Part shown: positions 1-64,000 of the stretch, piece by piece | How positions within the stretch are numbered: the stretch's first letter is position 1 | Layout of the letters: every line of letters begins with the position of its first letter | From: Jaenimonas drosophilae | Lineage: Eukaryota > Euglenozoa > Kinetoplastea > Trypanosomatida > Trypanosomatidae | DNA length: 64,000 nucleotides | Direction: 5' to 3' | Assembly (NCBI GenBank): GCA_030849065.1 | Contig: JASAON010001655.1 | Coordinates: 62,001 to 126,000, forward strand | Notes under the pieces: generated by a model | Told to the model about the DNA's origin: nothing | What the model saw: the letters and a program-made list of their open reading frames with translations, nothing else | Database searches by the model: none | Program-made: the position numbers and the translations under genes

Positions 1-3000
1 GATGCCGTGGATGGCACTACCCAGCACTCCACCTACGTGGCGCGTGCGATGGAGAATGAATTCCGCAGCAAGAGCTCCGACTATCCAATGGGCTATGAGT
101 ACGACCCAAGAATGGACCGACCCCTGAGAAGCCTGGGTAGCCCACGTGGGGCGGCCTTGGTGGAACACACCGCACGACCCGTCGCACAGCAACAGCGTGA
201 GGACCGCTACGACGCGGTGGAGACGGCAATGATGGAGGCATCCGTGGAGGAACCCCAGACAGAGCGCACGGTGACTGTGGCACGCCGACGTGTGGAGGAG
301 ATCCACTCACTCACGGTGTCCCCATCACCCAAGTTCTCAGGCTTTGCCGGCAAACCGCTCTTCCGGGTTGAAGAAGAAGACGATCTTGCTGACCGTCGTG
401 GTGCTCCTGTGGAGCCGACGATCCGCCAGGAAGCTACCCGGGTGATCTCGCAGCGACAAGTTTTCGGCTGGTCCATTTGTGCTGGAGAGAGCACCGGGGT
501 ACGTTCCTCCACAACCACCTCCATCTCCCACGAAGACTTCCTGCCCATGGGCTACGACGTGGACCTCCCCTTTGACCGCGCTGACCGCACACGCAAGCTG
601 CTGTCGCTCAGCCACTACAGCCGCATGCGTGATGGTGATCGCACAGGAACCGCCTCGCGAAGTAGCTTTGCCAACAAGTTCTCCACCATGTCGATGCACG
701 GTGGGGCGGTGCAGGACAGCCAGGCGGATGTTCCACGCTCCGCTGTGTGCCATGTGCCTCCTGAGAATCTCCTCAAGGCGAGCAGCAGCAGCAGTGTCCC
801 GCTCAACCAGCGTAGCCTCCTCGGACCAGGTGTTCTCCTTTCCCACTCATCGGTGCGAGATGGACTGAAGGGCCGCAGCTTCGAGCGTGATGAGACCCCC
901 GAGTTGCGTGCCATCCGCTCTGTTCAGGATTCCTCCTCTTCGATGGAGGTGCTGCGCTATGGTGGCGGCCGTCAGATGAACATGAGTGGCCCGCGCCAGG
1001 ACGACAACTTCCTCGAGATTGGAAAAGAACCCGCACTTGTGCCCTCGCGTGGGCCAAGGACGGGCCACTCCTTTCTCCGCATGACAGGCCCACGCTCGAT
1101 GGAGCTGACTACCGCGTCGGGCGTGTCTCTGGAGGCTCGTGTCTCGGCTTCTGCCTCGTGCTACCCGATGATGTACGAAATGGACTCCAAGTTTGAGCGC
1201 CAGAAGGAAGAGTTGGTGGTGTCGGATAGTGCCGTGCTGGACAGCCCACGCACCGCCTTCGCACACTTGCTCGCCGCCATCCAGGAAGAGGAGGAGATGG
1301 CGATGCAACAGCTGCGCGGCGAATGCCCGTCCTTGGCGACTGGCACTCCCCTGCAGAGTTCCGTGGCGTCGTCGGTGGTGGTACGGGCAGAGACCGCAGT
1401 GCTTCCAACCTCATGGGAGGATCAGATTCCTGCCTTTGCTACCGACCATGCGGTGTTCCTCGAGGGGGATGAGTGGGGCACGGTCCTTCTCCGCGCGGGC
1501 GATGAGGGAATTATCGCGGCCGGGTCACGGGACTTGTCCAGGGCCATTGGCATTGAGGAGAGGCTCATCAAGGTGGAGGCACCCCAGGTCTCCTCCGCTG
1601 GTTTGTACCTGCACTTCCAAGTGCACCATGGCGATCAGCTCACGATGGAGTACGTGGATGATCAGGTGGACCAAGGCACCCTTTCTTATCTCTGGTCGGT
1701 TTACTATCAGTACGCCCTCGCTCCTTCGGCGTCGATGCGGATGATGCGCCCCTTCCAAGGGGGCCGCTGGGCCCGACTGCAGCAGTGCGACCCCGATGAG
1801 GTACGACGTGTCTTTGCCGATGAAACAGCAGCTCTCCTGGGTATCCCGACCGATCATGTTCAGGTGATGGACATGACCCACGACCATCACATTGACTTCG
1901 CCGCCCTCTTTGGCGAGGAGCGACAGCTTGCGCAACAGCGCGTACTCATTGCGACCTTCGACTACCCAATGCTTCACCAACTCGTGGCTGGTGCACGCGT
2001 GGAGACCGTTGGACCCAAGAGCTCCGTGCTGACGGCGGCACAGGCTCGTGCCAGCGTGCCTCGATTCCAGGGATTCGAGCAGAGCATGATGAGCCAGTTC
2101 TCGTGCCCTGCACCCGACATCGGCACGCGTCGGGAAGTGTGGGTCCACCAACCTCAGTGGCGTCCACCGCTGCGCTTCCGTACCATTGTGGAGCCGCCCA
2201 CATTCGTGAGTGAGATGCGTGCTGAGGAAAAGTACGCGTTAGAGCCTTCCGTTGTCATGCAGGAGGAGCACAGTGTGCAGTCGCCGATGCCCTTGGAGCG
2301 CGAACTCAGCCACTATGGGTGGATGATGCACAACCTGCGAGAAGATGTTATGCTTGCTAGGAAGGCAGGGATCTTAATTGCTCAGCCACGTGGACGCGCG
2401 CCACTGCGCTTCGGTAGGCTCATGGAGCCAGCCACATCCGTCATTGCGATGCGTGCAGATAGTCAGCGGTCTTCGCTGAGCTCTGGCATCATGAGGGGCT
2501 ATGATGCTCTCATGAACGACCCTCTGGTGAGTGAGTTCAGCGACTGCGACTTCTTGATCCATAACCGTCGCTCTGACGTCCTGATTGCGAAGTCTTCTGG
2601 AGTTCCCATTGCGCAGCCGCTTGGGCGTCCACCTCTACGTTTCCGCACGCTCATGGAGCCTGCCACACAAGTGATGGCGATGCGTGCCGGGAGCGAGATA
2701 GCTTCTATACCGTCAGCAATTATGAAGCAGTACGATGCTCTCATGAACGATCCTCTCGTACACGAGTTCAGCGATTGCAACTTCTTGATACATAATCTCC
2801 CTTCTGACACGATTGTTGCCAGGGAAGCAGGGATCTTGATCACTCAGCCACTTTGCCGTCCGCCACTCCGTCGATCTTCGTTCATGGAGCCAGCCACTTC
2901 CATCATTGCGATGCGCGCAGGTAGTCAGAGGTCTTCGCTGAACTCTGGCATCATGAGGGGCTATGATGCTCTCATGAACGACCCTCTGGTGAGTGAGTTC

Positions 3001-6000
3001 AGCGACTGCGACTTCTTGATCCATAACCGTCGCTCTGACCCCATTGTTCTGCGAAGAGGAGCTTCCACCATTTACCAACACTCATGGCGAGCCCAAATGC
3101 GCTTCCGCACGCTCATCGAACCACCCACCTCGGTGGTGGCGTTGCGTGCAGAAAGTGAGTGTGTTTCATTGCCGTCTGCGGTGATCCATGACTATGGCAA
3201 GTTGATGGGTGATTCACTGGTGCGTGAGTTCAGCGACTGCGACTGGATGGTACACAATCAGCGCTCCGATGCCATGCTTGCCATCAAGAAGATCCAGCCT
3301 ATCACCCAAACACTTCGACGTGCACCGATGCGCTTCCGGACCCTCATGGAGTCGGCCACCTTGGTGGCTGCGATGCACGCAGAAAGCGAGGCCGCTTCCT
3401 TGCATTCCGCGTGCATCAGCGACTACGGGGCTCTGATGAACGACTCACTGGTCCATGAATTCAGCGATTGCGAGTGGCTGATCCACAACGTTCGGGCAGA
3501 CCTGTACATCACCCAGATTCCTGTGGTGACGATTAGGCAGAAGATGGTGCAGGCACCAGTGAAGCAGAGCACCTGGACAGCCGACGCCGTGGCACCCTTT
3601 GGGCAACGCGCGACGCCAAAGGTGAGCTGCCCCATCTCGGTGGTTGTGGTCTCTCAGAAGCCCAAGCGCCCACCCTTTCGCTACCACTCCATGCGAGGAA
3701 GTGAGGTGGGGCCTGTGGTGGCACAGAAAGAACGTCAGGAGGAGCGTCCACTGAGCGGAGCCGAGCAGTGGGTTGAGGTTGCGAAGCATGAGGCCAGCAC
3801 CCGGAACTCTTCCTCCCACTCAGTGTATTTTGATGGCCCAAAATGGAAGTCACTCCTGCAGAAGCGACGTGGGGAAGTGGAGTCTGCCTTCTGCCGCGAC
3901 ATCGCGGCGGCGGTGAAGGTGCCGCTGGACAACGTCATGGTGGACCATGCGGAGTACGCCGATGGCATGCTGATGAGCTACACGGTCCTTCACCCCGATT
4001 CCATCACCCCAGCCATGATCAGCGAGTGCGTCAGTCAGAGCCCCATGGAGGACACCTGGGCCTTGTACGATGGGTCCAGGCGTTCACCGCCTCTTGAGAG
4101 TCACTCATTCCGCGTGCAGCTGCACGGCTCTGGCTGGGGTGAGGTGCTCTCCAACCACGCTGCGGAGTTAACCGCAGCCTTTGGCGAGGACGTGGAGTCC
4201 ATCCTGAAGGTTCCAGCGAGCTCACTCACAGACCAGAAGCTGTCCTTCCGCAAGGGACGACTGGAGATTCGCTTCGCTGCCGCACTTCCATCCTCCACTC
4301 GCAAGTCGGAGGCGTCCAAGCAGCTGGAGAAGGCCACCTTCGCAGGTACGTGGGAGCTCTATCGCCAGCTGCGCCAGGATGAACGCTTCATGGAATCAAC
4401 CAACCAGACCCAAGTGAAGTCGCGACGCGGCTCGGCAAGTGGGCTGGGCCGAAGCCAGCGCATCTACCACGAGGATGATCTCGGCATACCCACAGCCGTG
4501 GATGCCCTGGAGGCCATGGCTCACGAGAGCAGCGATGACGAGCGCTCTGGTCGCTCGCATGGCTTGCTCTTTGAGGGTGCCCACTGGGAGGAGATCATTC
4601 TCTTGCATCGTGACGCACTTCGCGCTGCCTTTGTTGAGGATGTTGCCATGTCCCTCGGACGACCTGCGAGTGCCGTACATGAGGTCACCCTTGAGTTGGT
4701 GTCAGGTGGCATGATGGCTCGCTTCATGGTGCATGCCCACGCCAAGCTACCTCCATCCTCCGTGACGGAGCGCATTCACGCCTACGATTTCCCCCGCACG
4801 TGGGCCTTTTTCCAATCCTGCGACCGCCTCTCCCTCCCCAGTGCCTCCCCAATGGAGCGAACCTTCAAGGGCGACCACTGGCCGAGAATCCTGCGACATC
4901 ATGCCAGCGCTGCGTTGAGGGCCTTTGTGGAGGACACCGCCGACTGTCTCGGACTCCTCCCCACATCGGTTCAGGTGAGCCGCTTTGCACCACGTGACAA
5001 CTCTGTGACCGTGCACTTTGAGGTGGATCTCGGGCACCACAGTGACTCCCGCAGCGACCCCCGTCTTGCCAACACCACCCTTCAAGACTACCCCTTCCCG
5101 AAGCTCATGACGCTCTATGACGACGTGAAGGAGGCCATCCTTCAGGAGGGCACCTCCCTTCGAAGCAGCAACGACTACAGCCAACCCTCCGAGGAGGAGT
5201 TCCTCTCACAGAGTGTCACAGTTCACTCCGTCTTTGTCCAGGGACCATGGCTCGAGCGGGCCAACATCATGTCCCACCTGGATGCCCTTCGTCGTGCCTT
5301 TGGCGATGACATCGCCACCATCACGGAGCTTCCACTGGAGAACATGGATTGGATCGAGCCCGTTGTCTTTGATGACGGCATGCTCCTCAGTTATGTCGTA
5401 CGCCACGCCGCGGCTGTCAACACCGGCGCCATTGATAAGCTCGTTGACCGTTCCCCACTCACCTCCACCTGGAAGCTCTTTGACTGCCTCGTTGGCAACC
5501 ACGACATGGCCCCCATGCAACACTTCTCCTCCTACTCCAGCGCAAGACGAGAGTCCACGAGCCGTATGCTGGCTACCCACCCCGACTCATGCTGCTTTAC
5601 GATGCACTTTGATGGCGCGGCCTGGCCAGCTCTGCTGGAACAACAGGCGGATGAGGTGCGCCGTCGCTTTGAGGAGGACGCCACCACTGCCTTGGCAGCC
5701 CACACGGGGTCGGACAAGAACAGCAACGAAGCCGTCGCCCTTAGTGTCGTGCCGTTGACCAACGGCATGTTTGTGCACTACGCCGTGCCAGAGTGGCTTG
5801 GAACCTCTGAGGCAGACCTGGACAAGAAGATTGCTCATTACGACTTCCCTCTGACGTGGGAGCTCTTCGACAGCTTTAGCCAGGAGGTCGATCCAGTGCA
5901 CTCACAGTACTCCCCACGTCTGATGGAGGTGGAAAGCGCGCGGAAGCCTCTTCGCGCGGAGCAGACGACGCTGGCCTACGACAGCACCCACATGCGGAAG

Positions 6001-6612
6001 CCCACCAAGCACAAGGACGACAAGCGCCGCCATGACAGAAGCACCGAGGCGCACTCCAATGACAGCAACAACCCTCAACATGCCAACTCCATCTTCATCA
6101 ACAGCGCCGTACTCCACGATGAGCCCCGTTTCGACGCCAGAGAAAGCAAACTCGTGTTCTACTCCGTGCCTGAGGACTTGCGACAGTCACCGAGCCCCAT
6201 GAGCTCTAGTGAGGGCATTGACCGACGCCCGTCGTGGATCAGTGCCAAGGAGATGCGTAGCAGTGAGTCGAGGTACCATGCCCCGACTGCCGTCATTCCG
6301 CTACTGTCCCAGACCATTAGCCGTGAACAGGAGTCGACCCTTGGTACGAGTGTCAGTCCCTCGCCGGCCAACTCCACCTCCCACCCATACAGCCAAAAGC
6401 TGAGTAGCCCATCCTACGCACCGGATGGTCTTTTCCGAGAAACGTGGGAAATCAATAACGCAGGTGGCCAGTCTTCCTCTCCGACAGTGAATGGATTTGT
6501 GGTGCGTCCCAGCGATCAACTTCAGTTGTTGCTGCATCGGCTGACAGACGTGGAAGAGATCATGCGTCAGCGCTACGCTGACTACAAGGGATCCTTGACT
6601 AGCCCCAAATGA
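1..6612 (+). CDS. Giant FAZ1-like multidomain protein, 5'-truncated by window edge (gene 1)
   Basis: The frame is open from base 1 (GAT GCC GTG...), so the true ATG lies to the left; more than 2200 codons are visible, ending in TGA. The protein carries eight copies of the ~88-residue H-x-V-x-F-x-G-x-x-W ... F-P-x-T-W-x-L-Y domain, at about 1438-1700, 1740-1975, 3808-4075, 4100-4370, 4552-4815, 4855-5120, 5218-5480 and 5596-5870. Between the second and third copies lies an array of six ~77-residue repeats (2161-3550). The first ~1400 bases and last ~700 bases encode Ser-, Arg- and Met-rich low-complexity sequence with no recognised domain. No signal peptide or membrane segment is seen. The domain resembles that of kinetoplastid flagellar attachment zone proteins (family knowledge from memory). 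A structural role in the flagellar or subpellicular cytoskeleton is inference. Confidence 0.85.
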   Translation, partial: DAVDGTTQHSTYVARAMENEFRSKSSDYPMGYEYDPRMDRPLRSLGSPRGAALVEHTARPVAQQQREDRYDAVETAMMEASVEEPQTERTVTVARRRVEEIHSLTVSPSPKFSGFAGKPLFRVEEEDDLADRRGAPVEPTIRQEATRVISQRQVFGWSICAGESTGVRSSTTTSISHEDFLPMGYDVDLPFDRADRTRKLLSLSHYSRMRDGDRTGTASRSSFANKFSTMSMHGGAVQDSQADVPRSAVCHVPPENLLKASSSSSVPLNQRSLLGPGVLLSHSSVRDGLKGRSFERDETPELRAIRSVQDSSSSMEVLRYGGGRQMNMSGPRQDDNFLEIGKEPALVPSRGPRTGHSFLRMTGPRSMELTTASGVSLEARVSASASCYPMMYEMDSKFERQKEELVVSDSAVLDSPRTAFAHLLAAIQEEEEMAMQQLRGECPSLATGTPLQSSVASSVVVRAETAVLPTSWEDQIPAFATDHAVFLEGDEWGTVLLRAGDEGIIAAGSRDLSRAIGIEERLIKVEAPQVSSAGLYLHFQVHHGDQLTMEYVDDQVDQGTLSYLWSVYYQYALAPSASMRMMRPFQGGRWARLQQCDPDEVRRVFADETAALLGIPTDHVQVMDMTHDHHIDFAALFGEERQLAQQRVLIATFDYPMLHQLVAGARVETVGPKSSVLTAAQARASVPRFQGFEQSMMSQFSCPAPDIGTRREVWVHQPQWRPPLRFRTIVEPPTFVSEMRAEEKYALEPSVVMQEEHSVQSPMPLERELSHYGWMMHNLREDVMLARKAGILIAQPRGRAPLRFGRLMEPATSVIAMRADSQRSSLSSGIMRGYDALMNDPLVSEFSDCDFLIHNRRSDVLIAKSSGVPIAQPLGRPPLRFRTLMEPATQVMAMRAGSEIASIPSAIMKQYDALMNDPLVHEFSDCNFLIHNLPSDTIVAREAGILITQPLCRPPLRRSSFMEPATSIIAMRAGSQRSSLNSGIMRGYDALMNDPLVSEFSDCDFLIHNRRSDPIVLRRGASTIYQHSWRAQMRFRTLIEPPTSVVALRAESECVSLPSAVIHDYGKLMGDSLVREFSDCDWMVHNQRSDAMLAIKKIQPITQTLRRAPMRFRTLMESATLVAAMHAESEAASLHSACISDYGALMNDSLVHEFSDCEWLIHNVRADLYITQIPVVTIRQKMVQAPVKQSTWTADAVAPFGQRATPKVSCPISVVVVSQKPKRPPFRYHSMRGSEVGPVVAQKERQEERPLSGAEQWVEVAKHEASTRNSSSHSVYFDGPKWKSLLQKRRGEVESAFCRDIAAAVKVPLDNVMVDHAEYADGMLMSYTVLHPDSITPAMISECVSQSPMEDTWALYDGSRRSPPLESHSFRVQLHGSGWGEVLSNHAAELTAAFGEDVESILKVPASSLTDQKLSFRKGRLEIRFAAALPSSTRKSEASKQLEKATFAGTWELYRQLRQDERFMESTNQTQVKSRRGSASGLGRSQRIYHEDDLGIPTAVDALEAMAHESSDDERSGRSHGLLFEGAHWEEIILLHRDALRAAFVEDVAMSLGRPASAVHEVTLELVSGGMMARFMVHAHAKLPPSSVTERIHAYDFPRTWAFFQSCDRLSLPSASPMERTFKGDHWPRILRHHASAALRAFVEDTADCLGLLPTSVQVSRFAPRDNSVTVHFEVDLGHHSDSRSDPRLANTTLQDYPFPKLMTLYDDVKEAILQEGTSLRSSNDYSQPSEEEFLSQSVTVHSVFVQGPWLERANIMSHLDALRRAFGDDIATITELPLENMDWIEPVVFDDGMLLSYVVRHAAAVNTGAIDKLVDRSPLTSTWKLFDCLVGNHDMAPMQHFSSYSSARRESTSRMLATHPDSCCFTMHFDGAAWPALLEQQADEVRRRFEEDATTALAAHTGSDKNSNEAVALSVVPLTNGMFVHYAVPEWLGTSEADLDKKIAHYDFPLTWELFDSFSQEVDPVHSQYSPRLMEVESARKPLRAEQTTLAYDSTHMRKPTKHKDDKRRHDRSTEAHSNDSNNPQHANSIFINSAVLHDEPRFDARESKLVFYSVPEDLRQSPSPMSSSEGIDRRPSWISAKEMRSSESRYHAPTAVIPLLSQTISREQESTLGTSVSPSPANSTSHPYSQKLSSPSYAPDGLFRETWEINNAGGQSSSPTVNGFVVRPSDQLQLLLHRLTDVEEIMRQRYADYKGSLTSPK
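2161..3550 (+). repeat. Six ~77-aa (231-234 nt) tandem repeats inside gene 1
   Basis: Units begin near 2161, 2395, 2629, 2860, 3091 and 3322. Each starts R-x-P-x-R-F-R-T-L-M-E-P-A-T, continues with A-M-R-A-x-S, then Y-D-A-L-M-N-D-P-L-V and E-F-S-D-C-D-x-L-I-H-N. Units 2 and 4, which are not adjacent, are almost identical at DNA level over about 115 bases (2461-2577 and 2923-3037). This is protein-level repetition in frame, not a mobile element. Confidence 0.85.
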
Positions 6613-7408
6613 ACATCTTCCACACGCACACCGATCGTGAAGAGGTCGCATCTACTTTGATCCCATTTTTACCAAGCAAACGTTGTTTCGATTATCTATT
6701 TTTTCTTGTTTTTTTTTGCCGACGCCTTCAGATTTTTGGCTCACACTCTCCCTCAGACAGGTGCAACCATGATGCCTCCACCTCCGTTCACTTGCCACGC
6801 CACCCATAGAGATGTATTCCTTCTTGGTTGCAGTTTCTCCCTCTTTTTTTTTTCATTCGCAATCATCCTGTCATCAGGTGATGCAATAGAGCGTGTGTTT
6901 CCTTGACGATAATGTTGGTACGTAGCCAAACTTCCAGTGACATCCCTCCTCGGCGGAGTCGGATATAGAGAAAACTTCCATGACACCCTATCACATGAAC
7001 CCATGACATCTAACAACTCTGCAATGCGGGGTGCACGTGGTTGTTCTCGTGATGCGACTGATGTGTGGCCCATCCCTACCTCTTGTATTCCTCCACTTCT
7101 TTTTTCTTCTTCTTCTCTTCACCTCTTTTAGACGGACATCACGTACCCGTCGCGGCAAGTCATCCACACGACTGGGTGACCAGGGTGCGCATAAATAGCT
7201 TCATTTCTGACCGTTTACTTGTTTGCTCTTACCTTTTCTTAGCCTCTTTACAAGCCTCCATCCTTGTGGTGGTTGGCGCTGTGCCCACAGATTCATAGAC
7301 CCACGAAGACGTCGCTCTTCTCTTACGGCATCCACACTGACGTGCCACACAAGTGACTTGTCGAGGCCACTTCCCTCGCCGCGTGTTCGTCTTGGCACCA
7401 CATAGTCT
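6613..7408. other. Intergenic spacer between genes 1 and 2
   Basis: T/C-rich spacer of 796 bases with several T runs (for example 6693-6718 and 6845-6853) and long pyrimidine tracts (7088-7129, 7201-7240). ORFs here are short, out of step in codon use, and not supported. Polyadenylation of gene 1 and trans-splicing of gene 2 would be expected here in a kinetoplastid. Confidence 0.6.
7088..7131 (+). promoter_or_regulatory. Putative spliced-leader acceptor for gene 2
   Basis: A nearly pure pyrimidine tract of about 42 bases ends in the AG at 7130-7131, 277 bases before the ATG at 7409. A second candidate is the AG at 7241-7242 after another pyrimidine tract. This matches the kinetoplastid trans-splicing consensus; the choice between the two is not decidable from sequence. 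Confidence 0.4.
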
Positions 7409-10400
7409 ATGACCTCTCTCTTTGGCGTGACTGCCAACACCACCCTCAAGGACTACCCAACATCGGTTCGCCCAGAGGATGCATGCATTGTTACACGACA
7501 CAAGGTTGGTTTCAAGGGTGGGGAGTGGACGGAAATCATAGCTCACTGTGGAGATGAGGTGAAGGCAGCGTTTCGACGATGCACTGCTGAAGCCCTCCGC
7601 TCCTCGGAGGAGAATGTCTTTGATATCTTCTTCCGCACCGCGGAGTCCATGGTAGCCTACTGCTCCATTAGACACCCAAGTAAGTGTAGCAAGGCAAAGG
7701 TCAAGGAGGCCATAGCAACGTGCACCTACGCCGATGTCTGGAGGTTTTACTTTGAGGACTATTGGAGGGCACCCAACCCGAAACCTACTCCAGGTGCAAA
7801 AGGCTCTAGCAGCGGCAACAAGCCGTTGAAGGAGGGAGAGGTTCCTGAGGGAGAACACCGGGCAGTATTTCACGGACGACCATGGCTTCCACTTCTCAAC
7901 AAAAAGAAGGGTGACGTCAAGCAGGCCTTGAAGTCGGATGTAGCTACTGCTCTTGGTATCCCAGAACGAAGCGTTCATGGCTTCCAGTTCGACTTCAAGG
8001 GAGCTCTACACACGACAGTGAAGCTTCGCCCAACCCCGCAACTGAGTGGCAAGGACCCAGACGCCATCCTGGCCGATTATCCCTATCCCAAGATGTGGGA
8101 TCTCTACGAGAACAATCTCCCCCATGGCTTCCGTACGGGGGTCGCCGCACCAAATGGCGGCTACGTCCCCTTCCCTGACGAGGACCAGCGGGCGGCCGCT
8201 GACAACGCCTCTCAAGGGCCCTCTGGCGGACGAACATCTCCTGGTGGAGCGCTCTCCAAGGGCACTAATGGCATGGCCTCCAGCGATCGGTTTGGTCGCG
8301 GCACCTCTCCAAGTGGACGAAGCGGCCGCGGCAACTCAGCGAGTGCTCGGCGCGACCGTGGCAACTCCCCTAGCTTAGTTAGTGGCCCCGGAAACGCCCT
8401 CGGGTCACGTCGTGGCCCTGCTGACTCTCCTAGCAAAGCAAGCGCTCTAGGCAATTCTCTTGCCAACCGCTATGGACGTCGCAACTCGCCCAGTGGGGTG
8501 TCCTCAGCTTATCCGGCCAGTTTAGAGCTGGCAGGCCAGTCGCTCATGTCCAAGGACCCTGAGCCTGTCATTGCACCCATCCGAGGACCCCGGGCGGATG
8601 ACCAGCACATTATCCGCTTGAATGGAAAGCGTTGGCCAACGATCATTGAGCAAAACCCCGATGAGCTGCTCCATGCCTTTGTGGATGATGTGGCGGCTGC
8701 GGCTGAGGTGAACCCAACCCACGTCCTGTCGGTGACCTTTCAGCGCACCAGATTTGTGGGAACGGTCCAACTCGAGCACAGCACCTCCACCACCAACGAG
8801 GCTGTGGACGTTGCCTTGCACAAGTATCACTACCCTCGGACATGGGACCTCTACCATCGCATGATGCAGAGTGACTACTACAAAGGCTTCGTGAAGAAGC
8901 CCTCACGCTACTTTGTTGTGAATGAAAAGACAAAAAAGCTCGACTGGGACAAGAAACGCAAGCCCCTTGGGGACTACATCCCACACATTCCTCGTAGTGC
9001 ACGCGACGCAGAAGATCGCGGCCTTGGTGACGACGACGAGGATCTTGCCAATCCCTTTGACGCACCCTTGGAGGATCCACCACACACAAGCCGACCAGAC
9101 CTGGACTCCGACTCGCACCCCTTTTCCAACTTTGCCCCAGGTTCCATGCCTGCCTCGGTTCCACACGCTGGCGCAACAGGAGCATCACCCGCTGCTGCTG
9201 CAGAACCTCAGCTTCACCGATCTGAAAACGGAGAGCCGTACACGATTGGGGAAATGAACTACCACGAACTCGGTGGAACACTTGGGCCTGGCATCACGAG
9301 CGTTGTGGCCCTCTCCCCTAGCCTCAGAGCACGAGCAGGTGCTGGCGATCCGGCTGCTGCTAAACCGGCAGCTGACACCACAGAAGGAGCAGCAAACGAT
9401 GCTACAGCCGCTGAGGAAAAAGGAGATTCTGCGGGCCCACTTCGTGCAAGTGAGAAGGAAAGCGCTCAGCGTCGCCGATCACCCTCTCCAGCAACCAGGA
9501 CGACCTCGCCTCAACCTGATCCCCGGTCGCCCACCGCAGCTCACGATCCCGACCAGTCATCCAAGCACAGCCCATCGAAATCCTCCCACAAAACCAAATC
9601 TAGCACTTCCAAATCAAGGTCCACGCTTAGTAGACCTCGTGAGGATTCGAGCGAAACGGAAGAGGAGCCGGAGGACGAGGAGGAGCCAGAGCCCGTGGAT
9701 GATCCCCGCTACGTGGTTCATGAGAGCTTGGTTGGCCGAAAGTACCGCGCTCGCAAGTACAACCTCCGTGGCCCGATTAAGTCGTCCGAGTACCTGATTC
9801 GGTTTGCTGCCCCACTGTGGGGCAATGCGCATGAGACGATGGAGCCACAGTTGCGTAAGGCAACCGCGGAGGATATTCTGGATGCCACTGGATTTCCGGT
9901 TCGCAGCCTTGAGTACCTCCGACACACGAGCGATGGCGGCATCCTGACGGCCTATGCACGACTCTCCCACACCATGGCCCCCACCAAGGTGGAGGGCAAG
10001 CTGAAGAAGAGCATTTTCCCACAGACGTGGAAGCTGTACTTCCCGATTGCTCGGAGCGCGGAGAAGGAACGACAGATTGTTACCCGACACACGGTAAAGC
10101 TCTATGGTCCGGACTGGGATCTCGTGATGGAGCACCACTTCGAGGCCCTCAACGAGGCCCTTCGTGATGATGTTTCTTCAGCCTTTGCCATCCACCCTCG
10201 TGATGTCAAGCGCATCAAGGTGTCGGGGTGCATGAGCGTTCAACTCGATGTGGAACACTCCAACATGGTGAGTGGAGACAACGTGCTCGCTGCCTGCCCC
10301 TTCACCAAGACGCGTAGCTTGTACGAGCCACGCCCTGCACATACACCGGATTTGGAGGCCTCTGGACATACCGCCCCGATGGATTCCATCGACACCCCCA

Positions 10401-13400
10401 CGGGCGCTAGCTGCAGCTCTCTCGCACTTAGCCGGCAAACGTTGATGCGGGCAACCCAGCATCCGGATGGATCTGTGGCGTTGTCGTGTGATAGCGTGCC
10501 CACGCCCATGGCGGGCGAGGGCAACGAGCAGCACCTCACTCCCATTCCCAAGCAGGACGCAGAGAACGAGGGCGATCCCTCCGTCCCCATGGTGGGGACG
10601 AGTGCGGTGTTTCCAGGTGTGGATGGTCGGCAGGTGAACGAAACCCCCATGGCCAAGATGGACACAGCCCGTGGCAGGGATCGATCCCAGCCCATGACGG
10701 GTGAAGGAGAGGTGCCTGCCGTTCCTTGCGAGGGCATCCCACTCTCTTCTGAGCCAATGGCGAAGAAGGCTGCAGAGGTGGAGCCCGGTCGCTCACGCGC
10801 CTTGTCGGTTGGCGAGAGTGCCGTTCCGCTGGACCGCCTTGGACATCCCCAGGCCGAGACGCCCATGGACATGAAGGCGACAGACCGGGGACGTGCCAAG
10901 TCGGTGTGTTTGTCTCCCGAGGCCAGTCGGGCACTCCCCGATGTGGACGGTGAAGGTTTGGAGGCCGCTGCCACCCGATGTGAGGGGGACGACTCCACCG
11001 CCATCTCCGCCGCGCCAAGTCAGGTGAACCCCAGTCGGGTGGGCCGAGACTTGACGCAGGAGCCAATAGACATGGAGGCACCGCACGTTGCCCGCAATCC
11101 TTCCCTGGCCCTCGCCCCAGAGGCGAGCCATGTACCACCCCTGCGTATGGGGAATCTGATGGACCGGCCAACCGTTCTTCATGGAGAGGCGGTCTCGGCT
11201 CCACTGACCCCGGAGGCCAGCCAGGCTGTGCCCGACATCGAAGGTCGCGACATGGAGTCATCTGAGATGGAGCGCATGGCGGCCCGTAGGAGCGCGGCAG
11301 GAGCTTCTGCTGCCCTTTCTACGGGACCAAGCCAAGTGAGGCAGGACCGTGTGGAGGGGATGGAGGGCGGATTCCTCGGCCGTGGCCAGTCTCTGGCCCT
11401 TGCGCCTGCGGATAGCCCTCCCCCTACCGATATGTTTGGGGTTCCCCTCGCGGAAACACCGATCCATGTTCCATCCCAACACTTTGCTCGCAACCCGTCG
11501 ATTGTGCTCTCCACAGGAGCAAGCCATGCCCCGCCATCCCGCGGTGGCCGCCTCCTGGACTCAGACGAAATGAGCCAAGCTGCCGTACACCACGACGCTG
11601 AACCGTCCGCCAACATTTCCCCTGCCGAAAGCCAGGTTCCTCGAGCTCGACTCGGTCGCCTGGACTCGGACGGGGTGCCCATGGCCACCGCGCACTACGA
11701 AAGTGATCCCTCAGCCAGTCTTTCCCCAGGAGTCAGCCAAGTGCCCGCCTCGCGACAGGGCCACCTGACAGAACACGGCAGAATCCCTTCGTTGCGTGGC
11801 ACGGATCTCTCTGCCGCCGCCGCGCATGACCCTAGTGCCATGCTTTCCCCAGAGGGTCTGAATCGCTCGAGATATGCCATTCTCAACGAGGATAGGTCAA
11901 ACGAGCTCTCCGCCCGCGACTCCCCCAAGCCCATCTCTCTGGATGGCCAACCATTTGTGGGGTCGTCCAAGTCACGTCTCTCCAACGCGGGGGGCCGCTC
12001 GGCCATTGTTGCCCGAGACCCCTCCAGCCAGCTCTCTCAGATTGACAGCCATGCCTTCGCCCTTGCAGATCACTATGCCTCCCCAATGAGCCTCAAAACC
12101 GCGCCCTTCGTTGATCCCGACACGTCGGTGCTCGTGGATGAGCACGGCGTCGGCACCGTGACCCAGCCATCGGTCTCCCTCGCAGGGCAGTCGACGCAGT
12201 CCGCACAGACCCTCCAAGGGAAGCGTCTCTCTCAGTCGATGCAGAGTCGCCCCATCGCGGGCCATCCACTCGCAGAGGTTCCCGAGGCGGCTCATATTCC
12301 ATTTCACCAAGTAGCTTCTTCTGCTCCCTTGTCGCAGGAATCTGCTACCCATCAAGCTCTTCCCGAGCAGGATGCCTTGACGGAGGGAGGACAGCTGCCC
12401 CAGCAACCAGACCCATCTCTGCGACGTACTGTGCAGCTCTCTCATGTCTCGCGTGGCTCCCCTGCGCCACTGCAGCAGTCCGCCCTCAAGTCTCCCGGCG
12501 CCGGCCCAAGTCCGGTCTTCATCATGGACAGCCCTTCCATCGCCCTCTCGCACGGCCCCAGCATTGCGGAGGAGCGATCCACTGCCGCCGATCAACGTGC
12601 CCTCTTTGTTGGCCAAAGTCCTCGATGCGACCTCACCGATGAGGTGGACCCAGGAAAGGTTGGGGATGAACGGGAGGTATTTGTGGGCCAGAGCCCGCGC
12701 TGTGAGCTGTCAGCCGAGCCGGAGATCCCCCCGCCGAATCACGAGTCGTGGCCTTCTCTGGAGCCTACCCTTCTCGGAAGTGCCCTAGTTGGCCGGGACG
12801 GTGCCCAGGCTGGGAACACCACACCTGGCGCCAACGCCCATGGGGCAGCAGGTCATGCTGGCGATGGCTCCGATCCGACCAGACGACGGGGGTCTCAGGC
12901 TCTCAACGCTGCGGATGGAGCGGCCTCTTCCGGCCCTTACGGCCGAGATGGGGTCCAAGGCCTGCGCTCCCACGACGGGAAGGCTTCCACGGCAGATCGC
13001 TTTGGTGGCTCTGGACCAAAGGGCCTGCGATCCAGCGATGGCCAGGCGGCAGTCTCCGATCCCCATGGACGTCATGGGGCCGATGGAGGAGCGGCACATG
13101 GAGACGCCAGTCATCCATTGGAGTCCTCAGGTAGCGGGATGCTTCCGAGGGCGGCCGTTGTTTTTCATTGCCAGAATGGCTCCGTAGTGCACAAGGAGGT
13201 GCTGGAGATGGCTCGGCGAAAGAACGAGTTGTCACCTGAGGTCTACCAACTCCTCCGTGGCTTCATTCACGACGGCACGCCACAGGAGAGTCTCATCATC
13301 AGATTCCGAGAGCACGACCCGAACCGTCCCGACGCGCTACGGGGACGGGACGGTGAGCAGCCCTACCCGCGCGGCCCATCCGATGCTCCACTCTACGCCA

Positions 13401-16400
13401 CGGACGCGAAGGGACGGCCCATTGACAGAGAGGGGCGACTCTATCCCACCGATGCCGAAGGCCGCCCCTATGCCACGGACTCGAAGGGACGGCCCATTGA
13501 TAGCGAAGGAAGGCTCTATGCCACGGACGCCGATGGCCGCCCCTATGCCACGGATGCTGATGGTCGCCGAGACTACGAAGATGCAATCTTCAATCTGCCG
13601 CCCGATGCGGAGTTGCTGAGTGTTCACACTCGCCAGGCAATGGAGAGTTGGCCGTCCACGCTGTCGGACCTTGTGAAGGCACTGATGGAGGAACATCATG
13701 GCGATGGAACACATGGAGCATCGGGCAGCGGCAACGGTGCGCTGCATGGTGATGATGGGGCTGATGGAGCGGGTGGCATCCTTCAAGATGGAAGGCACCA
13801 AGATGGCGCTGAGCATCCTGCAGGAGGCACGGGTCGCAACATTTGGAGTGATGACGATGGAGATGGCGCTGACGGACACGGCTCGAGACATCGTCCAGGG
13901 GAAGAGGGCCAAGCTGGGTCCGACCAGCTGCACGGCGATGGGTACAGGGGTGGTGCCGGTCACGGAAAGGGTGGCCCAGGACAGGAGGGCTATGATGGTT
14001 CCCAACCTGGAGCCGATCAGCTGCACGGCGAGGGCTCGCGGCAGGCTGGGCAGAGGGGCAGTGCCGGCTACGGACATGGTGGCCAAGGCACTGGCAAGAA
14101 TGCGGATGGAAACGCCCTTGACCCATTGCACGGCTCGGATGGCCGTGGTGGACGAGGCATTTTCACCTCCTCCGATGGCGCTCCACATGCATCTGGGTCC
14201 ATGACCTCCTCCATCGCCGCCCGCCGCCTCAATGCCCTCTTGACCGACGAGAGCTTTCCTACACTGTCAGAGCTCGTCAAGACCTTATCCGGGAAACAGG
14301 GTGGTGCCGTGTCACTCCAGGACATTGCCCGAGCAACTTCTGGCCAGAACAGCCGACAGAACACCCCCGGCATGAATGCTGCTGATGAGGCAGCTGCAGC
14401 GGCTGCACGCGACGACCCCAGAAGTGCTCATGCGGCAGACGATGGAGCGGCTGCCAACGCTGGTGGGCCCAAGTCGATTTGGGACGATGATGATGGTGAC
14501 GGGGCTGGTGCAGGTTATGGTCCCAACGGACAGGGTGGTACAGGCTACGGTCCCAACGGACAGGGTGGTACAGGCTACGGTCCCAACGGACAGGGTGGTA
14601 CAGGCTACGGTCCCAACGGACAGGGTGGTGCAGGTTATGGTCCCAATGGACAGGGTGGTACAGGTTATGGTCCCAACGGACAGGATGGGGCTGCTGGTGC
14701 CTTTGGCGCAGCTGACGGAGAAGCGGCACACGGTGGTCCCTATGGCGCACATGGAAAAGGGGGAATCTTGCTTGATCATCGCGGTGGTCCGGGGGCGCGT
14801 GGTCCCGATGCACATGGCCTGCTTGAATCCTCCATCCCGGCCCTCAACGGCACGTCATCCACGCTTCCTGCTCAGGGTCTACTGGATGACGAGAGTTTCC
14901 CTGCCTTGTCAGACACCCTCAAGACGCGTCTTGGCAGCGCCAATGGCGCCACCACTCATGGCGCCAACAAGGCTGGCGAGGGACAAGACGGTGACGGAGG
15001 GAAGGATCATGCCGGTGACGACGAAGCAGCGCGTCGCGGGGTCTCGTCCCTACATGGTGACGGGCATGACGGAGACCAAACACATGGCCGCGATGGAGAG
15101 GCCGATGGTGCACGGGATCCTCACTCCATTTGGAATGACAGTGGAAACAGCAGCGACAACTCTTTGGGAACGATGGCGACATCTTCCTCGCGTGCCGGTG
15201 GAAGTGGCCGGGGAAGTGACGCCGCCAGCGACACCAAGGGCCACGACGCAGGAAGGCGGGGCGATGGCAAGGGAGACGGGGGCCATGGAACCCCTGGCCA
15301 CGAAGGTGGTCTTGGAGGGCTACATGGTCGCGGCGCAGATGGCGCGCATGACCTGTCCCATCAGCCGAGCCTGTCGATCCTCCTACACGATGGTTCCTCC
15401 TCTCGCTTGATTCACTTGGATGGCCTTCTCACCGACGAGAGTTTTCCCGCACTGTCCGACATCATGAAGACCCTGGCTGCTGGTGGGGACAAGAAGAAGG
15501 GACAGGAGCCCTTCGCGGTCATCTACCGTGATCCAACCCCAACGGGCCAGAAGTCATCCTCGGGCACACAGTCCACAGAGCCCACCGCGTCTCCACGGAA
15601 GGGAGTGTGGGATGACGTCTTGCTTGACGATGACTCCACTGGAGGCGATTCAGCAAAGGGTGCCGCACACCGCCGCGGCTCTTCCGAGGATGGGTACGGC
15701 TACGGGCGTGGTGCGGATGGAGGTCTACTGTCTGGAGCCGCTGCAGGTGCGCATGACGAGCTTTGTCGGCTGACAGCTTCCTCAGAGGAGTCTGCCAGGA
15801 GCATCCGCGCTCTATTGACGGACGAGAGCTTCCCATCTTCTGTGCGCTCCAAGGAAACAGCAGCCCCAGTCGGCGAGGAGGAGGAGGCAGCGGCACAGGA
15901 TGAGGTGCACGCCGACTCTCGCCCGCTTACCTCCGAGTCGTTGCCACCACCAAAAGGTGTGTGGGATGACATCTCTGATGAAGACTCCGTGGGAAAGGAT
16001 TCAACGAAGGCTGGGGCAGATGGGCTTGGCGCACACCACCGCGGCTCGTCTCAGGATGGGTACGGTGACTCTGCAGAAGGTGGGCTACGCTCCGGAGCTG
16101 CTTCCGATGCACACGATCATCTATCCCGACTCACAGCCTACGAAAGCGAAGCGGCACATAGCATCCGCGCTCTATTGACGGACGAGAGCTTCCCATCCTC
16201 GATGCGCTCCAAGGAGACAGCCCCCCTTGCCGCGGATGGGGACACAGTGGCGGCGGAAGTTCGATCGGATCTTGGCGATTTGGCTGATGGATCAAGTGAC
16301 AACGCTCTCCGTTCCAAGGAAGAAGAGGCAGCGCCAGGGATCTGGGATGAGGCGGAGGATGGACACTCTGTGGGCGAGGAAGAGGACCTCTCCCGTCATC

Positions 16401-19400
16401 CCTCTCGCGAAGTGGTGACACCAACTGCACTGTGCCGTGATGGCACACCCCAACCTGCCGTGCCGCCTCGCATGGGATCCACCATGGAAAGCTGGCCCTC
16501 CGACGCTACGTCGGAGATGCTTGTCACCATCTTCCGCCAAGGAACCCCACAAGAGGCTGTGGCCTACTTATTCCGTGATGGAACCCCAGTGCGATCGGTG
16601 ACAGTGATGCCTGGAGAGAGTTCTGCGTGGCCACCAATGGCTTCGGACGTATATTCCTTGTATCGCGATGGCACACCTCAGCACTCCATCACGCCCCTCT
16701 ATCGTGTTGGTACCACTGAGCTTCCTATGATTCCGCGGGATGATGACGAGAGTTGGCCCTCAATTGGCCCGCATATCGAGCAACTCATGCAGCAACTCTT
16801 TCGTGAAGGAACCCCCCAGGCAGCACTCCATGCCATTAACCGTATGGGTACACCTGAGCTTCCCACTGCCAATCGTACCCAACCGAGGGCATCACAGAGC
16901 TGGATTTCCGAAGCTGTCGTTGGCTCGGAACTTCCGTCAGGGCTCATGCGAGACGGCACCCCACAGGTGGCCATACCGCGTCTGATACGGGATGGCACAC
17001 CAGAGATTCCCAAGCCTCCAACAGCGCAGCGAGACAACGAAAGTTGGCCCTCCGTCTACACGGACGGAGCAGCTATCGAAGCACTCAACCGTGATGGAAC
17101 CCCCCAGATTGCCATTCCACCATTGCAACGTGAGGGAACACCTCAGACCGCATTGCCCTACTTGACGCGTGACGGTACGCCACAGACTGCATATCCTCAC
17201 CTCTTTCGTGATGGCACACCCCAAATGCCGAATCCCATCACGGAACAACGAGACAATGAAAGCTGGCCCTCTGTGCAAACTGACGGAGCACCCCTCGAAG
17301 CAATCAACCGTGATGGAACACCCCAGATTGCCATTCCACCATTACAACGTGAAGGAACTCCTCAGGTCGCTGCGCCTTACCTCATTCGTGAAGGAACTCC
17401 TCAGACCGCATTGCCCTACTTGACACGTGACGGTACGCCACAGACTGCATTGCCCCATCTCTTTCGTGATGGCACACCCGAAATGCCAAATCCCATCACG
17501 GAGCAACGAGACAATGAAAGCTGGCCCTCTGTGCAAACTGACGAAGCACCTCTCGAAGCAATCAACCGTGATGGAACACCCCAGATTGCCATTCCACCAT
17601 TACAACGTGAAGGAACTCCTCAGGTCGCTGCGCCTTACCTCTGCCGAGACGGTACCCCGCAAGCAGCTCTACCCTACCTGGAGCGGGAAGGCACACCCGA
17701 GTTGCCACGTTCCCTTGAAATGCACCGTGACACAGAAAGCTGGCCATCGGTCCAACAAGACCCCGTCGTCATTCACTCCCTCTACCGCGAAGGAACACCT
17801 CAACATGCCATTGCCTATCTCTTCCGCGACGGCACACCCCAGCGCTCCGCCTGCATTGACCTTATCCCCTGCAAGAGTTGGCCCCCAACCGACAGCGAGG
17901 TACTTCACTCCATCAGTAGAGCAGGGACGAGTCAAAGCAGTTATCCTGTTCTCCCAGACTACACTTCGTCCCACAGCTTTATTTCGGCAGAAACTGTTGC
18001 AACCGCAAAAACACCCCCACTTGCCGTAACCCACCACCAAAAAGAACTGGAAGGGGAGTTATGGGACCAAGTGATTGCCAAGTACCCTGATGAGATTGTC
18101 ACGGCGTACAAGAATGATGTCATGAACGCTCTGAAAGCTCATCCTGACGCACTGAAGTCAGACCCTGACAATGTGATGAACCCACGAGTCACCGCTGCAG
18201 GTAAGTTCATTGGTGAGTGCAACATCTGCCACGATGCCGACATACCTGCGGAAGCCTTGGATGCCGATCTCATTCCCTACCACTACCCTGAAGTGTGGGC
18301 ACTGTACAAGAGCTATGCTGATCAAGTGAAGAAGTCCGGTGCCAGCTTTATTTCANTGTTTCCACCGTTGGTACGTGTAGGAACTCCTGTCGAGCCGGTG
18401 GCGGTGTCGCATATTGTTCGTTCAGGTATTCCGCTCAGCTTTCTTGGAAACCTGTGGCATCAGGTTGCGGATGATGCGCTCCGTGATGCTCTGCTGAACG
18501 ATGTGCTGGAGGCGCTGCACAACGCCTATCCAATGGCAACAGTACAGCTTGCTGTGCCGACCGTTGGGCCGGATGGAGTATTGCGTGGTGACGTGGACGT
18601 GCTTCACGATAGCAGCCTGCCGGCAGAGGCGATTGCGGATGCGCTGGAGAAGTTTGGCTACCCTCGAACCTATGGACTCTATCCGACACCTGTGGTGCCG
18701 TTCCATCGGTGCGTGGGCTTCGTGGGAGACCGATGGCCTGACATTTTGAAGGAGTACCGGAAAGAATTTGATGATGCCTTTGCCGCTGATGTACATTCAG
18801 CGTTGGGCACCCCGCCCGATCAGGTGACGAAGTTGGAGTGCTTGACGGATGGTGGGCATGCAAAGGTCAATTTCGACGTCACATGCCCCGGAATGTCGGG
18901 CGAGGAGGTTAGTGGACGCCTGAACAGCAGTCCTTTTGAAGAGGTTTGGAAGCTGTACATGCAGATTCTGGAACAGGAACGTCTCCAGCGACCGAAGCTT
19001 GTGAGGACATACCACCGTGTTGGCTTCATGGGCTTTGATTGGAAGGACATGCACAGTGAGAAGCATCATTACCGTCTTCCAGACGCCTTCATTGCCGATA
19101 CATGTGAAGCACTACGAATGAAGCCCGAACACATACGAATTGCGGAGTACACCCAGAGCGGAGAGATCATCGTGGACTTCTACACCACTCACTGGAACTC
19201 CTTGCAAGAGGAGGACATTGATAAGGTGTTGGCGACCTACCCCTACCCACGTGTATGGGAGCTCTACCGTCGTCCGCAGCTGCGAAAGGTGGTGACGAAG
19301 AAGGTTGCTCGGGACAGTCCGAGTGCATCGAGCACCGCACCATCACAGTTGTCGCCGTCCCCGGAGCGGACTCCACCAAACCGAAGAATCATGAAGACCC

Positions 19401-20785
19401 CGTCGCCATCGCCGACCCCTCCGCCACCTCCCTCCACGCCATCGGACTCACCCACACCTCGACCGACCCCTGAGCCCACGCCAACCCCGACGCCTACACC
19501 GACTCCCACTCCCACTCCCACACCCACGCCCACGCCCACACCAACCCCGACGCCAACACCTACGCCGACGCCTACCCCGACACCTGTTCCAAAGGAGCCC
19601 ACACCAATTCCCACGCCGACCCCAACACCCACGCCCACACCAACCCCAACGCCTCCCAGGGAGCCAACACCAGCACCAACCCCAACTCTACCACGAGCTC
19701 CCGCGACTACTCCGATTCCGCCCACTCCGACGCCGCCACCAAAGGAGCCCACTCCGACCCCGACGCCACCACCAAAGGAGCCCACTCCGACACCCACGCC
19801 ACCACCGAAGGAGCCCACTCCGACACCCACGCCACCACCGAAGGAGCCCACCCCGATACCCACGCCTACGCCAAAGGAGCCCACACCGGTTCCAACGCCC
19901 ACACCCACGCCTGCCCCCAAGGACCCCACACCGCCGCCAATGACGGACTTTGTGATGCCCCCGACGCCGTCGCCGTCGGCGTCCTCGTCGCGTTCGCAGA
20001 GTCGCTCTCCGCCACCGACGAAAGCGCCGAAGAAGGCCCCGCGCAAGCTGCCGCCGCCTCCTCTTCCCATGAAGCTCAAGCCCATCACACAGACGGGGAA
20101 GCGCTCCAAGACAGCCCCCAAGAAGCGCATGGCTCTGTCCATTGTGGAGCCCGTGCAGCGGGAGAAGAAGGAGCCCAAGAACGAGCTACGCCCGTGGAAC
20201 TACCAGCCACTGACGGACAATGGGCCAAAGTACAAGCGTTCAGACAAGCCCATGATGCGCTCCTCCCAACACCACGTGGGTGGTCCTCGTGGAGAATGCA
20301 GCTGCTATGCCTGCCAGGCCCTGAGCAGCGTTGCATCCTTGCCCAGACATCACAACCAGGGGCCATCCTACGCACAGCACACCACCGCCTTTGTCAGTTA
20401 CGTCCTCAACCGTGATCACGAGTCCAAGTCCAAGTCGACCACCTCCGTCGGAGGATTTGGCCGCTCCACAACTTCCGCAATGGGCGCACGTAGCCGACGC
20501 TCCTCTGTAGCCTCAGTTGGCAACCGGTCTACATCATCGGTGCGTCCAGATCTTCAAAGTCGACGCTCTTCGTTAGCAAGCTCCACCACCACACCACGAA
20601 CAGGACGCCGTCCACAGGGAAGCGCGCGCTCAGCCTCCGTGACATCACTAGGACGTGCTCGTCGCCGTACTGAATCTGCCAAGTATTCTCTGCGTGGGCA
20701 ATACCGCGGGGAGAAGACCCCGTCCAACTCCGACTCCGACTCCGACGAGGACGAGGATAACCTCCCATCCCAGTCAACGAGTTAG
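7409..20785 (+). CDS. Giant FAZ1-like repeat protein, 4458 aa (gene 2)
   Basis: The ATG at 7409 is followed almost at once by the first domain, which supports this start. Five copies of the shared ~88-residue domain lie at the N-terminus (about 7488-7760, 7855-8120, 8600-8865, 9790-10050, 10080-10330). Four more lie near the C-terminus (18030-18315, 18408-18690, 18700-18966, 19003-19272). Between them is about 7.6 kb of low-complexity and repeat sequence: S/G-rich, [23 protein letters not shown] and RDGTPQ motifs. After the last domain come a Thr-Pro run (19380-19960) and a basic Ser-rich tail holding a conserved block with the motif C-S-C-Y-A-C-Q. The N/C domain layout and tail match gene 3, so the two are tandem paralogues. 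A very long cytoskeletal linker or flagellar attachment role is inference. One undetermined base (N at 18356) leaves one residue unknown. Confidence 0.88.
8218..8500 (+). repeat. Ser/Gly/Arg-rich short repeats in gene 2
   Basis: Degenerate units of about 13 residues built on R-G-N-S-P-S and G-x-G-N, between the second and third domains. They probably form a disordered linker. Confidence 0.55.
10400..12300 (+). repeat. Degenerate ~40-aa repeats in gene 2
   Basis: Irregular repetition of elements such as P-S-x-x-L-S-P-x-A-S-x-V-P-x-x-R-x-G-R and E-T-P-M-x-M, in frame with gene 2. The copies are diverged, so the boundaries are approximate. Confidence 0.55.
13381..13575 (+). repeat. YATDA-x-GRP repeats in gene 2
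   Basis: Six or so copies of Y-[AP]-T-D-[AS]-x-G-R-[PLR] in about 65 residues, alternating with I-D-x-E-G-R-L. The D-x-D-G spacing recalls calcium-binding loops, but no full EF-hand or dockerin motif is present. Confidence 0.65.
14507..14686 (+). repeat. 30-nt tandem minisatellite ([10 protein letters not shown] x6) in gene 2
   Basis: Six 30-base units start at 14507, 14537, 14567, 14597, 14627 and 14657. Each encodes G-[TA]-G-Y-G-P-N-G-Q-[GD]. The units are near-identical at DNA level, so the array is recent or homogenised. Confidence 0.9.
16430..17930 (+). repeat. RDGTPQ / ESWPS repeat region in gene 2
   Basis: About 25 copies of [RV]-[DE]-G-T-P-[QE] spaced by roughly 16-20 residues are punctuated every ~80-90 residues by E-S-W-P-S. 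Two larger units of about 258 bases, beginning near 17252 and 17510, are nearly identical at DNA level. The same two motifs recur in gene 3. Confidence 0.8.
18356..18356 (+). other. Single undetermined base (N)
   Basis: The only N in the window. It lies inside gene 2 just after S-F-I-S and before the second C-terminal domain. The frame is kept if it stands for one base. Confidence 0.95.
19380..19960 (+). repeat. Thr-Pro / KEPTP tandem repeats in gene 2
   Basis: A long run of the dipeptide Thr-Pro is followed by repeated [10 protein letters not shown] units (18-30 base periods). It should be an extended, rigid or heavily modified linker between the last domain and the basic tail. Confidence 0.85.
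20195..20415 (+). other. Conserved C-terminal Cys block of gene 2
   Basis: Encodes [14 protein letters not shown], then [15 protein letters not shown], then F-V-S-Y-V-L-N-R-D. Gene 3 has the same three elements in the same order at 35020-35315, although the flanking sequence is diverged. Function unknown. Confidence 0.75.
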
Positions 20786-21396
20786 ACTGAATAGAGTTCA
20801 TGACGAGCGATTGATGATGTATTCGTCCTCCGCACCACACACCTCTATATGTGCAGAATTTTCTGTCTTTCATCAATATTTGGACATATTTTTCTCTCTT
20901 GTGTTTTTCATGTTATTGGCGCACTGTAGAGCGTCAGACACGTGGGGTCTGACCGTAGAGGCGTCATTGGGTGTGCAGAAGCTGATGTCGTTGGAGAAGC
21001 CCTTTCGTGCTATCCAACAGCAACCCAAGCTCATGTCTGGCAATTTATATGTTTTTGATCTAACGTCCACCATAGAGAAGGAGGCTTCTTATCTCCTGTC
21101 CGATACATGCAGAGACTACTACAACACGAAAAAAAAACATAGTCGTAGAGGGATGAACGTAGTAGCTTCACTCTAGGACAGTGTATGGCAAATGCTTGAG
21201 GTTCTTCAACTGACGACTATGCTTTTGCTCTGATTGTCTCTTTGATGTTGTTTTCAGTAGTCATTCTAGTGATTCACTTATCTTATTCTGTTGCACTACA
21301 AGAGTGTAGTGCACGAATCAGTAGATATTGGAAACTTTGTGTGGGCATCATCTGCCGCATGCAAACCAAGTGGACCTAGATAATCTGTAGAAACAC
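20786..21396. other. Intergenic spacer between genes 2 and 3
   Basis: 611 bases, AT-richer than the genes, with no supported ORF. Candidate spliced-leader acceptors are AG 21256-21257 and AG 21301-21302, both after pyrimidine-rich tracts. A six-codon upstream ORF (ATG at 21359) would lie in the leader. Confidence 0.55.
21222..21257 (+). promoter_or_regulatory. Putative spliced-leader acceptor for gene 3
   Basis: A T/C-rich tract ends in TTTTCAG at 21251-21257, 139 bases before the ATG of gene 3. It fits the kinetoplastid acceptor consensus; AG 21301-21302 is the alternative. Confidence 0.35.
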
Positions 21397-24300
21397 ATGC
21401 CCCCACGACGGAGACCCGGAAGTGCATCATCTTCTGGGACCTCCCGATTTGAGGACGAGGTAGAGCAGGTTATCACAAAACACAAGGTTGGCTACCGCGG
21501 AAAGGAATGGGCTGACATCATCAGCCATTGCCCCGATGAGGTGAAGGATGCGTTTAGGCGATGCACTGCCGAAGCACTCCGTACCTCGGAGGAGAATGTC
21601 TTTGACATCTTCTTTCGTGCCACAGACTCCATGGTAGCCTACTGCTCAGTACGACATGGCAAGAACCGTAGCAAGGATGAGGTGAAGCACGCCATTGCAA
21701 CCTGCCCATACGCAGATTTGTGGAGCATCTACTTTGAGGAGTGCTGGAAGGTACCCCATCGTGACAAGTTCGCCGAGGATGAAGATGAGGAGGAGGCTGC
21801 GGAGGACACCGCGTCGGACCGCAGCTCATTTCGTAGCCGACGGTTTCGATACAACTTCCACGGACCATTCTGGGAGCGACTGCTGGCCGCACGCCGGGAG
21901 CAGTTGCTCGACGCGCTGCGAGTTGACGTCTCCACCTGCCTCACCATTCCCCCGGCCTATGTGGATGAGATCTCACTGAGCATGGTCGATGGCCATCTGC
22001 GTGCTGTGGTCTTCATTCAAGAGGGGTCATCTCTACGCCAGCGTGATGTTCGACGAGCGCTGCAGCTGTACAAGTACCCAGAGATGTGGGCCATTTACGA
22101 TGCCAATAAGTTCGCTCCTCCGGCCCCACTACCTGCTCCTGCGACCACGACGGGTGCTGCATCCCCAACCGCGGCGACCGCCGCCCCGGGTGCCACCCAG
22201 GCGTCCCCACTCCTCGGTGCCGCCGCCGACACCAACAACACCGCCGGCCCCTCATCTCCGCTCATTGGAAGCGCCAAGTTCGCCTCACCCGCTTCTCCCG
22301 TCTCCCACACCACACTCCCCACATCCGGACCTGCCGCCTTTGAAGGGCAGGGAAGAACTGCCCCCAAGACTCCAGAAGAGGTTGCAGCTGATGCGGCAAG
22401 CAGCGGGGCTGGTGGTGGGGCACCCTCCGCGTCCCCCGAGAGAGGGGAGGACGAAAGCGAGGATGACAAGGCAGAGGTGGCGGAGCTCAACAACTCCATG
22501 CACTCCGTCGAGGAAGGGACGAGCTACGTTGTGGTCTCCAGCCATCGGGTTCGATTCCATGGCAAGGAGTGGTACCAGGTGCTGCAGGCTAATCCAACCG
22601 CCCTGCTCAATGCCTACGTCCACGACGTGACCAAGGCCCTGTGTATACGTCGAGAGCGTATCTTTGGCGTCTCCTTCGCAACGGGAAGTTTGGTGTCAGA
22701 TGTGGTCATTGAGCACAGCAGCTCACTAACCAACCGGGAGATTGACAACACCTTGATGGCCTACCACTACCCACGCACCTGGGACCTGTACCACCAGATT
22801 GTGAATGCAGATTTCTGGAACGACTTTGAGAGCATTGCGACGTGCTCGCTGAGCGCAAACCCACAGCTACGTAGACTGGAGTGGGTTCGTCACGGCGTCT
22901 CCTTGCAGTTGATTCCGGAAAAGGTCAAGATGAAGCGCTATATTCGTGCCCCAGTGGCACGCACCAAGTTTGGACTGCTTAATTGGCAACCGAAGCAGAA
23001 GTTCTGGTCTGCTAGCAATAGGGCGAAGCGTGGGCAGAAGATGCCCATGGCCGTGGGCCCAAATGGAGAGCTCGTGCCGATGGACGTTGCCATGGGCCCT
23101 AACGGAAAGCTTGTTCCGGTTGGGGGTGATGGCTCCGCATCTTCTCGTGGTGGCATGATAGTAGGCGGGGGCGGTGGACCTCCATTCCTTATGGAAGACC
23201 TTCTCATTGAGGAGGAAGACGAGGAAGATGGTGCCCCATCGGCGTCGGGCCAGTTCAACGCGGAGGAAGAGAAGTCTGCCTCCCCACAGCGACGGACTGT
23301 CGGCTTTGGTGACAACGTCCCAACCAAAAAGGTGCCCCGACACATTGCACGCCTTCCTGGAGCAGCAGATGCCCTTCGTGCAGCACCAGACGATGATGAT
23401 GATGCCGATGACGGGGAAAACCACATGGAGCATAGCTATATGTCCAACTGCGACTCCGATGCGGATGACGATGGGTCAAATCGTGTAGATGCGGGTCTGG
23501 TACCTGATCAGTACAACTTCCCCCTTCAGTATAGCCCAGACCTCAACATGGCCCAGCACCGACTCCACTTCATGGCCGACAAGTGGCCCCTCGTCTACAA
23601 TCGCATGCCCACGAAACTCCGACGCGCCATTGCGGAAGACATTCTCGATGCCACCAACTTCCCCGTTCGCAGCCTCGAGTACCTCCGGCTGAGTCTCCAG
23701 TTTGACCGCATCACCGCCACCGTCCGCATCCGCACCGTCGTCCCTGGAAAGAAGGTCCACGCGATGCTCAAGAGGAGTGACTACCCCAAAACATGGGAGC
23801 TCTATAACCAGGTCACCGATGGGGTTGACTACGCCCTGGGCAGCGCACGTGGTGTGGTGAAGGTGGACCAAGACGTGGTGACGCGTCATCGTATTCGTCT
23901 CGAGGGCCGTGATTGGGATCTGGTGCTGCGCGACTCCATCCTCGCCCTGAACATCGCCATGCGCGTGGATATTGGCGCGGCCTGCTCCGTCCCGCCGCGG
24001 AATATCCAGCGTGTAAAATTCTGTTTGGGTAGCTTAGTTGCCGACTTCGATGTCCAGCACCACCCCGCCGTGAAGATGGAGTCCTGCCTGCGAGCCTGTG
24101 ACTTTGAGAACACGTGGGCACTTTACCGACCACGTCAAACTGCACCCAAGGTGGGACTGCCGATGCCAAAGGGCCACGACACACACGACTCCGACGCCGA
24201 CGACATGGACTACGTGCTGGAGCACAACGAGGCGGAGGAGAGCTTTCCCTCCTTCAGTGGCGGGGACACCGATGACGATGAGCGGGCCCCTGGCGACGAC

Positions 24301-27300
24301 GAGGATGAGCAGCTCCCTTTTGAGGTGCCCCCGGCACGAACCACGGGCTTCCCAACATCGTTGCAACACAGCGCATCCTCTCGGGTCGTGCCGAAGCCCG
24401 TCACAGAGGCGGGCGGTGGCGACAACACCGCAGATGCCCCTCCCACACAGGGTGGCAATCGCCTCTCCGCCAATCGGCCACGGCCCCTTACCCAATTGGC
24501 TGAGGAACATGGCGTGGCAGCGTCGCCCCCTGTTCATCCCCCCTCAGCTGCCCCAAGCGTCTCCTCGCGTGTGGCCATTCCTGGCGCATTGCCAATTGGC
24601 CCATCCACATCACGTCGTGTGCCGAAGCTCATGCCCGTCCTCCGTCGTCCTCCCTCACCACTTCCCCCACGACTCTGCGGGAGTGAACGAACCATCTCTC
24701 CCATCTCTCCACGTGAGTGGGTCGATGATGAGAGCTGGCCCTCCATGTACCACACCGAGAGTGACGAGGAACCGCTGTCCCGTGAGGGAACACCCGAGCT
24801 GCCGGAGCTACACTACGAGGAGGAACCCATCTTTCGTGAGGGTACCCCAGATCCAAACTCCGATGATGAAGAAGCCGAGGACCCGCGGGAGGAAGGAGAG
24901 GAAGGAGAAGAGTCGCAAACTCATTCATCGGATGACGATGATGATGGGGATGGCTATCTTGGACTGCCTCAGCTATATGCGGGCGACCACGCCGATCCAC
25001 GACTCTATGCTGCGGACCACAACGCACCACGGCTCCATGCCTCAGATCGTCGCGACCCGCGGCTTCATGCTGCCGACAGCGCTGCCCCTCATAGCTTGTA
25101 TAGCGGGGAGGACGATGCTTCCACAGATGAATCAGACTCCAGCGACGGTGACGACGACGACGACGACGTTGGGAATGAGGACCATGGAGCTGGCAGCGTG
25201 CCCCAAGACGCGGCATCAAACCAGGTGGATCCTGATTCCCCAGCAGCGCGCAGTGCGGGTGGTTCAGCAGGCCAGCCATCTTCCCAAGGCGGAGTATCGC
25301 CGACCTCGGCACAGGGGCTTCCAACGGGTGCCACACCGGCGGCAGGAGCTTCGAGCAAGACAACCCCAACCTCCAAGAAGAAGAAGAAGAGCAAGACCAA
25401 GAAGGAGAAGAAGAAGCGTGACGGACATGAACGGAAGCGGCGTGGTACCAAGAAGCCAAAGGAGCCCAAGGAACGCCAGCCTCGCCTATACAAGGGTACT
25501 CCGGTGCTCCTCATCAAGTCTCCCCCCGGCATGCTCGCCAAGATGGGCAGGAAGGATCGAGATGCCTTCGGTGCCATCATGCCGCGCGACCAACTGCTGG
25601 ACTACATCAACCCCGATGAAAGTTGGCCATCTACACTGTCCGCCGCGCTGGTCTCTCTCTTCCGCTCTGCCACGCCACAGGAGCCGCTGGCCCAACACCT
25701 ATCTGCCTCCCTGACCTCGTTGGGAGATCGCCATAGAGAAGGTTCAGCACAGCGCCTCATTGCCTCGGATGGTGCTCATCCGACCTCAGCCGATGGCTTG
25801 CCACTGGTGTCAAGCTCCGCGGGATATCCGCTGACGGCGGGCTCCGCCGTCCATCCGTTGACCGCATCTGCACTCGGCCGCGCCCTCACCGATTCTGCCG
25901 CGGCGGAGGAGGGAGAACCAAAGGAGACGGCAGAGCAACAGGCGGAGCGGGAGCAGCTGAAGGAGCACTTCGCCGAGCTGCCACCTCAGGAGGCACGCGC
26001 CCTAGTCCAGGAGATTGAGCAGAAGAAGCTCGAGGCACGCCAGGAGGAGGAGCGCGAGCGTCTCTTGGCAAACTTCTCCTCCTCCCCACAGAAGGCGGAC
26101 GGCCAACCACTCACAGCCAAGGATGAGGCGGCGGCACTGAAGCAGCTCCTCGCTGAGCAGCAGGAGGAACAACAGAAGCTGAAGGAGCAAATCTCAGCCG
26201 CACCCCTGCAGTCTCTCGTGGAGAACCTGACCCAGGCCCCACCTCTGCCAGTGCTGCGAGCCGAGAGCGTTCAGGATGCACGGGCAATCTGCCCCATCAA
26301 TGCCGATGAGAGCTGGCCATCCATCTTGTCCGACATGATCGTTGCCATGCTCACGGCCCACTCCGAGGAGGGCCCACACGCACTACTGTCTCCTCACTCT
26401 GGTGGAACACCCCTTCAGCTACGTGCCAACGAACAAGAAGATGCCCGTCATGCCCAACTTCTGGCCAGCGACCAGGCAGAGGCTCGACTTCTCGCCAGCG
26501 ACCAAGATGAGGCACGTCACCCAGCCCTCCAGGCTAGCGACCAAGCTGATGCGCGACACCCACAACTGCTCGCCACAGATAAATCAGATGCCCGGCCAAC
26601 GCAGCTTCTTGCCAGCGACCAGGCAGAGGCTCGACTACGTGCCAGCGACCAGTCCGACGCGCGCTATCCGCAGCTCCTTGCGAGCGATGGTGAATCGGTT
26701 CGCCGCGGTACGTCGCCCTCTCTGAGCCAGCAGCGCCAGAGGGATGCCATCTCTCAGTTTGGCCAGATGGGCCTCCGCGTGAGGGTCGATGAGGTACCCC
26801 TCGGAGACCGCGTCCGCGGGCAAGAGGTGGGCAGGTGGCGAACACCCGAGCTGTCCTCGGCGCTGTCCGAGGATGCTGGCCCATGGGCCTTCAACTGGCG
26901 CCAGCCTGTGGATGAGTCGTGGCCCCCAACCTTGTCCGACATCGTGGTGAGTGTGTTCCGTGATGAGACCCCAGACCGACCGGTTCTGCACATTGTGTAC
27001 CGCAGGAGTGTCTCCATGTCTGGTGTATCGCTCTCCTACTACGACGGCTCCTACTCCGACTTGGACCCTGAGGACGTCATTGAGTCCATCTACCCCGCGC
27101 GACGGGAGAGCTGGCCGTCCATTGGGGATTCGGTGCTGCAGCAGTTGTTCCGCGTGGGTACACCTGTGGAGCCAACGGAGGTGATGATGTTGTCCAAGAC
27201 GGCATCCTCCTTGAGATCCCTGGTTCGTGAAGGTACCCCGCAGATTCCCCTATCCGTGCTCTACGCCGCCGGTACGCCTCAGCATCCTCTGCCCTACCTG

Positions 27301-30300
27301 CATGAAGTGGGAACTCCCCAACACCCTCTACCTGTGCTCCGCGAGGTTGGCACCCCACAGTACGCGCTGCCCTTCCTGTATGAGGAAGGAACACCCATGC
27401 TGCCGGTTGGCACCCTTCGGGCTGAAGGTACCCCTCAGTTGCCATTGCCAATTCTTCATGCAGTGGGTACACCGCAGTACCCACTTCCTGTGCTGCGCGA
27501 GGCTGGTACCCCGCAACCACCGCTCTCGGTTCTGAGGGCCACTGGAACCCCACAGGAGGAGATCCCCTACCTGATGGCTGATGGGACTCCTATGCTACCA
27601 GTCGATCTGGAGGTGCTTCGAGCGGAAGGAACGCCGCAGCTCCCCATTCCTCATCTCTTCGCCGTTGGTGATGTGCAGCTTCCACGTCGTGGTCCGTTAG
27701 CCATGAGGGAATCGGAGAGCATGCCATCTGCTAGCGTGGCTCCTGAGACTCCTTTGCAGAAGCTGGATCGCGAGGGAACACCGGAATGCCGGATTCCTCA
27801 GTTGCGGTCCGTTGGAACGCCACAGCTGCCGACGAGGACGGCACAGGATCTGGCACGCCGCCTCACCTCGGAGGAACTCAGCGTGCAATCGATCAGCGAA
27901 TACGCTGAGACCCCACTCCGAATGCTGGCGCGCGAAGGAACACCTGAGGCCCTGATCCCACCCCTCCGTGAAGTTGGCACACCGCAGCTCCCCACCGCCA
28001 GCGACGGACGATTGCTTGGCTATGGCATGCACGGCACACAGGGCCGCGCATCGGAAAGTGTGTTGTCCTGCAGCCACATGTCAGCGGCTGGGGAGGAGCA
28101 GGTGCTTCCGCTCCTTCGAGAAGGTACACCCGATGGGGCCATACCCTACTTGCGAGAAGCGGGAACCCCGCAGCTTCCGCATCATCGGCGACCCATCTCA
28201 CTCCAACTCCACCACATCTCAGAGAGCATGCCATCCATGGGAGATCCGTCCTTTACTGAGTCTGCTCTCCAGACTCTGATTCGTGATGGCACTCCGTTTG
28301 ACGCACTTCCGTACCTCCACGCCGTTGGAACCCCGGAGCTTCCCTACCTGCGAACGAAGTTGTCCTTCCTTCGCGAGGTTGAAAGCCTGGCCAGTGTCAG
28401 CGGCGGCCTCGTCGCACGTTCTCGTTCCACCCTTGGCAGCCTTCATCGCGATGGAACCCCGGAGGACGCCATACCCTTCCTCCACGCCGTGGGGACGCCT
28501 GAACCGCCAACACTCCACGCCGCTGGATTGGCGGATAGAGACAGCATGGCCTCCGCCAGCGCCATTGAGAAGTCCCGCGTGGAGTCCATGCAACGAGAGG
28601 GCACACCCTGTGAAGCCATTCCGTACCTACGGGAGGAAGGAACACCAGAACCACCCTTCCACGGCGCTGGTGAGCTCATGGACCGAGACAGCATGGCCTC
28701 TGCGAGCGCTATCGAGAAGTCACGAGTAGCATCCATTTATCGTGAGGGTACACCAGACGAAGCTGTTCCGTACCTGCGAGAGGAAGGTACACCAGAGCCT
28801 CCAACACAACGTGCGGATGGGCTGGTGGCCAAGGACAGCATGGCGTCCGCAAGTGTGTTTGAGCAGACGCTAGTGTCGTCCCTGTTCCGCGAAGGAACGC
28901 CCTCTGTGGCTATACCTCACCTCACTGCATCAGGTACGCCAGTTCCATCATTCAAGCTCCCCGAGGCCCTTCTCTACGACGAAAGCATGCCCGCAACCAG
29001 CACCGTAAACGAAACCCCACTGACCACATTGGAGCGCGAGGGTACTGCGGAGATCCCAGTTCCTCCCTTGATGGTAGATGGTACCCCTCGTCTTCCGGTG
29101 CACCTGCTTAAGGCGTATCTGGGGGATGAGAGTATGCCCTCCATGAGTGCCAGGTCCCAGGCAACCACTGCGGTGTCTTTGCATGCTACTGGAACACCTG
29201 AGCTTCCAACCCACAGCGCCACACACCTTCAGGACCAGGAAAGTCTCACCTCCGCCAGTGCTGTTGATCCTTCAGCCGCTGAGGGAGATGTGGGTATCGT
29301 GCGTGATGGCACACCACAACTTCCTGCAGGGCATCCGTCTATGGTAGCTGCTGAAAGTGTGCAGTCCGCAAGTGTTGCCGGTTTCGGTGCTGAATCGCAT
29401 GAAGAGTTGAGCCGCGATGGTACTCCACAACTTGCCGTTCGTCATCCTGAGTCCATGGCCGCTGCTGAGAGTGTTCAGTCGGCTAGTGTTGCACCCGAGA
29501 CCCCACGTGAGCAGCTGGATAAGGAAGGTACTCCACAGCTACCCGAGAGACGTCGCGAAGGAATGGTCGGCAGTGAGAGCATGCAGTCCGCAAGCGCTGC
29601 TGCCGAGACTCCACGCGACATGCTGAACAGAGATGGCACACCAGAGCTTCCGATGAAGCGGCCCAGTACCATGTCAGCGAGTGAGAGCTTGCAGTCCGCA
29701 AGTGTTGCTGGTTACGGTGCTGAATCGCACGAGGAGTTGAATCGCGACGGTACTCCACAACTTCCTGTTCGTCATCCTGAGTCCATTGCCACTGCTGAGA
29801 GTGTTCAGTCGGCTAGTGTTGCACCCGAAACCCCACGTGAACAGCTGGATAAGGAAGGTACTCCAGAACTTCCAGAGAGACGCCCAGAAGGAATGGCTGG
29901 CAGTGAGAGCATGCAGTCTGCAAGCGCTGCTGCCGAGACTCCACGCGACATGCTGAACAGAGATGGCACACCAGAGCTTCCGATGAAGCGGCCTGATGCC
30001 ATGTCAGCAGGCGAGAGCTTGCAGTCCGCAAGTGTTGCCGGTTACGATGCTGAAGCACACGAGGAGTTGAACCGCGACGGTACTCCACAACTTCCCGTTC
30101 GTCATCCTGAGTCCATTGCCACTGCTGAGAGTGTTCAGTCGGCCAGTGTTGTACCCGAAACCCCACGTGAGCAGCTAGATACGGAAGGAACCCCAGAACT
30201 TCCAGAGAGACGCCCAGAAGGAATGGCTGGCAGTGAGAGCATGCAGTCTGCAAGTGCTGCTGCCGAGACTCCACGCGACATGCTGAACAGAGATGGCACA

Positions 30301-33300
30301 CCAGAGCTTCCGATGAAGCGGCCTGATGCCATGTCAGCAGGCGAGAGCTTGCAGTCCGCAAGTGTTGCCGGTTACGATGCTGAAGCACACGAGGAGTTGA
30401 ACCGCGACGGTACTCCACAACTTCCCGTTCGTCATCCTGAGTCCATTGCCACTGCTGAGAGTGTTCAGTCGGCCAGTGTTGTACCCGAAACCCCACGTGA
30501 GCAGCTAGATACGGAAGGAACCCCAGAACTTCCAGAGAGACGCCCAGAAGGAATGGCTGGCAGTGAGAGCATGCAGTCTGCAAGTGCTGCTGCCGAGACC
30601 CCACGCGACATGCTGAACAGAGATGGCACACCAGAGCTTCCGATGAAGCGGCCTGATGCCATGTCAGCAGGCGAGAGCTTGCAGTCCGCAAGTGTTGCCG
30701 GTTACGGTGCTGAATCGCATGAGGAGTTGAACCGCGATGGTACTCCACAGCTTCCCGTTCGTCATCCTGAGTCCATTGCCACTGCTGAGAGTGTGCAGTC
30801 GGCCAGTGTTGTACCCGAAACCCCACGTGAGCAGCTGGATAAGGAAGGTACTCCACAGCTACCCGAGAGACGTCGCGAAGGAATGGCCGGCAGTGAGAGC
30901 ATGCAGTCCATGAGTGTCGCCCCAGATACATCTCTACAAGGTATCGAGCGGCACGGCACACCGGCGCTACCTACTGCACATCTCGGCCCACACGCCGATG
31001 GCGAGAGCGTTCAGTCCGTGAGTGTCGGCCGGGAGACTTCCGTGCACACCCTCCACACCGATGGCACGCCCGAGCTCCCCATCAAGACGGGCCAGTTGAT
31101 GGACACCGATAGCATTCCCTCGTGGAGTCGTGGGCAGTCCTTGGCAATGGCACAACTCAACGCCGTTGGAACTCCAGAGATGCCCCACAAGAAGCCGCCC
31201 ACTCTCCACACCTTTGAGAGTGCGCCATCCCTGTCCACGAGTAGCATGGGTGGCTCTGGTGCCACACCTCTTGCGCGCGATGGTACCCCACAGGCTGCAG
31301 CCCAGGCCATGCGCCACCCCAGTGTCGCTGTCAGTGGATTGGAGCCTAGTGAGCATGGTGTGTCGCGAACGGGTACCCCAGCAGCGGGCCATTCCACGGT
31401 TCCACCTCTGGGAGCTGAAGCAAGCTTTATTTCGGCAGAGACGATTCCTCACGCGGAAGACCAACCCTTGGTGGTGACACCTCAAGCGGCCCACCTCACG
31501 GGTGAGCTGTGGCCCCTCGTGCAGGCCAAGTGTGGTCCAGCCCTGCGTGAGGCCTTCTTGAAGGATGTGCTCTCCGCTCTGGGTGCCAAACCAGAAGACG
31601 TGCTGAACTTGGCAACGACGACGTCCCCGGAGGGTTTGGACGGGAAGTTTCAGTTCTTCCACCCGGAGGCTGAGGGTGATGCCCAGGACCTCAACCGGAA
31701 ACTGGCCGCCCACAACTTCCCCGAGACGATGGCCTTGTACCGACAAGTTGCCGCGGGTCGTGTTCCTCCGCTGACGGATCGCTCCAGCTTCTCCTCCGCG
31801 GATGGCACCGGGAGGTCGCCCACGAAGCCGCTCGTAGTGACGCACCACCAACTCCATCTTCCCGGGATACGTTGGGCCGAGGTTGTGGGCCAGCGTCGGC
31901 CGCTGGTGGAACAAGCCTTCGTTGCCGATGTCTACCACGCCCTGGGCACCACCCCGCTTGACGTCACTCAGTTGAAGCTCAAGACTACCCCGCAAGGCCT
32001 TGTTGGTGAGTTCAACTACTGCCATCCAGAAGACGTGTCACCTGCACAAATTGAGAAAGAGCTCCAGCAGCATGGATTCCCGGCTACCTGGGCGCAATAT
32101 CCCAAGGAGGGCCAGCTCTTCAACCGCCATGTCGGATTTGTTGGTGACCGCTGGAAGGAGTTCTTCGCCGCCAACATGCATCCCTTTCTGGACGCCTTCA
32201 ACGCAGATGTGGAAGATGCCACCGGCTCACAGCCCAAGCTCATCAAGCAGATTGAGTGCGACCCAAGCAGAGGTGACGCCATTGTGGAGCTCGACTTCGC
32301 CCATGCCAATCCCGACATTTCGGATGCGGAGGTCAATCACTTGCTGCAGAACGCCCCATTTCACCGCGTGTGGGACATGTACCACGACTTCCTCATCCCC
32401 AAGAAGCCAGAGGCAGCGATGGAGCGAACCTACCACCGTGTTGGCTTCATGGGATTCGACTGGCGTGACGTCCACAGCGAGGTGGAGCTCCAGCGACTTC
32501 CAGAGGCTTTTGTGTCCGACCTCTGTGACGCCCTCCACATTACGCCGGAGCAGGTGCGCTTGGCGGAGTACACGCAGAGTGGGGAGATCATCATTGACTT
32601 CTACCTGACTCACTGGGACACCCAAAAGGAACACGAGATCGATAACGTTCTGGCCCAACATGAGTTCCCACGCGTGTGGGAGCTCTACCGTCGACCCAAG
32701 CTTCTTCCACTGCCCAACCAAGCTCCCTCAAAGCACCAGGGGCGTGGTGGGCCACCTGGACCTTCTCGGCCACTTCCAAGAGTCGCGGACCGCCCTCGTA
32801 GAGGATCAACTGACAATGCTCCGGTTGCACCAGCTGCCAAGAAATCAAAGCAGCCCAAAGAGAAGGTTGAACGGGCCTCTTCGCCTGTGGATTCTCTCCG
32901 CAAGCTCAGTCGTAGTCACCGCAAGTCTGCCGGAGGAAGACACCCAGACACCGACGGGCATCATGCGCCGGATTCTGGATCCACACGAGGTGACTTGTCG
33001 CCGCGCACGGATGATTCTGGTGACAGCCACCGTCCTCCGCGTTCCTCCAGCGCAGTGGATGCACATACACGAGCACCGCGGGGCCGATCGGTAAACCGAG
33101 CTTCATCACCGGTCACAGAGCTGGCGAAGCGCAGTGGAAAGATGAAGGATACCAACGGGCCCAATGGTGGCCGCAATGACCCCAACGACAGTAGACATGG
33201 TCCCACAGGAGGGAAGCAAAAGGGGCATCCCAAGGACGAGGCTCCGCAAGCACCACGTCGAGGATCTACGCATCGAGCTACTTCTCCGATTCCGGAGGAG

Positions 33301-35580
33301 TCTTCCTCTCGATCCAGCGGAGAGCAGCCCTCCAAGGGTAAGTTGGGGCGGTTGCCAAAGCGACAGGACCAACAACCCAGTGCGAAGTCCAGTGCCAGCA
33401 ATCCCTCCAGTGATCGACGCACCACCGACCATTCAATATCCCCCATCTCAAGCACGCCAACGGACAAATCTTCTCAGGAAAGCCAGCAGTCTTCTCTCCC
33501 GAGTGACCGCATGACGCCGCCCACACACCACGACGGCGATCATCGACGCTCTTCCCCCTTCTCACGAAGCCCTGTGCTACCTGAGCCGGAAGTTGCGCCG
33601 ACAGTTCGTTCGAATGACTCCCCAGCATACCCACCGGCTCAGCACCAGGATACCAAGCAGGTGTCGCCGATGGAGGAGTTGCCCAGCCGTGGCCGCCAGC
33701 CATCTCCCTCGACCAGTGGGCTCTTCAACCGTGGCTCGGGTCCTGTCGCACCGAATACCCAAACGTCCGACGTCTTCATCCCTCCACAGGAGCACCGATA
33801 CGCAGAGCCTTCCTCACTACAAAGTGACCCACCATCGTCCTCTGCGTCCCACCCACAGAGTACGCCTCATAGCGAGGTGCCGCCACAGCTCGAGCCGCAG
33901 CTTCCCACTGCTTCGAAGCAGTACGACGGCTTCGCTAGCGACCCATTCCGAAGGCAAGACGCCGACAGCGACGCTTCTCCCACAAATCCTTCCGCGCTGC
34001 ATGACTCTAACTTCCGTGGAAGCCTTCCTGACAGTCGGGGACGCACCTCTGCACCTCCAACACAAGAGCCTCCAGCACTGCGCTCTCCTGACATGGTTGC
34101 CCGGGATCACCGACGTCCTTCATTGGATGCGCCAGCTGACCCGAAGAGGAGGGGCAGTACAGCGTCCAGTGCCTCTCAGAAGCCACCCACGTCTACGAAG
34201 AAGCGGCTGAGTAAGAAGCCCAGTTCTTCCGACAAGTCCCCATCGCGGTCCAATAGCCTCGCGAAGGACCCTCGACCTAGGAAGACATCATCGAAGAAGA
34301 AGCGTGGATCTCGGCCAAGCTCGGAGTCACCGGTCCGTGCTCCCTCTGACCCCAAGAGAAGAGGAAGCACAGCGTCCAACACTCCACAGAAGCCACCAGT
34401 GCCTGCGAACAGACGACCCAGTAAGAAGCCCAGCGCTTCTGACAAGTCCCCATCACGGTCCAACAGTCTCGCGAAGGACCCTCGTCCCAAGAAGAGCTCC
34501 ACTGGAAAGGCAGGATCGCGGCCAAGCTCGCGCTCTCCATCTGTCCCCAACAGGAAGAGTAGCACAGCGTCCACCATCCCGCGGAAGCCACCAGTTCCCG
34601 CCGCTCGACGACCCAGTAAGAAGCCGAGTACGTCTGACAAGTCCCCATCGCGGTCGAACAGTCTCGCGAAGGACCCTCGTCCCAAGAAGACCTCCACGAC
34701 CGCACCTCGGCCAGGGTCACAGACCCCATCGGACGCAAATAGGAAGAGTAGCACAGCGTCTAGCATCCCGCGGAAGCCACCGGTGCCCACCAACAGGCGC
34801 ACGAGCAGGAAGCCGAGGTCGTCTGACAAGTCCCCATCGCGGTCAAACAGCCTCGCAAAGGAGCCTACACCCAGGAAGCCGTCATCCAGGCGAGGATCTC
34901 GCCCCAACTCCAAGTCAGCCTCCTCCTCCCGCAATCCATCTGGAAGCCGTGAGCGGAAGCAGAGCGTTGATGGACCCCGCCGCCATTCCATTGCCGACAG
35001 TGACAAGGACAAGAACCCCGTTCCCTGGAACTACCAGCCACTGACAGATCACGGACCAAAATACGCAACTCCAGAGCGACGACCTAGTAAGTCACATCCC
35101 ACGATTCCATCTCTGAATGCCTCCGCGTCCAACCACAAGTCCCCGAAGGACAGTACGACTAAGAACCCAGAGCATCACACGAGGGGGCCTCGTGGGGATT
35201 GCAGTTGCCATGCATGTCAAGCTCTCAGTGGGGTGGCCCAACTCCCACGTCACCAGTCCAATGGGCCTGCCTACACGCACCACACCTCCAGCTTTGTGAG
35301 CTATGTTCTCAATCGCGATGAAGACCACGCCAATAAGTCTGTCAGTAAATCCACGACTTCGTCTCCGGCGCGTAGCCGTCGAGCATCGGTGTCGTCCAGC
35401 GTACACAGCTCCCGCGGCCGCTCAGGAAGCGCTCACTCAATGAGCTCCTCGCGAGCGGGTCCATCGGCAGATGCGACGCCTCGGCCGGTGAGTTTTTCAC
35501 TTCGTGGCCAGTTTGTTGGCGACCGTGAGCCGCCAAAGCCTTCGACAGAGGAGGCTGATGATTCCAACTCCGTCCAGTAG
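21397..35580 (+). CDS. Giant FAZ1-like repeat protein, 4727 aa (gene 3)
   Basis: The ATG at 21397 begins a short basic leader and then the first domain, which is very similar to the first domain of gene 2 (both contain E-N-V-F-D-I-F-F-R). N-terminal domains lie at about 21470-21740, 21845-22110, 22540-22800, 23560-23815 and 23875-24130. C-terminal domains lie at 31480-31750, 31835-32105, 32118-32390 and 32425-32695. The middle contains acidic runs, a Lys-rich stretch (25370-25500), a Glu/Gln-rich probable coiled coil (25910-26200), LLASDQ repeats, and long arrays of G-T-P-Q/E repeats, including near-identical 330-base units. The tail has four Ser/Lys/Pro-rich repeats and the conserved Cys block. 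It is a tandem paralogue of gene 2. No membrane segment is seen. A cytoskeletal, probably flagellar attachment, role is inferred from the domain family. Confidence 0.88.
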   Translation: MPPRRRPGSASSSGTSRFEDEVEQVITKHKVGYRGKEWADIISHCPDEVKDAFRRCTAEALRTSEENVFDIFFRATDSMVAYCSVRHGKNRSKDEVKHAIATCPYADLWSIYFEECWKVPHRDKFAEDEDEEEAAEDTASDRSSFRSRRFRYNFHGPFWERLLAARREQLLDALRVDVSTCLTIPPAYVDEISLSMVDGHLRAVVFIQEGSSLRQRDVRRALQLYKYPEMWAIYDANKFAPPAPLPAPATTTGAASPTAATAAPGATQASPLLGAAADTNNTAGPSSPLIGSAKFASPASPVSHTTLPTSGPAAFEGQGRTAPKTPEEVAADAASSGAGGGAPSASPERGEDESEDDKAEVAELNNSMHSVEEGTSYVVVSSHRVRFHGKEWYQVLQANPTALLNAYVHDVTKALCIRRERIFGVSFATGSLVSDVVIEHSSSLTNREIDNTLMAYHYPRTWDLYHQIVNADFWNDFESIATCSLSANPQLRRLEWVRHGVSLQLIPEKVKMKRYIRAPVARTKFGLLNWQPKQKFWSASNRAKRGQKMPMAVGPNGELVPMDVAMGPNGKLVPVGGDGSASSRGGMIVGGGGGPPFLMEDLLIEEEDEEDGAPSASGQFNAEEEKSASPQRRTVGFGDNVPTKKVPRHIARLPGAADALRAAPDDDDDADDGENHMEHSYMSNCDSDADDDGSNRVDAGLVPDQYNFPLQYSPDLNMAQHRLHFMADKWPLVYNRMPTKLRRAIAEDILDATNFPVRSLEYLRLSLQFDRITATVRIRTVVPGKKVHAMLKRSDYPKTWELYNQVTDGVDYALGSARGVVKVDQDVVTRHRIRLEGRDWDLVLRDSILALNIAMRVDIGAACSVPPRNIQRVKFCLGSLVADFDVQHHPAVKMESCLRACDFENTWALYRPRQTAPKVGLPMPKGHDTHDSDADDMDYVLEHNEAEESFPSFSGGDTDDDERAPGDDEDEQLPFEVPPARTTGFPTSLQHSASSRVVPKPVTEAGGGDNTADAPPTQGGNRLSANRPRPLTQLAEEHGVAASPPVHPPSAAPSVSSRVAIPGALPIGPSTSRRVPKLMPVLRRPPSPLPPRLCGSERTISPISPREWVDDESWPSMYHTESDEEPLSREGTPELPELHYEEEPIFREGTPDPNSDDEEAEDPREEGEEGEESQTHSSDDDDDGDGYLGLPQLYAGDHADPRLYAADHNAPRLHASDRRDPRLHAADSAAPHSLYSGEDDASTDESDSSDGDDDDDDVGNEDHGAGSVPQDAASNQVDPDSPAARSAGGSAGQPSSQGGVSPTSAQGLPTGATPAAGASSKTTPTSKKKKKSKTKKEKKKRDGHERKRRGTKKPKEPKERQPRLYKGTPVLLIKSPPGMLAKMGRKDRDAFGAIMPRDQLLDYINPDESWPSTLSAALVSLFRSATPQEPLAQHLSASLTSLGDRHREGSAQRLIASDGAHPTSADGLPLVSSSAGYPLTAGSAVHPLTASALGRALTDSAAAEEGEPKETAEQQAEREQLKEHFAELPPQEARALVQEIEQKKLEARQEEERERLLANFSSSPQKADGQPLTAKDEAAALKQLLAEQQEEQQKLKEQISAAPLQSLVENLTQAPPLPVLRAESVQDARAICPINADESWPSILSDMIVAMLTAHSEEGPHALLSPHSGGTPLQLRANEQEDARHAQLLASDQAEARLLASDQDEARHPALQASDQADARHPQLLATDKSDARPTQLLASDQAEARLRASDQSDARYPQLLASDGESVRRGTSPSLSQQRQRDAISQFGQMGLRVRVDEVPLGDRVRGQEVGRWRTPELSSALSEDAGPWAFNWRQPVDESWPPTLSDIVVSVFRDETPDRPVLHIVYRRSVSMSGVSLSYYDGSYSDLDPEDVIESIYPARRESWPSIGDSVLQQLFRVGTPVEPTEVMMLSKTASSLRSLVREGTPQIPLSVLYAAGTPQHPLPYLHEVGTPQHPLPVLREVGTPQYALPFLYEEGTPMLPVGTLRAEGTPQLPLPILHAVGTPQYPLPVLREAGTPQPPLSVLRATGTPQEEIPYLMADGTPMLPVDLEVLRAEGTPQLPIPHLFAVGDVQLPRRGPLAMRESESMPSASVAPETPLQKLDREGTPECRIPQLRSVGTPQLPTRTAQDLARRLTSEELSVQSISEYAETPLRMLAREGTPEALIPPLREVGTPQLPTASDGRLLGYGMHGTQGRASESVLSCSHMSAAGEEQVLPLLREGTPDGAIPYLREAGTPQLPHHRRPISLQLHHISESMPSMGDPSFTESALQTLIRDGTPFDALPYLHAVGTPELPYLRTKLSFLREVESLASVSGGLVARSRSTLGSLHRDGTPEDAIPFLHAVGTPEPPTLHAAGLADRDSMASASAIEKSRVESMQREGTPCEAIPYLREEGTPEPPFHGAGELMDRDSMASASAIEKSRVASIYREGTPDEAVPYLREEGTPEPPTQRADGLVAKDSMASASVFEQTLVSSLFREGTPSVAIPHLTASGTPVPSFKLPEALLYDESMPATSTVNETPLTTLEREGTAEIPVPPLMVDGTPRLPVHLLKAYLGDESMPSMSARSQATTAVSLHATGTPELPTHSATHLQDQESLTSASAVDPSAAEGDVGIVRDGTPQLPAGHPSMVAAESVQSASVAGFGAESHEELSRDGTPQLAVRHPESMAAAESVQSASVAPETPREQLDKEGTPQLPERRREGMVGSESMQSASAAAETPRDMLNRDGTPELPMKRPSTMSASESLQSASVAGYGAESHEELNRDGTPQLPVRHPESIATAESVQSASVAPETPREQLDKEGTPELPERRPEGMAGSESMQSASAAAETPRDMLNRDGTPELPMKRPDAMSAGESLQSASVAGYDAEAHEELNRDGTPQLPVRHPESIATAESVQSASVVPETPREQLDTEGTPELPERRPEGMAGSESMQSASAAAETPRDMLNRDGTPELPMKRPDAMSAGESLQSASVAGYDAEAHEELNRDGTPQLPVRHPESIATAESVQSASVVPETPREQLDTEGTPELPERRPEGMAGSESMQSASAAAETPRDMLNRDGTPELPMKRPDAMSAGESLQSASVAGYGAESHEELNRDGTPQLPVRHPESIATAESVQSASVVPETPREQLDKEGTPQLPERRREGMAGSESMQSMSVAPDTSLQGIERHGTPALPTAHLGPHADGESVQSVSVGRETSVHTLHTDGTPELPIKTGQLMDTDSIPSWSRGQSLAMAQLNAVGTPEMPHKKPPTLHTFESAPSLSTSSMGGSGATPLARDGTPQAAAQAMRHPSVAVSGLEPSEHGVSRTGTPAAGHSTVPPLGAEASFISAETIPHAEDQPLVVTPQAAHLTGELWPLVQAKCGPALREAFLKDVLSALGAKPEDVLNLATTTSPEGLDGKFQFFHPEAEGDAQDLNRKLAAHNFPETMALYRQVAAGRVPPLTDRSSFSSADGTGRSPTKPLVVTHHQLHLPGIRWAEVVGQRRPLVEQAFVADVYHALGTTPLDVTQLKLKTTPQGLVGEFNYCHPEDVSPAQIEKELQQHGFPATWAQYPKEGQLFNRHVGFVGDRWKEFFAANMHPFLDAFNADVEDATGSQPKLIKQIECDPSRGDAIVELDFAHANPDISDAEVNHLLQNAPFHRVWDMYHDFLIPKKPEAAMERTYHRVGFMGFDWRDVHSEVELQRLPEAFVSDLCDALHITPEQVRLAEYTQSGEIIIDFYLTHWDTQKEHEIDNVLAQHEFPRVWELYRRPKLLPLPNQAPSKHQGRGGPPGPSRPLPRVADRPRRGSTDNAPVAPAAKKSKQPKEKVERASSPVDSLRKLSRSHRKSAGGRHPDTDGHHAPDSGSTRGDLSPRTDDSGDSHRPPRSSSAVDAHTRAPRGRSVNRASSPVTELAKRSGKMKDTNGPNGGRNDPNDSRHGPTGGKQKGHPKDEAPQAPRRGSTHRATSPIPEESSSRSSGEQPSKGKLGRLPKRQDQQPSAKSSASNPSSDRRTTDHSISPISSTPTDKSSQESQQSSLPSDRMTPPTHHDGDHRRSSPFSRSPVLPEPEVAPTVRSNDSPAYPPAQHQDTKQVSPMEELPSRGRQPSPSTSGLFNRGSGPVAPNTQTSDVFIPPQEHRYAEPSSLQSDPPSSSASHPQSTPHSEVPPQLEPQLPTASKQYDGFASDPFRRQDADSDASPTNPSALHDSNFRGSLPDSRGRTSAPPTQEPPALRSPDMVARDHRRPSLDAPADPKRRGSTASSASQKPPTSTKKRLSKKPSSSDKSPSRSNSLAKDPRPRKTSSKKKRGSRPSSESPVRAPSDPKRRGSTASNTPQKPPVPANRRPSKKPSASDKSPSRSNSLAKDPRPKKSSTGKAGSRPSSRSPSVPNRKSSTASTIPRKPPVPAARRPSKKPSTSDKSPSRSNSLAKDPRPKKTSTTAPRPGSQTPSDANRKSSTASSIPRKPPVPTNRRTSRKPRSSDKSPSRSNSLAKEPTPRKPSSRRGSRPNSKSASSSRNPSGSRERKQSVDGPRRHSIADSDKDKNPVPWNYQPLTDHGPKYATPERRPSKSHPTIPSLNASASNHKSPKDSTTKNPEHHTRGPRGDCSCHACQALSGVAQLPRHQSNGPAYTHHTSSFVSYVLNRDEDHANKSVSKSTTSSPARSRRASVSSSVHSSRGRSGSAHSMSSSRAGPSADATPRPVSFSLRGQFVGDREPPKPSTEEADDSNSVQ
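26430..26695 (+). repeat. LLASDQ-x-EAR repeats in gene 3
   Basis: About eight copies of a 9-12 residue unit, L-L-A-S-D-Q-[AS]-[ED]-A-R, in frame. Likely a charged helical or disordered spacer. Confidence 0.7.
27220..29330 (+). repeat. Degenerate GTPQ/GTPE repeats in gene 3
   Basis: First come short units of about 19 residues ([EV]-G-T-P-Q-x-P-L-P-x-L, 27220-27650). Longer units of about 60 residues follow, combining E-S-M-[PA]-S-A-S with R-[ED]-G-T-P and V-G-T-P-[QE]-[LP]-P. These units are diverged at DNA level, unlike the array that follows. Confidence 0.75.
29340..30900 (+). repeat. 330-nt near-identical tandem repeats in gene 3
   Basis: About 4.7 units of 330 bases (110 aa), beginning near 29350, 29680, 30010, 30340 and 30670. 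Each is built from three ~37-residue subunits of the pattern E-S-[VLM]-Q-S-A-S ... [RK]-[DE]-G-T-P-[QE]-L-P. The units starting near 30010 and 30340 are virtually identical, showing recent duplication or homogenisation. Confidence 0.9.
34140..34920 (+). repeat. Basic Ser/Lys/Pro repeats in gene 3 tail
   Basis: Four units of about 60 residues containing S-S-D-K-S-P-S-R-S-N-S-L-A-K-D-P-R-P and R-K-P-P-V-P. They are strongly basic and rich in S-P sites, as in microtubule-binding or phosphorylated tails; that comparison is inference. Confidence 0.8.
35020..35315 (+). other. Conserved C-terminal Cys block of gene 3
   Basis: Contains [14 protein letters not shown], then G-P-R-G-D-C-S-C-H-A-C-Q-A-L-S, then F-V-S-Y-V-L-N-R-D, matching the gene 2 block at 20195-20415. 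Both genes also end with a short [YF]-S-L-R-G-Q-[YF] element. Confidence 0.75.
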
Positions 35581-36166
35581 AGTTGCACGCAAGTGCTGAG
35601 CACACCGGTGCCCAACATGAACTTGCCTGCAAATGTCTTACACATAGATGTAGCATATTTACTCTTTCATTGCGAAGAGGTAGATCCCTGTGTTACTTGC
35701 ATCATGGTCCGATGCACATAGACGCACGATTCTTGTGTGATCGTGAGCGTCCATTGGAAGAGACGCAGGACCTGTACATGATTGCCTTTTCTCATTTTTT
35801 TTTTCTTACGTAACACGCCCTCCATTATGCGAGGCATTGTTCCCCTTTCTATATGTGCCGCACTCGCATAGATAGTCATCCACAGTGACACTGACCTACC
35901 ACAATCCTTCCCCCCCCCCTCCTGCACCGTCCGTTCGGGTAACTTGCTATTTCTTGAGTTATGCATGGCTGAACTGTTTTTCCAACTACACAGACATTGC
36001 CCCCTCCCCCTTCTTTCTCCCTACTTGCTCAACCTCCAGTGGCTGGTGTACAGCCATTGCTTTAGCCGTGTTGGTGATACAACAGACACGCAAAGATAGA
36101 TCCCCCTTTCCTTAATCTTACATTCTTCAGTATCAACGTGCTGCGCGGTGATTTGGTGGTTGCGAT
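35581..36166. other. Intergenic spacer between gene 3 and the frameshift locus
   Basis: 586 bases with a T run (about 35795-35806), a C run of about nine bases (35910-35919) and other pyrimidine tracts. No supported ORF. The downstream end carries a good acceptor-like signal. Confidence 0.55.
36101..36130 (+). promoter_or_regulatory. Putative spliced-leader acceptor for ORF A
   Basis: A pyrimidine-rich stretch ends in TTCTTCAG, AG at 36129-36130, 36 bases before the ATG of ORF A at 36167. No comparable signal precedes ORF B or ORF C. Confidence 0.45.
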
Positions 36167-36673
36167 ATGAGTAACCCCGACGCCGCTGGCAGCGCAAACC
36201 AAGTGGGCGAGGGCCCTGGCTCGCGCCTGCCGCCCCTCCGCCAACTCCCCCGTCGTCTCACGAGGGCAGATCGTGAGCAACGGGGACGCCGTCGCGCCCC
36301 TGTGGCTCCATCCCTAGACGAGCCAGAAAGTTGGGAGGATGAAGACGAGCTGATGCCCTACGAGGGCGCCTACCACACCGAGCCGCGCCGCATGACCCCT
36401 CGTGATTGGCGCGGTGCCTCTGGCCGTCCATCGTCTCAACGCATCGTTCTCTCTGGACGAAGCCCCACGCGCGGCCTTCCACCCTTGTTGGCCCCAACCC
36501 CGATGCTCACGGAGCGTCCCGCCATGCTGTACGTTGCCGGGCCAGCAGCGACGGCACTCTTGGGCAACACCAACCAAATGCGTCACCTCGCCAGCGGCGG
36601 AAACGCGGCGACGGCGCTCTACAACAACGCTCACCAAACGCCAAAAAACGCAAGGTGGGGAGTGGTCGTCTAA
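36167..36673 (+). CDS. ORF A: N-terminal frame of a -1 frameshifted giant gene (168 aa)
   Basis: Starts at ATG 36167, 36 bases after a strong acceptor-like signal, and ends at TAA 36671-36673. The product is Arg-, Pro- and Ala-rich with an acidic patch (E-S-W-E-D-E-D-E) and no recognised domain. Codon use is G/C-rich at third positions, like the neighbouring genes, so the frame looks translated. Eight codons before its stop it reads CCA AAA AAC, which contains the in-phase heptamer A_AAA_AAC. A -1 shift there enters ORF B. ORF B itself has no ATG before 36682, so ORF A is the natural entry to the locus. The alternative is a missing A in the six-A run, which would fuse A and B conventionally and create a P-K-K-R-K-V peptide. 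Confidence 0.7.
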   Translation: MSNPDAAGSANQVGEGPGSRLPPLRQLPRRLTRADREQRGRRRAPVAPSLDEPESWEDEDELMPYEGAYHTEPRRMTPRDWRGASGRPSSQRIVLSGRSPTRGLPPLLAPTPMLTERPAMLYVAGPAATALLGNTNQMRHLASGGNAATALYNNAHQTPKNARWGVVV

Positions 36674-36709
36674 GTGACGAAATGGCCCCATACACATCGG
36701 CTACTCCCC
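36643..36709 (+). promoter_or_regulatory. Putative -1 ribosomal frameshift site 1 (A_AAA_AAC + 12-bp stem)
   Basis: The heptamer AAAAAAC occupies 36643-36649, phased as CC A_AAA_AAC in frame A. After a 7-base spacer, GGGGAGTGGTCG (36657-36668) pairs with CGGCTACTCCCC (36698-36709): 12 continuous pairs, two of them G-U, around a 29-base loop. The frame A stop (36671) lies in the loop. A possible pseudoknot pairs loop bases 36675-36679 with 36747-36751 (5 bp). The heptamer and spacing match known viral -1 sites. Confidence 0.7.
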
Positions 36710-39700
36710 CTTTAGCTTTACTAGACAATCCTGCGGAACGCTATGGCGTCAGCAGCGATCGAAGTGAGGATTCCAATCCCAACCTGTTCCGCCTCCGCGT
36801 CTTCAGCGAGGATGAGGCCTACGAGCGCAACAAAATCACCATGGAGTTCTTCCGGAGCTACCCTCGATTTGCGGATCGAGGAGTACCCACGAAGTCCGGT
36901 GCTGCCGCCCCGCGCGAGGATGGCAGAGAATCGGCCGCCATCAACTTCATTCAGACCCGCCACCAGGTGCGTCTGGAGGGTGAATACTGGAAGGATGTAC
37001 TCCAGATTTGCCCAGACCGGCTTTCCTCCGCCTTCTGCGAGGATGTCGCACACACCATCAAGGTCCCGCTACGCAACGTGTCAGTGGACCGTACCTCGGC
37101 AGAGCAGGGGCTGGTGGTGCGCTACTACTTGAAGCACCCTGATACCCTGGACTCGCACAACATCAATGTTCGCATGCACCTTGCCCCATACAACGCCTGC
37201 TGGGAGCTCTACGGCGTGATTCTTGAGGAGCATCGCCTCCACCGCCAGAACGACAACTACTCCATGAGCCAGTCCAGTGACACCATGGTGCTCACCATTC
37301 CTTCCATCCTCTCCACCCCACAGGCACTGCTCTTCGACGAGGATGAGGAGATCATCAAGCAAAATGAAGATGCGGTGGAGGCCGCAGAGAGCGCGAACTC
37401 CTCCATCATCAACATCAACCCCTACACTCGCAAACCCGGTGACCTGGGTGCCGATGATATACCTCTCTCGGAGGATCTCACCTCGCACTCCGTCTTCTTT
37501 GAAGGACCACTGTGGAAGGAAGTACTCGATCGTTGGGCAGACGAGCTGTACGAAGCCTTCAAGAAGGATGTCTCGGATGCGGTTGGAGTTGAGCCAAAGG
37601 ATGTCGAAGACATTCAGCCCGAGTGCGTCGAGGGACTACTGATGAACTACAAACTTCATCATCGCGCAGATCTGGGAGTTGCCGTGATCAACCGCCGCGT
37701 AGATCGGTACGACATGCCAGAGACGTGGGAGCTCTTCTCGCGTCTGTCGAAGCTTCTCTGCATTGGCAAGAAGCGCCGTACCTTCGTCAAGAGGAAGCCA
37801 ATTATTCCCATTCGGCAGACCATTATGAACCCATTCCCACGCGAAACGGTACTGAGGGAGGCAGAGCGCAGACCTCCGGTGCGCATGGCGCGCAACATGT
37901 CCTACGTCTACCATGAGTCGGTGACCTCGGAGGAGGACGGCGTGGTGCCCAAGACCCCCGACCTTGCCTCCCCACCAGAGGGCTTCACCTCTCACACGAT
38001 GCTCTTCTTGGGTGAAGCCTGGAGTGATATTGTTCCACGCGTACCGGAATCCCTACGCGAGGCACTGCAGATGGATGTGATGAAGGTGCTTGGCCTTGGT
38101 GCCGACGATGTTCATGTCGCACGACCGCAGTGCGACGAAAACGGCATGCTCTTCTGCTACATGGTGCGCAAGCCAGACTACTCTGCCGAGGATGTTAACA
38201 ATGCCATTGACAACGATCCACTGGATTCTGTCTGGGCCCTTCATGAGCAGTACGTCCAAGGAAACTTGTCGTTACTGGACATGCTTAAGAAGTTCATGGG
38301 CAACGGCTGGGATCGGGTGCTGGCTAAGTACCCGAACGAGCTCCGAACCATCTTCGTTGAGGAGACTGCCGAGGCCCTTGGGGTGGACCCGAGCACCATT
38401 GAGATCGCCCAATTTGAAATGGGTAGTCTTCTCGTCAAGTTCAACGTCAAGTTCCCCGAGGTTCGCGATCCGGACCACCAAACCAACGTGCTCCACGCCC
38501 ACCCTTACTCACGTATTTGGAAGCTCTTTGCTCACGTTCAGGATGAGGAATCCACCTTCCGCACAGCCCAGCTCCGCCCTGGACAGGAAAACCAAATCGT
38601 TCAATCTCAACGTGGTGACCAACCCATTGAGTCCATGTACGACGAGTCCAATCCTCGCCCACGGCCCTATGCCCCGTACATTCCTCCTGCGCAGCAGGCC
38701 ATAGAAAACGATCCGTACCGGGAGGGCATTCCCGCGTACTCCTTTCCTGGAGGGGCAGGAGACCCATCGTCGTACCAGGGCTCTCCAGCGGAGCCGAGCT
38801 ATCCGTCAGCCCCGGTGTTCCCTGGAGATGCACCACCAACAACGTACCCGACTGTGCCACCTACCGGTGAACCTGGGGCGTATCCGGAAGCCCCTGCCTA
38901 CCCAGGAGCCCCTGCTTATCCTGGGGCAGCTCCGTATCCTCCCGCTAGTACGGCTCCCAAGTCACCCCAGTACCCACCCGCCGCAGCACCATCGGCCTAT
39001 CCATATCCGCCTTCCGGCGCCCCACCCTATCCTGGAGCACAGCAACAACCACCAGCAGCAGGGGCAGCGTACCCCCCATCGGCGGCCCCCGCGTACCCAG
39101 GAGCTCCTGGAGCTGTTCCGCCCTCCGCCACTGCCAAATCGCCTCAGTACCCGCCAGCACCAGGGCAGCCAGGGGGATACCCTCCTGCAGCAGCGGCATA
39201 TCCTGGAGCCCCACAGCCAGCAGCACCTGGGCAGTATCCTCCTGCTCCCAACTACCCTGGAGCCGCGCCTCCGTCGCTGCACTCCACTCCCGGCACCGCG
39301 CCACAAGGGCCCGCATATCCCCCGGCTGAGCAGGGCTACGCAGGATCGCGGGCCACCGGGCCCTACCCTCCTCCAGGATCGCCTGGTGGCTCTTCAGCGC
39401 AGGGCGGTGCGAGACCCCCTCAGTATCCACCAGCCGCAGGAGCACAGACCTCCCGCCCACCTCCTCCAGCCTCCTATGCTCCACCCCCACCCCCGCAGCC
39501 CTATGCTGGACGCGATGCGTCAGGAGTACCAAACCACCCGCCCCCCTCCACCAACCCAGGCGAGCCAGTCCCCTTTACGGTTCTTCAGCCTTTTGCCTTG
39601 GAGCTGGCGGAGTCGCCGTCGGCGGTGGTGCCAACCCGCGTGGCTGTCTCTCCCGGTTCCTCTGCGACGAACCAGCCCCAGAACTACCCCCCGCAAGGGA

Positions 39701-42700
39701 CCTCTGGCCAGCAGGGCAACTACGGCCAGGGGGCCCCAAACAATGCTGGCTCAGGCTACCCCACCCCGGCCGCATCAAGCTACCCCCCTCCGGCGAATGC
39801 AACTCCTGGTCAATCGTCTTTCAGCCCCAAGGATCCCTCCCAGGCTGGACTACGCCCAACCTTCCTCACTCCTGCCATTGGTGATCGCGGGTCGAGAGGT
39901 TCATTGGGAGGTCAGTCGCAGGGAAGCTCACGACGATCCAGCGCGTCCATTGACTTGGAGGAGCTTCTGCGCGATGTGCCTTCTCCGCTGCACTACCCTG
40001 GCAATCCTGGACCCTTTGTGCCGAACCCGGATGAAACCTTCACCCGGCACAACGTCTTCTTCGAAGGAAGCGAATGGAAGGATGTTGCAGCTCAGGGTCT
40101 TCGCCAGATTGCCACAGCCTTTGCCAAGGATCTCGCCGCTGCTGGCATTCCAGAGAAGAAGATTCGTGTGAGGGGGGTTCACGTGGCCCCAGAAGGTCTC
40201 CATATCACCTATGTGGCGCAACACAACCCCAACATGACCGAGGCGGAGATCAACGCACGGGTTGACAAGAGCAAGATGAGTAACGTGTGGGACCTTTTTG
40301 ATGCTTATACCCCTCGAAAGGCCAAGGTTCTCAGTATGCTCAAGCACTTCCCCGGTAGGGCATGGAAGCAGGTGCTCTCGCGGTACCCGAATGAGGTGCG
40401 CAACACCTTCGTTGAGGAGGCAGCAGAGGCGCTGCAGCTCGACGTTAGCGCGGTTCGACTCGTGGATACCGTACTCAGCTCCGACGGAGGAATCCTGTTC
40501 TCCATCCGATGTGAGCTACAGCAGGAGATGGATATTGGCATTCCTCGAGGAATGGTGGAGGACTTCCGCTATCCCCGTCTCGTCGCCCTCTACGTGGATG
40601 TTCGTGGCGCGTCGAAGCGGCAGTTCTCTGGTGGCCACGTCATTGACCTCATGAAGGTCTCCGCCGCTGCGCCACCCACCCGAAAGAGTGGGATGGTCTA
40701 CTCAGTGGGAGAGAATGAGGTCATCACCACACACAACGTCTTCTTCTTGGGACAACAGTGGATGGATGTCATTGAGCACAGTTATGGTGAGCTCTGCTAC
40801 GCCTTCACGCGGGATGTGGAGTTGGCCCTACCCATTGCCAAGGCTTGTGTGAACGTCTTCCACCCCACCTACTCCGATGGACTCTTCATGAGCTACTCCG
40901 TTCGCCACCACACCTCTCTCTCGATTGAGGAGATCAACGCGCGCGTGGATCAATCGTCCATGACCGCAACGTGGGCGTTGTGTGATGAGTACGACAACCC
41001 CACCGTCACCTCCCTTCGGATGCAGCGCCGCTTCTGCGGAAGTGGCTGGGTTCGTGTCCTGCAAACCCTCTCATCCAAGGTGGTGGCAACCTTCATTCAG
41101 GAAACCAGCACACTTCTCCAGGTCAATCCAGTCGACGTCCGCATCACGGACGTTGCCCTCGGTAGTCTCATCATCAACTTCGAAGTCCGCTTCCCACAAC
41201 AGCGCAATGCCAAGGAGGAGCGCAAGCGGGTTGGTGACCACGGCTATCCCATGGTGTGGCAGCTGTACAGCATTGAGAATCCCAAGGCGAACATTGACAT
41301 GCTCGCTCGTGAGAAGTTTATGCTCCCTTCTGCCAGTGAGGCACTGCCCATGGCACCTAACACGCTCTACGCCTTCGACTCCAACTCCTCCTCCAACGAT
41401 GATCCGAACAACAAGCTCGGTATTCCTGGCAGTGAGGGAGTGCTGGTGGCATATGATTCCAGTTCCTCCGAGGGCATGCGTGCCTTCAAGAACGGTGTCG
41501 GCGCCGTCACCGATGGCATCATGCACGCCTTTGAGTTAGAAGCCTCCGATGAGAACATCAAGCCCCCGCGAGAGATGGAGGTGGTGCCGATGGCTCCGGT
41601 GGAGGTCCTCCCGGTGGCCGCGCCGGCGGAGGAGAAGCCGAAGGAGCCCACACCTATTCACTCCGACTCTCTCCACGCCAGTGACTCCGAGTCCTCCGAG
41701 GCCTACCGCAACTTTTACACCCGCAACTACGCACAGCCTCTGCGGAACATTCCCGAGGTACTCCACGGCTTTGACTCACTCTCCTCTACCTCCTACCACG
41801 CCTTCTTTGAGCAGCAGCTTCAGAGCGGTCCACCGGGTGACCCGAACGCCATGCATGCCTTTGATTCGGAGTCGTCCTTTGAGTACCACATGCTGAATGA
41901 GAACAACCTGCGTCGCTTTGCCCGTCTTGTTCGTGGAGCTGAGGTGAATCTGTACGGAACCGTTGACCCCGCCGATCGGGAGAAGCGCCCCAAGGAGGAA
42001 CTGCAGGAGCGCGTGAAGGTGACCCCACTGGTGCCCTTCAAGGTCAAGTCGGACTGGCTTCACTTCTCCGCGGACTCGTCCTTGACGGTGTCGGCGGTGG
42101 AGACGGTACTCGAGGAGGATGACTTCTCGGAGCCCTCCACCCCGAGCATCACGGAGCGTGTGTCGGACCACACGCACTTCCTGGAGGGCGAACATTGGGA
42201 CATCGTCGTCAATAACTTCCGCGAGCAGCTGTGCTTTGCCATTGCGAATGACGTGGCCACCGCGATTGGTGCGTCGGACCGCAGCGTCTGCAACATCCGC
42301 CCCTACAGCAATGAGGATGGGCTCAATATCCACTATGCCATCACTCACACCGATCAGGTCAAGTATGGGGTTCGACGACTGGATGATCTTGTCCGAAGTG
42401 GCGGCATGCCTGCCACCATGGCCCTCTACCACAACTACGCCAAGTACATGTCCAGCCGTCTGGAGATGCAGAAGAAGTTCCCTGGTGACAAGTGGCCCTT
42501 CGTCCTCTCCCGCTTCCCCAACGAGGTTTGCACCATCTTCACGGAAGAAACCTGCGAGCTGCTGAAGCTCAAGTTTGATGCCGTGCAAATCGGTGAGATC
42601 TCGCTGGGTAGTCTGCTCATTGACTTTGAGGTGAACTTCCCATTCGCCTGCGATGTGTCGGAGCATCGAGCCAAGGTGGACGCCTACGACTACCCACGCT

Positions 42701-45700
42701 TGATGGCCCTCTACGCCAACACCTCCGAGGAGTCCTCGGAGAAGTCCGTCTCGGCCACACAGGTGAACAACTTCCCTGAGGAGACCGCGGTGCGTGCCAT
42801 CACGCCCGAGGGCGAAGTACGCGTCCAGCGAACTCCCACGCCCAGGATCGTCATGACACCCACGCCAGTTCCGGTGTCCCCCGTCAAGCCGGCCCTTCCC
42901 CCCATGACCCCACAGCGTGTCATCTTCCAGCGTGCCATTGAGAATGAGATTGAGGCCGTGGACCCGCCACCACTGGAGACGGCAGGTGTGCATGAGTACT
43001 ACCGCCACAAGCCAGGCAAGATTGTGACGGAGGTGAAGCACACCTTTGACGGCAAGTTCTGGAAGATTGTGTTGGAGCGAAACGATGAGGATGACATTCT
43101 CACCGCATTCGCAGAGGACGTTGCCAGTGCCCTCTCTGCAGAGACCTCGGCGGTCGAAGAGACAAAGCTGAGCCTAGACGGTACGGCTCTGCATCTTCGC
43201 TGCCTCTTCACGCACATGGATAGTACTTCCTCCAAGGTGGTCACAGAGACACTCAAGGAGGCCCCCTACACCAAGACATGGTCCTTCTACCGTACGTATG
43301 AGTCGAGTCTGTCCACGCAGCTGCAAATGGTGCGCAAGTTCAAGGGTCATCTGTGGCTCCGTGGGGTGGAGCTTGCTCCCACTGAAGTCTACCACCAGTG
43401 CTTCAAGGAGGAAACGGGAGAGGCGCTGGATATCCGCACGGGACGTGTGACGGTCCGTGGGGTTGAGGTGGTGAAGCACTCCGTCCACGTGGACTTCGAG
43501 GCACAATTCCCAGAGCCACGCGATTTGACGGACCAGACCGCGGCCATTGAGGCCTTTGCCTACCCACGCCTGGAGAAGCTGGGCGAGGAGATGGCCTCAA
43601 CGGCACAGGAGGAGGTCAAGGGCTCCGATGGGGATGACCAAGAGGCCACCATCGCTCTTTCCAAGACCTTTGACGGAGAATACTGGAGCACGGTGGCATT
43701 CCGCCAGCGCAAGGACCTTGTCGGGGCGTTGATGAATGATGTCTCTGGTGCGATTGGTGTGAGGCGCGAGGCCGTGGGGTCCATTAACTCGGTGATGCAG
43801 GAGGATGAGAATGGAGCGCCGACCGCAACGCTCCTGACTACCTACAATGTTCGCTATCCCGACTACATGACGGAGGAGCTCGTTCAGGAGAAGCACCAAG
43901 CCTGTGCCTTCACCGCCACCTGGGCCCTGTACCGGCGCTACGTGGATGGACTGACCTTGAGGATGGAGCGCGTCTTCCCCGGCGACTCATGGAAGCGGGT
44001 GTTGGAGCGCTTTCCAGATGAGATTCGCAGCATCTTCATGGAGGAGACGAGCGACATCCTCGATGTTCGAAAGGCCCGCGTCAATGTGACGAGCGTAACC
44101 GAGGGGAGTCTCGTGGTGGGATTCGAAGTGGCCTTCCCCGACTCCCGCGACATCCCTGCCCAGCAGAACATTGTTCTCAAGTACGGCTACCCGAAGCTCA
44201 CTCGACTCTACGCGGAGCTTCGTCAGCGTCTCAAGGATGAGCAGGATGAGGCTGAACGGAAGCCAGCAACCCCGCCCGCCCCGCCAACCCCTCCAGCCAA
44301 CATCTTTGTGCAGCACGTGGCCGAGGAGAATCGCTGGATGGACAGCGTCAGCCCTCCACCCCTTCGGATGAAGCGTGGTAAGGGACTCCGTGAAGAACAG
44401 AAGGAGATCCCACCCTTCCTCACCCACTCCTCCCACTCCGTCTTCTTTGAGGGAGACCACTGGGACTCCGTCTTCAGCCACGACCCGAAGGCCCTTCACG
44501 ACGCCTTCTGCACCGACGTGGCCGGCTGCCTAAGCTTAGAGACCTCAGCCATTAGCAAGGTCACCCCACAGTACGGGGATGGCCTGCTCATGAACTTCTC
44601 TGCCGAGCACATGTCCACGTTGACGGCGGCAGCCATCAACGACATGGTAGTGACCTGTGACTTTGTGGCGGTATGGGCACTCTACGAGCAGTTCGTAGCT
44701 GCCCTGGAGCGAGCACATCAGTCGCCCTCCGTTCCAGTCCTGAAGGTTTGCCCGGACACGTACCTCAGTGAGCCACTGCCCGTCTACCCAGAACACCATG
44801 GAGGAATCATTGAGCCACCGTCGCTCCCCAACACACCCCACCTCTCCTTGCTTCGCGAAGGTCGGCTCTCCCCAAGCCCGTCGATGGCTGCCCATACCAT
44901 CTTCGAGGCCAAGATCACGGAGCAGGCCCACGACCATGTGGAGAAGCCTCACACGTCGACTCACGTGCTGAACCTAGATGGAGAGGAGTGGGGCTCGGTG
45001 CTGGCCGACTGCCGCACCGACCTCAACGTGGCTGCCGAACATGATCTCGCCACACACCTCTCCGATGACGCCATCGCTGGTGTTCGCCTGGCGGCCCAGA
45101 ACGGGCTAAACATCCGCTTCACCGTCAACCAGCCCAACAACGTCCTCTCCGCCGAGGCCATCAACGAACAGTCCCCACAGTGGCCCATGGATGCTGTGTG
45201 GGCCGTCTACCGAAACTGGGAGCAGGACTACGGCAATCAGCTCGACATGCGACGCATCTTCACTGGCAGTGGCTGGGCGCGCACGTTGGAGATGTTCCCC
45301 GATGAGGTGCGGGCGGCCTTCGCCGAGGAGACGGCCGAGGCTCTCGGTATTCCCGTCGAGGAGGTTGACATTCACAACCTCCAAATTGGTAGTCTGCTCG
45401 TGGACTTCACCGCACGCTTTGGTGAGAAGCGGCAGCTGACGAAGCAGCGCAACCAGGTTGAGAACTTCCCATATCCAAAACTTCTGGCGCTCTATCATCG
45501 TGCGCAGAATGCCGTTGCCCAGACCGAGGCAGCACCGGTGGAGGAGCCGCAGATGGTGGAACAGAAACCGGCGGAGGACCAGCCCACAGCCTCGACCCTG
45601 TCCGGCAGCTTCAAGGGCTCCGCCTGGTCGTGGCTGGCATCCAAGCGTGTGCGCGATCTCAAGACCGCATACCGCGGTGATGTCTCGGAAGCTGCCAAGA

Positions 45701-47238
45701 TTAGCCCAGACGACGTCAGCAATGTGGAGCTCATGTCTGCCTTTGGTGTGCTCATTGTAAACTCAAACCTGAACACCAAGCGCAGCCCGCTCAGCCAGGA
45801 CCGCGCCCACGAACAGATCCGGCGCTCGACCTACCCTCGCATGTGGAAGCTCTACCGCGAGGCGGAACAACAGCTTCAGCAGCAACAACAACAACAGCAG
45901 CAGCAGGAATCTAGGATGGAGCAGCCCAGGTTCAACCAGGATGCTGGATCGCGCGTGGCGACGAGGTGGCCTGCCCCCACGCCGCCACTCGACGTTCCCC
46001 CACTGCCACTTCCACCCAAGCCTCGCAGCCCCAAGGTGGACGCAAACAACTGGCGGTACTTCGACGCCTCCCTACCCGGACCAGGGTGGAAGGCCATCTT
46101 CACGGAGGCACCCGATGAGCTCTCCAAGGCCTTGAAGGACGACATTGCGCGTCAGGTGGGCCTCCCCAACGCCCAGTCCATCAACATCGTCATCAATGCC
46201 GATGAGAAGGCGCTCGACACGGTCTACTCACTGAAGCTCCCCGTTGGCACCCCCACCTCGGAGGTTCACGAGATGCTCGCCAACAACACCTTCCCCCGAA
46301 CGTGGGCGCTCTACAAGAACCGCACCAGTAGTGAGCGCTTCAATGAGCAGCCGTCGGCCCTTCGTCAGCAAAAAGCCTGGAATGTACCCAGTCCGGTGCA
46401 CCGCTATCACTCCGACCAGCAGGTGGAGAAGCTCGACAAGGGTACCACCACTGACCGCCCCGCCACCCCGGAGACCTTAACGCCAGAGTTGGCGGTGAAG
46501 CGGCAGCCCGTTGTTGTGCGGGAGGTGGAGTCGCGGCTCCTGACCCCAGAAGCCACCAAGTCCGAGTTGAGGCAAATGGCGACCGTCACGCCCTCCACCC
46601 TGCGAAGCGTGCGCTCAGATGATTCATCCGAATACTCGGGTGCCTTTGGCTTCCATTTGGATGGCGCGGGCTGGGACAAGATTCTGGACCGCCGGCGCGA
46701 GGAGCTGAAGCGGTGCATCTGCCTCGACATCTCCACCGCCGTGGGGCTGCCCCTCTCGTCCGTGGATAACGTGCAGCCTCATGTCACAAATGGGTTGTCC
46801 GTCTACTTTTCACTCATCTTCCCCAAGTCGGAGAACACCAACAATATCATTGACCTGGTCCGCAACCACTCCTTCCCCAAGACCTGGGATCTCTATCATG
46901 AATACCACCCCCTCACCTCGGCCCACGTGGTGGCCTTCCGTCGTCAGTTTGATGGCCACGGCTGGCGTCCCGTCGTGAAGGATCGTAGCACCATGATTGA
47001 GCGTTTCTTTGTGGATGAGACCGCCACCCTCTTGTCTGTGAGTCAAGACATGGTTAGAAATGTATTGCTGGATATGTGCCATGATGGTCGCTTGGTGATT
47101 CAGTGCGACGTCACCTTTGAGGAACCACGTGACCCTGGCGTGGTGAGCGCCATGGTGAGCAACCACCCCTACCACTCCATTGTGGAGCTCTACCAACGTG
47201 CGGTCCAGGGAGAGATGTTTGGATCTCATTTAAACTAG
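36649..47238 (+). CDS. ORF B: 21-domain FAZ1-like protein, entered by -1 frameshift
   Basis: Given from the first codon after the proposed shift (CGC at 36649); the first ATG in this frame is 36682. It holds 21 copies of the shared domain, starting near 36950, 37480, 37987, 38284, 40042, 40338, 40728, 41022, 42165, 42468, 43024, 43330, 43657, 43963, 44430, 44955, 45247, 45595, 46057, 46639 and 46930. Many come as pairs: a first type with H-S-V-F-F-E-G-x-x-W, then about 20 residues, then a second type with F-x-G-x-x-W ... E-E-T-A-E-A-L and G-S-L-L-V-x-F. A Pro/Tyr/Ala-rich linker (38740-39800), a region of H-A-F-D-S-x-S-S motifs (41370-42070) and a poly-Gln run (45871-45906) separate groups. 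The frame ends in TAG directly after the second slippery heptamer. Likely a cytoskeletal or flagellar attachment protein (inference). Confidence 0.85.
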   Translation, partial: RKVGSGRLSDEMAPYTSATPPLALLDNPAERYGVSSDRSEDSNPNLFRLRVFSEDEAYERNKITMEFFRSYPRFADRGVPTKSGAAAPREDGRESAAINFIQTRHQVRLEGEYWKDVLQICPDRLSSAFCEDVAHTIKVPLRNVSVDRTSAEQGLVVRYYLKHPDTLDSHNINVRMHLAPYNACWELYGVILEEHRLHRQNDNYSMSQSSDTMVLTIPSILSTPQALLFDEDEEIIKQNEDAVEAAESANSSIININPYTRKPGDLGADDIPLSEDLTSHSVFFEGPLWKEVLDRWADELYEAFKKDVSDAVGVEPKDVEDIQPECVEGLLMNYKLHHRADLGVAVINRRVDRYDMPETWELFSRLSKLLCIGKKRRTFVKRKPIIPIRQTIMNPFPRETVLREAERRPPVRMARNMSYVYHESVTSEEDGVVPKTPDLASPPEGFTSHTMLFLGEAWSDIVPRVPESLREALQMDVMKVLGLGADDVHVARPQCDENGMLFCYMVRKPDYSAEDVNNAIDNDPLDSVWALHEQYVQGNLSLLDMLKKFMGNGWDRVLAKYPNELRTIFVEETAEALGVDPSTIEIAQFEMGSLLVKFNVKFPEVRDPDHQTNVLHAHPYSRIWKLFAHVQDEESTFRTAQLRPGQENQIVQSQRGDQPIESMYDESNPRPRPYAPYIPPAQQAIENDPYREGIPAYSFPGGAGDPSSYQGSPAEPSYPSAPVFPGDAPPTTYPTVPPTGEPGAYPEAPAYPGAPAYPGAAPYPPASTAPKSPQYPPAAAPSAYPYPPSGAPPYPGAQQQPPAAGAAYPPSAAPAYPGAPGAVPPSATAKSPQYPPAPGQPGGYPPAAAAYPGAPQPAAPGQYPPAPNYPGAAPPSLHSTPGTAPQGPAYPPAEQGYAGSRATGPYPPPGSPGGSSAQGGARPPQYPPAAGAQTSRPPPPASYAPPPPPQPYAGRDASGVPNHPPPSTNPGEPVPFTVLQPFALELAESPSAVVPTRVAVSPGSSATNQPQNYPPQGTSGQQGNYGQGAPNNAGSGYPTPAASSYPPPANATPGQSSFSPKDPSQAGLRPTFLTPAIGDRGSRGSLGGQSQGSSRRSSASIDLEELLRDVPSPLHYPGNPGPFVPNPDETFTRHNVFFEGSEWKDVAAQGLRQIATAFAKDLAAAGIPEKKIRVRGVHVAPEGLHITYVAQHNPNMTEAEINARVDKSKMSNVWDLFDAYTPRKAKVLSMLKHFPGRAWKQVLSRYPNEVRNTFVEEAAEALQLDVSAVRLVDTVLSSDGGILFSIRCELQQEMDIGIPRGMVEDFRYPRLVALYVDVRGASKRQFSGGHVIDLMKVSAAAPPTRKSGMVYSVGENEVITTHNVFFLGQQWMDVIEHSYGELCYAFTRDVELALPIAKACVNVFHPTYSDGLFMSYSVRHHTSLSIEEINARVDQSSMTATWALCDEYDNPTVTSLRMQRRFCGSGWVRVLQTLSSKVVATFIQETSTLLQVNPVDVRITDVALGSLIINFEVRFPQQRNAKEERKRVGDHGYPMVWQLYSIENPKANIDMLAREKFMLPSASEALPMAPNTLYAFDSNSSSNDDPNNKLGIPGSEGVLVAYDSSSSEGMRAFKNGVGAVTDGIMHAFELEASDENIKPPREMEVVPMAPVEVLPVAAPAEEKPKEPTPIHSDSLHASDSESSEAYRNFYTRNYAQPLRNIPEVLHGFDSLSSTSYHAFFEQQLQSGPPGDPNAMHAFDSESSFEYHMLNENNLRRFARLVRGAEVNLYGTVDPADREKRPKEELQERVKVTPLVPFKVKSDWLHFSADSSLTVSAVETVLEEDDFSEPSTPSITERVSDHTHFLEGEHWDIVVNNFREQLCFAIANDVATAIGASDRSVCNIRPYSNEDGLNIHYAITHTDQVKYGVRRLDDLVRSGGMPATMALYHNYAKYMSSRLEMQKKFPGDKWPFVLSRFPNEVCTIFTEETCELLKLKFDAVQIGEISLGSLLIDFEVNFPFACDVSEHRAKVDAYDYPRLMALYANTSEESSEKSVSATQVNNFPEETAVRAITPEGEVRVQRTPTPRIVMTPTPVPVSPVKPALPPMTPQRVIFQRAIENEIEAVDPPPLETAGVHEYYRHKPGKIVTEVKHTFDGKFWKIVLERNDEDDILTAFAEDVASALSAETSAVEETKLSLDGTALHLRCLFTHMDSTSSKVVTETLKEAPYTKTWSFYRTYESSLSTQLQMVRKFKGHLWLRGVELAPTEVYHQCFKEETGEALDIRTGRVTVRGVEVVKHSVHVDFEAQFPEPRDLTDQTAAIEAFAYPRLEKLGEEMASTAQEEVKGSDGDDQEATIALSKTFDGEYWSTVAFRQRKDLVGALMNDVSGAIGVRREAVGSINSVMQEDENGAPTATLLTTYNVRYPDYMTEELVQEKHQACAFTATWALYRRYVDGLTLRMERVFPGDSWKRVLERFPDEIRSIFMEETSDILDVRKARVNVTSVTEGSLVVGFEVAFPDSRDIPAQQNIVLKYGYPKLTRLYAELRQRLKDEQDEAERKPATPPAPPTPPANIFVQHVAEENRWMDSVSPPPLRMKRGKGLREEQKEIPPFLTHSSHSVFFEGDHWDSVFSHDPKALHDAFCTDVAGCLSLETSAISKVTPQYGDGLLMNFSAEHMSTLTAAAINDMVVTCDFVAVWALYEQFVAALERAHQSPSVPVLKVCPDTYLSEPLPVYPEHHGGIIEPPSLPNTPHLSLLREGRLSPSPSMAAHTIFEAKITEQAHDHVEKPHTSTHVLNLDGEEWGSVLADCRTDLNVAAEHDLATHLSDDAIAGVRLAAQNGLNIRFTVNQPNNVLSAEAINEQSPQWPMDAVWAVYRNWEQDYGNQLDMRRIFTGSGWARTLEMFPDEVRAAFAEETAEALGIPVEEVDIHNLQIGSLLVDFTARFGEKRQLTKQRNQVENFPYPKLLALYHRAQNAVAQTEAAPVEEPQMVEQKPAEDQPTASTLSGSFKGSAWSWLASKRVRDLKTAYRGDVSEAAKISPDDVSNVELMSAFGVLIVNSNLNTKRSPLSQDRAHEQIRRSTYPRMWKLYREAEQQLQQQQQQQQQQESRMEQPRFNQDAGSRVATRWPAPTPPLDVPPLPLPPKPRSPKVDANNWRYFDASLPGPGWKAIFTEAPDELSKALKDDIARQVGLPNAQSINIVINADEKALDTVYSLKLPVGTPTSEVHEMLANNTFPRTWALYKNRTSSERFNEQPSALRQQKAWNVPSPVHRYHSDQQVEKLDKGTTTDRPATPETLTPELAVKRQPVVVREVESRLLTPEATKSELRQMATVTPSTLRSVRSDDSSEYSGAFGFHLDGAGWDKILDRRREELKRCICLDISTAVGLPLSSVDNVQPHVTNGLSVYFSLIFPKSENTNNIIDLVRNHSFPKTWDLYHEYHPLTSAHVVAFRRQFDGHGWRPVVKDRSTMIERFFVDETATLLSVSQDMVRNVLLDMCHDGRLVIQCDVTFEEPRDPGVVSAMVSNHPYHSIVELYQRAVQGEMFGSHLN
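38740..39800 (+). repeat. Pro/Tyr/Ala-rich YPGAP-type repeats in ORF B
   Basis: Irregular repeats of Y-P-G-A-P, Y-P-P-A-A and Q-Y-P-P-A between domains 4 and 5. They resemble annexin/spectrin-linker-type PGAY sequence and are probably a disordered linker. Confidence 0.8.
41370..42070 (+). repeat. HAFDS-x-SS motif cluster in ORF B
   Basis: About eight copies of [LM]-[HYV]-[AG]-[FYS]-[DE]-[SL]-x-[SA]-S, often followed a few residues later by Y-H-x-[FL] or Y-R-x-F. Spacing is irregular (25-50 residues). This looks like a set of short linear binding or phosphorylation motifs; no family is recognised. Confidence 0.65.
45871..45906 (+). repeat. Poly-glutamine tract in ORF B
   Basis: CAG/CAA codons give about a dozen Gln residues just after domain 18. 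Mixed codons make it less slippage-prone than a pure CAG run. Confidence 0.85.
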
Positions 47239-47305
47239 AGCCGCAACTTGCACTGATGATGAACCCCTCTCACCCCGGCACACGCCAAGTTGCGGCATCC
47301 GTGCC
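47229..47305 (+). promoter_or_regulatory. Putative -1 ribosomal frameshift site 2 (U_UUA_AAC + 11-bp perfect stem)
   Basis: The heptamer TTTAAAC lies at 47229-47235, phased CA T_TTA_AAC in frame B and followed at once by the frame B stop TAG (47236-47238). Four bases after the heptamer, GCCGCAACTTG (47240-47250) pairs perfectly with CAAGTTGCGGC (47286-47296) around a 35-base loop. A -1 shift reads CTA GAG CCG CAA CTT GCA CTG ATG, straight into ORF C. A second pairing (47277-47281 with 47301-47305) could make a pseudoknot, but its connecting loop of 4 bases is short for an 11-bp stem. Confidence 0.75.
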
Positions 47306-50300
47306 ACCCCCCTCCCTGGCCTCTTTCCTCATTGACCCCTCCCTCGCCCCCCTGGTGTCCGTGATGGCGATGACGGAGCCCGCGCCAGGCAAGGGAGAGA
47401 ATGGCGACCCGTCCCCAGACCCGTCTGAGTGCTCCTGGATGGAACTCTCTGAAAGCGCCTCCATGGACTCCTGTGGTGGTTCTGACCTAGACAGTTCTTT
47501 CCTCTTCCCTGTACGCCATCCTCACGACCGTAGTCTCACACCTGACTTTATACAAATTTCCGTAGTTCAGGCCGCTGGCGTTGGCGCGGCAGATGGCGCC
47601 ACCGCCCCGGGCGGCGCTACGCCTAGTAGCGCGGCAGCCTCCGGCTCTGCCGCCGCCTCCGGTGGCGACGGCGGCGGCCGACCACCCCTCCCTCCCCGAC
47701 CTCCCCCTCCCCCATCTCCTGGCGGGCCTGGGCATAATCCGCCGTCCACCGCCGCCTTCGAATCCGATGCCAAACTCGTGGTGTCGAAGCATTCCATCTT
47801 CCTCCACGGTGACCACTGGGGCTACATGGTTAATAACCGACGCGCCGAGCTCACGGAGCTCTTCCAGCTCGATGTGGAGAACGCCCTCAGTGCCTTCATG
47901 AAGGACGTGCAGTGGGCTGGCCTCACAGACATTGGCTCGTCGGTGAGCGAACACCCCTGTGGGGCTACCTTCTTCTATCTCACGCGACATCGCGAGGCCT
48001 TCGACACCGCGAAGGTGGACGTCACAGTGAAGGGAAGCTACCTAGGCCGGACGTGGAGGCTGTACCTCACCTACGCCGGCATCAGCTCTCGCGGACGACG
48101 TGATGAGCACTGCTTTAATCTTCGGCCCATGAATATACGTACCAAGGTAACCCGTCCGACACGTGACAGTCAATCCACCATGGCCTCTTCCTACACCTCA
48201 GGCACACACTCACTCATGAGCAGCGAGGTGCAGAACTCCAACCCTAGTTTCTATGACATATCCGAGTGCTCCTCCACCGCGGAGAAGATCAGTGGCATCA
48301 TCATTGGGCGAGTACGTGGGATGCCGCGGTACAGCACCACAGAGACGCCCAACCGTGAGCCCAGTCCTCAAAGCGCGGCTCAAGTAGGGAACCAGGCTCT
48401 GCAATCTGACAACTTCCCCAGTGGACGAACCAGCTTGCGACCGCACTCAGCCTACCTGATGGATTCTGAGGAAGAAGGAGCCAAGCACTCCCTTCAGGCG
48501 CTGCAATCCCAAAGCCTTCCAACCGATACGGTACAGCGCAGAACGCAAGAGGCTGGCTTCTCTGCCGCAGACGAAGGTCACATGGCCCTTCGATCGCGCG
48601 CCATGTCCTCGGCCCCGGCCTACAGCGCATCTGGCGTGCGGTACTTGGATGGGGCGTGCCGCACCGAGTCGCCGCCACTCAACTGCTTCCGATCCGCTGA
48701 CGTGTCCAAGGAGTTGGTGGGCTCTGCTCCCGTCACCCCATCCAATATGCTCTTTGGAAGCCTCAATGAATATGGAGATGCCCCTGGGCCTCAGCACAAC
48801 GCCCTTCAGCGATCGGCCTACATGGATTCCGTGGCGGGTCGCAGTGCGGCGGACTCGCAGCGCGGCTACCTGGAGTCTCAAGATGGGCAGGAGCCCTACA
48901 GCGAGGGTCAGGATGCTATGCGCTCACGCTTCATGGAATCCCGTGCGCCGAGCACGGCTTACTCCCAGTTTGGGGACATCTCCCCAGAGCGGGAGCAGGA
49001 GCCGCATCATCCCATCCGGGAAGAGGCTGAATCCCTTAGTCTCGCCTCCCAGGCCCATGGCACTCCGCCCCTTCGACGTGGAGACGTGTGCTCGGAGAAT
49101 GAAGAGCCGCCATACTTTGAGGGACAGGATGCACTGCGCTCACGCTACCTTGACACCCCACACCAAAGTGCCGCCCGCTCCCGCTATGGGGATGTCACCC
49201 CAGAGGGGGAGATGCACCCCAACTCGGAAGCCCATGATGCGATGCGTTCGCGCTACATGGACTCTCGAGCGCCAAGTACGGCCTACTCCCAAGCTGGCGA
49301 CATTACCCCTGAAGGGGGGGAGGACCCCAACTCGGAAGCTCGTGACACCATGCGCTCACGCTACATGGAGTCCCGCGCACCAAGTACGGCCTACTCCCAA
49401 GCCGGCGATATAGTTTCTGAAGGTGAGATGCAGCCCATGGCAGAGACCCACTCCGCGATTCAGTCCCAGTACATGAATTCCTGTGCGCCAAGCACGGTGG
49501 GCTCCGAGTACGGCGACGTTCGCCCCGAAGGCGAACTTGAGCCCAACTCGGAGGCCCACGATACGATGCGCTCCCGCTACATGGATTCACGTGCGCCAAG
49601 TATAGCCTACTCCCAGGCTGGTGATGTAGCTTCTGAGAAAGGGATGGAGCCCAACTCGGAGGCCCACGATACGTTGCGGTCACGCAACATGGCGTCTCGA
49701 GCTCCCAGTATAGCCTACTCCCAGGCTGGTGATGTAGCTTCTGAGAAAGGGATGGAGCCCAACTCGGAGGCCCACGATACGTTGCGGTCACGCAACATGG
49801 CGTCTCGAGCTCCCAGTATAGCCTACTCCCAGGCTGGTGATGTAGCTTCTGAGGAAGGGATGGAGCCCAACTCGGAAGCTCGCGACACCATGCGCTCCCG
49901 CTACATGGACTCCCGTGCGCCAAGTACGGCCTACTCCCATGCTGGTGAAGTCTCCTCCGAAGATGAGCAGCGGCCCAACTCGGAGGCCCACGATGCAATG
50001 CGCTCACGCAATTTGGAGTCTCGAGCTCAGAGTAACGCCTTCTCGCAGCTGGGCGAGGTGAGCTCAGAGGAGGAGATGGCGCCAAGCCCACAGTCTCGTG
50101 CCGCGTTGCGTTCGAAGGATATTCCCGTGTCCCGTGCCAGCGTCAATCAGATCAAGTATGGCACCATGACTGCACGTGTGCTACAGAGCCCAAAGCGGCC
50201 TCTTCGCTACTCCCTCACCTCCCGCTACCTCCCCGCAGCCGATACTGCCGTCAACGGCCATCATCGAACCATGCGTGAGGCGGAGCGCAAGCCACCACCA

Positions 50301-50792
50301 GCGAAGCCCGTTGAAAAGAAGGCTCCTCCACCACAGAAGAAACCTCCGCCAACACCGCCACCCAAGCCTCTCCCCCAGACACGTGCCCGATGCACGCGGA
50401 AGGCCATTGCGTCTAGTCTCTTACCCGCCAACAGCGGCCCATCACCCCACGGCATCTACTCCAAGAGTCTCCGTGAGAAGGAGCGCAGGCCAAAGTCCCC
50501 AACCCCCGTTGTTATCTGGAAGGAGCAGCCATCGAGAGAGACAACGCCAAGTATCGTGGATGAGGTGGTTGAGGTGCCACCTCAACCACGCTCCACGCGC
50601 GGCCGCCTTCACTACCTCGTATCTCGCCCAAGCAGGCGTGCTCATCAGCTCTTGAATGCCCTCAACGGTGCTGAGTCCGCGATGCACACGAGATATGCTG
50701 GCATACGCCGTCGGTTATACCCCATGATAGATGGCGATTCTACTCCGCCGTCAAAGCCCGCCAATGGACGACGAAAAGGCGGGACGAAGTAA
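47235..50792 (+). CDS. ORF C: C-terminal frame of the frameshifted locus (1 domain, 36-aa repeats)
   Basis: Given from the first codon after the proposed shift (CTA at 47235); the first ATG is 47256 (1178 aa from there), only 17 bases after the ORF B stop. The frame is also open upstream through the end of ORF B. The product has a Pro/Ala/Ser-rich leader, one shared domain (about 47788-48075, H-S-I-F-L-H-G-D-H-W ... T-W-R-L-Y), an array of 36-residue repeats (48885-50090) and a Pro/Lys-rich basic tail, ending in TAA. No pyrimidine tract suitable for trans-splicing lies just before the ATG, unlike every other gene here. An independent gene with its splice site inside ORF B is possible but less economical. 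Confidence 0.8.
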   Translation, partial: LEPQLALMMNPSHPGTRQVAASVPPPSLASFLIDPSLAPLVSVMAMTEPAPGKGENGDPSPDPSECSWMELSESASMDSCGGSDLDSSFLFPVRHPHDRSLTPDFIQISVVQAAGVGAADGATAPGGATPSSAAASGSAAASGGDGGGRPPLPPRPPPPPSPGGPGHNPPSTAAFESDAKLVVSKHSIFLHGDHWGYMVNNRRAELTELFQLDVENALSAFMKDVQWAGLTDIGSSVSEHPCGATFFYLTRHREAFDTAKVDVTVKGSYLGRTWRLYLTYAGISSRGRRDEHCFNLRPMNIRTKVTRPTRDSQSTMASSYTSGTHSLMSSEVQNSNPSFYDISECSSTAEKISGIIIGRVRGMPRYSTTETPNREPSPQSAAQVGNQALQSDNFPSGRTSLRPHSAYLMDSEEEGAKHSLQALQSQSLPTDTVQRRTQEAGFSAADEGHMALRSRAMSSAPAYSASGVRYLDGACRTESPPLNCFRSADVSKELVGSAPVTPSNMLFGSLNEYGDAPGPQHNALQRSAYMDSVAGRSAADSQRGYLESQDGQEPYSEGQDAMRSRFMESRAPSTAYSQFGDISPEREQEPHHPIREEAESLSLASQAHGTPPLRRGDVCSENEEPPYFEGQDALRSRYLDTPHQSAARSRYGDVTPEGEMHPNSEAHDAMRSRYMDSRAPSTAYSQAGDITPEGGEDPNSEARDTMRSRYMESRAPSTAYSQAGDIVSEGEMQPMAETHSAIQSQYMNSCAPSTVGSEYGDVRPEGELEPNSEAHDTMRSRYMDSRAPSIAYSQAGDVASEKGMEPNSEAHDTLRSRNMASRAPSIAYSQAGDVASEKGMEPNSEAHDTLRSRNMASRAPSIAYSQAGDVASEEGMEPNSEARDTMRSRYMDSRAPSTAYSHAGEVSSEDEQRPNSEAHDAMRSRNLESRAQSNAFSQLGEVSSEEEMAPSPQSRAALRSKDIPVSRASVNQIKYGTMTARVLQSPKRPLRYSLTSRYLPAADTAVNGHHRTMREAERKPPPAKPVEKKAPPPQKKPPPTPPPKPLPQTRARCTRKAIASSLLPANSGPSPHGIYSKSLREKERRPKSPTPVVIWKEQPSRETTPSIVDEVVEVPPQPRSTRGRLHYLVSRPSRRAHQLLNALNGAESAMHTRYAGIRRRLYPMIDGDSTPPSKPANGRRKGGTK
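48885..50090 (+). repeat. 108-nt (36-aa) tandem repeats in ORF C
   Basis: About eleven units of N-S-E-A-H-D-x-M-R-S-R-Y-M-x-S-R-A-P-S-x-A-Y-S-Q. Units 49661-49768 and 49769-49876 differ essentially by one base. The array is in frame and partly homogenised. Confidence 0.9.
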
Positions 50793-51847
50793 CAAAACAC
50801 ACACACACACAAGAAAAAAAAGAAAAGGAATGCCCAGTGCTTTGCTCTACACCATCTGTAGATGCAGTCTTCTTCATCCCTTAACGGACGGAAGCTGTTC
50901 GTGCGTCTTGCTTTCTGTTTTCCATGTTTTTTTTCCTCAGTTGCCGTTGCCGTTGTTGTCCTTGACTTTGCGTAGGAGTCACTGCGGTGTTGACCATCCA
51001 TTGGGAATGGTTTTTGCACACCGCACATGCCCTATAGAATACATGCCTTGGCTTCTTCTTCCTGTAGAGGCTACACACGTTTTTAGAGCCGGAAACACAT
51101 CTTACTTTGATATTTGGCTGTTTCTACCCCCTTTTTTTTTCCTCTCTCTTTCTATTGACATACCTGTATGTGTTTTGTTTCCTACTTTTGTGTGTGCTTA
51201 AATGATACGCCTCTCATTCCTGACTGACAACATGTATATTTATCAGCCACCAGCTGCTGCCGTCACGGGGCGGAACAGCTCAGAGCAGGAGGTGTGGGCC
51301 TCAACCCCAGTTCATGTACCTCCATGACTTTTTTTTTCTACCACCCTTTTTGTTCTTGATGCGTGATTCTGATCATCCCAGAGTTGGTGTTGCGTGCATG
51401 CATTATCTGCCCTTGTCCGTCATGTATGTGGCCATTCTGCCCAATGCCAGATTCATTCATGGAGGAGGAAGATGCACCAATTTGACGGAACTAAATGACC
51501 CTATTTCAGTAGGTGCACAACTTTTTTGGTTGTTAAGCTTGGCAGATGTGGGGACTGTTGCCCCATAGAACATGTGCTTCGTGTTCAACACACCCAAAAA
51601 AAAGCATTCTTTGGCCGCTCTGGCCATTGGCGGTGGTGATTGCAAAAGAAGGAACCGCGCCGTCGGTCTCTTTCTTTGCTCACCTCAGTCAAGATTCATT
51701 CATGCATCATCACCACTGCCTCCCCCCTCCCGGACTCTCCCCTCTTCTTCTCTTTTGTGCGTGCTGGTGTAGTAGGTATCTCACATCTTCGGGGAAATCC
51801 TCCCACCCTTGTTTGTTTCTTTACTTTTTGACCGCAACAACGGAAGA
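50793..51847. other. Intergenic spacer before SPT6
   Basis: 1055 bases, the longest spacer, at the switch from giant paralogues to housekeeping genes. It contains an AC repeat (50797-50810), A and T runs, and several pyrimidine tracts. ORFs are short and lack coding character. I see no tRNA or ncRNA. Confidence 0.6.
51719..51772 (+). promoter_or_regulatory. Putative spliced-leader acceptor for SPT6
   Basis: A C/T-rich tract (51719-51757) is followed by GTGCGTGCTGGTGTAG with AG at 51771-51772, 75 bases before the ATG at 51848. Confidence 0.4.
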
Positions 51848-54800
51848 ATGACTGCATCAAGTGCTGCGGCGAGTAGCATCGACGACGTCCTCGCCGAGGT
51901 ACTCTGGGTGAATAGCATCACCGACCCATCCTTGTGCATTGACAGCCTCCACGAGGCCTTCCTCAAGGTGGTCTTTAGTTTTCCCTCCGCTGCGTCGGCG
52001 GAGGAGGAAGATGCCCCAACGACGCAGATACGCACCGCTGCGCAGCGTGAGCGTGATGCGCGCCGGAAGGCAGAGCTTCGGCGGGAGATGGATGAGCTCT
52101 TAGCCCCCGTTGAGGAAGCCTCGGTGGGCAGCAGAGAAGGCGTGCGGGATGACGACGACGAATCCTTTGATGATGAAGAGGCGGAGCTGGACGAAGATGC
52201 CGCGGAGGTCAATGACTTCATGAATTGGATCGAGCGCGGTGCACGTCCCAGTGCCACTGCCGCTCAAAGCCAACGTCCGACCGTGAAGGCCACGGAGCTG
52301 GAGCTGCACAAGGTTGGGCTTGGCGCCGCTCAGCAGTCATCGGCGATGGACCCTCTGCCGGACCGCTACAAGGAGATTGAAATCCGCGAAAGGAGGCCGC
52401 AGCTGGGGTCCAAGGAGCTCGCTGGAGAGGTGTACTCATACAAGATCCCTCTGGAGCATGAGGCGTACTGGATTCTTCGCCAGCTCCGCCTCTCTGGCCA
52501 GCCGCTGGCGCATAACACGCGCATCGCCGAGCTCGCCAACACCAGCCGTGGTGAGTGCGCGGATGCCCCTGTCATTGTGGCCATCACCTATGCCCTCCAA
52601 AAGATGGTTGCGGAGCACCTTGAGCCCGCTCACCTGATGTTGTACCACCAGTCTGCGCTGCACCCACTCCTGTTTGCCTTGCTCGAGGACAGCCCCTTGA
52701 TGGAGAGCGCCGAGCACACCCTCCCTGCCCCCTCCTTCGCCTACAGCCTCGTCACGGGCCGACGCCAGCGGCCGTACATGTCCGAGCGCTATGTGGGCTT
52801 CACCGCTCAGGTGGAGGATGGCTCCATTGGGGATGGCGACCCACTGTGGCACCGGAGTGCATCCTCGGAGTACGCACAGCGGAAGCCCTGCTTTATTGAG
52901 CTTGGACGTCTGTTGGTGCGTATCCTGGAGCTCGACTGCCTCTGCCATCGTCTCGAGCACCGTCGTCAGCGTCTGTTAGTGGCGTTGAAGGATGATCCCG
53001 AGGCACGCGTGCAGGACCAACGTGCGATGCTCGAGGCCACCGTCTTTGAGAGCGTCGTCCAGGCGGATATTTGGCAGTCCTTCGTGGAGTTGCTGACCAA
53101 CCGACGCTCCCGAGGGTCCTACAACCGCGTCCATGCCCTTGGCATTGAGGATGTCTTTGAGGAGTACAGCATCACGGGCCTGCAGTACCAAGAGAACCTC
53201 CTGGCCAACGCCCCCGTCAACATGTGCCCACCTCAGCAGGGAAATCTGCGTGAGTGGGCCAACACCGTCGGCAGCCGTGTGCAGCCCGCCATGAGTGGTG
53301 AGGCCATCCTCTCTCTCTTCAATAATGCCATTGTGGAGCAGTTCTCTCAGCTCCCCATCCTCAGCAAGATGATCTTTGACCTCTTCTGCTCCGAGGGAGA
53401 CTTGATTGTGTCGTACCAATGGATTCAACGCCCCGACGAGGTCTTCTCCCTGGCGAGCTTCTTTGTGGAGCACCCACAGCAGTACCTGGATCTTGTGCAT
53501 ATGGAGCGTCAACGTACGGTGAACCTGTTTTACGTCCTGGACGAGACCCTGGTACGACGCGCGCTCAACGTGGGCCAGCTCTACCACAGGAACCAAAACG
53601 ACGAGTGGTGCCGTGAGCGTGAGGTGGCCATTGACATCCTCATCATCAACCTGATGGATAGCATCATTCCACGCGTCAAGGCGGAGCTCAGCCGACAGGC
53701 ACAGCTGCACATGGACTGGTCCTCCGTCCAGCGCTTTGGGCTCCTCTGCGCCCAGGGGCCTTACGAGCCCACTCGCCTGTGCCTTGAGCGCTTCAACGAC
53801 GCGTCTGTCACCTGGCCACCTCAGTGGAATGTCGTGGAGGCACTGCCGACAGAGGTGGCGGCGACGGGCTGGGGCACACGCCCACGTTCGCGTGTGTGTG
53901 CGGCGTACCGGAGCGACAAGAACGGGGTGACGGCCTTCGCCTTTATTGATGAGAACGGCACCACCGTCGGGAGCACGCGGTGGAATGACTGCGACTTGAA
54001 GACCCCGAGCGGTCGGGCCGCCGACCTGACCCAGCGGATCAAGCTGGAGAGTTTGTTCCTCCAGTGCTGCCCAACCGTCATTGCGGTGGGTGCGACCGAC
54101 CCCGCCGCGCTGGACCTGATGCGCTCACTGCAGCTCTTCACCCGCGACCGCATCTTCCCCGCCCTGCAGGTGGATATCCCCATTGTGTGGGTCTCCCCCG
54201 AGGTGGCACGCTTCTGCAGCAGCACCGACTTTGCCAACGCAGAGTACTCCTCATCCGCCACCACCGATTCACTGATGCGTGTTTCCATTTACCTCGCGCG
54301 CTACCTTCAAGACCCACTCACCGCGTTGTGCCTCCTCTTTGACTCAAAGCGAACGGCCCTTCGCCTGTGCCGGAGTGGCGGGGAGAACATCTCCCACGAG
54401 CATGCCGCGGAGCTCTACGCCCGCCTACGCTGGGAGCTCAGCCTCTGGATCACCGCCACGGGTGTGTGGCTCGATGATTTGGTCAAGCGCCCCAACGCCG
54501 CGGCAATGCTGCAGTTCGTGGCCGGTCTCGGGGATGCCAAGGCTCGAGTGCTGATGCAGAAGCTGCTGCCCGTCGTCCCCAACAGCCGTGCCGATATGCA
54601 GATGCTACTGGAAGGGGTCTTTGGCCCCTGTGTGGCACAAAATGCGGTGAGCTCCATCCGTATCCGTGCGCCGGACTGGAGCACCGTGGATGCAGAGTGC
54701 TCGTGGCACCCACTGGACCACACACTCATTCCCTTGGATTGGTACGAGATCGCCTCGTTTGCCGCGGCCGAGGCGCTACGGACGAGTGGTGGCCCGCAGG

Positions 54801-56206
54801 GCGAAGGTGCCCTGCCCATTGTGCAGCTCGCCAACAAGCTCCCCATTGAGAAGCGCCGCCTCATTGATGAGCGTGCCGACCAACAGAGTCTCATCAAGAA
54901 GATTGCCGACCTCAATCGTGCAGAGTGGCTCTCCCTGCGAGGGGAGCGTGAGTTGGAGCTCATCCTGGAGGAGCTGGTCGCGATGGGCCACTCCTCCCTT
55001 CGCCGCCCCTACCGCCGCATCTCCACCCGCGAGCTAATGACCTGCATGACCTCGATGGTCTATCTCACCGCGGAGGAGAGCGCGGTGCAGAGCCTGGCCC
55101 GTACCTCTGCCACCGGAGGTACCTCCATCGTCCGTGAGGGGGAGTATGTGGAGGGAACGGTGAGCGACGTCTTCGCGGGCAAGTCGCCTGGCATTCGGGT
55201 GAGTACGAGCCGAGGTCTCAACGCCTTCATTCGCCCCTCCGACATCCCTGATGAGATGACGCGGCAGACGTTGTTGGACTACGTCAAGCTCCTCCTGCTG
55301 CAGCGCGAGGCACGGAAGCTGGGCCAGTCCGTGGCGGACCGGCCGCGCGCGCCACAGTGGCTCCAGCGCGGTGCCAACATTCAGGGCGTCGTGACGGGCT
55401 GCAACTGGGGGAAGTGCGAGCTGTTCCTGCGCTGGTGCCGACCGCGCGAGGCGGAGTCGGAAGGAGCCAGTCCGAGCGGGGCAGCCAACATCCTCTCCTA
55501 CGCCGCCCTCGTGCGTGAGGCGGCGAGCTCCAGCGCCAACTCCCTCAAGACCGCTGAGATTGAGAATGAGGCGACGGTCTTCACGACCAAAATATCGCGT
55601 CACCCGCTCTTCCGCGACGTGCCCAACACGAAGGCGAATGAGCTCCTCCGGGATAAAGAAATTGGCGAGGTGTTGCTGCGTCCTGCCCGCCGTCGTCGCC
55701 ACCACGCAGTTTGCGTCGTGAAGGTTGGCCTGAATTGTACCTGCAATTGGATCATCAGTGAGGAACGTCGGTCAAACGGCACCCTGTACTACCGCCTCGA
55801 AGACCGACTGCTTGGCCGCACCGTGGAATACGAGGAGGTGGATGAGTTCCTGCGCAACTTCATCGCTCCCATGATTGCCAAGGTCATGACGATCCGGCAA
55901 CACCGCCGATTCCAGGAAAATGAGGAGGACGTGACGACCTCTCTGGCGGAGCAGGAGCAGAGTGGGAACGGCTTTGCCTACTGCTTCACGGAGACGAGCA
56001 GGAACTCACTCCCACCGCTCTACCGCGTCATCACGCGTGGTGGCGGTTTTCGGCACAAGTTTGACCTCCACATCTCCGACACGGCCATCTACGTACGCCT
56101 GCCCATCCGTGGAGAGGATGATACAGCCTCCTTTGACTGGGTCGAGTGCCGCAACGCCGAGCATGTTAGCGAGGTGCTGAAGTGCAAGGCAATGCAGGAC
56201 CGATGA
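51848..56206 (+). CDS. SPT6: Transcription elongation factor SPT6 homologue (1452 aa)
   Basis: Start chosen at ATG 51848 (M-T-A-S-S-A-A-A-S-S); the upstream in-frame extension has no ATG. SPT6 is a histone chaperone and elongation factor that travels with RNA polymerase II in the nucleus. Visible features in order: an acidic N-terminal region (about residues 50-130) expected to contact histones or partners; a Tex-like helical core; a YqgF/RNase H-like domain (about 677-785, starting near S-R-V-C-A-A-Y-R-S and including F-A-F-I-D-E-N-G); a helix-hairpin-helix segment (A-G-L-G-D-A-K-A, near 890-920); an S1-like domain (about 1098-1195, V-E-G-T-V-S-D-V-F); and a tandem SH2-like C-terminus (about 1248-1450). 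Length is similar to SPT6 elsewhere. It is a single-copy gene unrelated to the giant proteins upstream. Confidence 0.88.
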   Translation: MTASSAAASSIDDVLAEVLWVNSITDPSLCIDSLHEAFLKVVFSFPSAASAEEEDAPTTQIRTAAQRERDARRKAELRREMDELLAPVEEASVGSREGVRDDDDESFDDEEAELDEDAAEVNDFMNWIERGARPSATAAQSQRPTVKATELELHKVGLGAAQQSSAMDPLPDRYKEIEIRERRPQLGSKELAGEVYSYKIPLEHEAYWILRQLRLSGQPLAHNTRIAELANTSRGECADAPVIVAITYALQKMVAEHLEPAHLMLYHQSALHPLLFALLEDSPLMESAEHTLPAPSFAYSLVTGRRQRPYMSERYVGFTAQVEDGSIGDGDPLWHRSASSEYAQRKPCFIELGRLLVRILELDCLCHRLEHRRQRLLVALKDDPEARVQDQRAMLEATVFESVVQADIWQSFVELLTNRRSRGSYNRVHALGIEDVFEEYSITGLQYQENLLANAPVNMCPPQQGNLREWANTVGSRVQPAMSGEAILSLFNNAIVEQFSQLPILSKMIFDLFCSEGDLIVSYQWIQRPDEVFSLASFFVEHPQQYLDLVHMERQRTVNLFYVLDETLVRRALNVGQLYHRNQNDEWCREREVAIDILIINLMDSIIPRVKAELSRQAQLHMDWSSVQRFGLLCAQGPYEPTRLCLERFNDASVTWPPQWNVVEALPTEVAATGWGTRPRSRVCAAYRSDKNGVTAFAFIDENGTTVGSTRWNDCDLKTPSGRAADLTQRIKLESLFLQCCPTVIAVGATDPAALDLMRSLQLFTRDRIFPALQVDIPIVWVSPEVARFCSSTDFANAEYSSSATTDSLMRVSIYLARYLQDPLTALCLLFDSKRTALRLCRSGGENISHEHAAELYARLRWELSLWITATGVWLDDLVKRPNAAAMLQFVAGLGDAKARVLMQKLLPVVPNSRADMQMLLEGVFGPCVAQNAVSSIRIRAPDWSTVDAECSWHPLDHTLIPLDWYEIASFAAAEALRTSGGPQGEGALPIVQLANKLPIEKRRLIDERADQQSLIKKIADLNRAEWLSLRGERELELILEELVAMGHSSLRRPYRRISTRELMTCMTSMVYLTAEESAVQSLARTSATGGTSIVREGEYVEGTVSDVFAGKSPGIRVSTSRGLNAFIRPSDIPDEMTRQTLLDYVKLLLLQREARKLGQSVADRPRAPQWLQRGANIQGVVTGCNWGKCELFLRWCRPREAESEGASPSGAANILSYAALVREAASSSANSLKTAEIENEATVFTTKISRHPLFRDVPNTKANELLRDKEIGEVLLRPARRRRHHAVCVVKVGLNCTCNWIISEERRSNGTLYYRLEDRLLGRTVEYEEVDEFLRNFIAPMIAKVMTIRQHRRFQENEEDVTTSLAEQEQSGNGFAYCFTETSRNSLPPLYRVITRGGGFRHKFDLHISDTAIYVRLPIRGEDDTASFDWVECRNAEHVSEVLKCKAMQDR

Positions 56207-56719
56207 GGTGTTTTGGGGATGAAAAGCTCACAGGTCTCTCAATCCCTCTCATCCTCCCCCCGACACACACACACCTGTCCGGGTGGCGGCGTCATAGATG
56301 TTTGTGGCCAATGTTGTTGTTGTTGTGTGGGAGATTAATGACTCTTAAGGCATGGGTCGCAGAGAGGAAGGAATGACCGCGCATGAATGAATGTGCGTGT
56401 TGTGGTACATGCTCTATTTCGACGCGATAGCTTTATAAGAAACACATCTTCTACCAATACGCCTTTACGCTTGGACGGAGCGGCGGCGTGTATGGAGTGA
56501 CGGAGGGTGGGGCGTGCGGGCTTTGTACCTCCCTCATTCACCCTCACTCGGATATTCATCTGTGTTGTTGTCTGTTACCCTACATGCTTTGGCCCTTCTT
56601 CTATTATTATTATTATTATTATGTTCTGAGGATTAGCGGACTAGGGCCTCATTGGCGTGAGCCCCTCATACGCATCCGCTCGAAACAACCACTTGGTCGT
56701 GGTGGGGGCGAGGAGACTG
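56207..56719. other. Intergenic spacer between SPT6 and AlkB-like gene
   Basis: 513 bases with an AC repeat near 56263, a TG-rich stretch near 56310 and an ATT microsatellite. Candidate acceptor AGs lie at 56629-56630 and 56635-56636. No supported gene. Confidence 0.55.
56601..56622 (+). repeat. ATT microsatellite
   Basis: Six to seven ATT units in the spacer, downstream of a short pyrimidine tract. Noncoding. Confidence 0.9.
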
Positions 56720-58159
56720 ATGCTGCGCCTCTGCCAGCTTCTGTGCCGCCGTCTTCAGTGCGATGCGTCCTTGACTGCTTTGCCCGCTGGGGTTGGTCGG
56801 TGCGAGGTCTATCGCCACGTCGTGACGCTGGATGAGGAGGAATTAATTAGTGAAGAGCTCGGGCCATGCCTTGATCGGGAGGGGCAGGTGGTGCTGATGG
56901 AGGGTTCCACCCCGACCAACAAGATTGTCCGCCACACGTATTTGGAGATGTTTGGAGATGAGCCCTTCACGGAGGTGCGCAACATGCACAAGAAGGAGGT
57001 CCGCCGCCTTCCTGGTCTCCCAACAAGTCCTACCCTGATGCAAGTCATGCGTCGCATTGCCGTGGAGCTTCTGGGTGCCATGCCTAACACTGCACGTGTG
57101 GTGGAGCATCAATTCCCCGGCTACGAGATGCACGTGGAGCACCCCACCGTGGGCTCCTCCTTTCTCTATCTCAACCTCTTGTCCGACACGGTCTTGTCTT
57201 TTGACGATGAGGCCACTCAGCGTGTGGGGCAGGTGTACCTCCCCTCTCGTTCTGCCATGGTCGTGTCTGGTGAGGCACGTTGGGGCTTTCGATGGGGGGA
57301 GCACCCAAGTGACGAGCACCTCTTCACTGGCACCTTCACCAAACGGGTGCAGACCGATATGCGTCTTGGAGTGCAGCTCTGGAAGCTCAATGACAAGCTG
57401 CTCGATAGCCGTGTGCTGCAGGAGCGTGTGGAGGAGAGTGTATCACTGCTCAAGGCCAACAACGTGTCTGCGGAGGAGCTACAGCAGAAGCTGCGCGACC
57501 GAAAGGTGGATGAGGAGGAGGCAAAGGCGGCCATCGAGGAGCTCATGAAGGACGCCACCACATCGGGGATGGGCATGCAAGGACGCTCACCGCTCGCGCA
57601 GCCAGATGCATCCACCTCCTCCTCCTCCTCCTTTGTGGCTGACTCCGCCAAGGAATCGGGAGGAATGGGCTTCTTGGGTGGTGACTTGCCCGAGGCGAGC
57701 ACGTCGTCTGCCGCGACGGCTGGAAAGGGCCCAGTGAGCCAAGAGAAGGGGATGCACGCCATGTCGCAGGACTACACGCGGTACAAGGATCAATTTGCCA
57801 ACGTGCATGGCATCCTCAAGGAGATGAAGACCATGGAAAAGTCGGGCGTTCCCATCAATGACATGTGGCTGCAGAAGAAGTTGCGGGAGTCAAGCAGCTC
57901 GGACCCGGAGCGGGACCGGATTGAGGGCTTCGACCCCAGCAATGTGGAGGGCACGTGGGACAACGTGGATGCCAAGGCACGCTTCTACAAGTCCAAGCTA
58001 CGTAGCATGGACTACGATGGCACGGCCAACAGCAACAGCACCATGCCCGATGTCACGAGCGATGCCCCACTCGATATGCGTGCAACAATCCGCAAAATTG
58101 CACCACATGTGAAGGATGGAGAGAAGATGTTGTCAAGCCTTCCTGGCGGTGACCGGTGA
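56720..58159 (+). CDS. Degenerate AlkB/ALKBH7-like protein, possibly mitochondrial (479 aa)
   Basis: ATG 56720 is the first ATG in frame. The N-terminus (M-L-R-L-C-Q-L-L-C-R-R-L-Q-C) is basic and amphipathic-looking, like a mitochondrial presequence. Residues about 90-225 fit the AlkB 2-oxoglutarate/Fe(II) oxygenase fold: G-Y-E-M-H-V-E-H-P-T-V-G then L-L-S-D-T-V-L-S-F, and later S-G-E-A-R-W-G-F-R-W-G-E-H. In place of the iron-binding H-x-D it reads His138-Val-Glu140, and the distal His position appears to be Trp192 with a His three residues on. The usual 2-oxoglutarate Arg motif is not clear, so catalysis is doubtful. The C-terminal half (about 230-479) has a helical charged stretch, a Ser-rich run and a block around D-Y-T-R-Y-K-D-Q-F that I do not recognise. 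The family call is by motif pattern only. Confidence 0.6.
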   Translation: MLRLCQLLCRRLQCDASLTALPAGVGRCEVYRHVVTLDEEELISEELGPCLDREGQVVLMEGSTPTNKIVRHTYLEMFGDEPFTEVRNMHKKEVRRLPGLPTSPTLMQVMRRIAVELLGAMPNTARVVEHQFPGYEMHVEHPTVGSSFLYLNLLSDTVLSFDDEATQRVGQVYLPSRSAMVVSGEARWGFRWGEHPSDEHLFTGTFTKRVQTDMRLGVQLWKLNDKLLDSRVLQERVEESVSLLKANNVSAEELQQKLRDRKVDEEEAKAAIEELMKDATTSGMGMQGRSPLAQPDASTSSSSSFVADSAKESGGMGFLGGDLPEASTSSAATAGKGPVSQEKGMHAMSQDYTRYKDQFANVHGILKEMKTMEKSGVPINDMWLQKKLRESSSSDPERDRIEGFDPSNVEGTWDNVDAKARFYKSKLRSMDYDGTANSNSTMPDVTSDAPLDMRATIRKIAPHVKDGEKMLSSLPGGDR

Positions 58160-58749
58160 GCTGAAGAAGGATGGGGTGGGAGTCGTAGTCACAGTATGAC
58201 TTGAGGTTAAGATCATGGCACATGGTGATGATGCTACATGTGTGTGTCTCGAAGTATGTTGTCATTGGTGTACGACACAACACTCTATTCATCGTCTTCT
58301 GCTACTCCCCCCTCTCTGATTGTGTCTGTGTGTTTTTTTTCTTATTCAGGGCCAAGAAAGAGGAGTGCCATTGCATCTCACTAGCCACACTCCTGTAGAG
58401 CATTCATTTCTTCTTTGCTTCACCCACACATTCGCGCATTTATTCTGAGGACTGACTTCGTTTTTTTTCTTCGTTTTCTCGTTACTTTATCCCTCATCAC
58501 GCACAGGTGCAGATACACACACAAGACACAAGCAGCAGCGACGGCAGGCACACAATTCAGTCTGACAATCGTTTTTTTTCATTGGGGAAGTTGCTTGACT
58601 GTCTGCCCGCCAGATTGACTCGCCTTGTTCCTATCTTGTTCCTCATTGCAGCTAAGCCACACGCCCCCCTCCACTTCCCCTATTTGCTATTTTTCACGAC
58701 TTGTTGCTTTGTTTCAACCTCTCCCCTCTCTCCATCACTTCATCTGACG
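58160..58749. other. Intergenic spacer before the 960-aa gene
   Basis: 590 bases, T/C-rich, with T runs (for example 58334-58341, 58461-58468, 58571-58578). No supported ORF; the GTG-started extension of the downstream frame lies across the splice signal and is rejected. Confidence 0.55.
58621..58651 (+). promoter_or_regulatory. Putative spliced-leader acceptor for the 960-aa gene
   Basis: A pyrimidine-rich tract ends CTCATTGCAG with AG at 58650-58651, 98 bases before the ATG at 58750. This decides in favour of the 58750 start. Confidence 0.5.
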
Positions 58750-61632
58750 ATGAAGCAACGTTCGGCATCCATACTGGAGTACGGATCCACGAGATTCCCC
58801 GAACTGTTTGAGTGGTGCTCTGCCCGCATCACCCAAGTCACGTCGTCTACCAAGACGTCCGCGCTGGACAAGCAACTTGCCCTTTGCACGGAGCTACATG
58901 ACAAGCTCTTTGCAGAAGACGTGACGCTTCCAGCCTGTGTCTCTGGGGGCTTCCCCACGCTGCTCTCGCGTGCCGTGCATCATAGCTACGCCAATGGGGC
59001 GGTTCAGGCCTCCGCCTGTCTCTTGTCAGCCGATCTAATTCGCAGTGGCTGTTGTGCGGAGACGGAGATCCCCATTGCCCATGGGGAGCTCTCCATCTAC
59101 ACGCACCTTCTGGCACAAGTGGCGAGTGTTCCAGAGGATGTTGGTGCCAGCATTGCCCTCATGCTCGGCCATGCCGTGACGATGTCTGACACAAGTAATG
59201 CAGCGGATAAGCTGTCTCAGAGGGTCCTCAGTGACAAGTCTCCGGTGTGGCCCTGCCTCCAAGGCCTCTGTGATGATGCCACCTTCGCCAGCCAGCCACA
59301 AAAGCGTCAATGTTTTCTTGGGTTGATTGATCTTCTCCGAATATGTATTGTAGTTCCTGCGGTGTGCCCCACACTGGCTGGCACCGCTGAGCACCTCGCC
59401 CCCATCGTCACCTCCTTGACCAAGAGTAAGGATGCCGTGTTGCTAGACCCGGTGCTGGAGCTGTTGGTGGCGCTGCAATTGGCAGCGACCCCCAACACAG
59501 CCATGACCACCACGTTGACGGCAGCGGTGACTGAGCTCCTCGCTGCCTCCCCTACCCCCAAGGTTCCCTCCCCGTTGGCTCGCTTTGCTTCGGAGGTGTT
59601 CGGGCTTGGCACGCACAAGACTGAGTTTGGTGTGAAGAAGTTAATGGCGGCAGTGATGCTCTGTCGCATGCCAAATGCAGATGCATCTGCAAAGCTGAAG
59701 CTTCTTCGCGTTCTTGGCGATGACGCTCCATCCATGGGACCCGCCATGAGCGTGGTGCTGCTGTGTGTACCGGAAACATTGAGCTGCGTCCTTCACTTTC
59801 TTGGTCATGATCAACCCCGCCTTGCATGCGCGGTACTGCGCGCGTGCTTGGCAGCTGCCCCGAGCGGAACCCCAACGGAGTTCCGGCCTTACCAGGAACG
59901 TGCGGGGCATCGGCTCTGCCTACGTGGAGCCATCGTGATGCTTGAAAATTTGATGGGCAGTGAGAGTGCGAGCGAGACACGTCAAGACGCCATTTTGGCT
60001 TGTCGCTCCCTTCTTAGCTACCCGCACACCACCTCTCATGTTGCGGTGATTGCCTCCCAATGTGCGAGCCTGGTGGCCGACCTGATCCACGCACACGCCT
60101 CCCGGGAGGAGATAAAGAACACCGTGGAGGATGAGGCGCTGCTCTCCGCCGCCTTTGACCTACTCCAAAGCTTAGAAGACGATGAGCTGCGTTGTGCTAC
60201 GCCCTTTGACACCTTCACGGATATCGCCACCATCATCATTCCCGCTGGGGTCATCTCCACCCCAGTGACCGTCAGCGGTGTTCGTCTGCTGCGTCGGTAC
60301 GCATCCATTCATCCGATTGAGGCAGCCATCACCCTCGACCTGCAGTTTATGGCGCAGCGGCTCGCCATGCCCGAGGCACTGCTCGAGGTGGATGCCATCC
60401 TCATTGAGGGCTTCCTCTCCATCATGAGCGCCATTGTTTCCAAGGAGCCCAAGGTGGTGACGCTGGAGTGGGTGGATTGCCTCTCTGCCTTGGTGGGCTT
60501 CATGACGACCGACCACGGCAAGCAACACGCGGGAATTCGTCGGGAGTACTGGCGTTGTGTGTTGCAAACGGTCCACGCCAACCCCGATTCGAAGGAGTAT
60601 GTTCTGAATGACTCCCAGACTCATCTCTCTGAGTCCATTGAGCTCGAGCTCTCCGCCAAGGATAGCGGGAGCAAGCTCGTAGAAGCCAATCTATGCATCT
60701 TGGTTGATGTTGCCGCCTCGGTGGATATCCCGTCGGAGGATTTAATCCGCGCCATGGCCAAGCTGACGGAGGGCGCCATCAGCCTCGCACAGGAGGACCT
60801 GAAGCTATCCTTGATTCACTTCTTTAGTGCCTGTAGTGTTGCTGCACCGAACGATGTTTTGACCACCTCGCTGCTCGCGTTGCTTCGGTCATCTACGGGA
60901 GGCAAGGTGGTGGAAGGGAATCCCGCCCTCACCGCCATGTGTTGCGCAGGTGCGAAGGTGGCGATGTACCTGACCAAGTGGGCAGCCACCCTCGTGGATG
61001 GCACCGTGGCCAGTGAGTGGAGCCTGCCAACCTTGCTGACCATCACCTCCATCATTTTGCGGGATAATGTGCTGGCACGTCAGCCCTTTGTGGCGACGGA
61101 GCTGGTGGGCCTCTCCATCAACCTGATGCAGCGTGCGTCGGACCCACACTCCCCTCTGTGGCGGGCCAGCAAGGCCCTTGTAGATGCCCTGAGCTCAGCC
61201 TTTTTTGTAAAGCCCGGTGAGGAGATTAAGTTGGCCGGAGAGCAGCTCTTCCGCTACCCACTCTTCTTTCCGTTTCTGGAGGCGCTACGGAAGAAATCCA
61301 CCGACGCCAAACAATACCCAGAGCTTCACGGAGCGCGTACGTCCACCTACGCTCTGCTGGAACACCTACTCCACGCCCACGGCGTCACAGAGGAGGAGTT
61401 CTGTTCCAGCGAAGATTTTCGAAAATTCTTCACCCAACACACACTCATCCATCTAAATGACCCGATTTGCTCCACCTTCGCAACGCTCATGCTCCGCAAC
61501 CAGCGTCTGCGTAGGTGGCTCATTGCGGCACACCGAGAGATGTATTTCGGTGCCTTGTCTCAGTTGAAATCTGACGCCGTTGATGCGCAGAAGAAGAATG
61601 TGTTCGAAGGCTATGTGAAGGAAATGAGTTGA
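58750..61632 (+). CDS. Conserved-looking helical (HEAT/ARM-like) protein, 960 aa
   Basis: ATG 58750 is the first ATG after a good trans-splice acceptor. The product is Leu-, Ala- and Val-rich, with helical segments of 15-20 residues through its length and few low-complexity runs, which suggests an armadillo/HEAT-type solenoid. No catalytic motif, transmembrane helix or signal peptide stands out. The last 120 residues contain L-F-R-Y-P-L-F-F-P-F-L-E-A-L and a basic helix near the end. I do not recognise the family. It could be a scaffold, a transport factor or a cytoskeletal regulator; nothing in the sequence decides this. Confidence 0.75.
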   Translation: MKQRSASILEYGSTRFPELFEWCSARITQVTSSTKTSALDKQLALCTELHDKLFAEDVTLPACVSGGFPTLLSRAVHHSYANGAVQASACLLSADLIRSGCCAETEIPIAHGELSIYTHLLAQVASVPEDVGASIALMLGHAVTMSDTSNAADKLSQRVLSDKSPVWPCLQGLCDDATFASQPQKRQCFLGLIDLLRICIVVPAVCPTLAGTAEHLAPIVTSLTKSKDAVLLDPVLELLVALQLAATPNTAMTTTLTAAVTELLAASPTPKVPSPLARFASEVFGLGTHKTEFGVKKLMAAVMLCRMPNADASAKLKLLRVLGDDAPSMGPAMSVVLLCVPETLSCVLHFLGHDQPRLACAVLRACLAAAPSGTPTEFRPYQERAGHRLCLRGAIVMLENLMGSESASETRQDAILACRSLLSYPHTTSHVAVIASQCASLVADLIHAHASREEIKNTVEDEALLSAAFDLLQSLEDDELRCATPFDTFTDIATIIIPAGVISTPVTVSGVRLLRRYASIHPIEAAITLDLQFMAQRLAMPEALLEVDAILIEGFLSIMSAIVSKEPKVVTLEWVDCLSALVGFMTTDHGKQHAGIRREYWRCVLQTVHANPDSKEYVLNDSQTHLSESIELELSAKDSGSKLVEANLCILVDVAASVDIPSEDLIRAMAKLTEGAISLAQEDLKLSLIHFFSACSVAAPNDVLTTSLLALLRSSTGGKVVEGNPALTAMCCAGAKVAMYLTKWAATLVDGTVASEWSLPTLLTITSIILRDNVLARQPFVATELVGLSINLMQRASDPHSPLWRASKALVDALSSAFFVKPGEEIKLAGEQLFRYPLFFPFLEALRKKSTDAKQYPELHGARTSTYALLEHLLHAHGVTEEEFCSSEDFRKFFTQHTLIHLNDPICSTFATLMLRNQRLRRWLIAAHREMYFGALSQLKSDAVDAQKKNVFEGYVKEMS

Positions 61633-62199
61633 GTAGTGTCTGATCTCGTGAGGGATCATGTCGTTGACGGAGCACTGCACGGCATTCACACATCGTTGTC
61701 ATGTCGAAGCCGTCTTTGGAAGCGGTAACGGTGTTTTGTTGTTACTTTTTCTTCTTTTGCGTTCGTTCTTTCTGTTTTCCCTCATTTTCCCGCGTGTGTG
61801 TGTGTGAGAGCCTCGGCTGGTGTGATCTACGCTGTCCGTGATCAAAAAAAAAACTTCAAAAAATTTTCAGAAACGACATCTAATTGAAGATACACCTAAC
61901 GGGAAGCGAAGTGCTTTCACTGTATGTTCGTATACCGTATGTTGGTGCGCACGACCGTTGGGTCTGCGTGCGTCTCAGGCTTCGGATTCCGAAGCAGAGC
62001 CCAAAAGAAAGTGCGCTGATTGCCAGTACGAGGGAAACCTGACTCGTGAAGATTTGAGATGTTGAGATGCCCCCTTACATGCCTTGACTTCATTCCTTCT
62101 GCTCTAATCGCTGTGCAACACACACGCACTCATTCTTGTAGGCGGAAACGACGAGCAGATTCTATGGAATGAGGGAGGTGCGACTACTCGACGACGACA
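61633..62199. other. Intergenic spacer before the peptidase gene
   Basis: 567 bases with a GT repeat (61795-61806) and an A run (61843-61852). No supported gene or tRNA. Two acceptor candidates occur: AG 62140-62141, and AG 62239-62240 inside the annotated 5' end of the next gene. Confidence 0.55.
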
Positions 62200-63057
62200 A
62201 TGCGCATCAACACCTCTCCAAGTTGTTTCCCCATCATTAGCTACCTTCACGTGCCTGGCAAGATGTCTGAGCCGCTCTGGCTCATGATGGGAACGGCTTT
62301 TCGCATCGAACCACCCAGTGTTCCATCTACACATCGATTGCTGCTTCTGACAGCGAAGCACACCTTCCTGCCATGGGACTACACCAAGGATGGGTCCAAG
62401 ATGAAGATTCCGGAGGAGTACCGCAAGCCGCGTTTTGTCATGCCACGTCTGTTTGATGTGTCCGCCGCGGATGGACGTCGTCGGGCGGTGGCCGCCTCGT
62501 TCGCGGAGCTTTCCATCGTTGCCGTGCACCCGGACTGCGATGTGGCCCTTCTTTCCGCCTCAGTGCCGGCAGCAGCAGCAGAAGATGGCTCGAAGCACAA
62601 CGCTGTGCGTGCCGTGGACGCCTCTCGTCCCATGGCGATGTGCTCCACGCCACACCCGCCAGGTACCACGGCCGCCTTCGTTGGCTACCGTGGCGAAGGA
62701 AAGTTGGGTGAGTTTGATACGCTGGACCCTTCGCTGCTAGAGACGCTATCCTCCACGGAACGTGAGGAGCTCATTGCGAGCATGAAGGATGTCCGTGGCA
62801 AGCAGGTCTTGACCAAGACGCATGTGGAGGTGGTGGACCCGGTGAAGGGACTCTGCCGAGGCATCGGACGCAGCAACAAGTGCTTTCACGGAATGTCTGG
62901 AAGCCCATTGATGGTGCAAGGCAGCCATGAGGGGTCAGAAGCCACAGTGTGTGCGGGGGTGTTGTACGGTATGCACCCACAGAGTACGGAGATGATTGGA
63001 TTCACCCCGTGTGCCGACTTTGAAGAGTGGCTGAAGACCACATGCAGCCGTTTGTAG
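62200..63057 (+). CDS. Trypsin-fold (PA clan) serine peptidase-like protein, 285 aa
   Basis: The catalytic triad of a chymotrypsin-like fold is visible: His54 in L-T-A-K-H-T-F, Asp114 in H-P-D-C-D-V-A-L-L, and Ser233 in H-G-M-S-G-S-P-L, the G-x-S-G-x-P motif. The order and spacing fit a single peptidase domain filling nearly the whole protein. No signal peptide, PDZ domain or transmembrane helix is seen, so it is probably intracellular. The start is uncertain: ATG 62200 is preceded by two upstream ATGs (62164, a two-codon ORF, and 62169, a 23-codon ORF overlapping the start), and an acceptor-like AG at 62239-62240 would make ATG 62263 (Met22) the real start. All three triad residues lie beyond that point. 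Substrate and role are unknown. Confidence 0.75.
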   Translation: MRINTSPSCFPIISYLHVPGKMSEPLWLMMGTAFRIEPPSVPSTHRLLLLTAKHTFLPWDYTKDGSKMKIPEEYRKPRFVMPRLFDVSAADGRRRAVAASFAELSIVAVHPDCDVALLSASVPAAAAEDGSKHNAVRAVDASRPMAMCSTPHPPGTTAAFVGYRGEGKLGEFDTLDPSLLETLSSTEREELIASMKDVRGKQVLTKTHVEVVDPVKGLCRGIGRSNKCFHGMSGSPLMVQGSHEGSEATVCAGVLYGMHPQSTEMIGFTPCADFEEWLKTTCSRL

Positions 63058-63238
63058 CTGCCGGTGCTACACAATGCTGCCGACTAAGACACACAACACC
63101 AATGATGCTCCTTGACTGTGGCGAGATGCAAATTTTACTTTTGTTGTTTTTTTTTCTTTTTACACGACCATCATCATCTCTGTTTCCCGTCATCTCTGCT
63201 TGCTGGTCTCTCTGCGTGCGTGTATAGATGTGGCACAC
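63058..63238 (+). promoter_or_regulatory. Spacer with putative spliced-leader acceptor for the last gene
   Basis: Long T/C-rich tract (63139-63221) followed by AG at 63226-63227. Immediately after it, ATG 63228 opens a four-codon ORF whose TGA overlaps the next ATG as ATGA at 63239-63242. Confidence 0.45.
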
Positions 63239-64000
63239 ATGAGTTGGTGTGTCGCTGATCGCGTGGTGTGGCTCATCCACACCGCCCGCCTAGACCCGAA
63301 CGCCTCCCCAAGCAACCGGAAGGCTGCCGATCTGGAGCTCATCGACGCCTGTACCCACTCCATCAATGTTGGCGATGTCTTGTTTTCCATCGCACTGGAG
63401 GATACACAGAGTTTTGGTGTTCGCATGAATGCCGCCATGGCAGCGGAGTCCCTCATTACCCAACGCGGATGGGTGGAGAGCGCGCTGGTGAGCGACAAGG
63501 ATGCGGTTCTACGCTCGCTGGTGGCGTGGCTCTCCTCCAGTACCGCAGCGCAACAGGGTCAACGTAAGTTGGTGGATGTACTCGTGCGCTGCCTCGGCCA
63601 AGTGGTTGTGCTGGAGTACCGCACAGAGCCGTGGACGCAGTACCTCTCCTCAACCATGTCCGCCGCCATCACGGGATGCTGTGTCAGCCGGCAAATTCTC
63701 CATCATTTGGCGAGTGTGTCCTTTGGAAACTTTCAGCTGTGGTGCTTCATGGCCAACCACCTCTGCCGCATGGTGTTGGATGAGTTGGTGGGCCGCAATG
63801 CATCCTTTCGTGTAGAAGGGCTCACCTTCATGTTACTCCTCATGAAGAAGCGCTGTCGTCCTACACAGGAAGGGGAGGTGGCCAACGCCAACAACTGCCT
63901 CCTGCTGTCTCGAGACATGACGCAGTACATCATGGCGGAGGTGGAGGCCGTCGTGGCTGAGGCCTCTGCGCGTGCCAACAACCCCACTGAGCGTAGTGCG
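63239..64000 (+). CDS. Possible importin/exportin-like HEAT protein, 3'-truncated by window edge
   Basis: An open frame of 254 codons from ATG 63239 (M-S-W-C-V-A-D-R-V-V-W-L) reaches the right edge with no stop. The sequence is helical, without low complexity, and has the feel of a karyopherin N-terminus: an early D-P-N-A-S-P-S-N-R-K-A-A-D-L-E-L segment, then a helix with F-G-V-R-M-N-A-A-M-A-A-E-S-L-I, then W-V-E-S-A-L, and later Y-R-T-E-P-W. That is the order of elements in importin-beta/exportin N-terminal repeats. The family call is tentative because only the first quarter or so would be present. The start overlaps the stop of a tiny upstream ORF. Confidence 0.6.
   Translation, partial: MSWCVADRVVWLIHTARLDPNASPSNRKAADLELIDACTHSINVGDVLFSIALEDTQSFGVRMNAAMAAESLITQRGWVESALVSDKDAVLRSLVAWLSSSTAAQQGQRKLVDVLVRCLGQVVVLEYRTEPWTQYLSSTMSAAITGCCVSRQILHHLASVSFGNFQLWCFMANHLCRMVLDELVGRNASFRVEGLTFMLLLMKKRCRPTQEGEVANANNCLLLSRDMTQYIMAEVEAVVAEASARANNPTERSA

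What the first reader, a model, noticed from the sequence alone, without database searches (positions are those of the whole stretch)
36167..50792. A cellular giant gene apparently read through two successive -1 frameshifts (A to B to C)
Seen: three long frames in series, each entered by exactly -1, each at a canonical in-phase heptamer (A_AAA_AAC, then U_UUA_AAC), each followed by a long stem at about the right distance. ORF B has no ATG before the first site. B and C are 17 bases apart. The fused product (about 4875 aa) matches neighbouring paralogues in size and domain content. Known: this pair of heptamers, in this order, is used at the gag-pro and pro-pol junctions of deltaretroviruses such as BLV and HTLV-1. 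Inference: one mRNA yields graded amounts of A, A-B and A-B-C, setting the ratio of a short subunit to two giant structural proteins. I know of no described double -1 frameshift in a kinetoplastid nuclear gene, but could not search.
Basis: partly seen in the sequence, partly recalled or inferred. Interest (0 to 1): 0.95.

Follow-up and report, generated by a model that had tools for sequence, protein, structure and literature searches.

The report
Giant gene with two ribosome frameshifts
A nuclear gene for a giant cytoskeletal protein in a single-celled flagellate appears to be read by making the ribosome slip back one base twice, a trick best known from retroviruses, and the first slip signal is shared with a duplicated sister gene.

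Summary
Confirmed: A (36167-36673), B (open 36406-47238) and C (open 47133-50792) lie in successive -1 frames. Codon usage switches within 36602-36672 and 47212-47237, ranges holding in-phase A_AAA_AAC (36643-36649) and U_UUA_AAC (47229-47235). Helices of 12 bp (after 7 nt) and 11 bp (after 4 nt) follow; 10 of 6000 random coding positions match either. A wider scan found both plus J0, opening the sister giant gene P0. J0 is homologous to J1: same heptamer, phase, spacer, stem and distance to the 0-frame stop, amid strongly diverged proteins. A simple scan saw polypyrimidine/AG sites before A and A', none just before the ATGs of B, C or P0. An error at J1 would have to be repeated at J0; J2 is single-copy and rests on anatomy and on C's tail matching P0's. 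Best reading: two programmed -1 frameshifts yield A (168 aa), A-B (3690) and A-B-C (4875). Expression is untested and orthologues were out of reach. Searches listed no such trypanosomatid nuclear gene.

The parts
36000..36038 (+). polypyrimidine tract (36000-36022) and first AG (about 36038): likely trans-splice acceptor; the first ATG after it is A's
   Evidence: simple consensus scan; not experimental
36167..36673 (+). ORF A, 168 aa: basic, Pro/Ser/Arg-rich, no Pfam match; shared N-terminal extension of all three products
   Evidence: codon score 22.6; 49 in-frame gene ORFs have median 22.0
36643..36649 (+). slippery heptamer 1 (J1), A_AAA_AAC, in A's phase
36657..36709 (+). stem-loop 1: 36657-36668 with 36698-36709, 12 bp, spacer 7, loop 29 holding A's stop codon and B's first ATG; 9 of its pairs kept in J0, one with a compensatory change
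36406..47238 (+). ORF B (-1 relative to A), translated part from about 36649: array of FAZ1_cons (PF23398) domains, 20 matched stretches; last domain ends about 47199, 10 codons before J2
47229..47235 (+). slippery heptamer 2 (J2), U_UUA_AAC, in B's phase, directly followed by B's stop codon
47240..47296 (+). stem-loop 2: perfect 11-bp stem 47240-47250 with 47286-47296, spacer 4, loop 35
   Evidence: this exact stem occurs once in the genome
47133..50792 (+). ORF C (-1 relative to B), first ATG 47256: linker, one more FAZ1_cons domain (about 47778-48065), then a Ser/Pro-rich tail whose C-terminus matches that of paralogue P0
49203..50026 (+). 7.6 copies of a 108-base (36-aa) repeat inside C's tail
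1..6612 (+). 3' half of P0 (C364:56070-68612, 4180 aa from its apparent ATG), closest paralogue of B; its J1-like site J0 lies left of the window at C364:56058-56064
7409..20785 (+). P1, FAZ1_cons giant paralogue (4458 aa), one frame, no shift signal found
21397..35580 (+). P2, FAZ1_cons giant paralogue (4727 aa), one frame, no shift signal found

Best explanation
One trans-spliced nuclear mRNA starts at A's ATG. At A_AAA_AAC (36643-36649) a fraction of ribosomes, held up by the 12-bp stem 7 nt downstream, slip back one base and enter B; the rest read 7 more codons and stop, giving A (168 aa). Ribosomes that finish B's FAZ1_cons array reach U_UUA_AAC (47229-47235), where a second stem-loop makes some slip back again and add the C tail; the others stop at once. 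The products are A, A-B (3690 aa) and A-B-C (4875 aa), sharing one N-terminus, with the slip rates fixing their ratio. Shown by sequence: frames, codon-usage switch ranges, heptamers in phase, stems, and a homologous first signal (J0) in the paralogue P0. Inferred: trans-splicing at 36038, that slippage occurs, how often, that the three products exist, and that their ratio matters for the flagellum attachment zone.
For: Codon usage supports A, B and C as coding, each in its own frame, with switch ranges 36602-36672 and 47212-47237 (95%). In-phase heptamers are rare (26 in 56,210 codons) and helices this strong rare (10 of 6000); none of the other 25 heptamers reaches it. A scan of seven held sequences from six contigs, not centred on the finding though its criteria were set after seeing it (525,514 bases counting both strands), gave 18 heptamers bridging a 0-frame to a -1 frame; the three best helices were J2, J1 and the new J0. 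On contig C364 alone, 3 of 14 in-phase bridging heptamers had a helix at or below -15, against 1 of 13 and 1 of 15 in the two out-of-phase controls, and 134 of 3000 random bridging positions (23 of 3000 at or below -19.6). J0 and J1: same heptamer, phase, 7-nt spacer, 0-frame stop after 9 open codons counted from the heptamer, 28 of 37 bases identical ungapped (reached by 1 of 200,000 random pairs), and a 9-bp stem kept with a U-A/C-G change. A pattern made from both matches exactly these two places in 18.8 Mb. The first ATG after the nearest polypyrimidine/AG site is A's (36167) and that of A' (C364:55678); none was found in the 515 bases before B's first ATG, the 556 before C's, or in A' before P0's ATG. 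C's last 90 residues match P0's last 90 (0 of 1000 shuffles as good; P1, P2, G1 not), so A-B-C looks like one P0-like protein split by frame.
Against: No reads, cDNA, proteomics, ribosome profiling or reporter data. No orthologue could be reached. J2 has no second copy and P0 does without it, so conservation supports J1 only. The J2 spacer of 4 nt is short (typical 5-9, recalled). Whole-fold z-scores are modest. Bridging heptamers as such are not more frequent in phase (14 against 13 and 15; with at least 300 codons beyond, 5 against 1 and 7), and one out-of-phase heptamer has a stronger helix (-30.3). The compensatory change is one pair in two sequences and carries no statistical weight (256 of 500 shuffles). 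A and A' are not alignable over their length (119 of 1000 shuffles as good). In an unrestricted comparison the C-P0 tail match is weak (E 0.57). B's first 130 residues match all four paralogues (0 of 1000 shuffles each), P2 best, so they do not single out P0. No pseudoknot beyond chance (5-bp pairings, expected in 82-89% of random cases).
Confidence: 0.82

Rival explanations
1. J1 is a true programmed -1 frameshift but J2 is a sequencing or assembly indel, or a recent mutation in this strain, so B and C are really one frame (or the strain makes a shortened protein).
For: J2 has no second copy in the genome; the paralogue P0 has array and tail in one frame.
Against: The switch is confined to 47212-47237. 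Within it sits one of the two in-phase U_UUA_AAC heptamers found in 56,210 coding codons, followed by a perfect 11-bp stem of a strength seen at 10 of 6000 positions. TTTAAAC is not a long homopolymer run. The three close ORF pairs that I looked at elsewhere on the contig do not look like split genes.
Confidence: 0.1
2. A (and A') are long upstream ORFs: B and P0 start at their own ATGs (36682; C364:56070) by leaky scanning or reinitiation, and C likewise by reinitiation at 47256. The stems regulate that instead of frameshifting.
For: P0 and B both have an ATG near the site; A's stop lies 8 bases before B's ATG, and B's stop lies 17 bases before C's ATG.
Against: P0's ATG corresponds to GTG in B (KKRTMGSGLLS against KKRKVGSGRLS), so the start is not conserved while heptamer and spacer are. 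Leaky scanning would have to pass 7 ATGs before B's and 5 before P0's, A's and A' own included. A scores as coding in its own frame. The in-phase heptamers would be unneeded.
Confidence: 0.07
3. A, B and C are separate trans-spliced mRNAs with acceptor sites inside the preceding ORF.
For: Trypanosomatid genes are normally expressed from tandem arrays by trans-splicing (established knowledge); the simple scan could miss weak sites.
Against: No polypyrimidine/AG site by that scan in the 515 bases before B's ATG or the 556 before C's, nor in A' before P0's ATG, while 5 of 5 intergenic stretches tested have one or more. It does not explain the heptamers or the stems.
Confidence: 0.03
4. The gene is a decaying pseudogene, or both junctions are base errors.
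For: A six-A run at J1 is a typical place for length errors; the assembly holds some N (110 in this contig).
Against: J0, a diverged homologue of J1 with the same frame relation, would need the same error independently. About 4870 codons stay open, with gene-like codon usage in the stretches scanned.
Confidence: 0.03

Closest known systems
Double -1 frameshift genes of beta- and deltaretroviruses (MMTV, HTLV: gag-pro-pol)
   Same: Three frames entered by two successive -1 shifts, giving three nested products from one mRNA (PMC5009743, passages).
   Different: Here a nuclear gene with only FAZ1_cons found by Pfam in B and C and nothing in A; the products are giant repeat proteins, not Gag/protease/polymerase; the first signal is shared with a cellular paralogue.
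PEG10 and PNMA-type domesticated retroelement genes
   Same: Chromosomal gene using a -1 frameshift (PEG10: PMC5009743, passages; that it is -1 is recalled).
   Different: Retroelement-derived and, as recalled, with one shift; no retroelement domain was found here.
Euplotes genes with two frameshifts
   Same: More than one shift in one nuclear gene of a protist (PMC5009743, passages).
   Different: Euplotes shifts are +1 at stop codons (abstract starts of PMC10235951 and PMC4759687, listing); they do not use X_XXY_YYZ with a stem (recalled).
FAZ1 / giant FAZ cytoskeletal proteins of trypanosomatids
   Same: FAZ1_cons (PF23398) arrays in a tandem cluster of giant genes.
   Different: No held paper has both the family terms and the frameshift terms searched. 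Giant trypanosomatid proteins are reported as gel doublets (PMC5358337, passages), which would be compatible but has other explanations.

Membership tests
Programmed -1 ribosomal frameshift signal (X_XXY_YYZ type) | slippery heptamer in the 0-frame phase inside the ORF overlap | tested here: met
   J1, J2 and J0
Programmed -1 ribosomal frameshift signal (X_XXY_YYZ type) | stable RNA structure a few bases downstream | tested here: met
   12 bp at 7 nt; 11 bp at 4 nt; 9 bp at 7 nt for J0; whole-fold z-scores -1.3 to -2.5; no pseudoknot beyond chance
Programmed -1 ribosomal frameshift signal (X_XXY_YYZ type) | evolutionary conservation of the signal | tested here: inconclusive
   met for J1 through the paralogue site J0; no second copy of J2; orthologues out of reach
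Programmed -1 ribosomal frameshift signal (X_XXY_YYZ type) | measured frameshifting or a transframe product | not testable with these tools
   needs reporter, mass spectrometry or ribosome profiling
Retroviral / retroelement gag-pro-pol gene | Gag, protease or reverse transcriptase domains in the shifted frames | tested here: not met
   A none; B and C only FAZ1_cons in Pfam at E 0.001
FAZ1-like giant protein family | FAZ1_cons (PF23398) domains above the curated cut-off | tested here: met
   B 929.7 bits, 20 stretches; C 25.5 bits as a whole protein, below the 27.5 cut-off, though its domain scores 30.5 in the genome search
FAZ1-like giant protein family | location in the flagellum attachment zone | not testable with these tools
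   needs tagging or antibodies

The most novel reading that the evidence does not exclude
A cellular, non-retroelement nuclear gene of a trypanosomatid uses two programmed -1 frameshifts in series to make three nested proteins up to 4875 aa. The first shift is an ancestral feature of this branch of the giant FAZ1-like family (P0 and A/B/C both have it) and sets how much giant filament protein is made relative to a small N-terminal subunit; the second, younger one sets the share of filament units that carry the C tail.
Probability: 0.68. Interest if true: 0.93.

Novelty: new variant of a known kind. Interest (0 to 1): 0.87.

Why it matters
[quoted passage not shown] This would be such a case, with two -1 shifts in one mRNA and a paralogue-conserved first signal, in a lineage for which my searches listed none in nuclear genes. 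It gives a testable means of fixing the stoichiometry of giant cytoskeletal proteins where genes are transcribed together and transcriptional control is weak (established knowledge). It also warns that annotators may call A, B and C three genes, or a pseudogene, and may start P0 too late.

Tried and rejected
Orthologues: the protein search with ORF B gave none at E 0.001 among the 2412 candidates scored. Scans of viral contigs and genome contigs with 600 aa of B's N-terminal part gave 6 and 28 pattern matches and no relative by tblastn.

Pseudoknots: the longest loop-to-downstream pairing is 5 bp at J1, J0 and J2, expected by chance in 82-89% of cases; rejected as evidence.

Other frameshift candidates on the contig: I looked at three close ORF pairs, not at each gene. 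494-1576/1577-3817 is a noise ORF beside a tyrosyl-tRNA synthetase; 139466-140458 and 140512-142260 have unrelated Pfam domains (RanBP zinc finger above its cut-off; EF-hand below its cut-off); 144388-145647/145641-146531 is a gene-like ORF beside a noise ORF (noise judged by eye from the translations). Other FAZ1_cons contigs: in the pieces of C335, C293, C220, C216 and C178 that I held, 4 bridging heptamers, the best helix -13.2. C259 and C321 were not looked at.

A-A' homology over their length: not detectable (119 of 1000 shuffles as good). In one search, 12 of 139 ORFs outside the gene set score at least as high as A; these include A itself, B itself and several that one search lists as likely genes, so A's coding score is gene-like but not unique.
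Full report
WHAT IS THERE. The window is bases 62001-126000 of a 214,490-base contig (C364) of an 18.8-Mb genome without a name. The contig carries a long run of same-strand genes with a tandem cluster of giant FAZ1_cons (PF23398) genes: G1 (C364:44713-53814), P0 (56070-68612), P1, P2, then A/B/C, followed by an SPT6-like gene. FAZ1_cons is found in none of 14 control genomes and 115 times in this one. A double-length tyrosyl-tRNA synthetase on the contig matches PDB 3p0h and 5usf over its length at 955 and 952 bits; from memory these are Leishmania enzymes, and the tool gives no organism. So I take this for a trypanosomatid (inference), and the alignment shows clear differences from those two enzymes.

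CHECK OF THE OBSERVATION. A, B and C occupy frames 2, 1 and 0. A codon model trained on 51,929 codons of the contig places the A-to-B switch between 36602 and 36672 and the B-to-C switch between 47212 and 47237 (95% ranges; sliding windows agree). Both ranges contain an in-phase X_XXY_YYZ heptamer, A_AAA_AAC and U_UUA_AAC. Downstream lie a 12-bp helix after 7 nt and a perfect 11-bp helix after 4 nt. Rates: 26 in-phase heptamers in 56,210 codons (J2 counted; J1 lies outside the gene set used), helices as strong at 10 of 6000 random in-frame positions, and none as strong at the other 25 heptamers, the nearest being -18.4 and -18.1. Multiplying rates by overlap (88 and 34 codons) gives about 6.5e-5 and 2.5e-5 (my arithmetic, rates taken as independent). 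Whole-region folding z-scores are weaker, -1.3 to -2.5.

WIDER SCAN AND THE THIRD SITE. One search looked at both strands of contig C364 and of pieces of C335, C293, C220, C216 and C178 (525,514 bases counting both strands) for any of 24 heptamers that join a frame open for 80 codons upstream to a -1 frame running at least 100 codons past the 0-frame stop. Its criteria were set after I had seen J1 and J2, but it was not centred on them. It returned 18 rows. The three with the best helices were J2, J1 and a site not in the finding: J0 at C364:56058, 5.9 kb left of the window. The next best helix was -13.2. On C364 alone, 14 in-phase bridging heptamers had 3 helices at or below -15; the two out-of-phase versions gave 13 and 15 heptamers with one each, and one of those (146047) has a helix of -30.3. 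Random in-phase bridging positions reach -15 in 134, -19.6 in 23 and -22.8 in 6 of 3000 cases. Heptamers alone are not enriched in phase: 14 against 13 and 15, or 5 against 1 and 7 when the -1 frame runs at least 300 codons on. So neither heptamers nor hairpins alone are proof; it is their combination at coding-frame switches that is rare.

J0 IS THE HOMOLOGUE OF J1. J0 ends a short ORF A' (ATG C364:55678) and opens the -1 frame of P0, the paralogue with the highest-scoring matches to B in the listing (first 80 lines shown). Both sites have A_AAA_AAC, a 7-nt spacer, TGGGGAG[T/C]GG as left arm and CTCCCCCTTTA at the right arm, and a 0-frame stop after 9 open codons counted from the heptamer. 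The 0-frame ends read KNARWGVVV and KNGRWGAVC; the -1 frames read KKRKVGSGRLS and KKRTMGSGLLS. In a 9-bp stem common to both, all cells pair and one pair is U-A in J1 and C-G in J0; with two sequences this has no statistical force (256 of 500 shuffles). Sliding the partner by 1 to 3 columns drops pairing to 59-80%. Ungapped identity is 28 of 37 bases across the element, reached by 1 of 200,000 random pairs; 12-nt windows farther than 36 bases upstream of the heptamer match at 0-5 of 12, and the last two downstream windows at 2 and 5, where a length difference in the loop also breaks the register. Around this element the proteins have diverged greatly: B and P0 are 19-40% identical in the matched stretches shown, and A and A' cannot be aligned over their length. 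A pattern made from both matches these two places and no other in the genome. A frame relation and signal kept across such divergence is the strongest argument that J1 is used. P0 has an ATG at 56070 just after its heptamer, so an annotator would start P0 there; in B the same position is GTG.

START SITES. By a simple scan, a 23-base polypyrimidine tract at 36000 and an AG at about 36038 lie before A, with no ATG between that AG and A's; a 16-base tract and AG at C364:55662 lie directly before A'. No tract was found within A before B's first ATG, within the last 556 bases before C's first ATG, or within A' before P0's ATG; chance gives about 0.2 in the first two. Leaky scanning to B's ATG would pass 7 ATGs, A's own included.

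WHY B AND C BELONG TOGETHER. B ends shortly after its last FAZ1_cons domain (domain end about 47199, J2 at 47229), so the unshifted product ends on a complete domain. C carries one more such domain (30.5 bits; 25.5 bits as a whole protein, below Pfam's cut-off), then a Ser/Pro-rich tail with 36-aa repeats. C's last 90 residues match P0's last 90 (score 51, 0 of 1000 shuffles) and not those of P1, P2 or G1 (839, 544 and 710 of 1000 shuffles as good). In an unrestricted comparison the same match is weak (E 0.57). B's first 130 residues match all four paralogues (0 of 1000 each, P2 scoring highest), because the domain family is shared, so they do not single out P0. P0 carries array and tail in one frame. 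So A-B-C looks like one P0-like protein split by frame, and J2 is a later gain here or a loss in P0. J2 itself has no second copy.

MECHANISM. Tandem slippage of two tRNAs at X_XXY_YYZ is the best-characterised -1 mode in eukaryotes (PMC3498833, start of abstract in the listing); the role of a 3' stem-loop is established knowledge. Loop-to-downstream pairing does not exceed chance, so I see stem-loops, not pseudoknots. Expected products are 168, 3690 and 4875 aa. That the ratio matters is inference; a review reports efficiencies of 23% and 8% for the two steps in one retrovirus (PMC5009743, passage), which shows only that such cascades work.

LITERATURE. Ten searches were made. Those combining frameshifting with trypanosomatid, kinetoplastid, Trypanosoma, Leishmania, FAZ1, flagellum attachment zone or spliced-leader terms and one for successive shifts in nuclear genes listed, by title and abstract start, none on a trypanosomatid nuclear gene; I saw 20 of 121 papers, (cellular frameshifting) 10 of 30. 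Only open-licence PMC papers are held. Of PMC5009743 I saw passages, of PMC5358337 passages, the other papers only as listings.

VERDICT. J1 I hold at about 0.9, both together at 0.82; the rival odds overlap, since a rival can hold for one junction only. What is missing is expression and orthologues.

Noticed in passing
C364:55618-56088 (L007; left of the window): A third A_AAA_AAC plus stem site (J0) ends a short ORF A' (ATG 55678) and opens the paralogue P0 (4180 aa) in the -1 frame; P0's apparent ATG at 56070 is probably not its true start.
   Followed up: yes
window 36640-36665: B's frame right at the slip site reads KKRKVGSG, preceded by P if the shift happens at the heptamer: from memory the same letters as the classic SV40-type nuclear localisation signal; J0 reads KKRTMGSG, so it is probably chance.
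   Followed up: no
window 49203-50026: 7.6 copies of a 36-aa repeat (108 bases, 75% matches) in C's tail.
   Followed up: no
C364:146047 (L011): A 12-bp helix (-30.3) 6 nt after an out-of-phase GGGTTTT, in an ORF that looks like noise and holds an undetermined base.
   Followed up: no
   Followed up: partly
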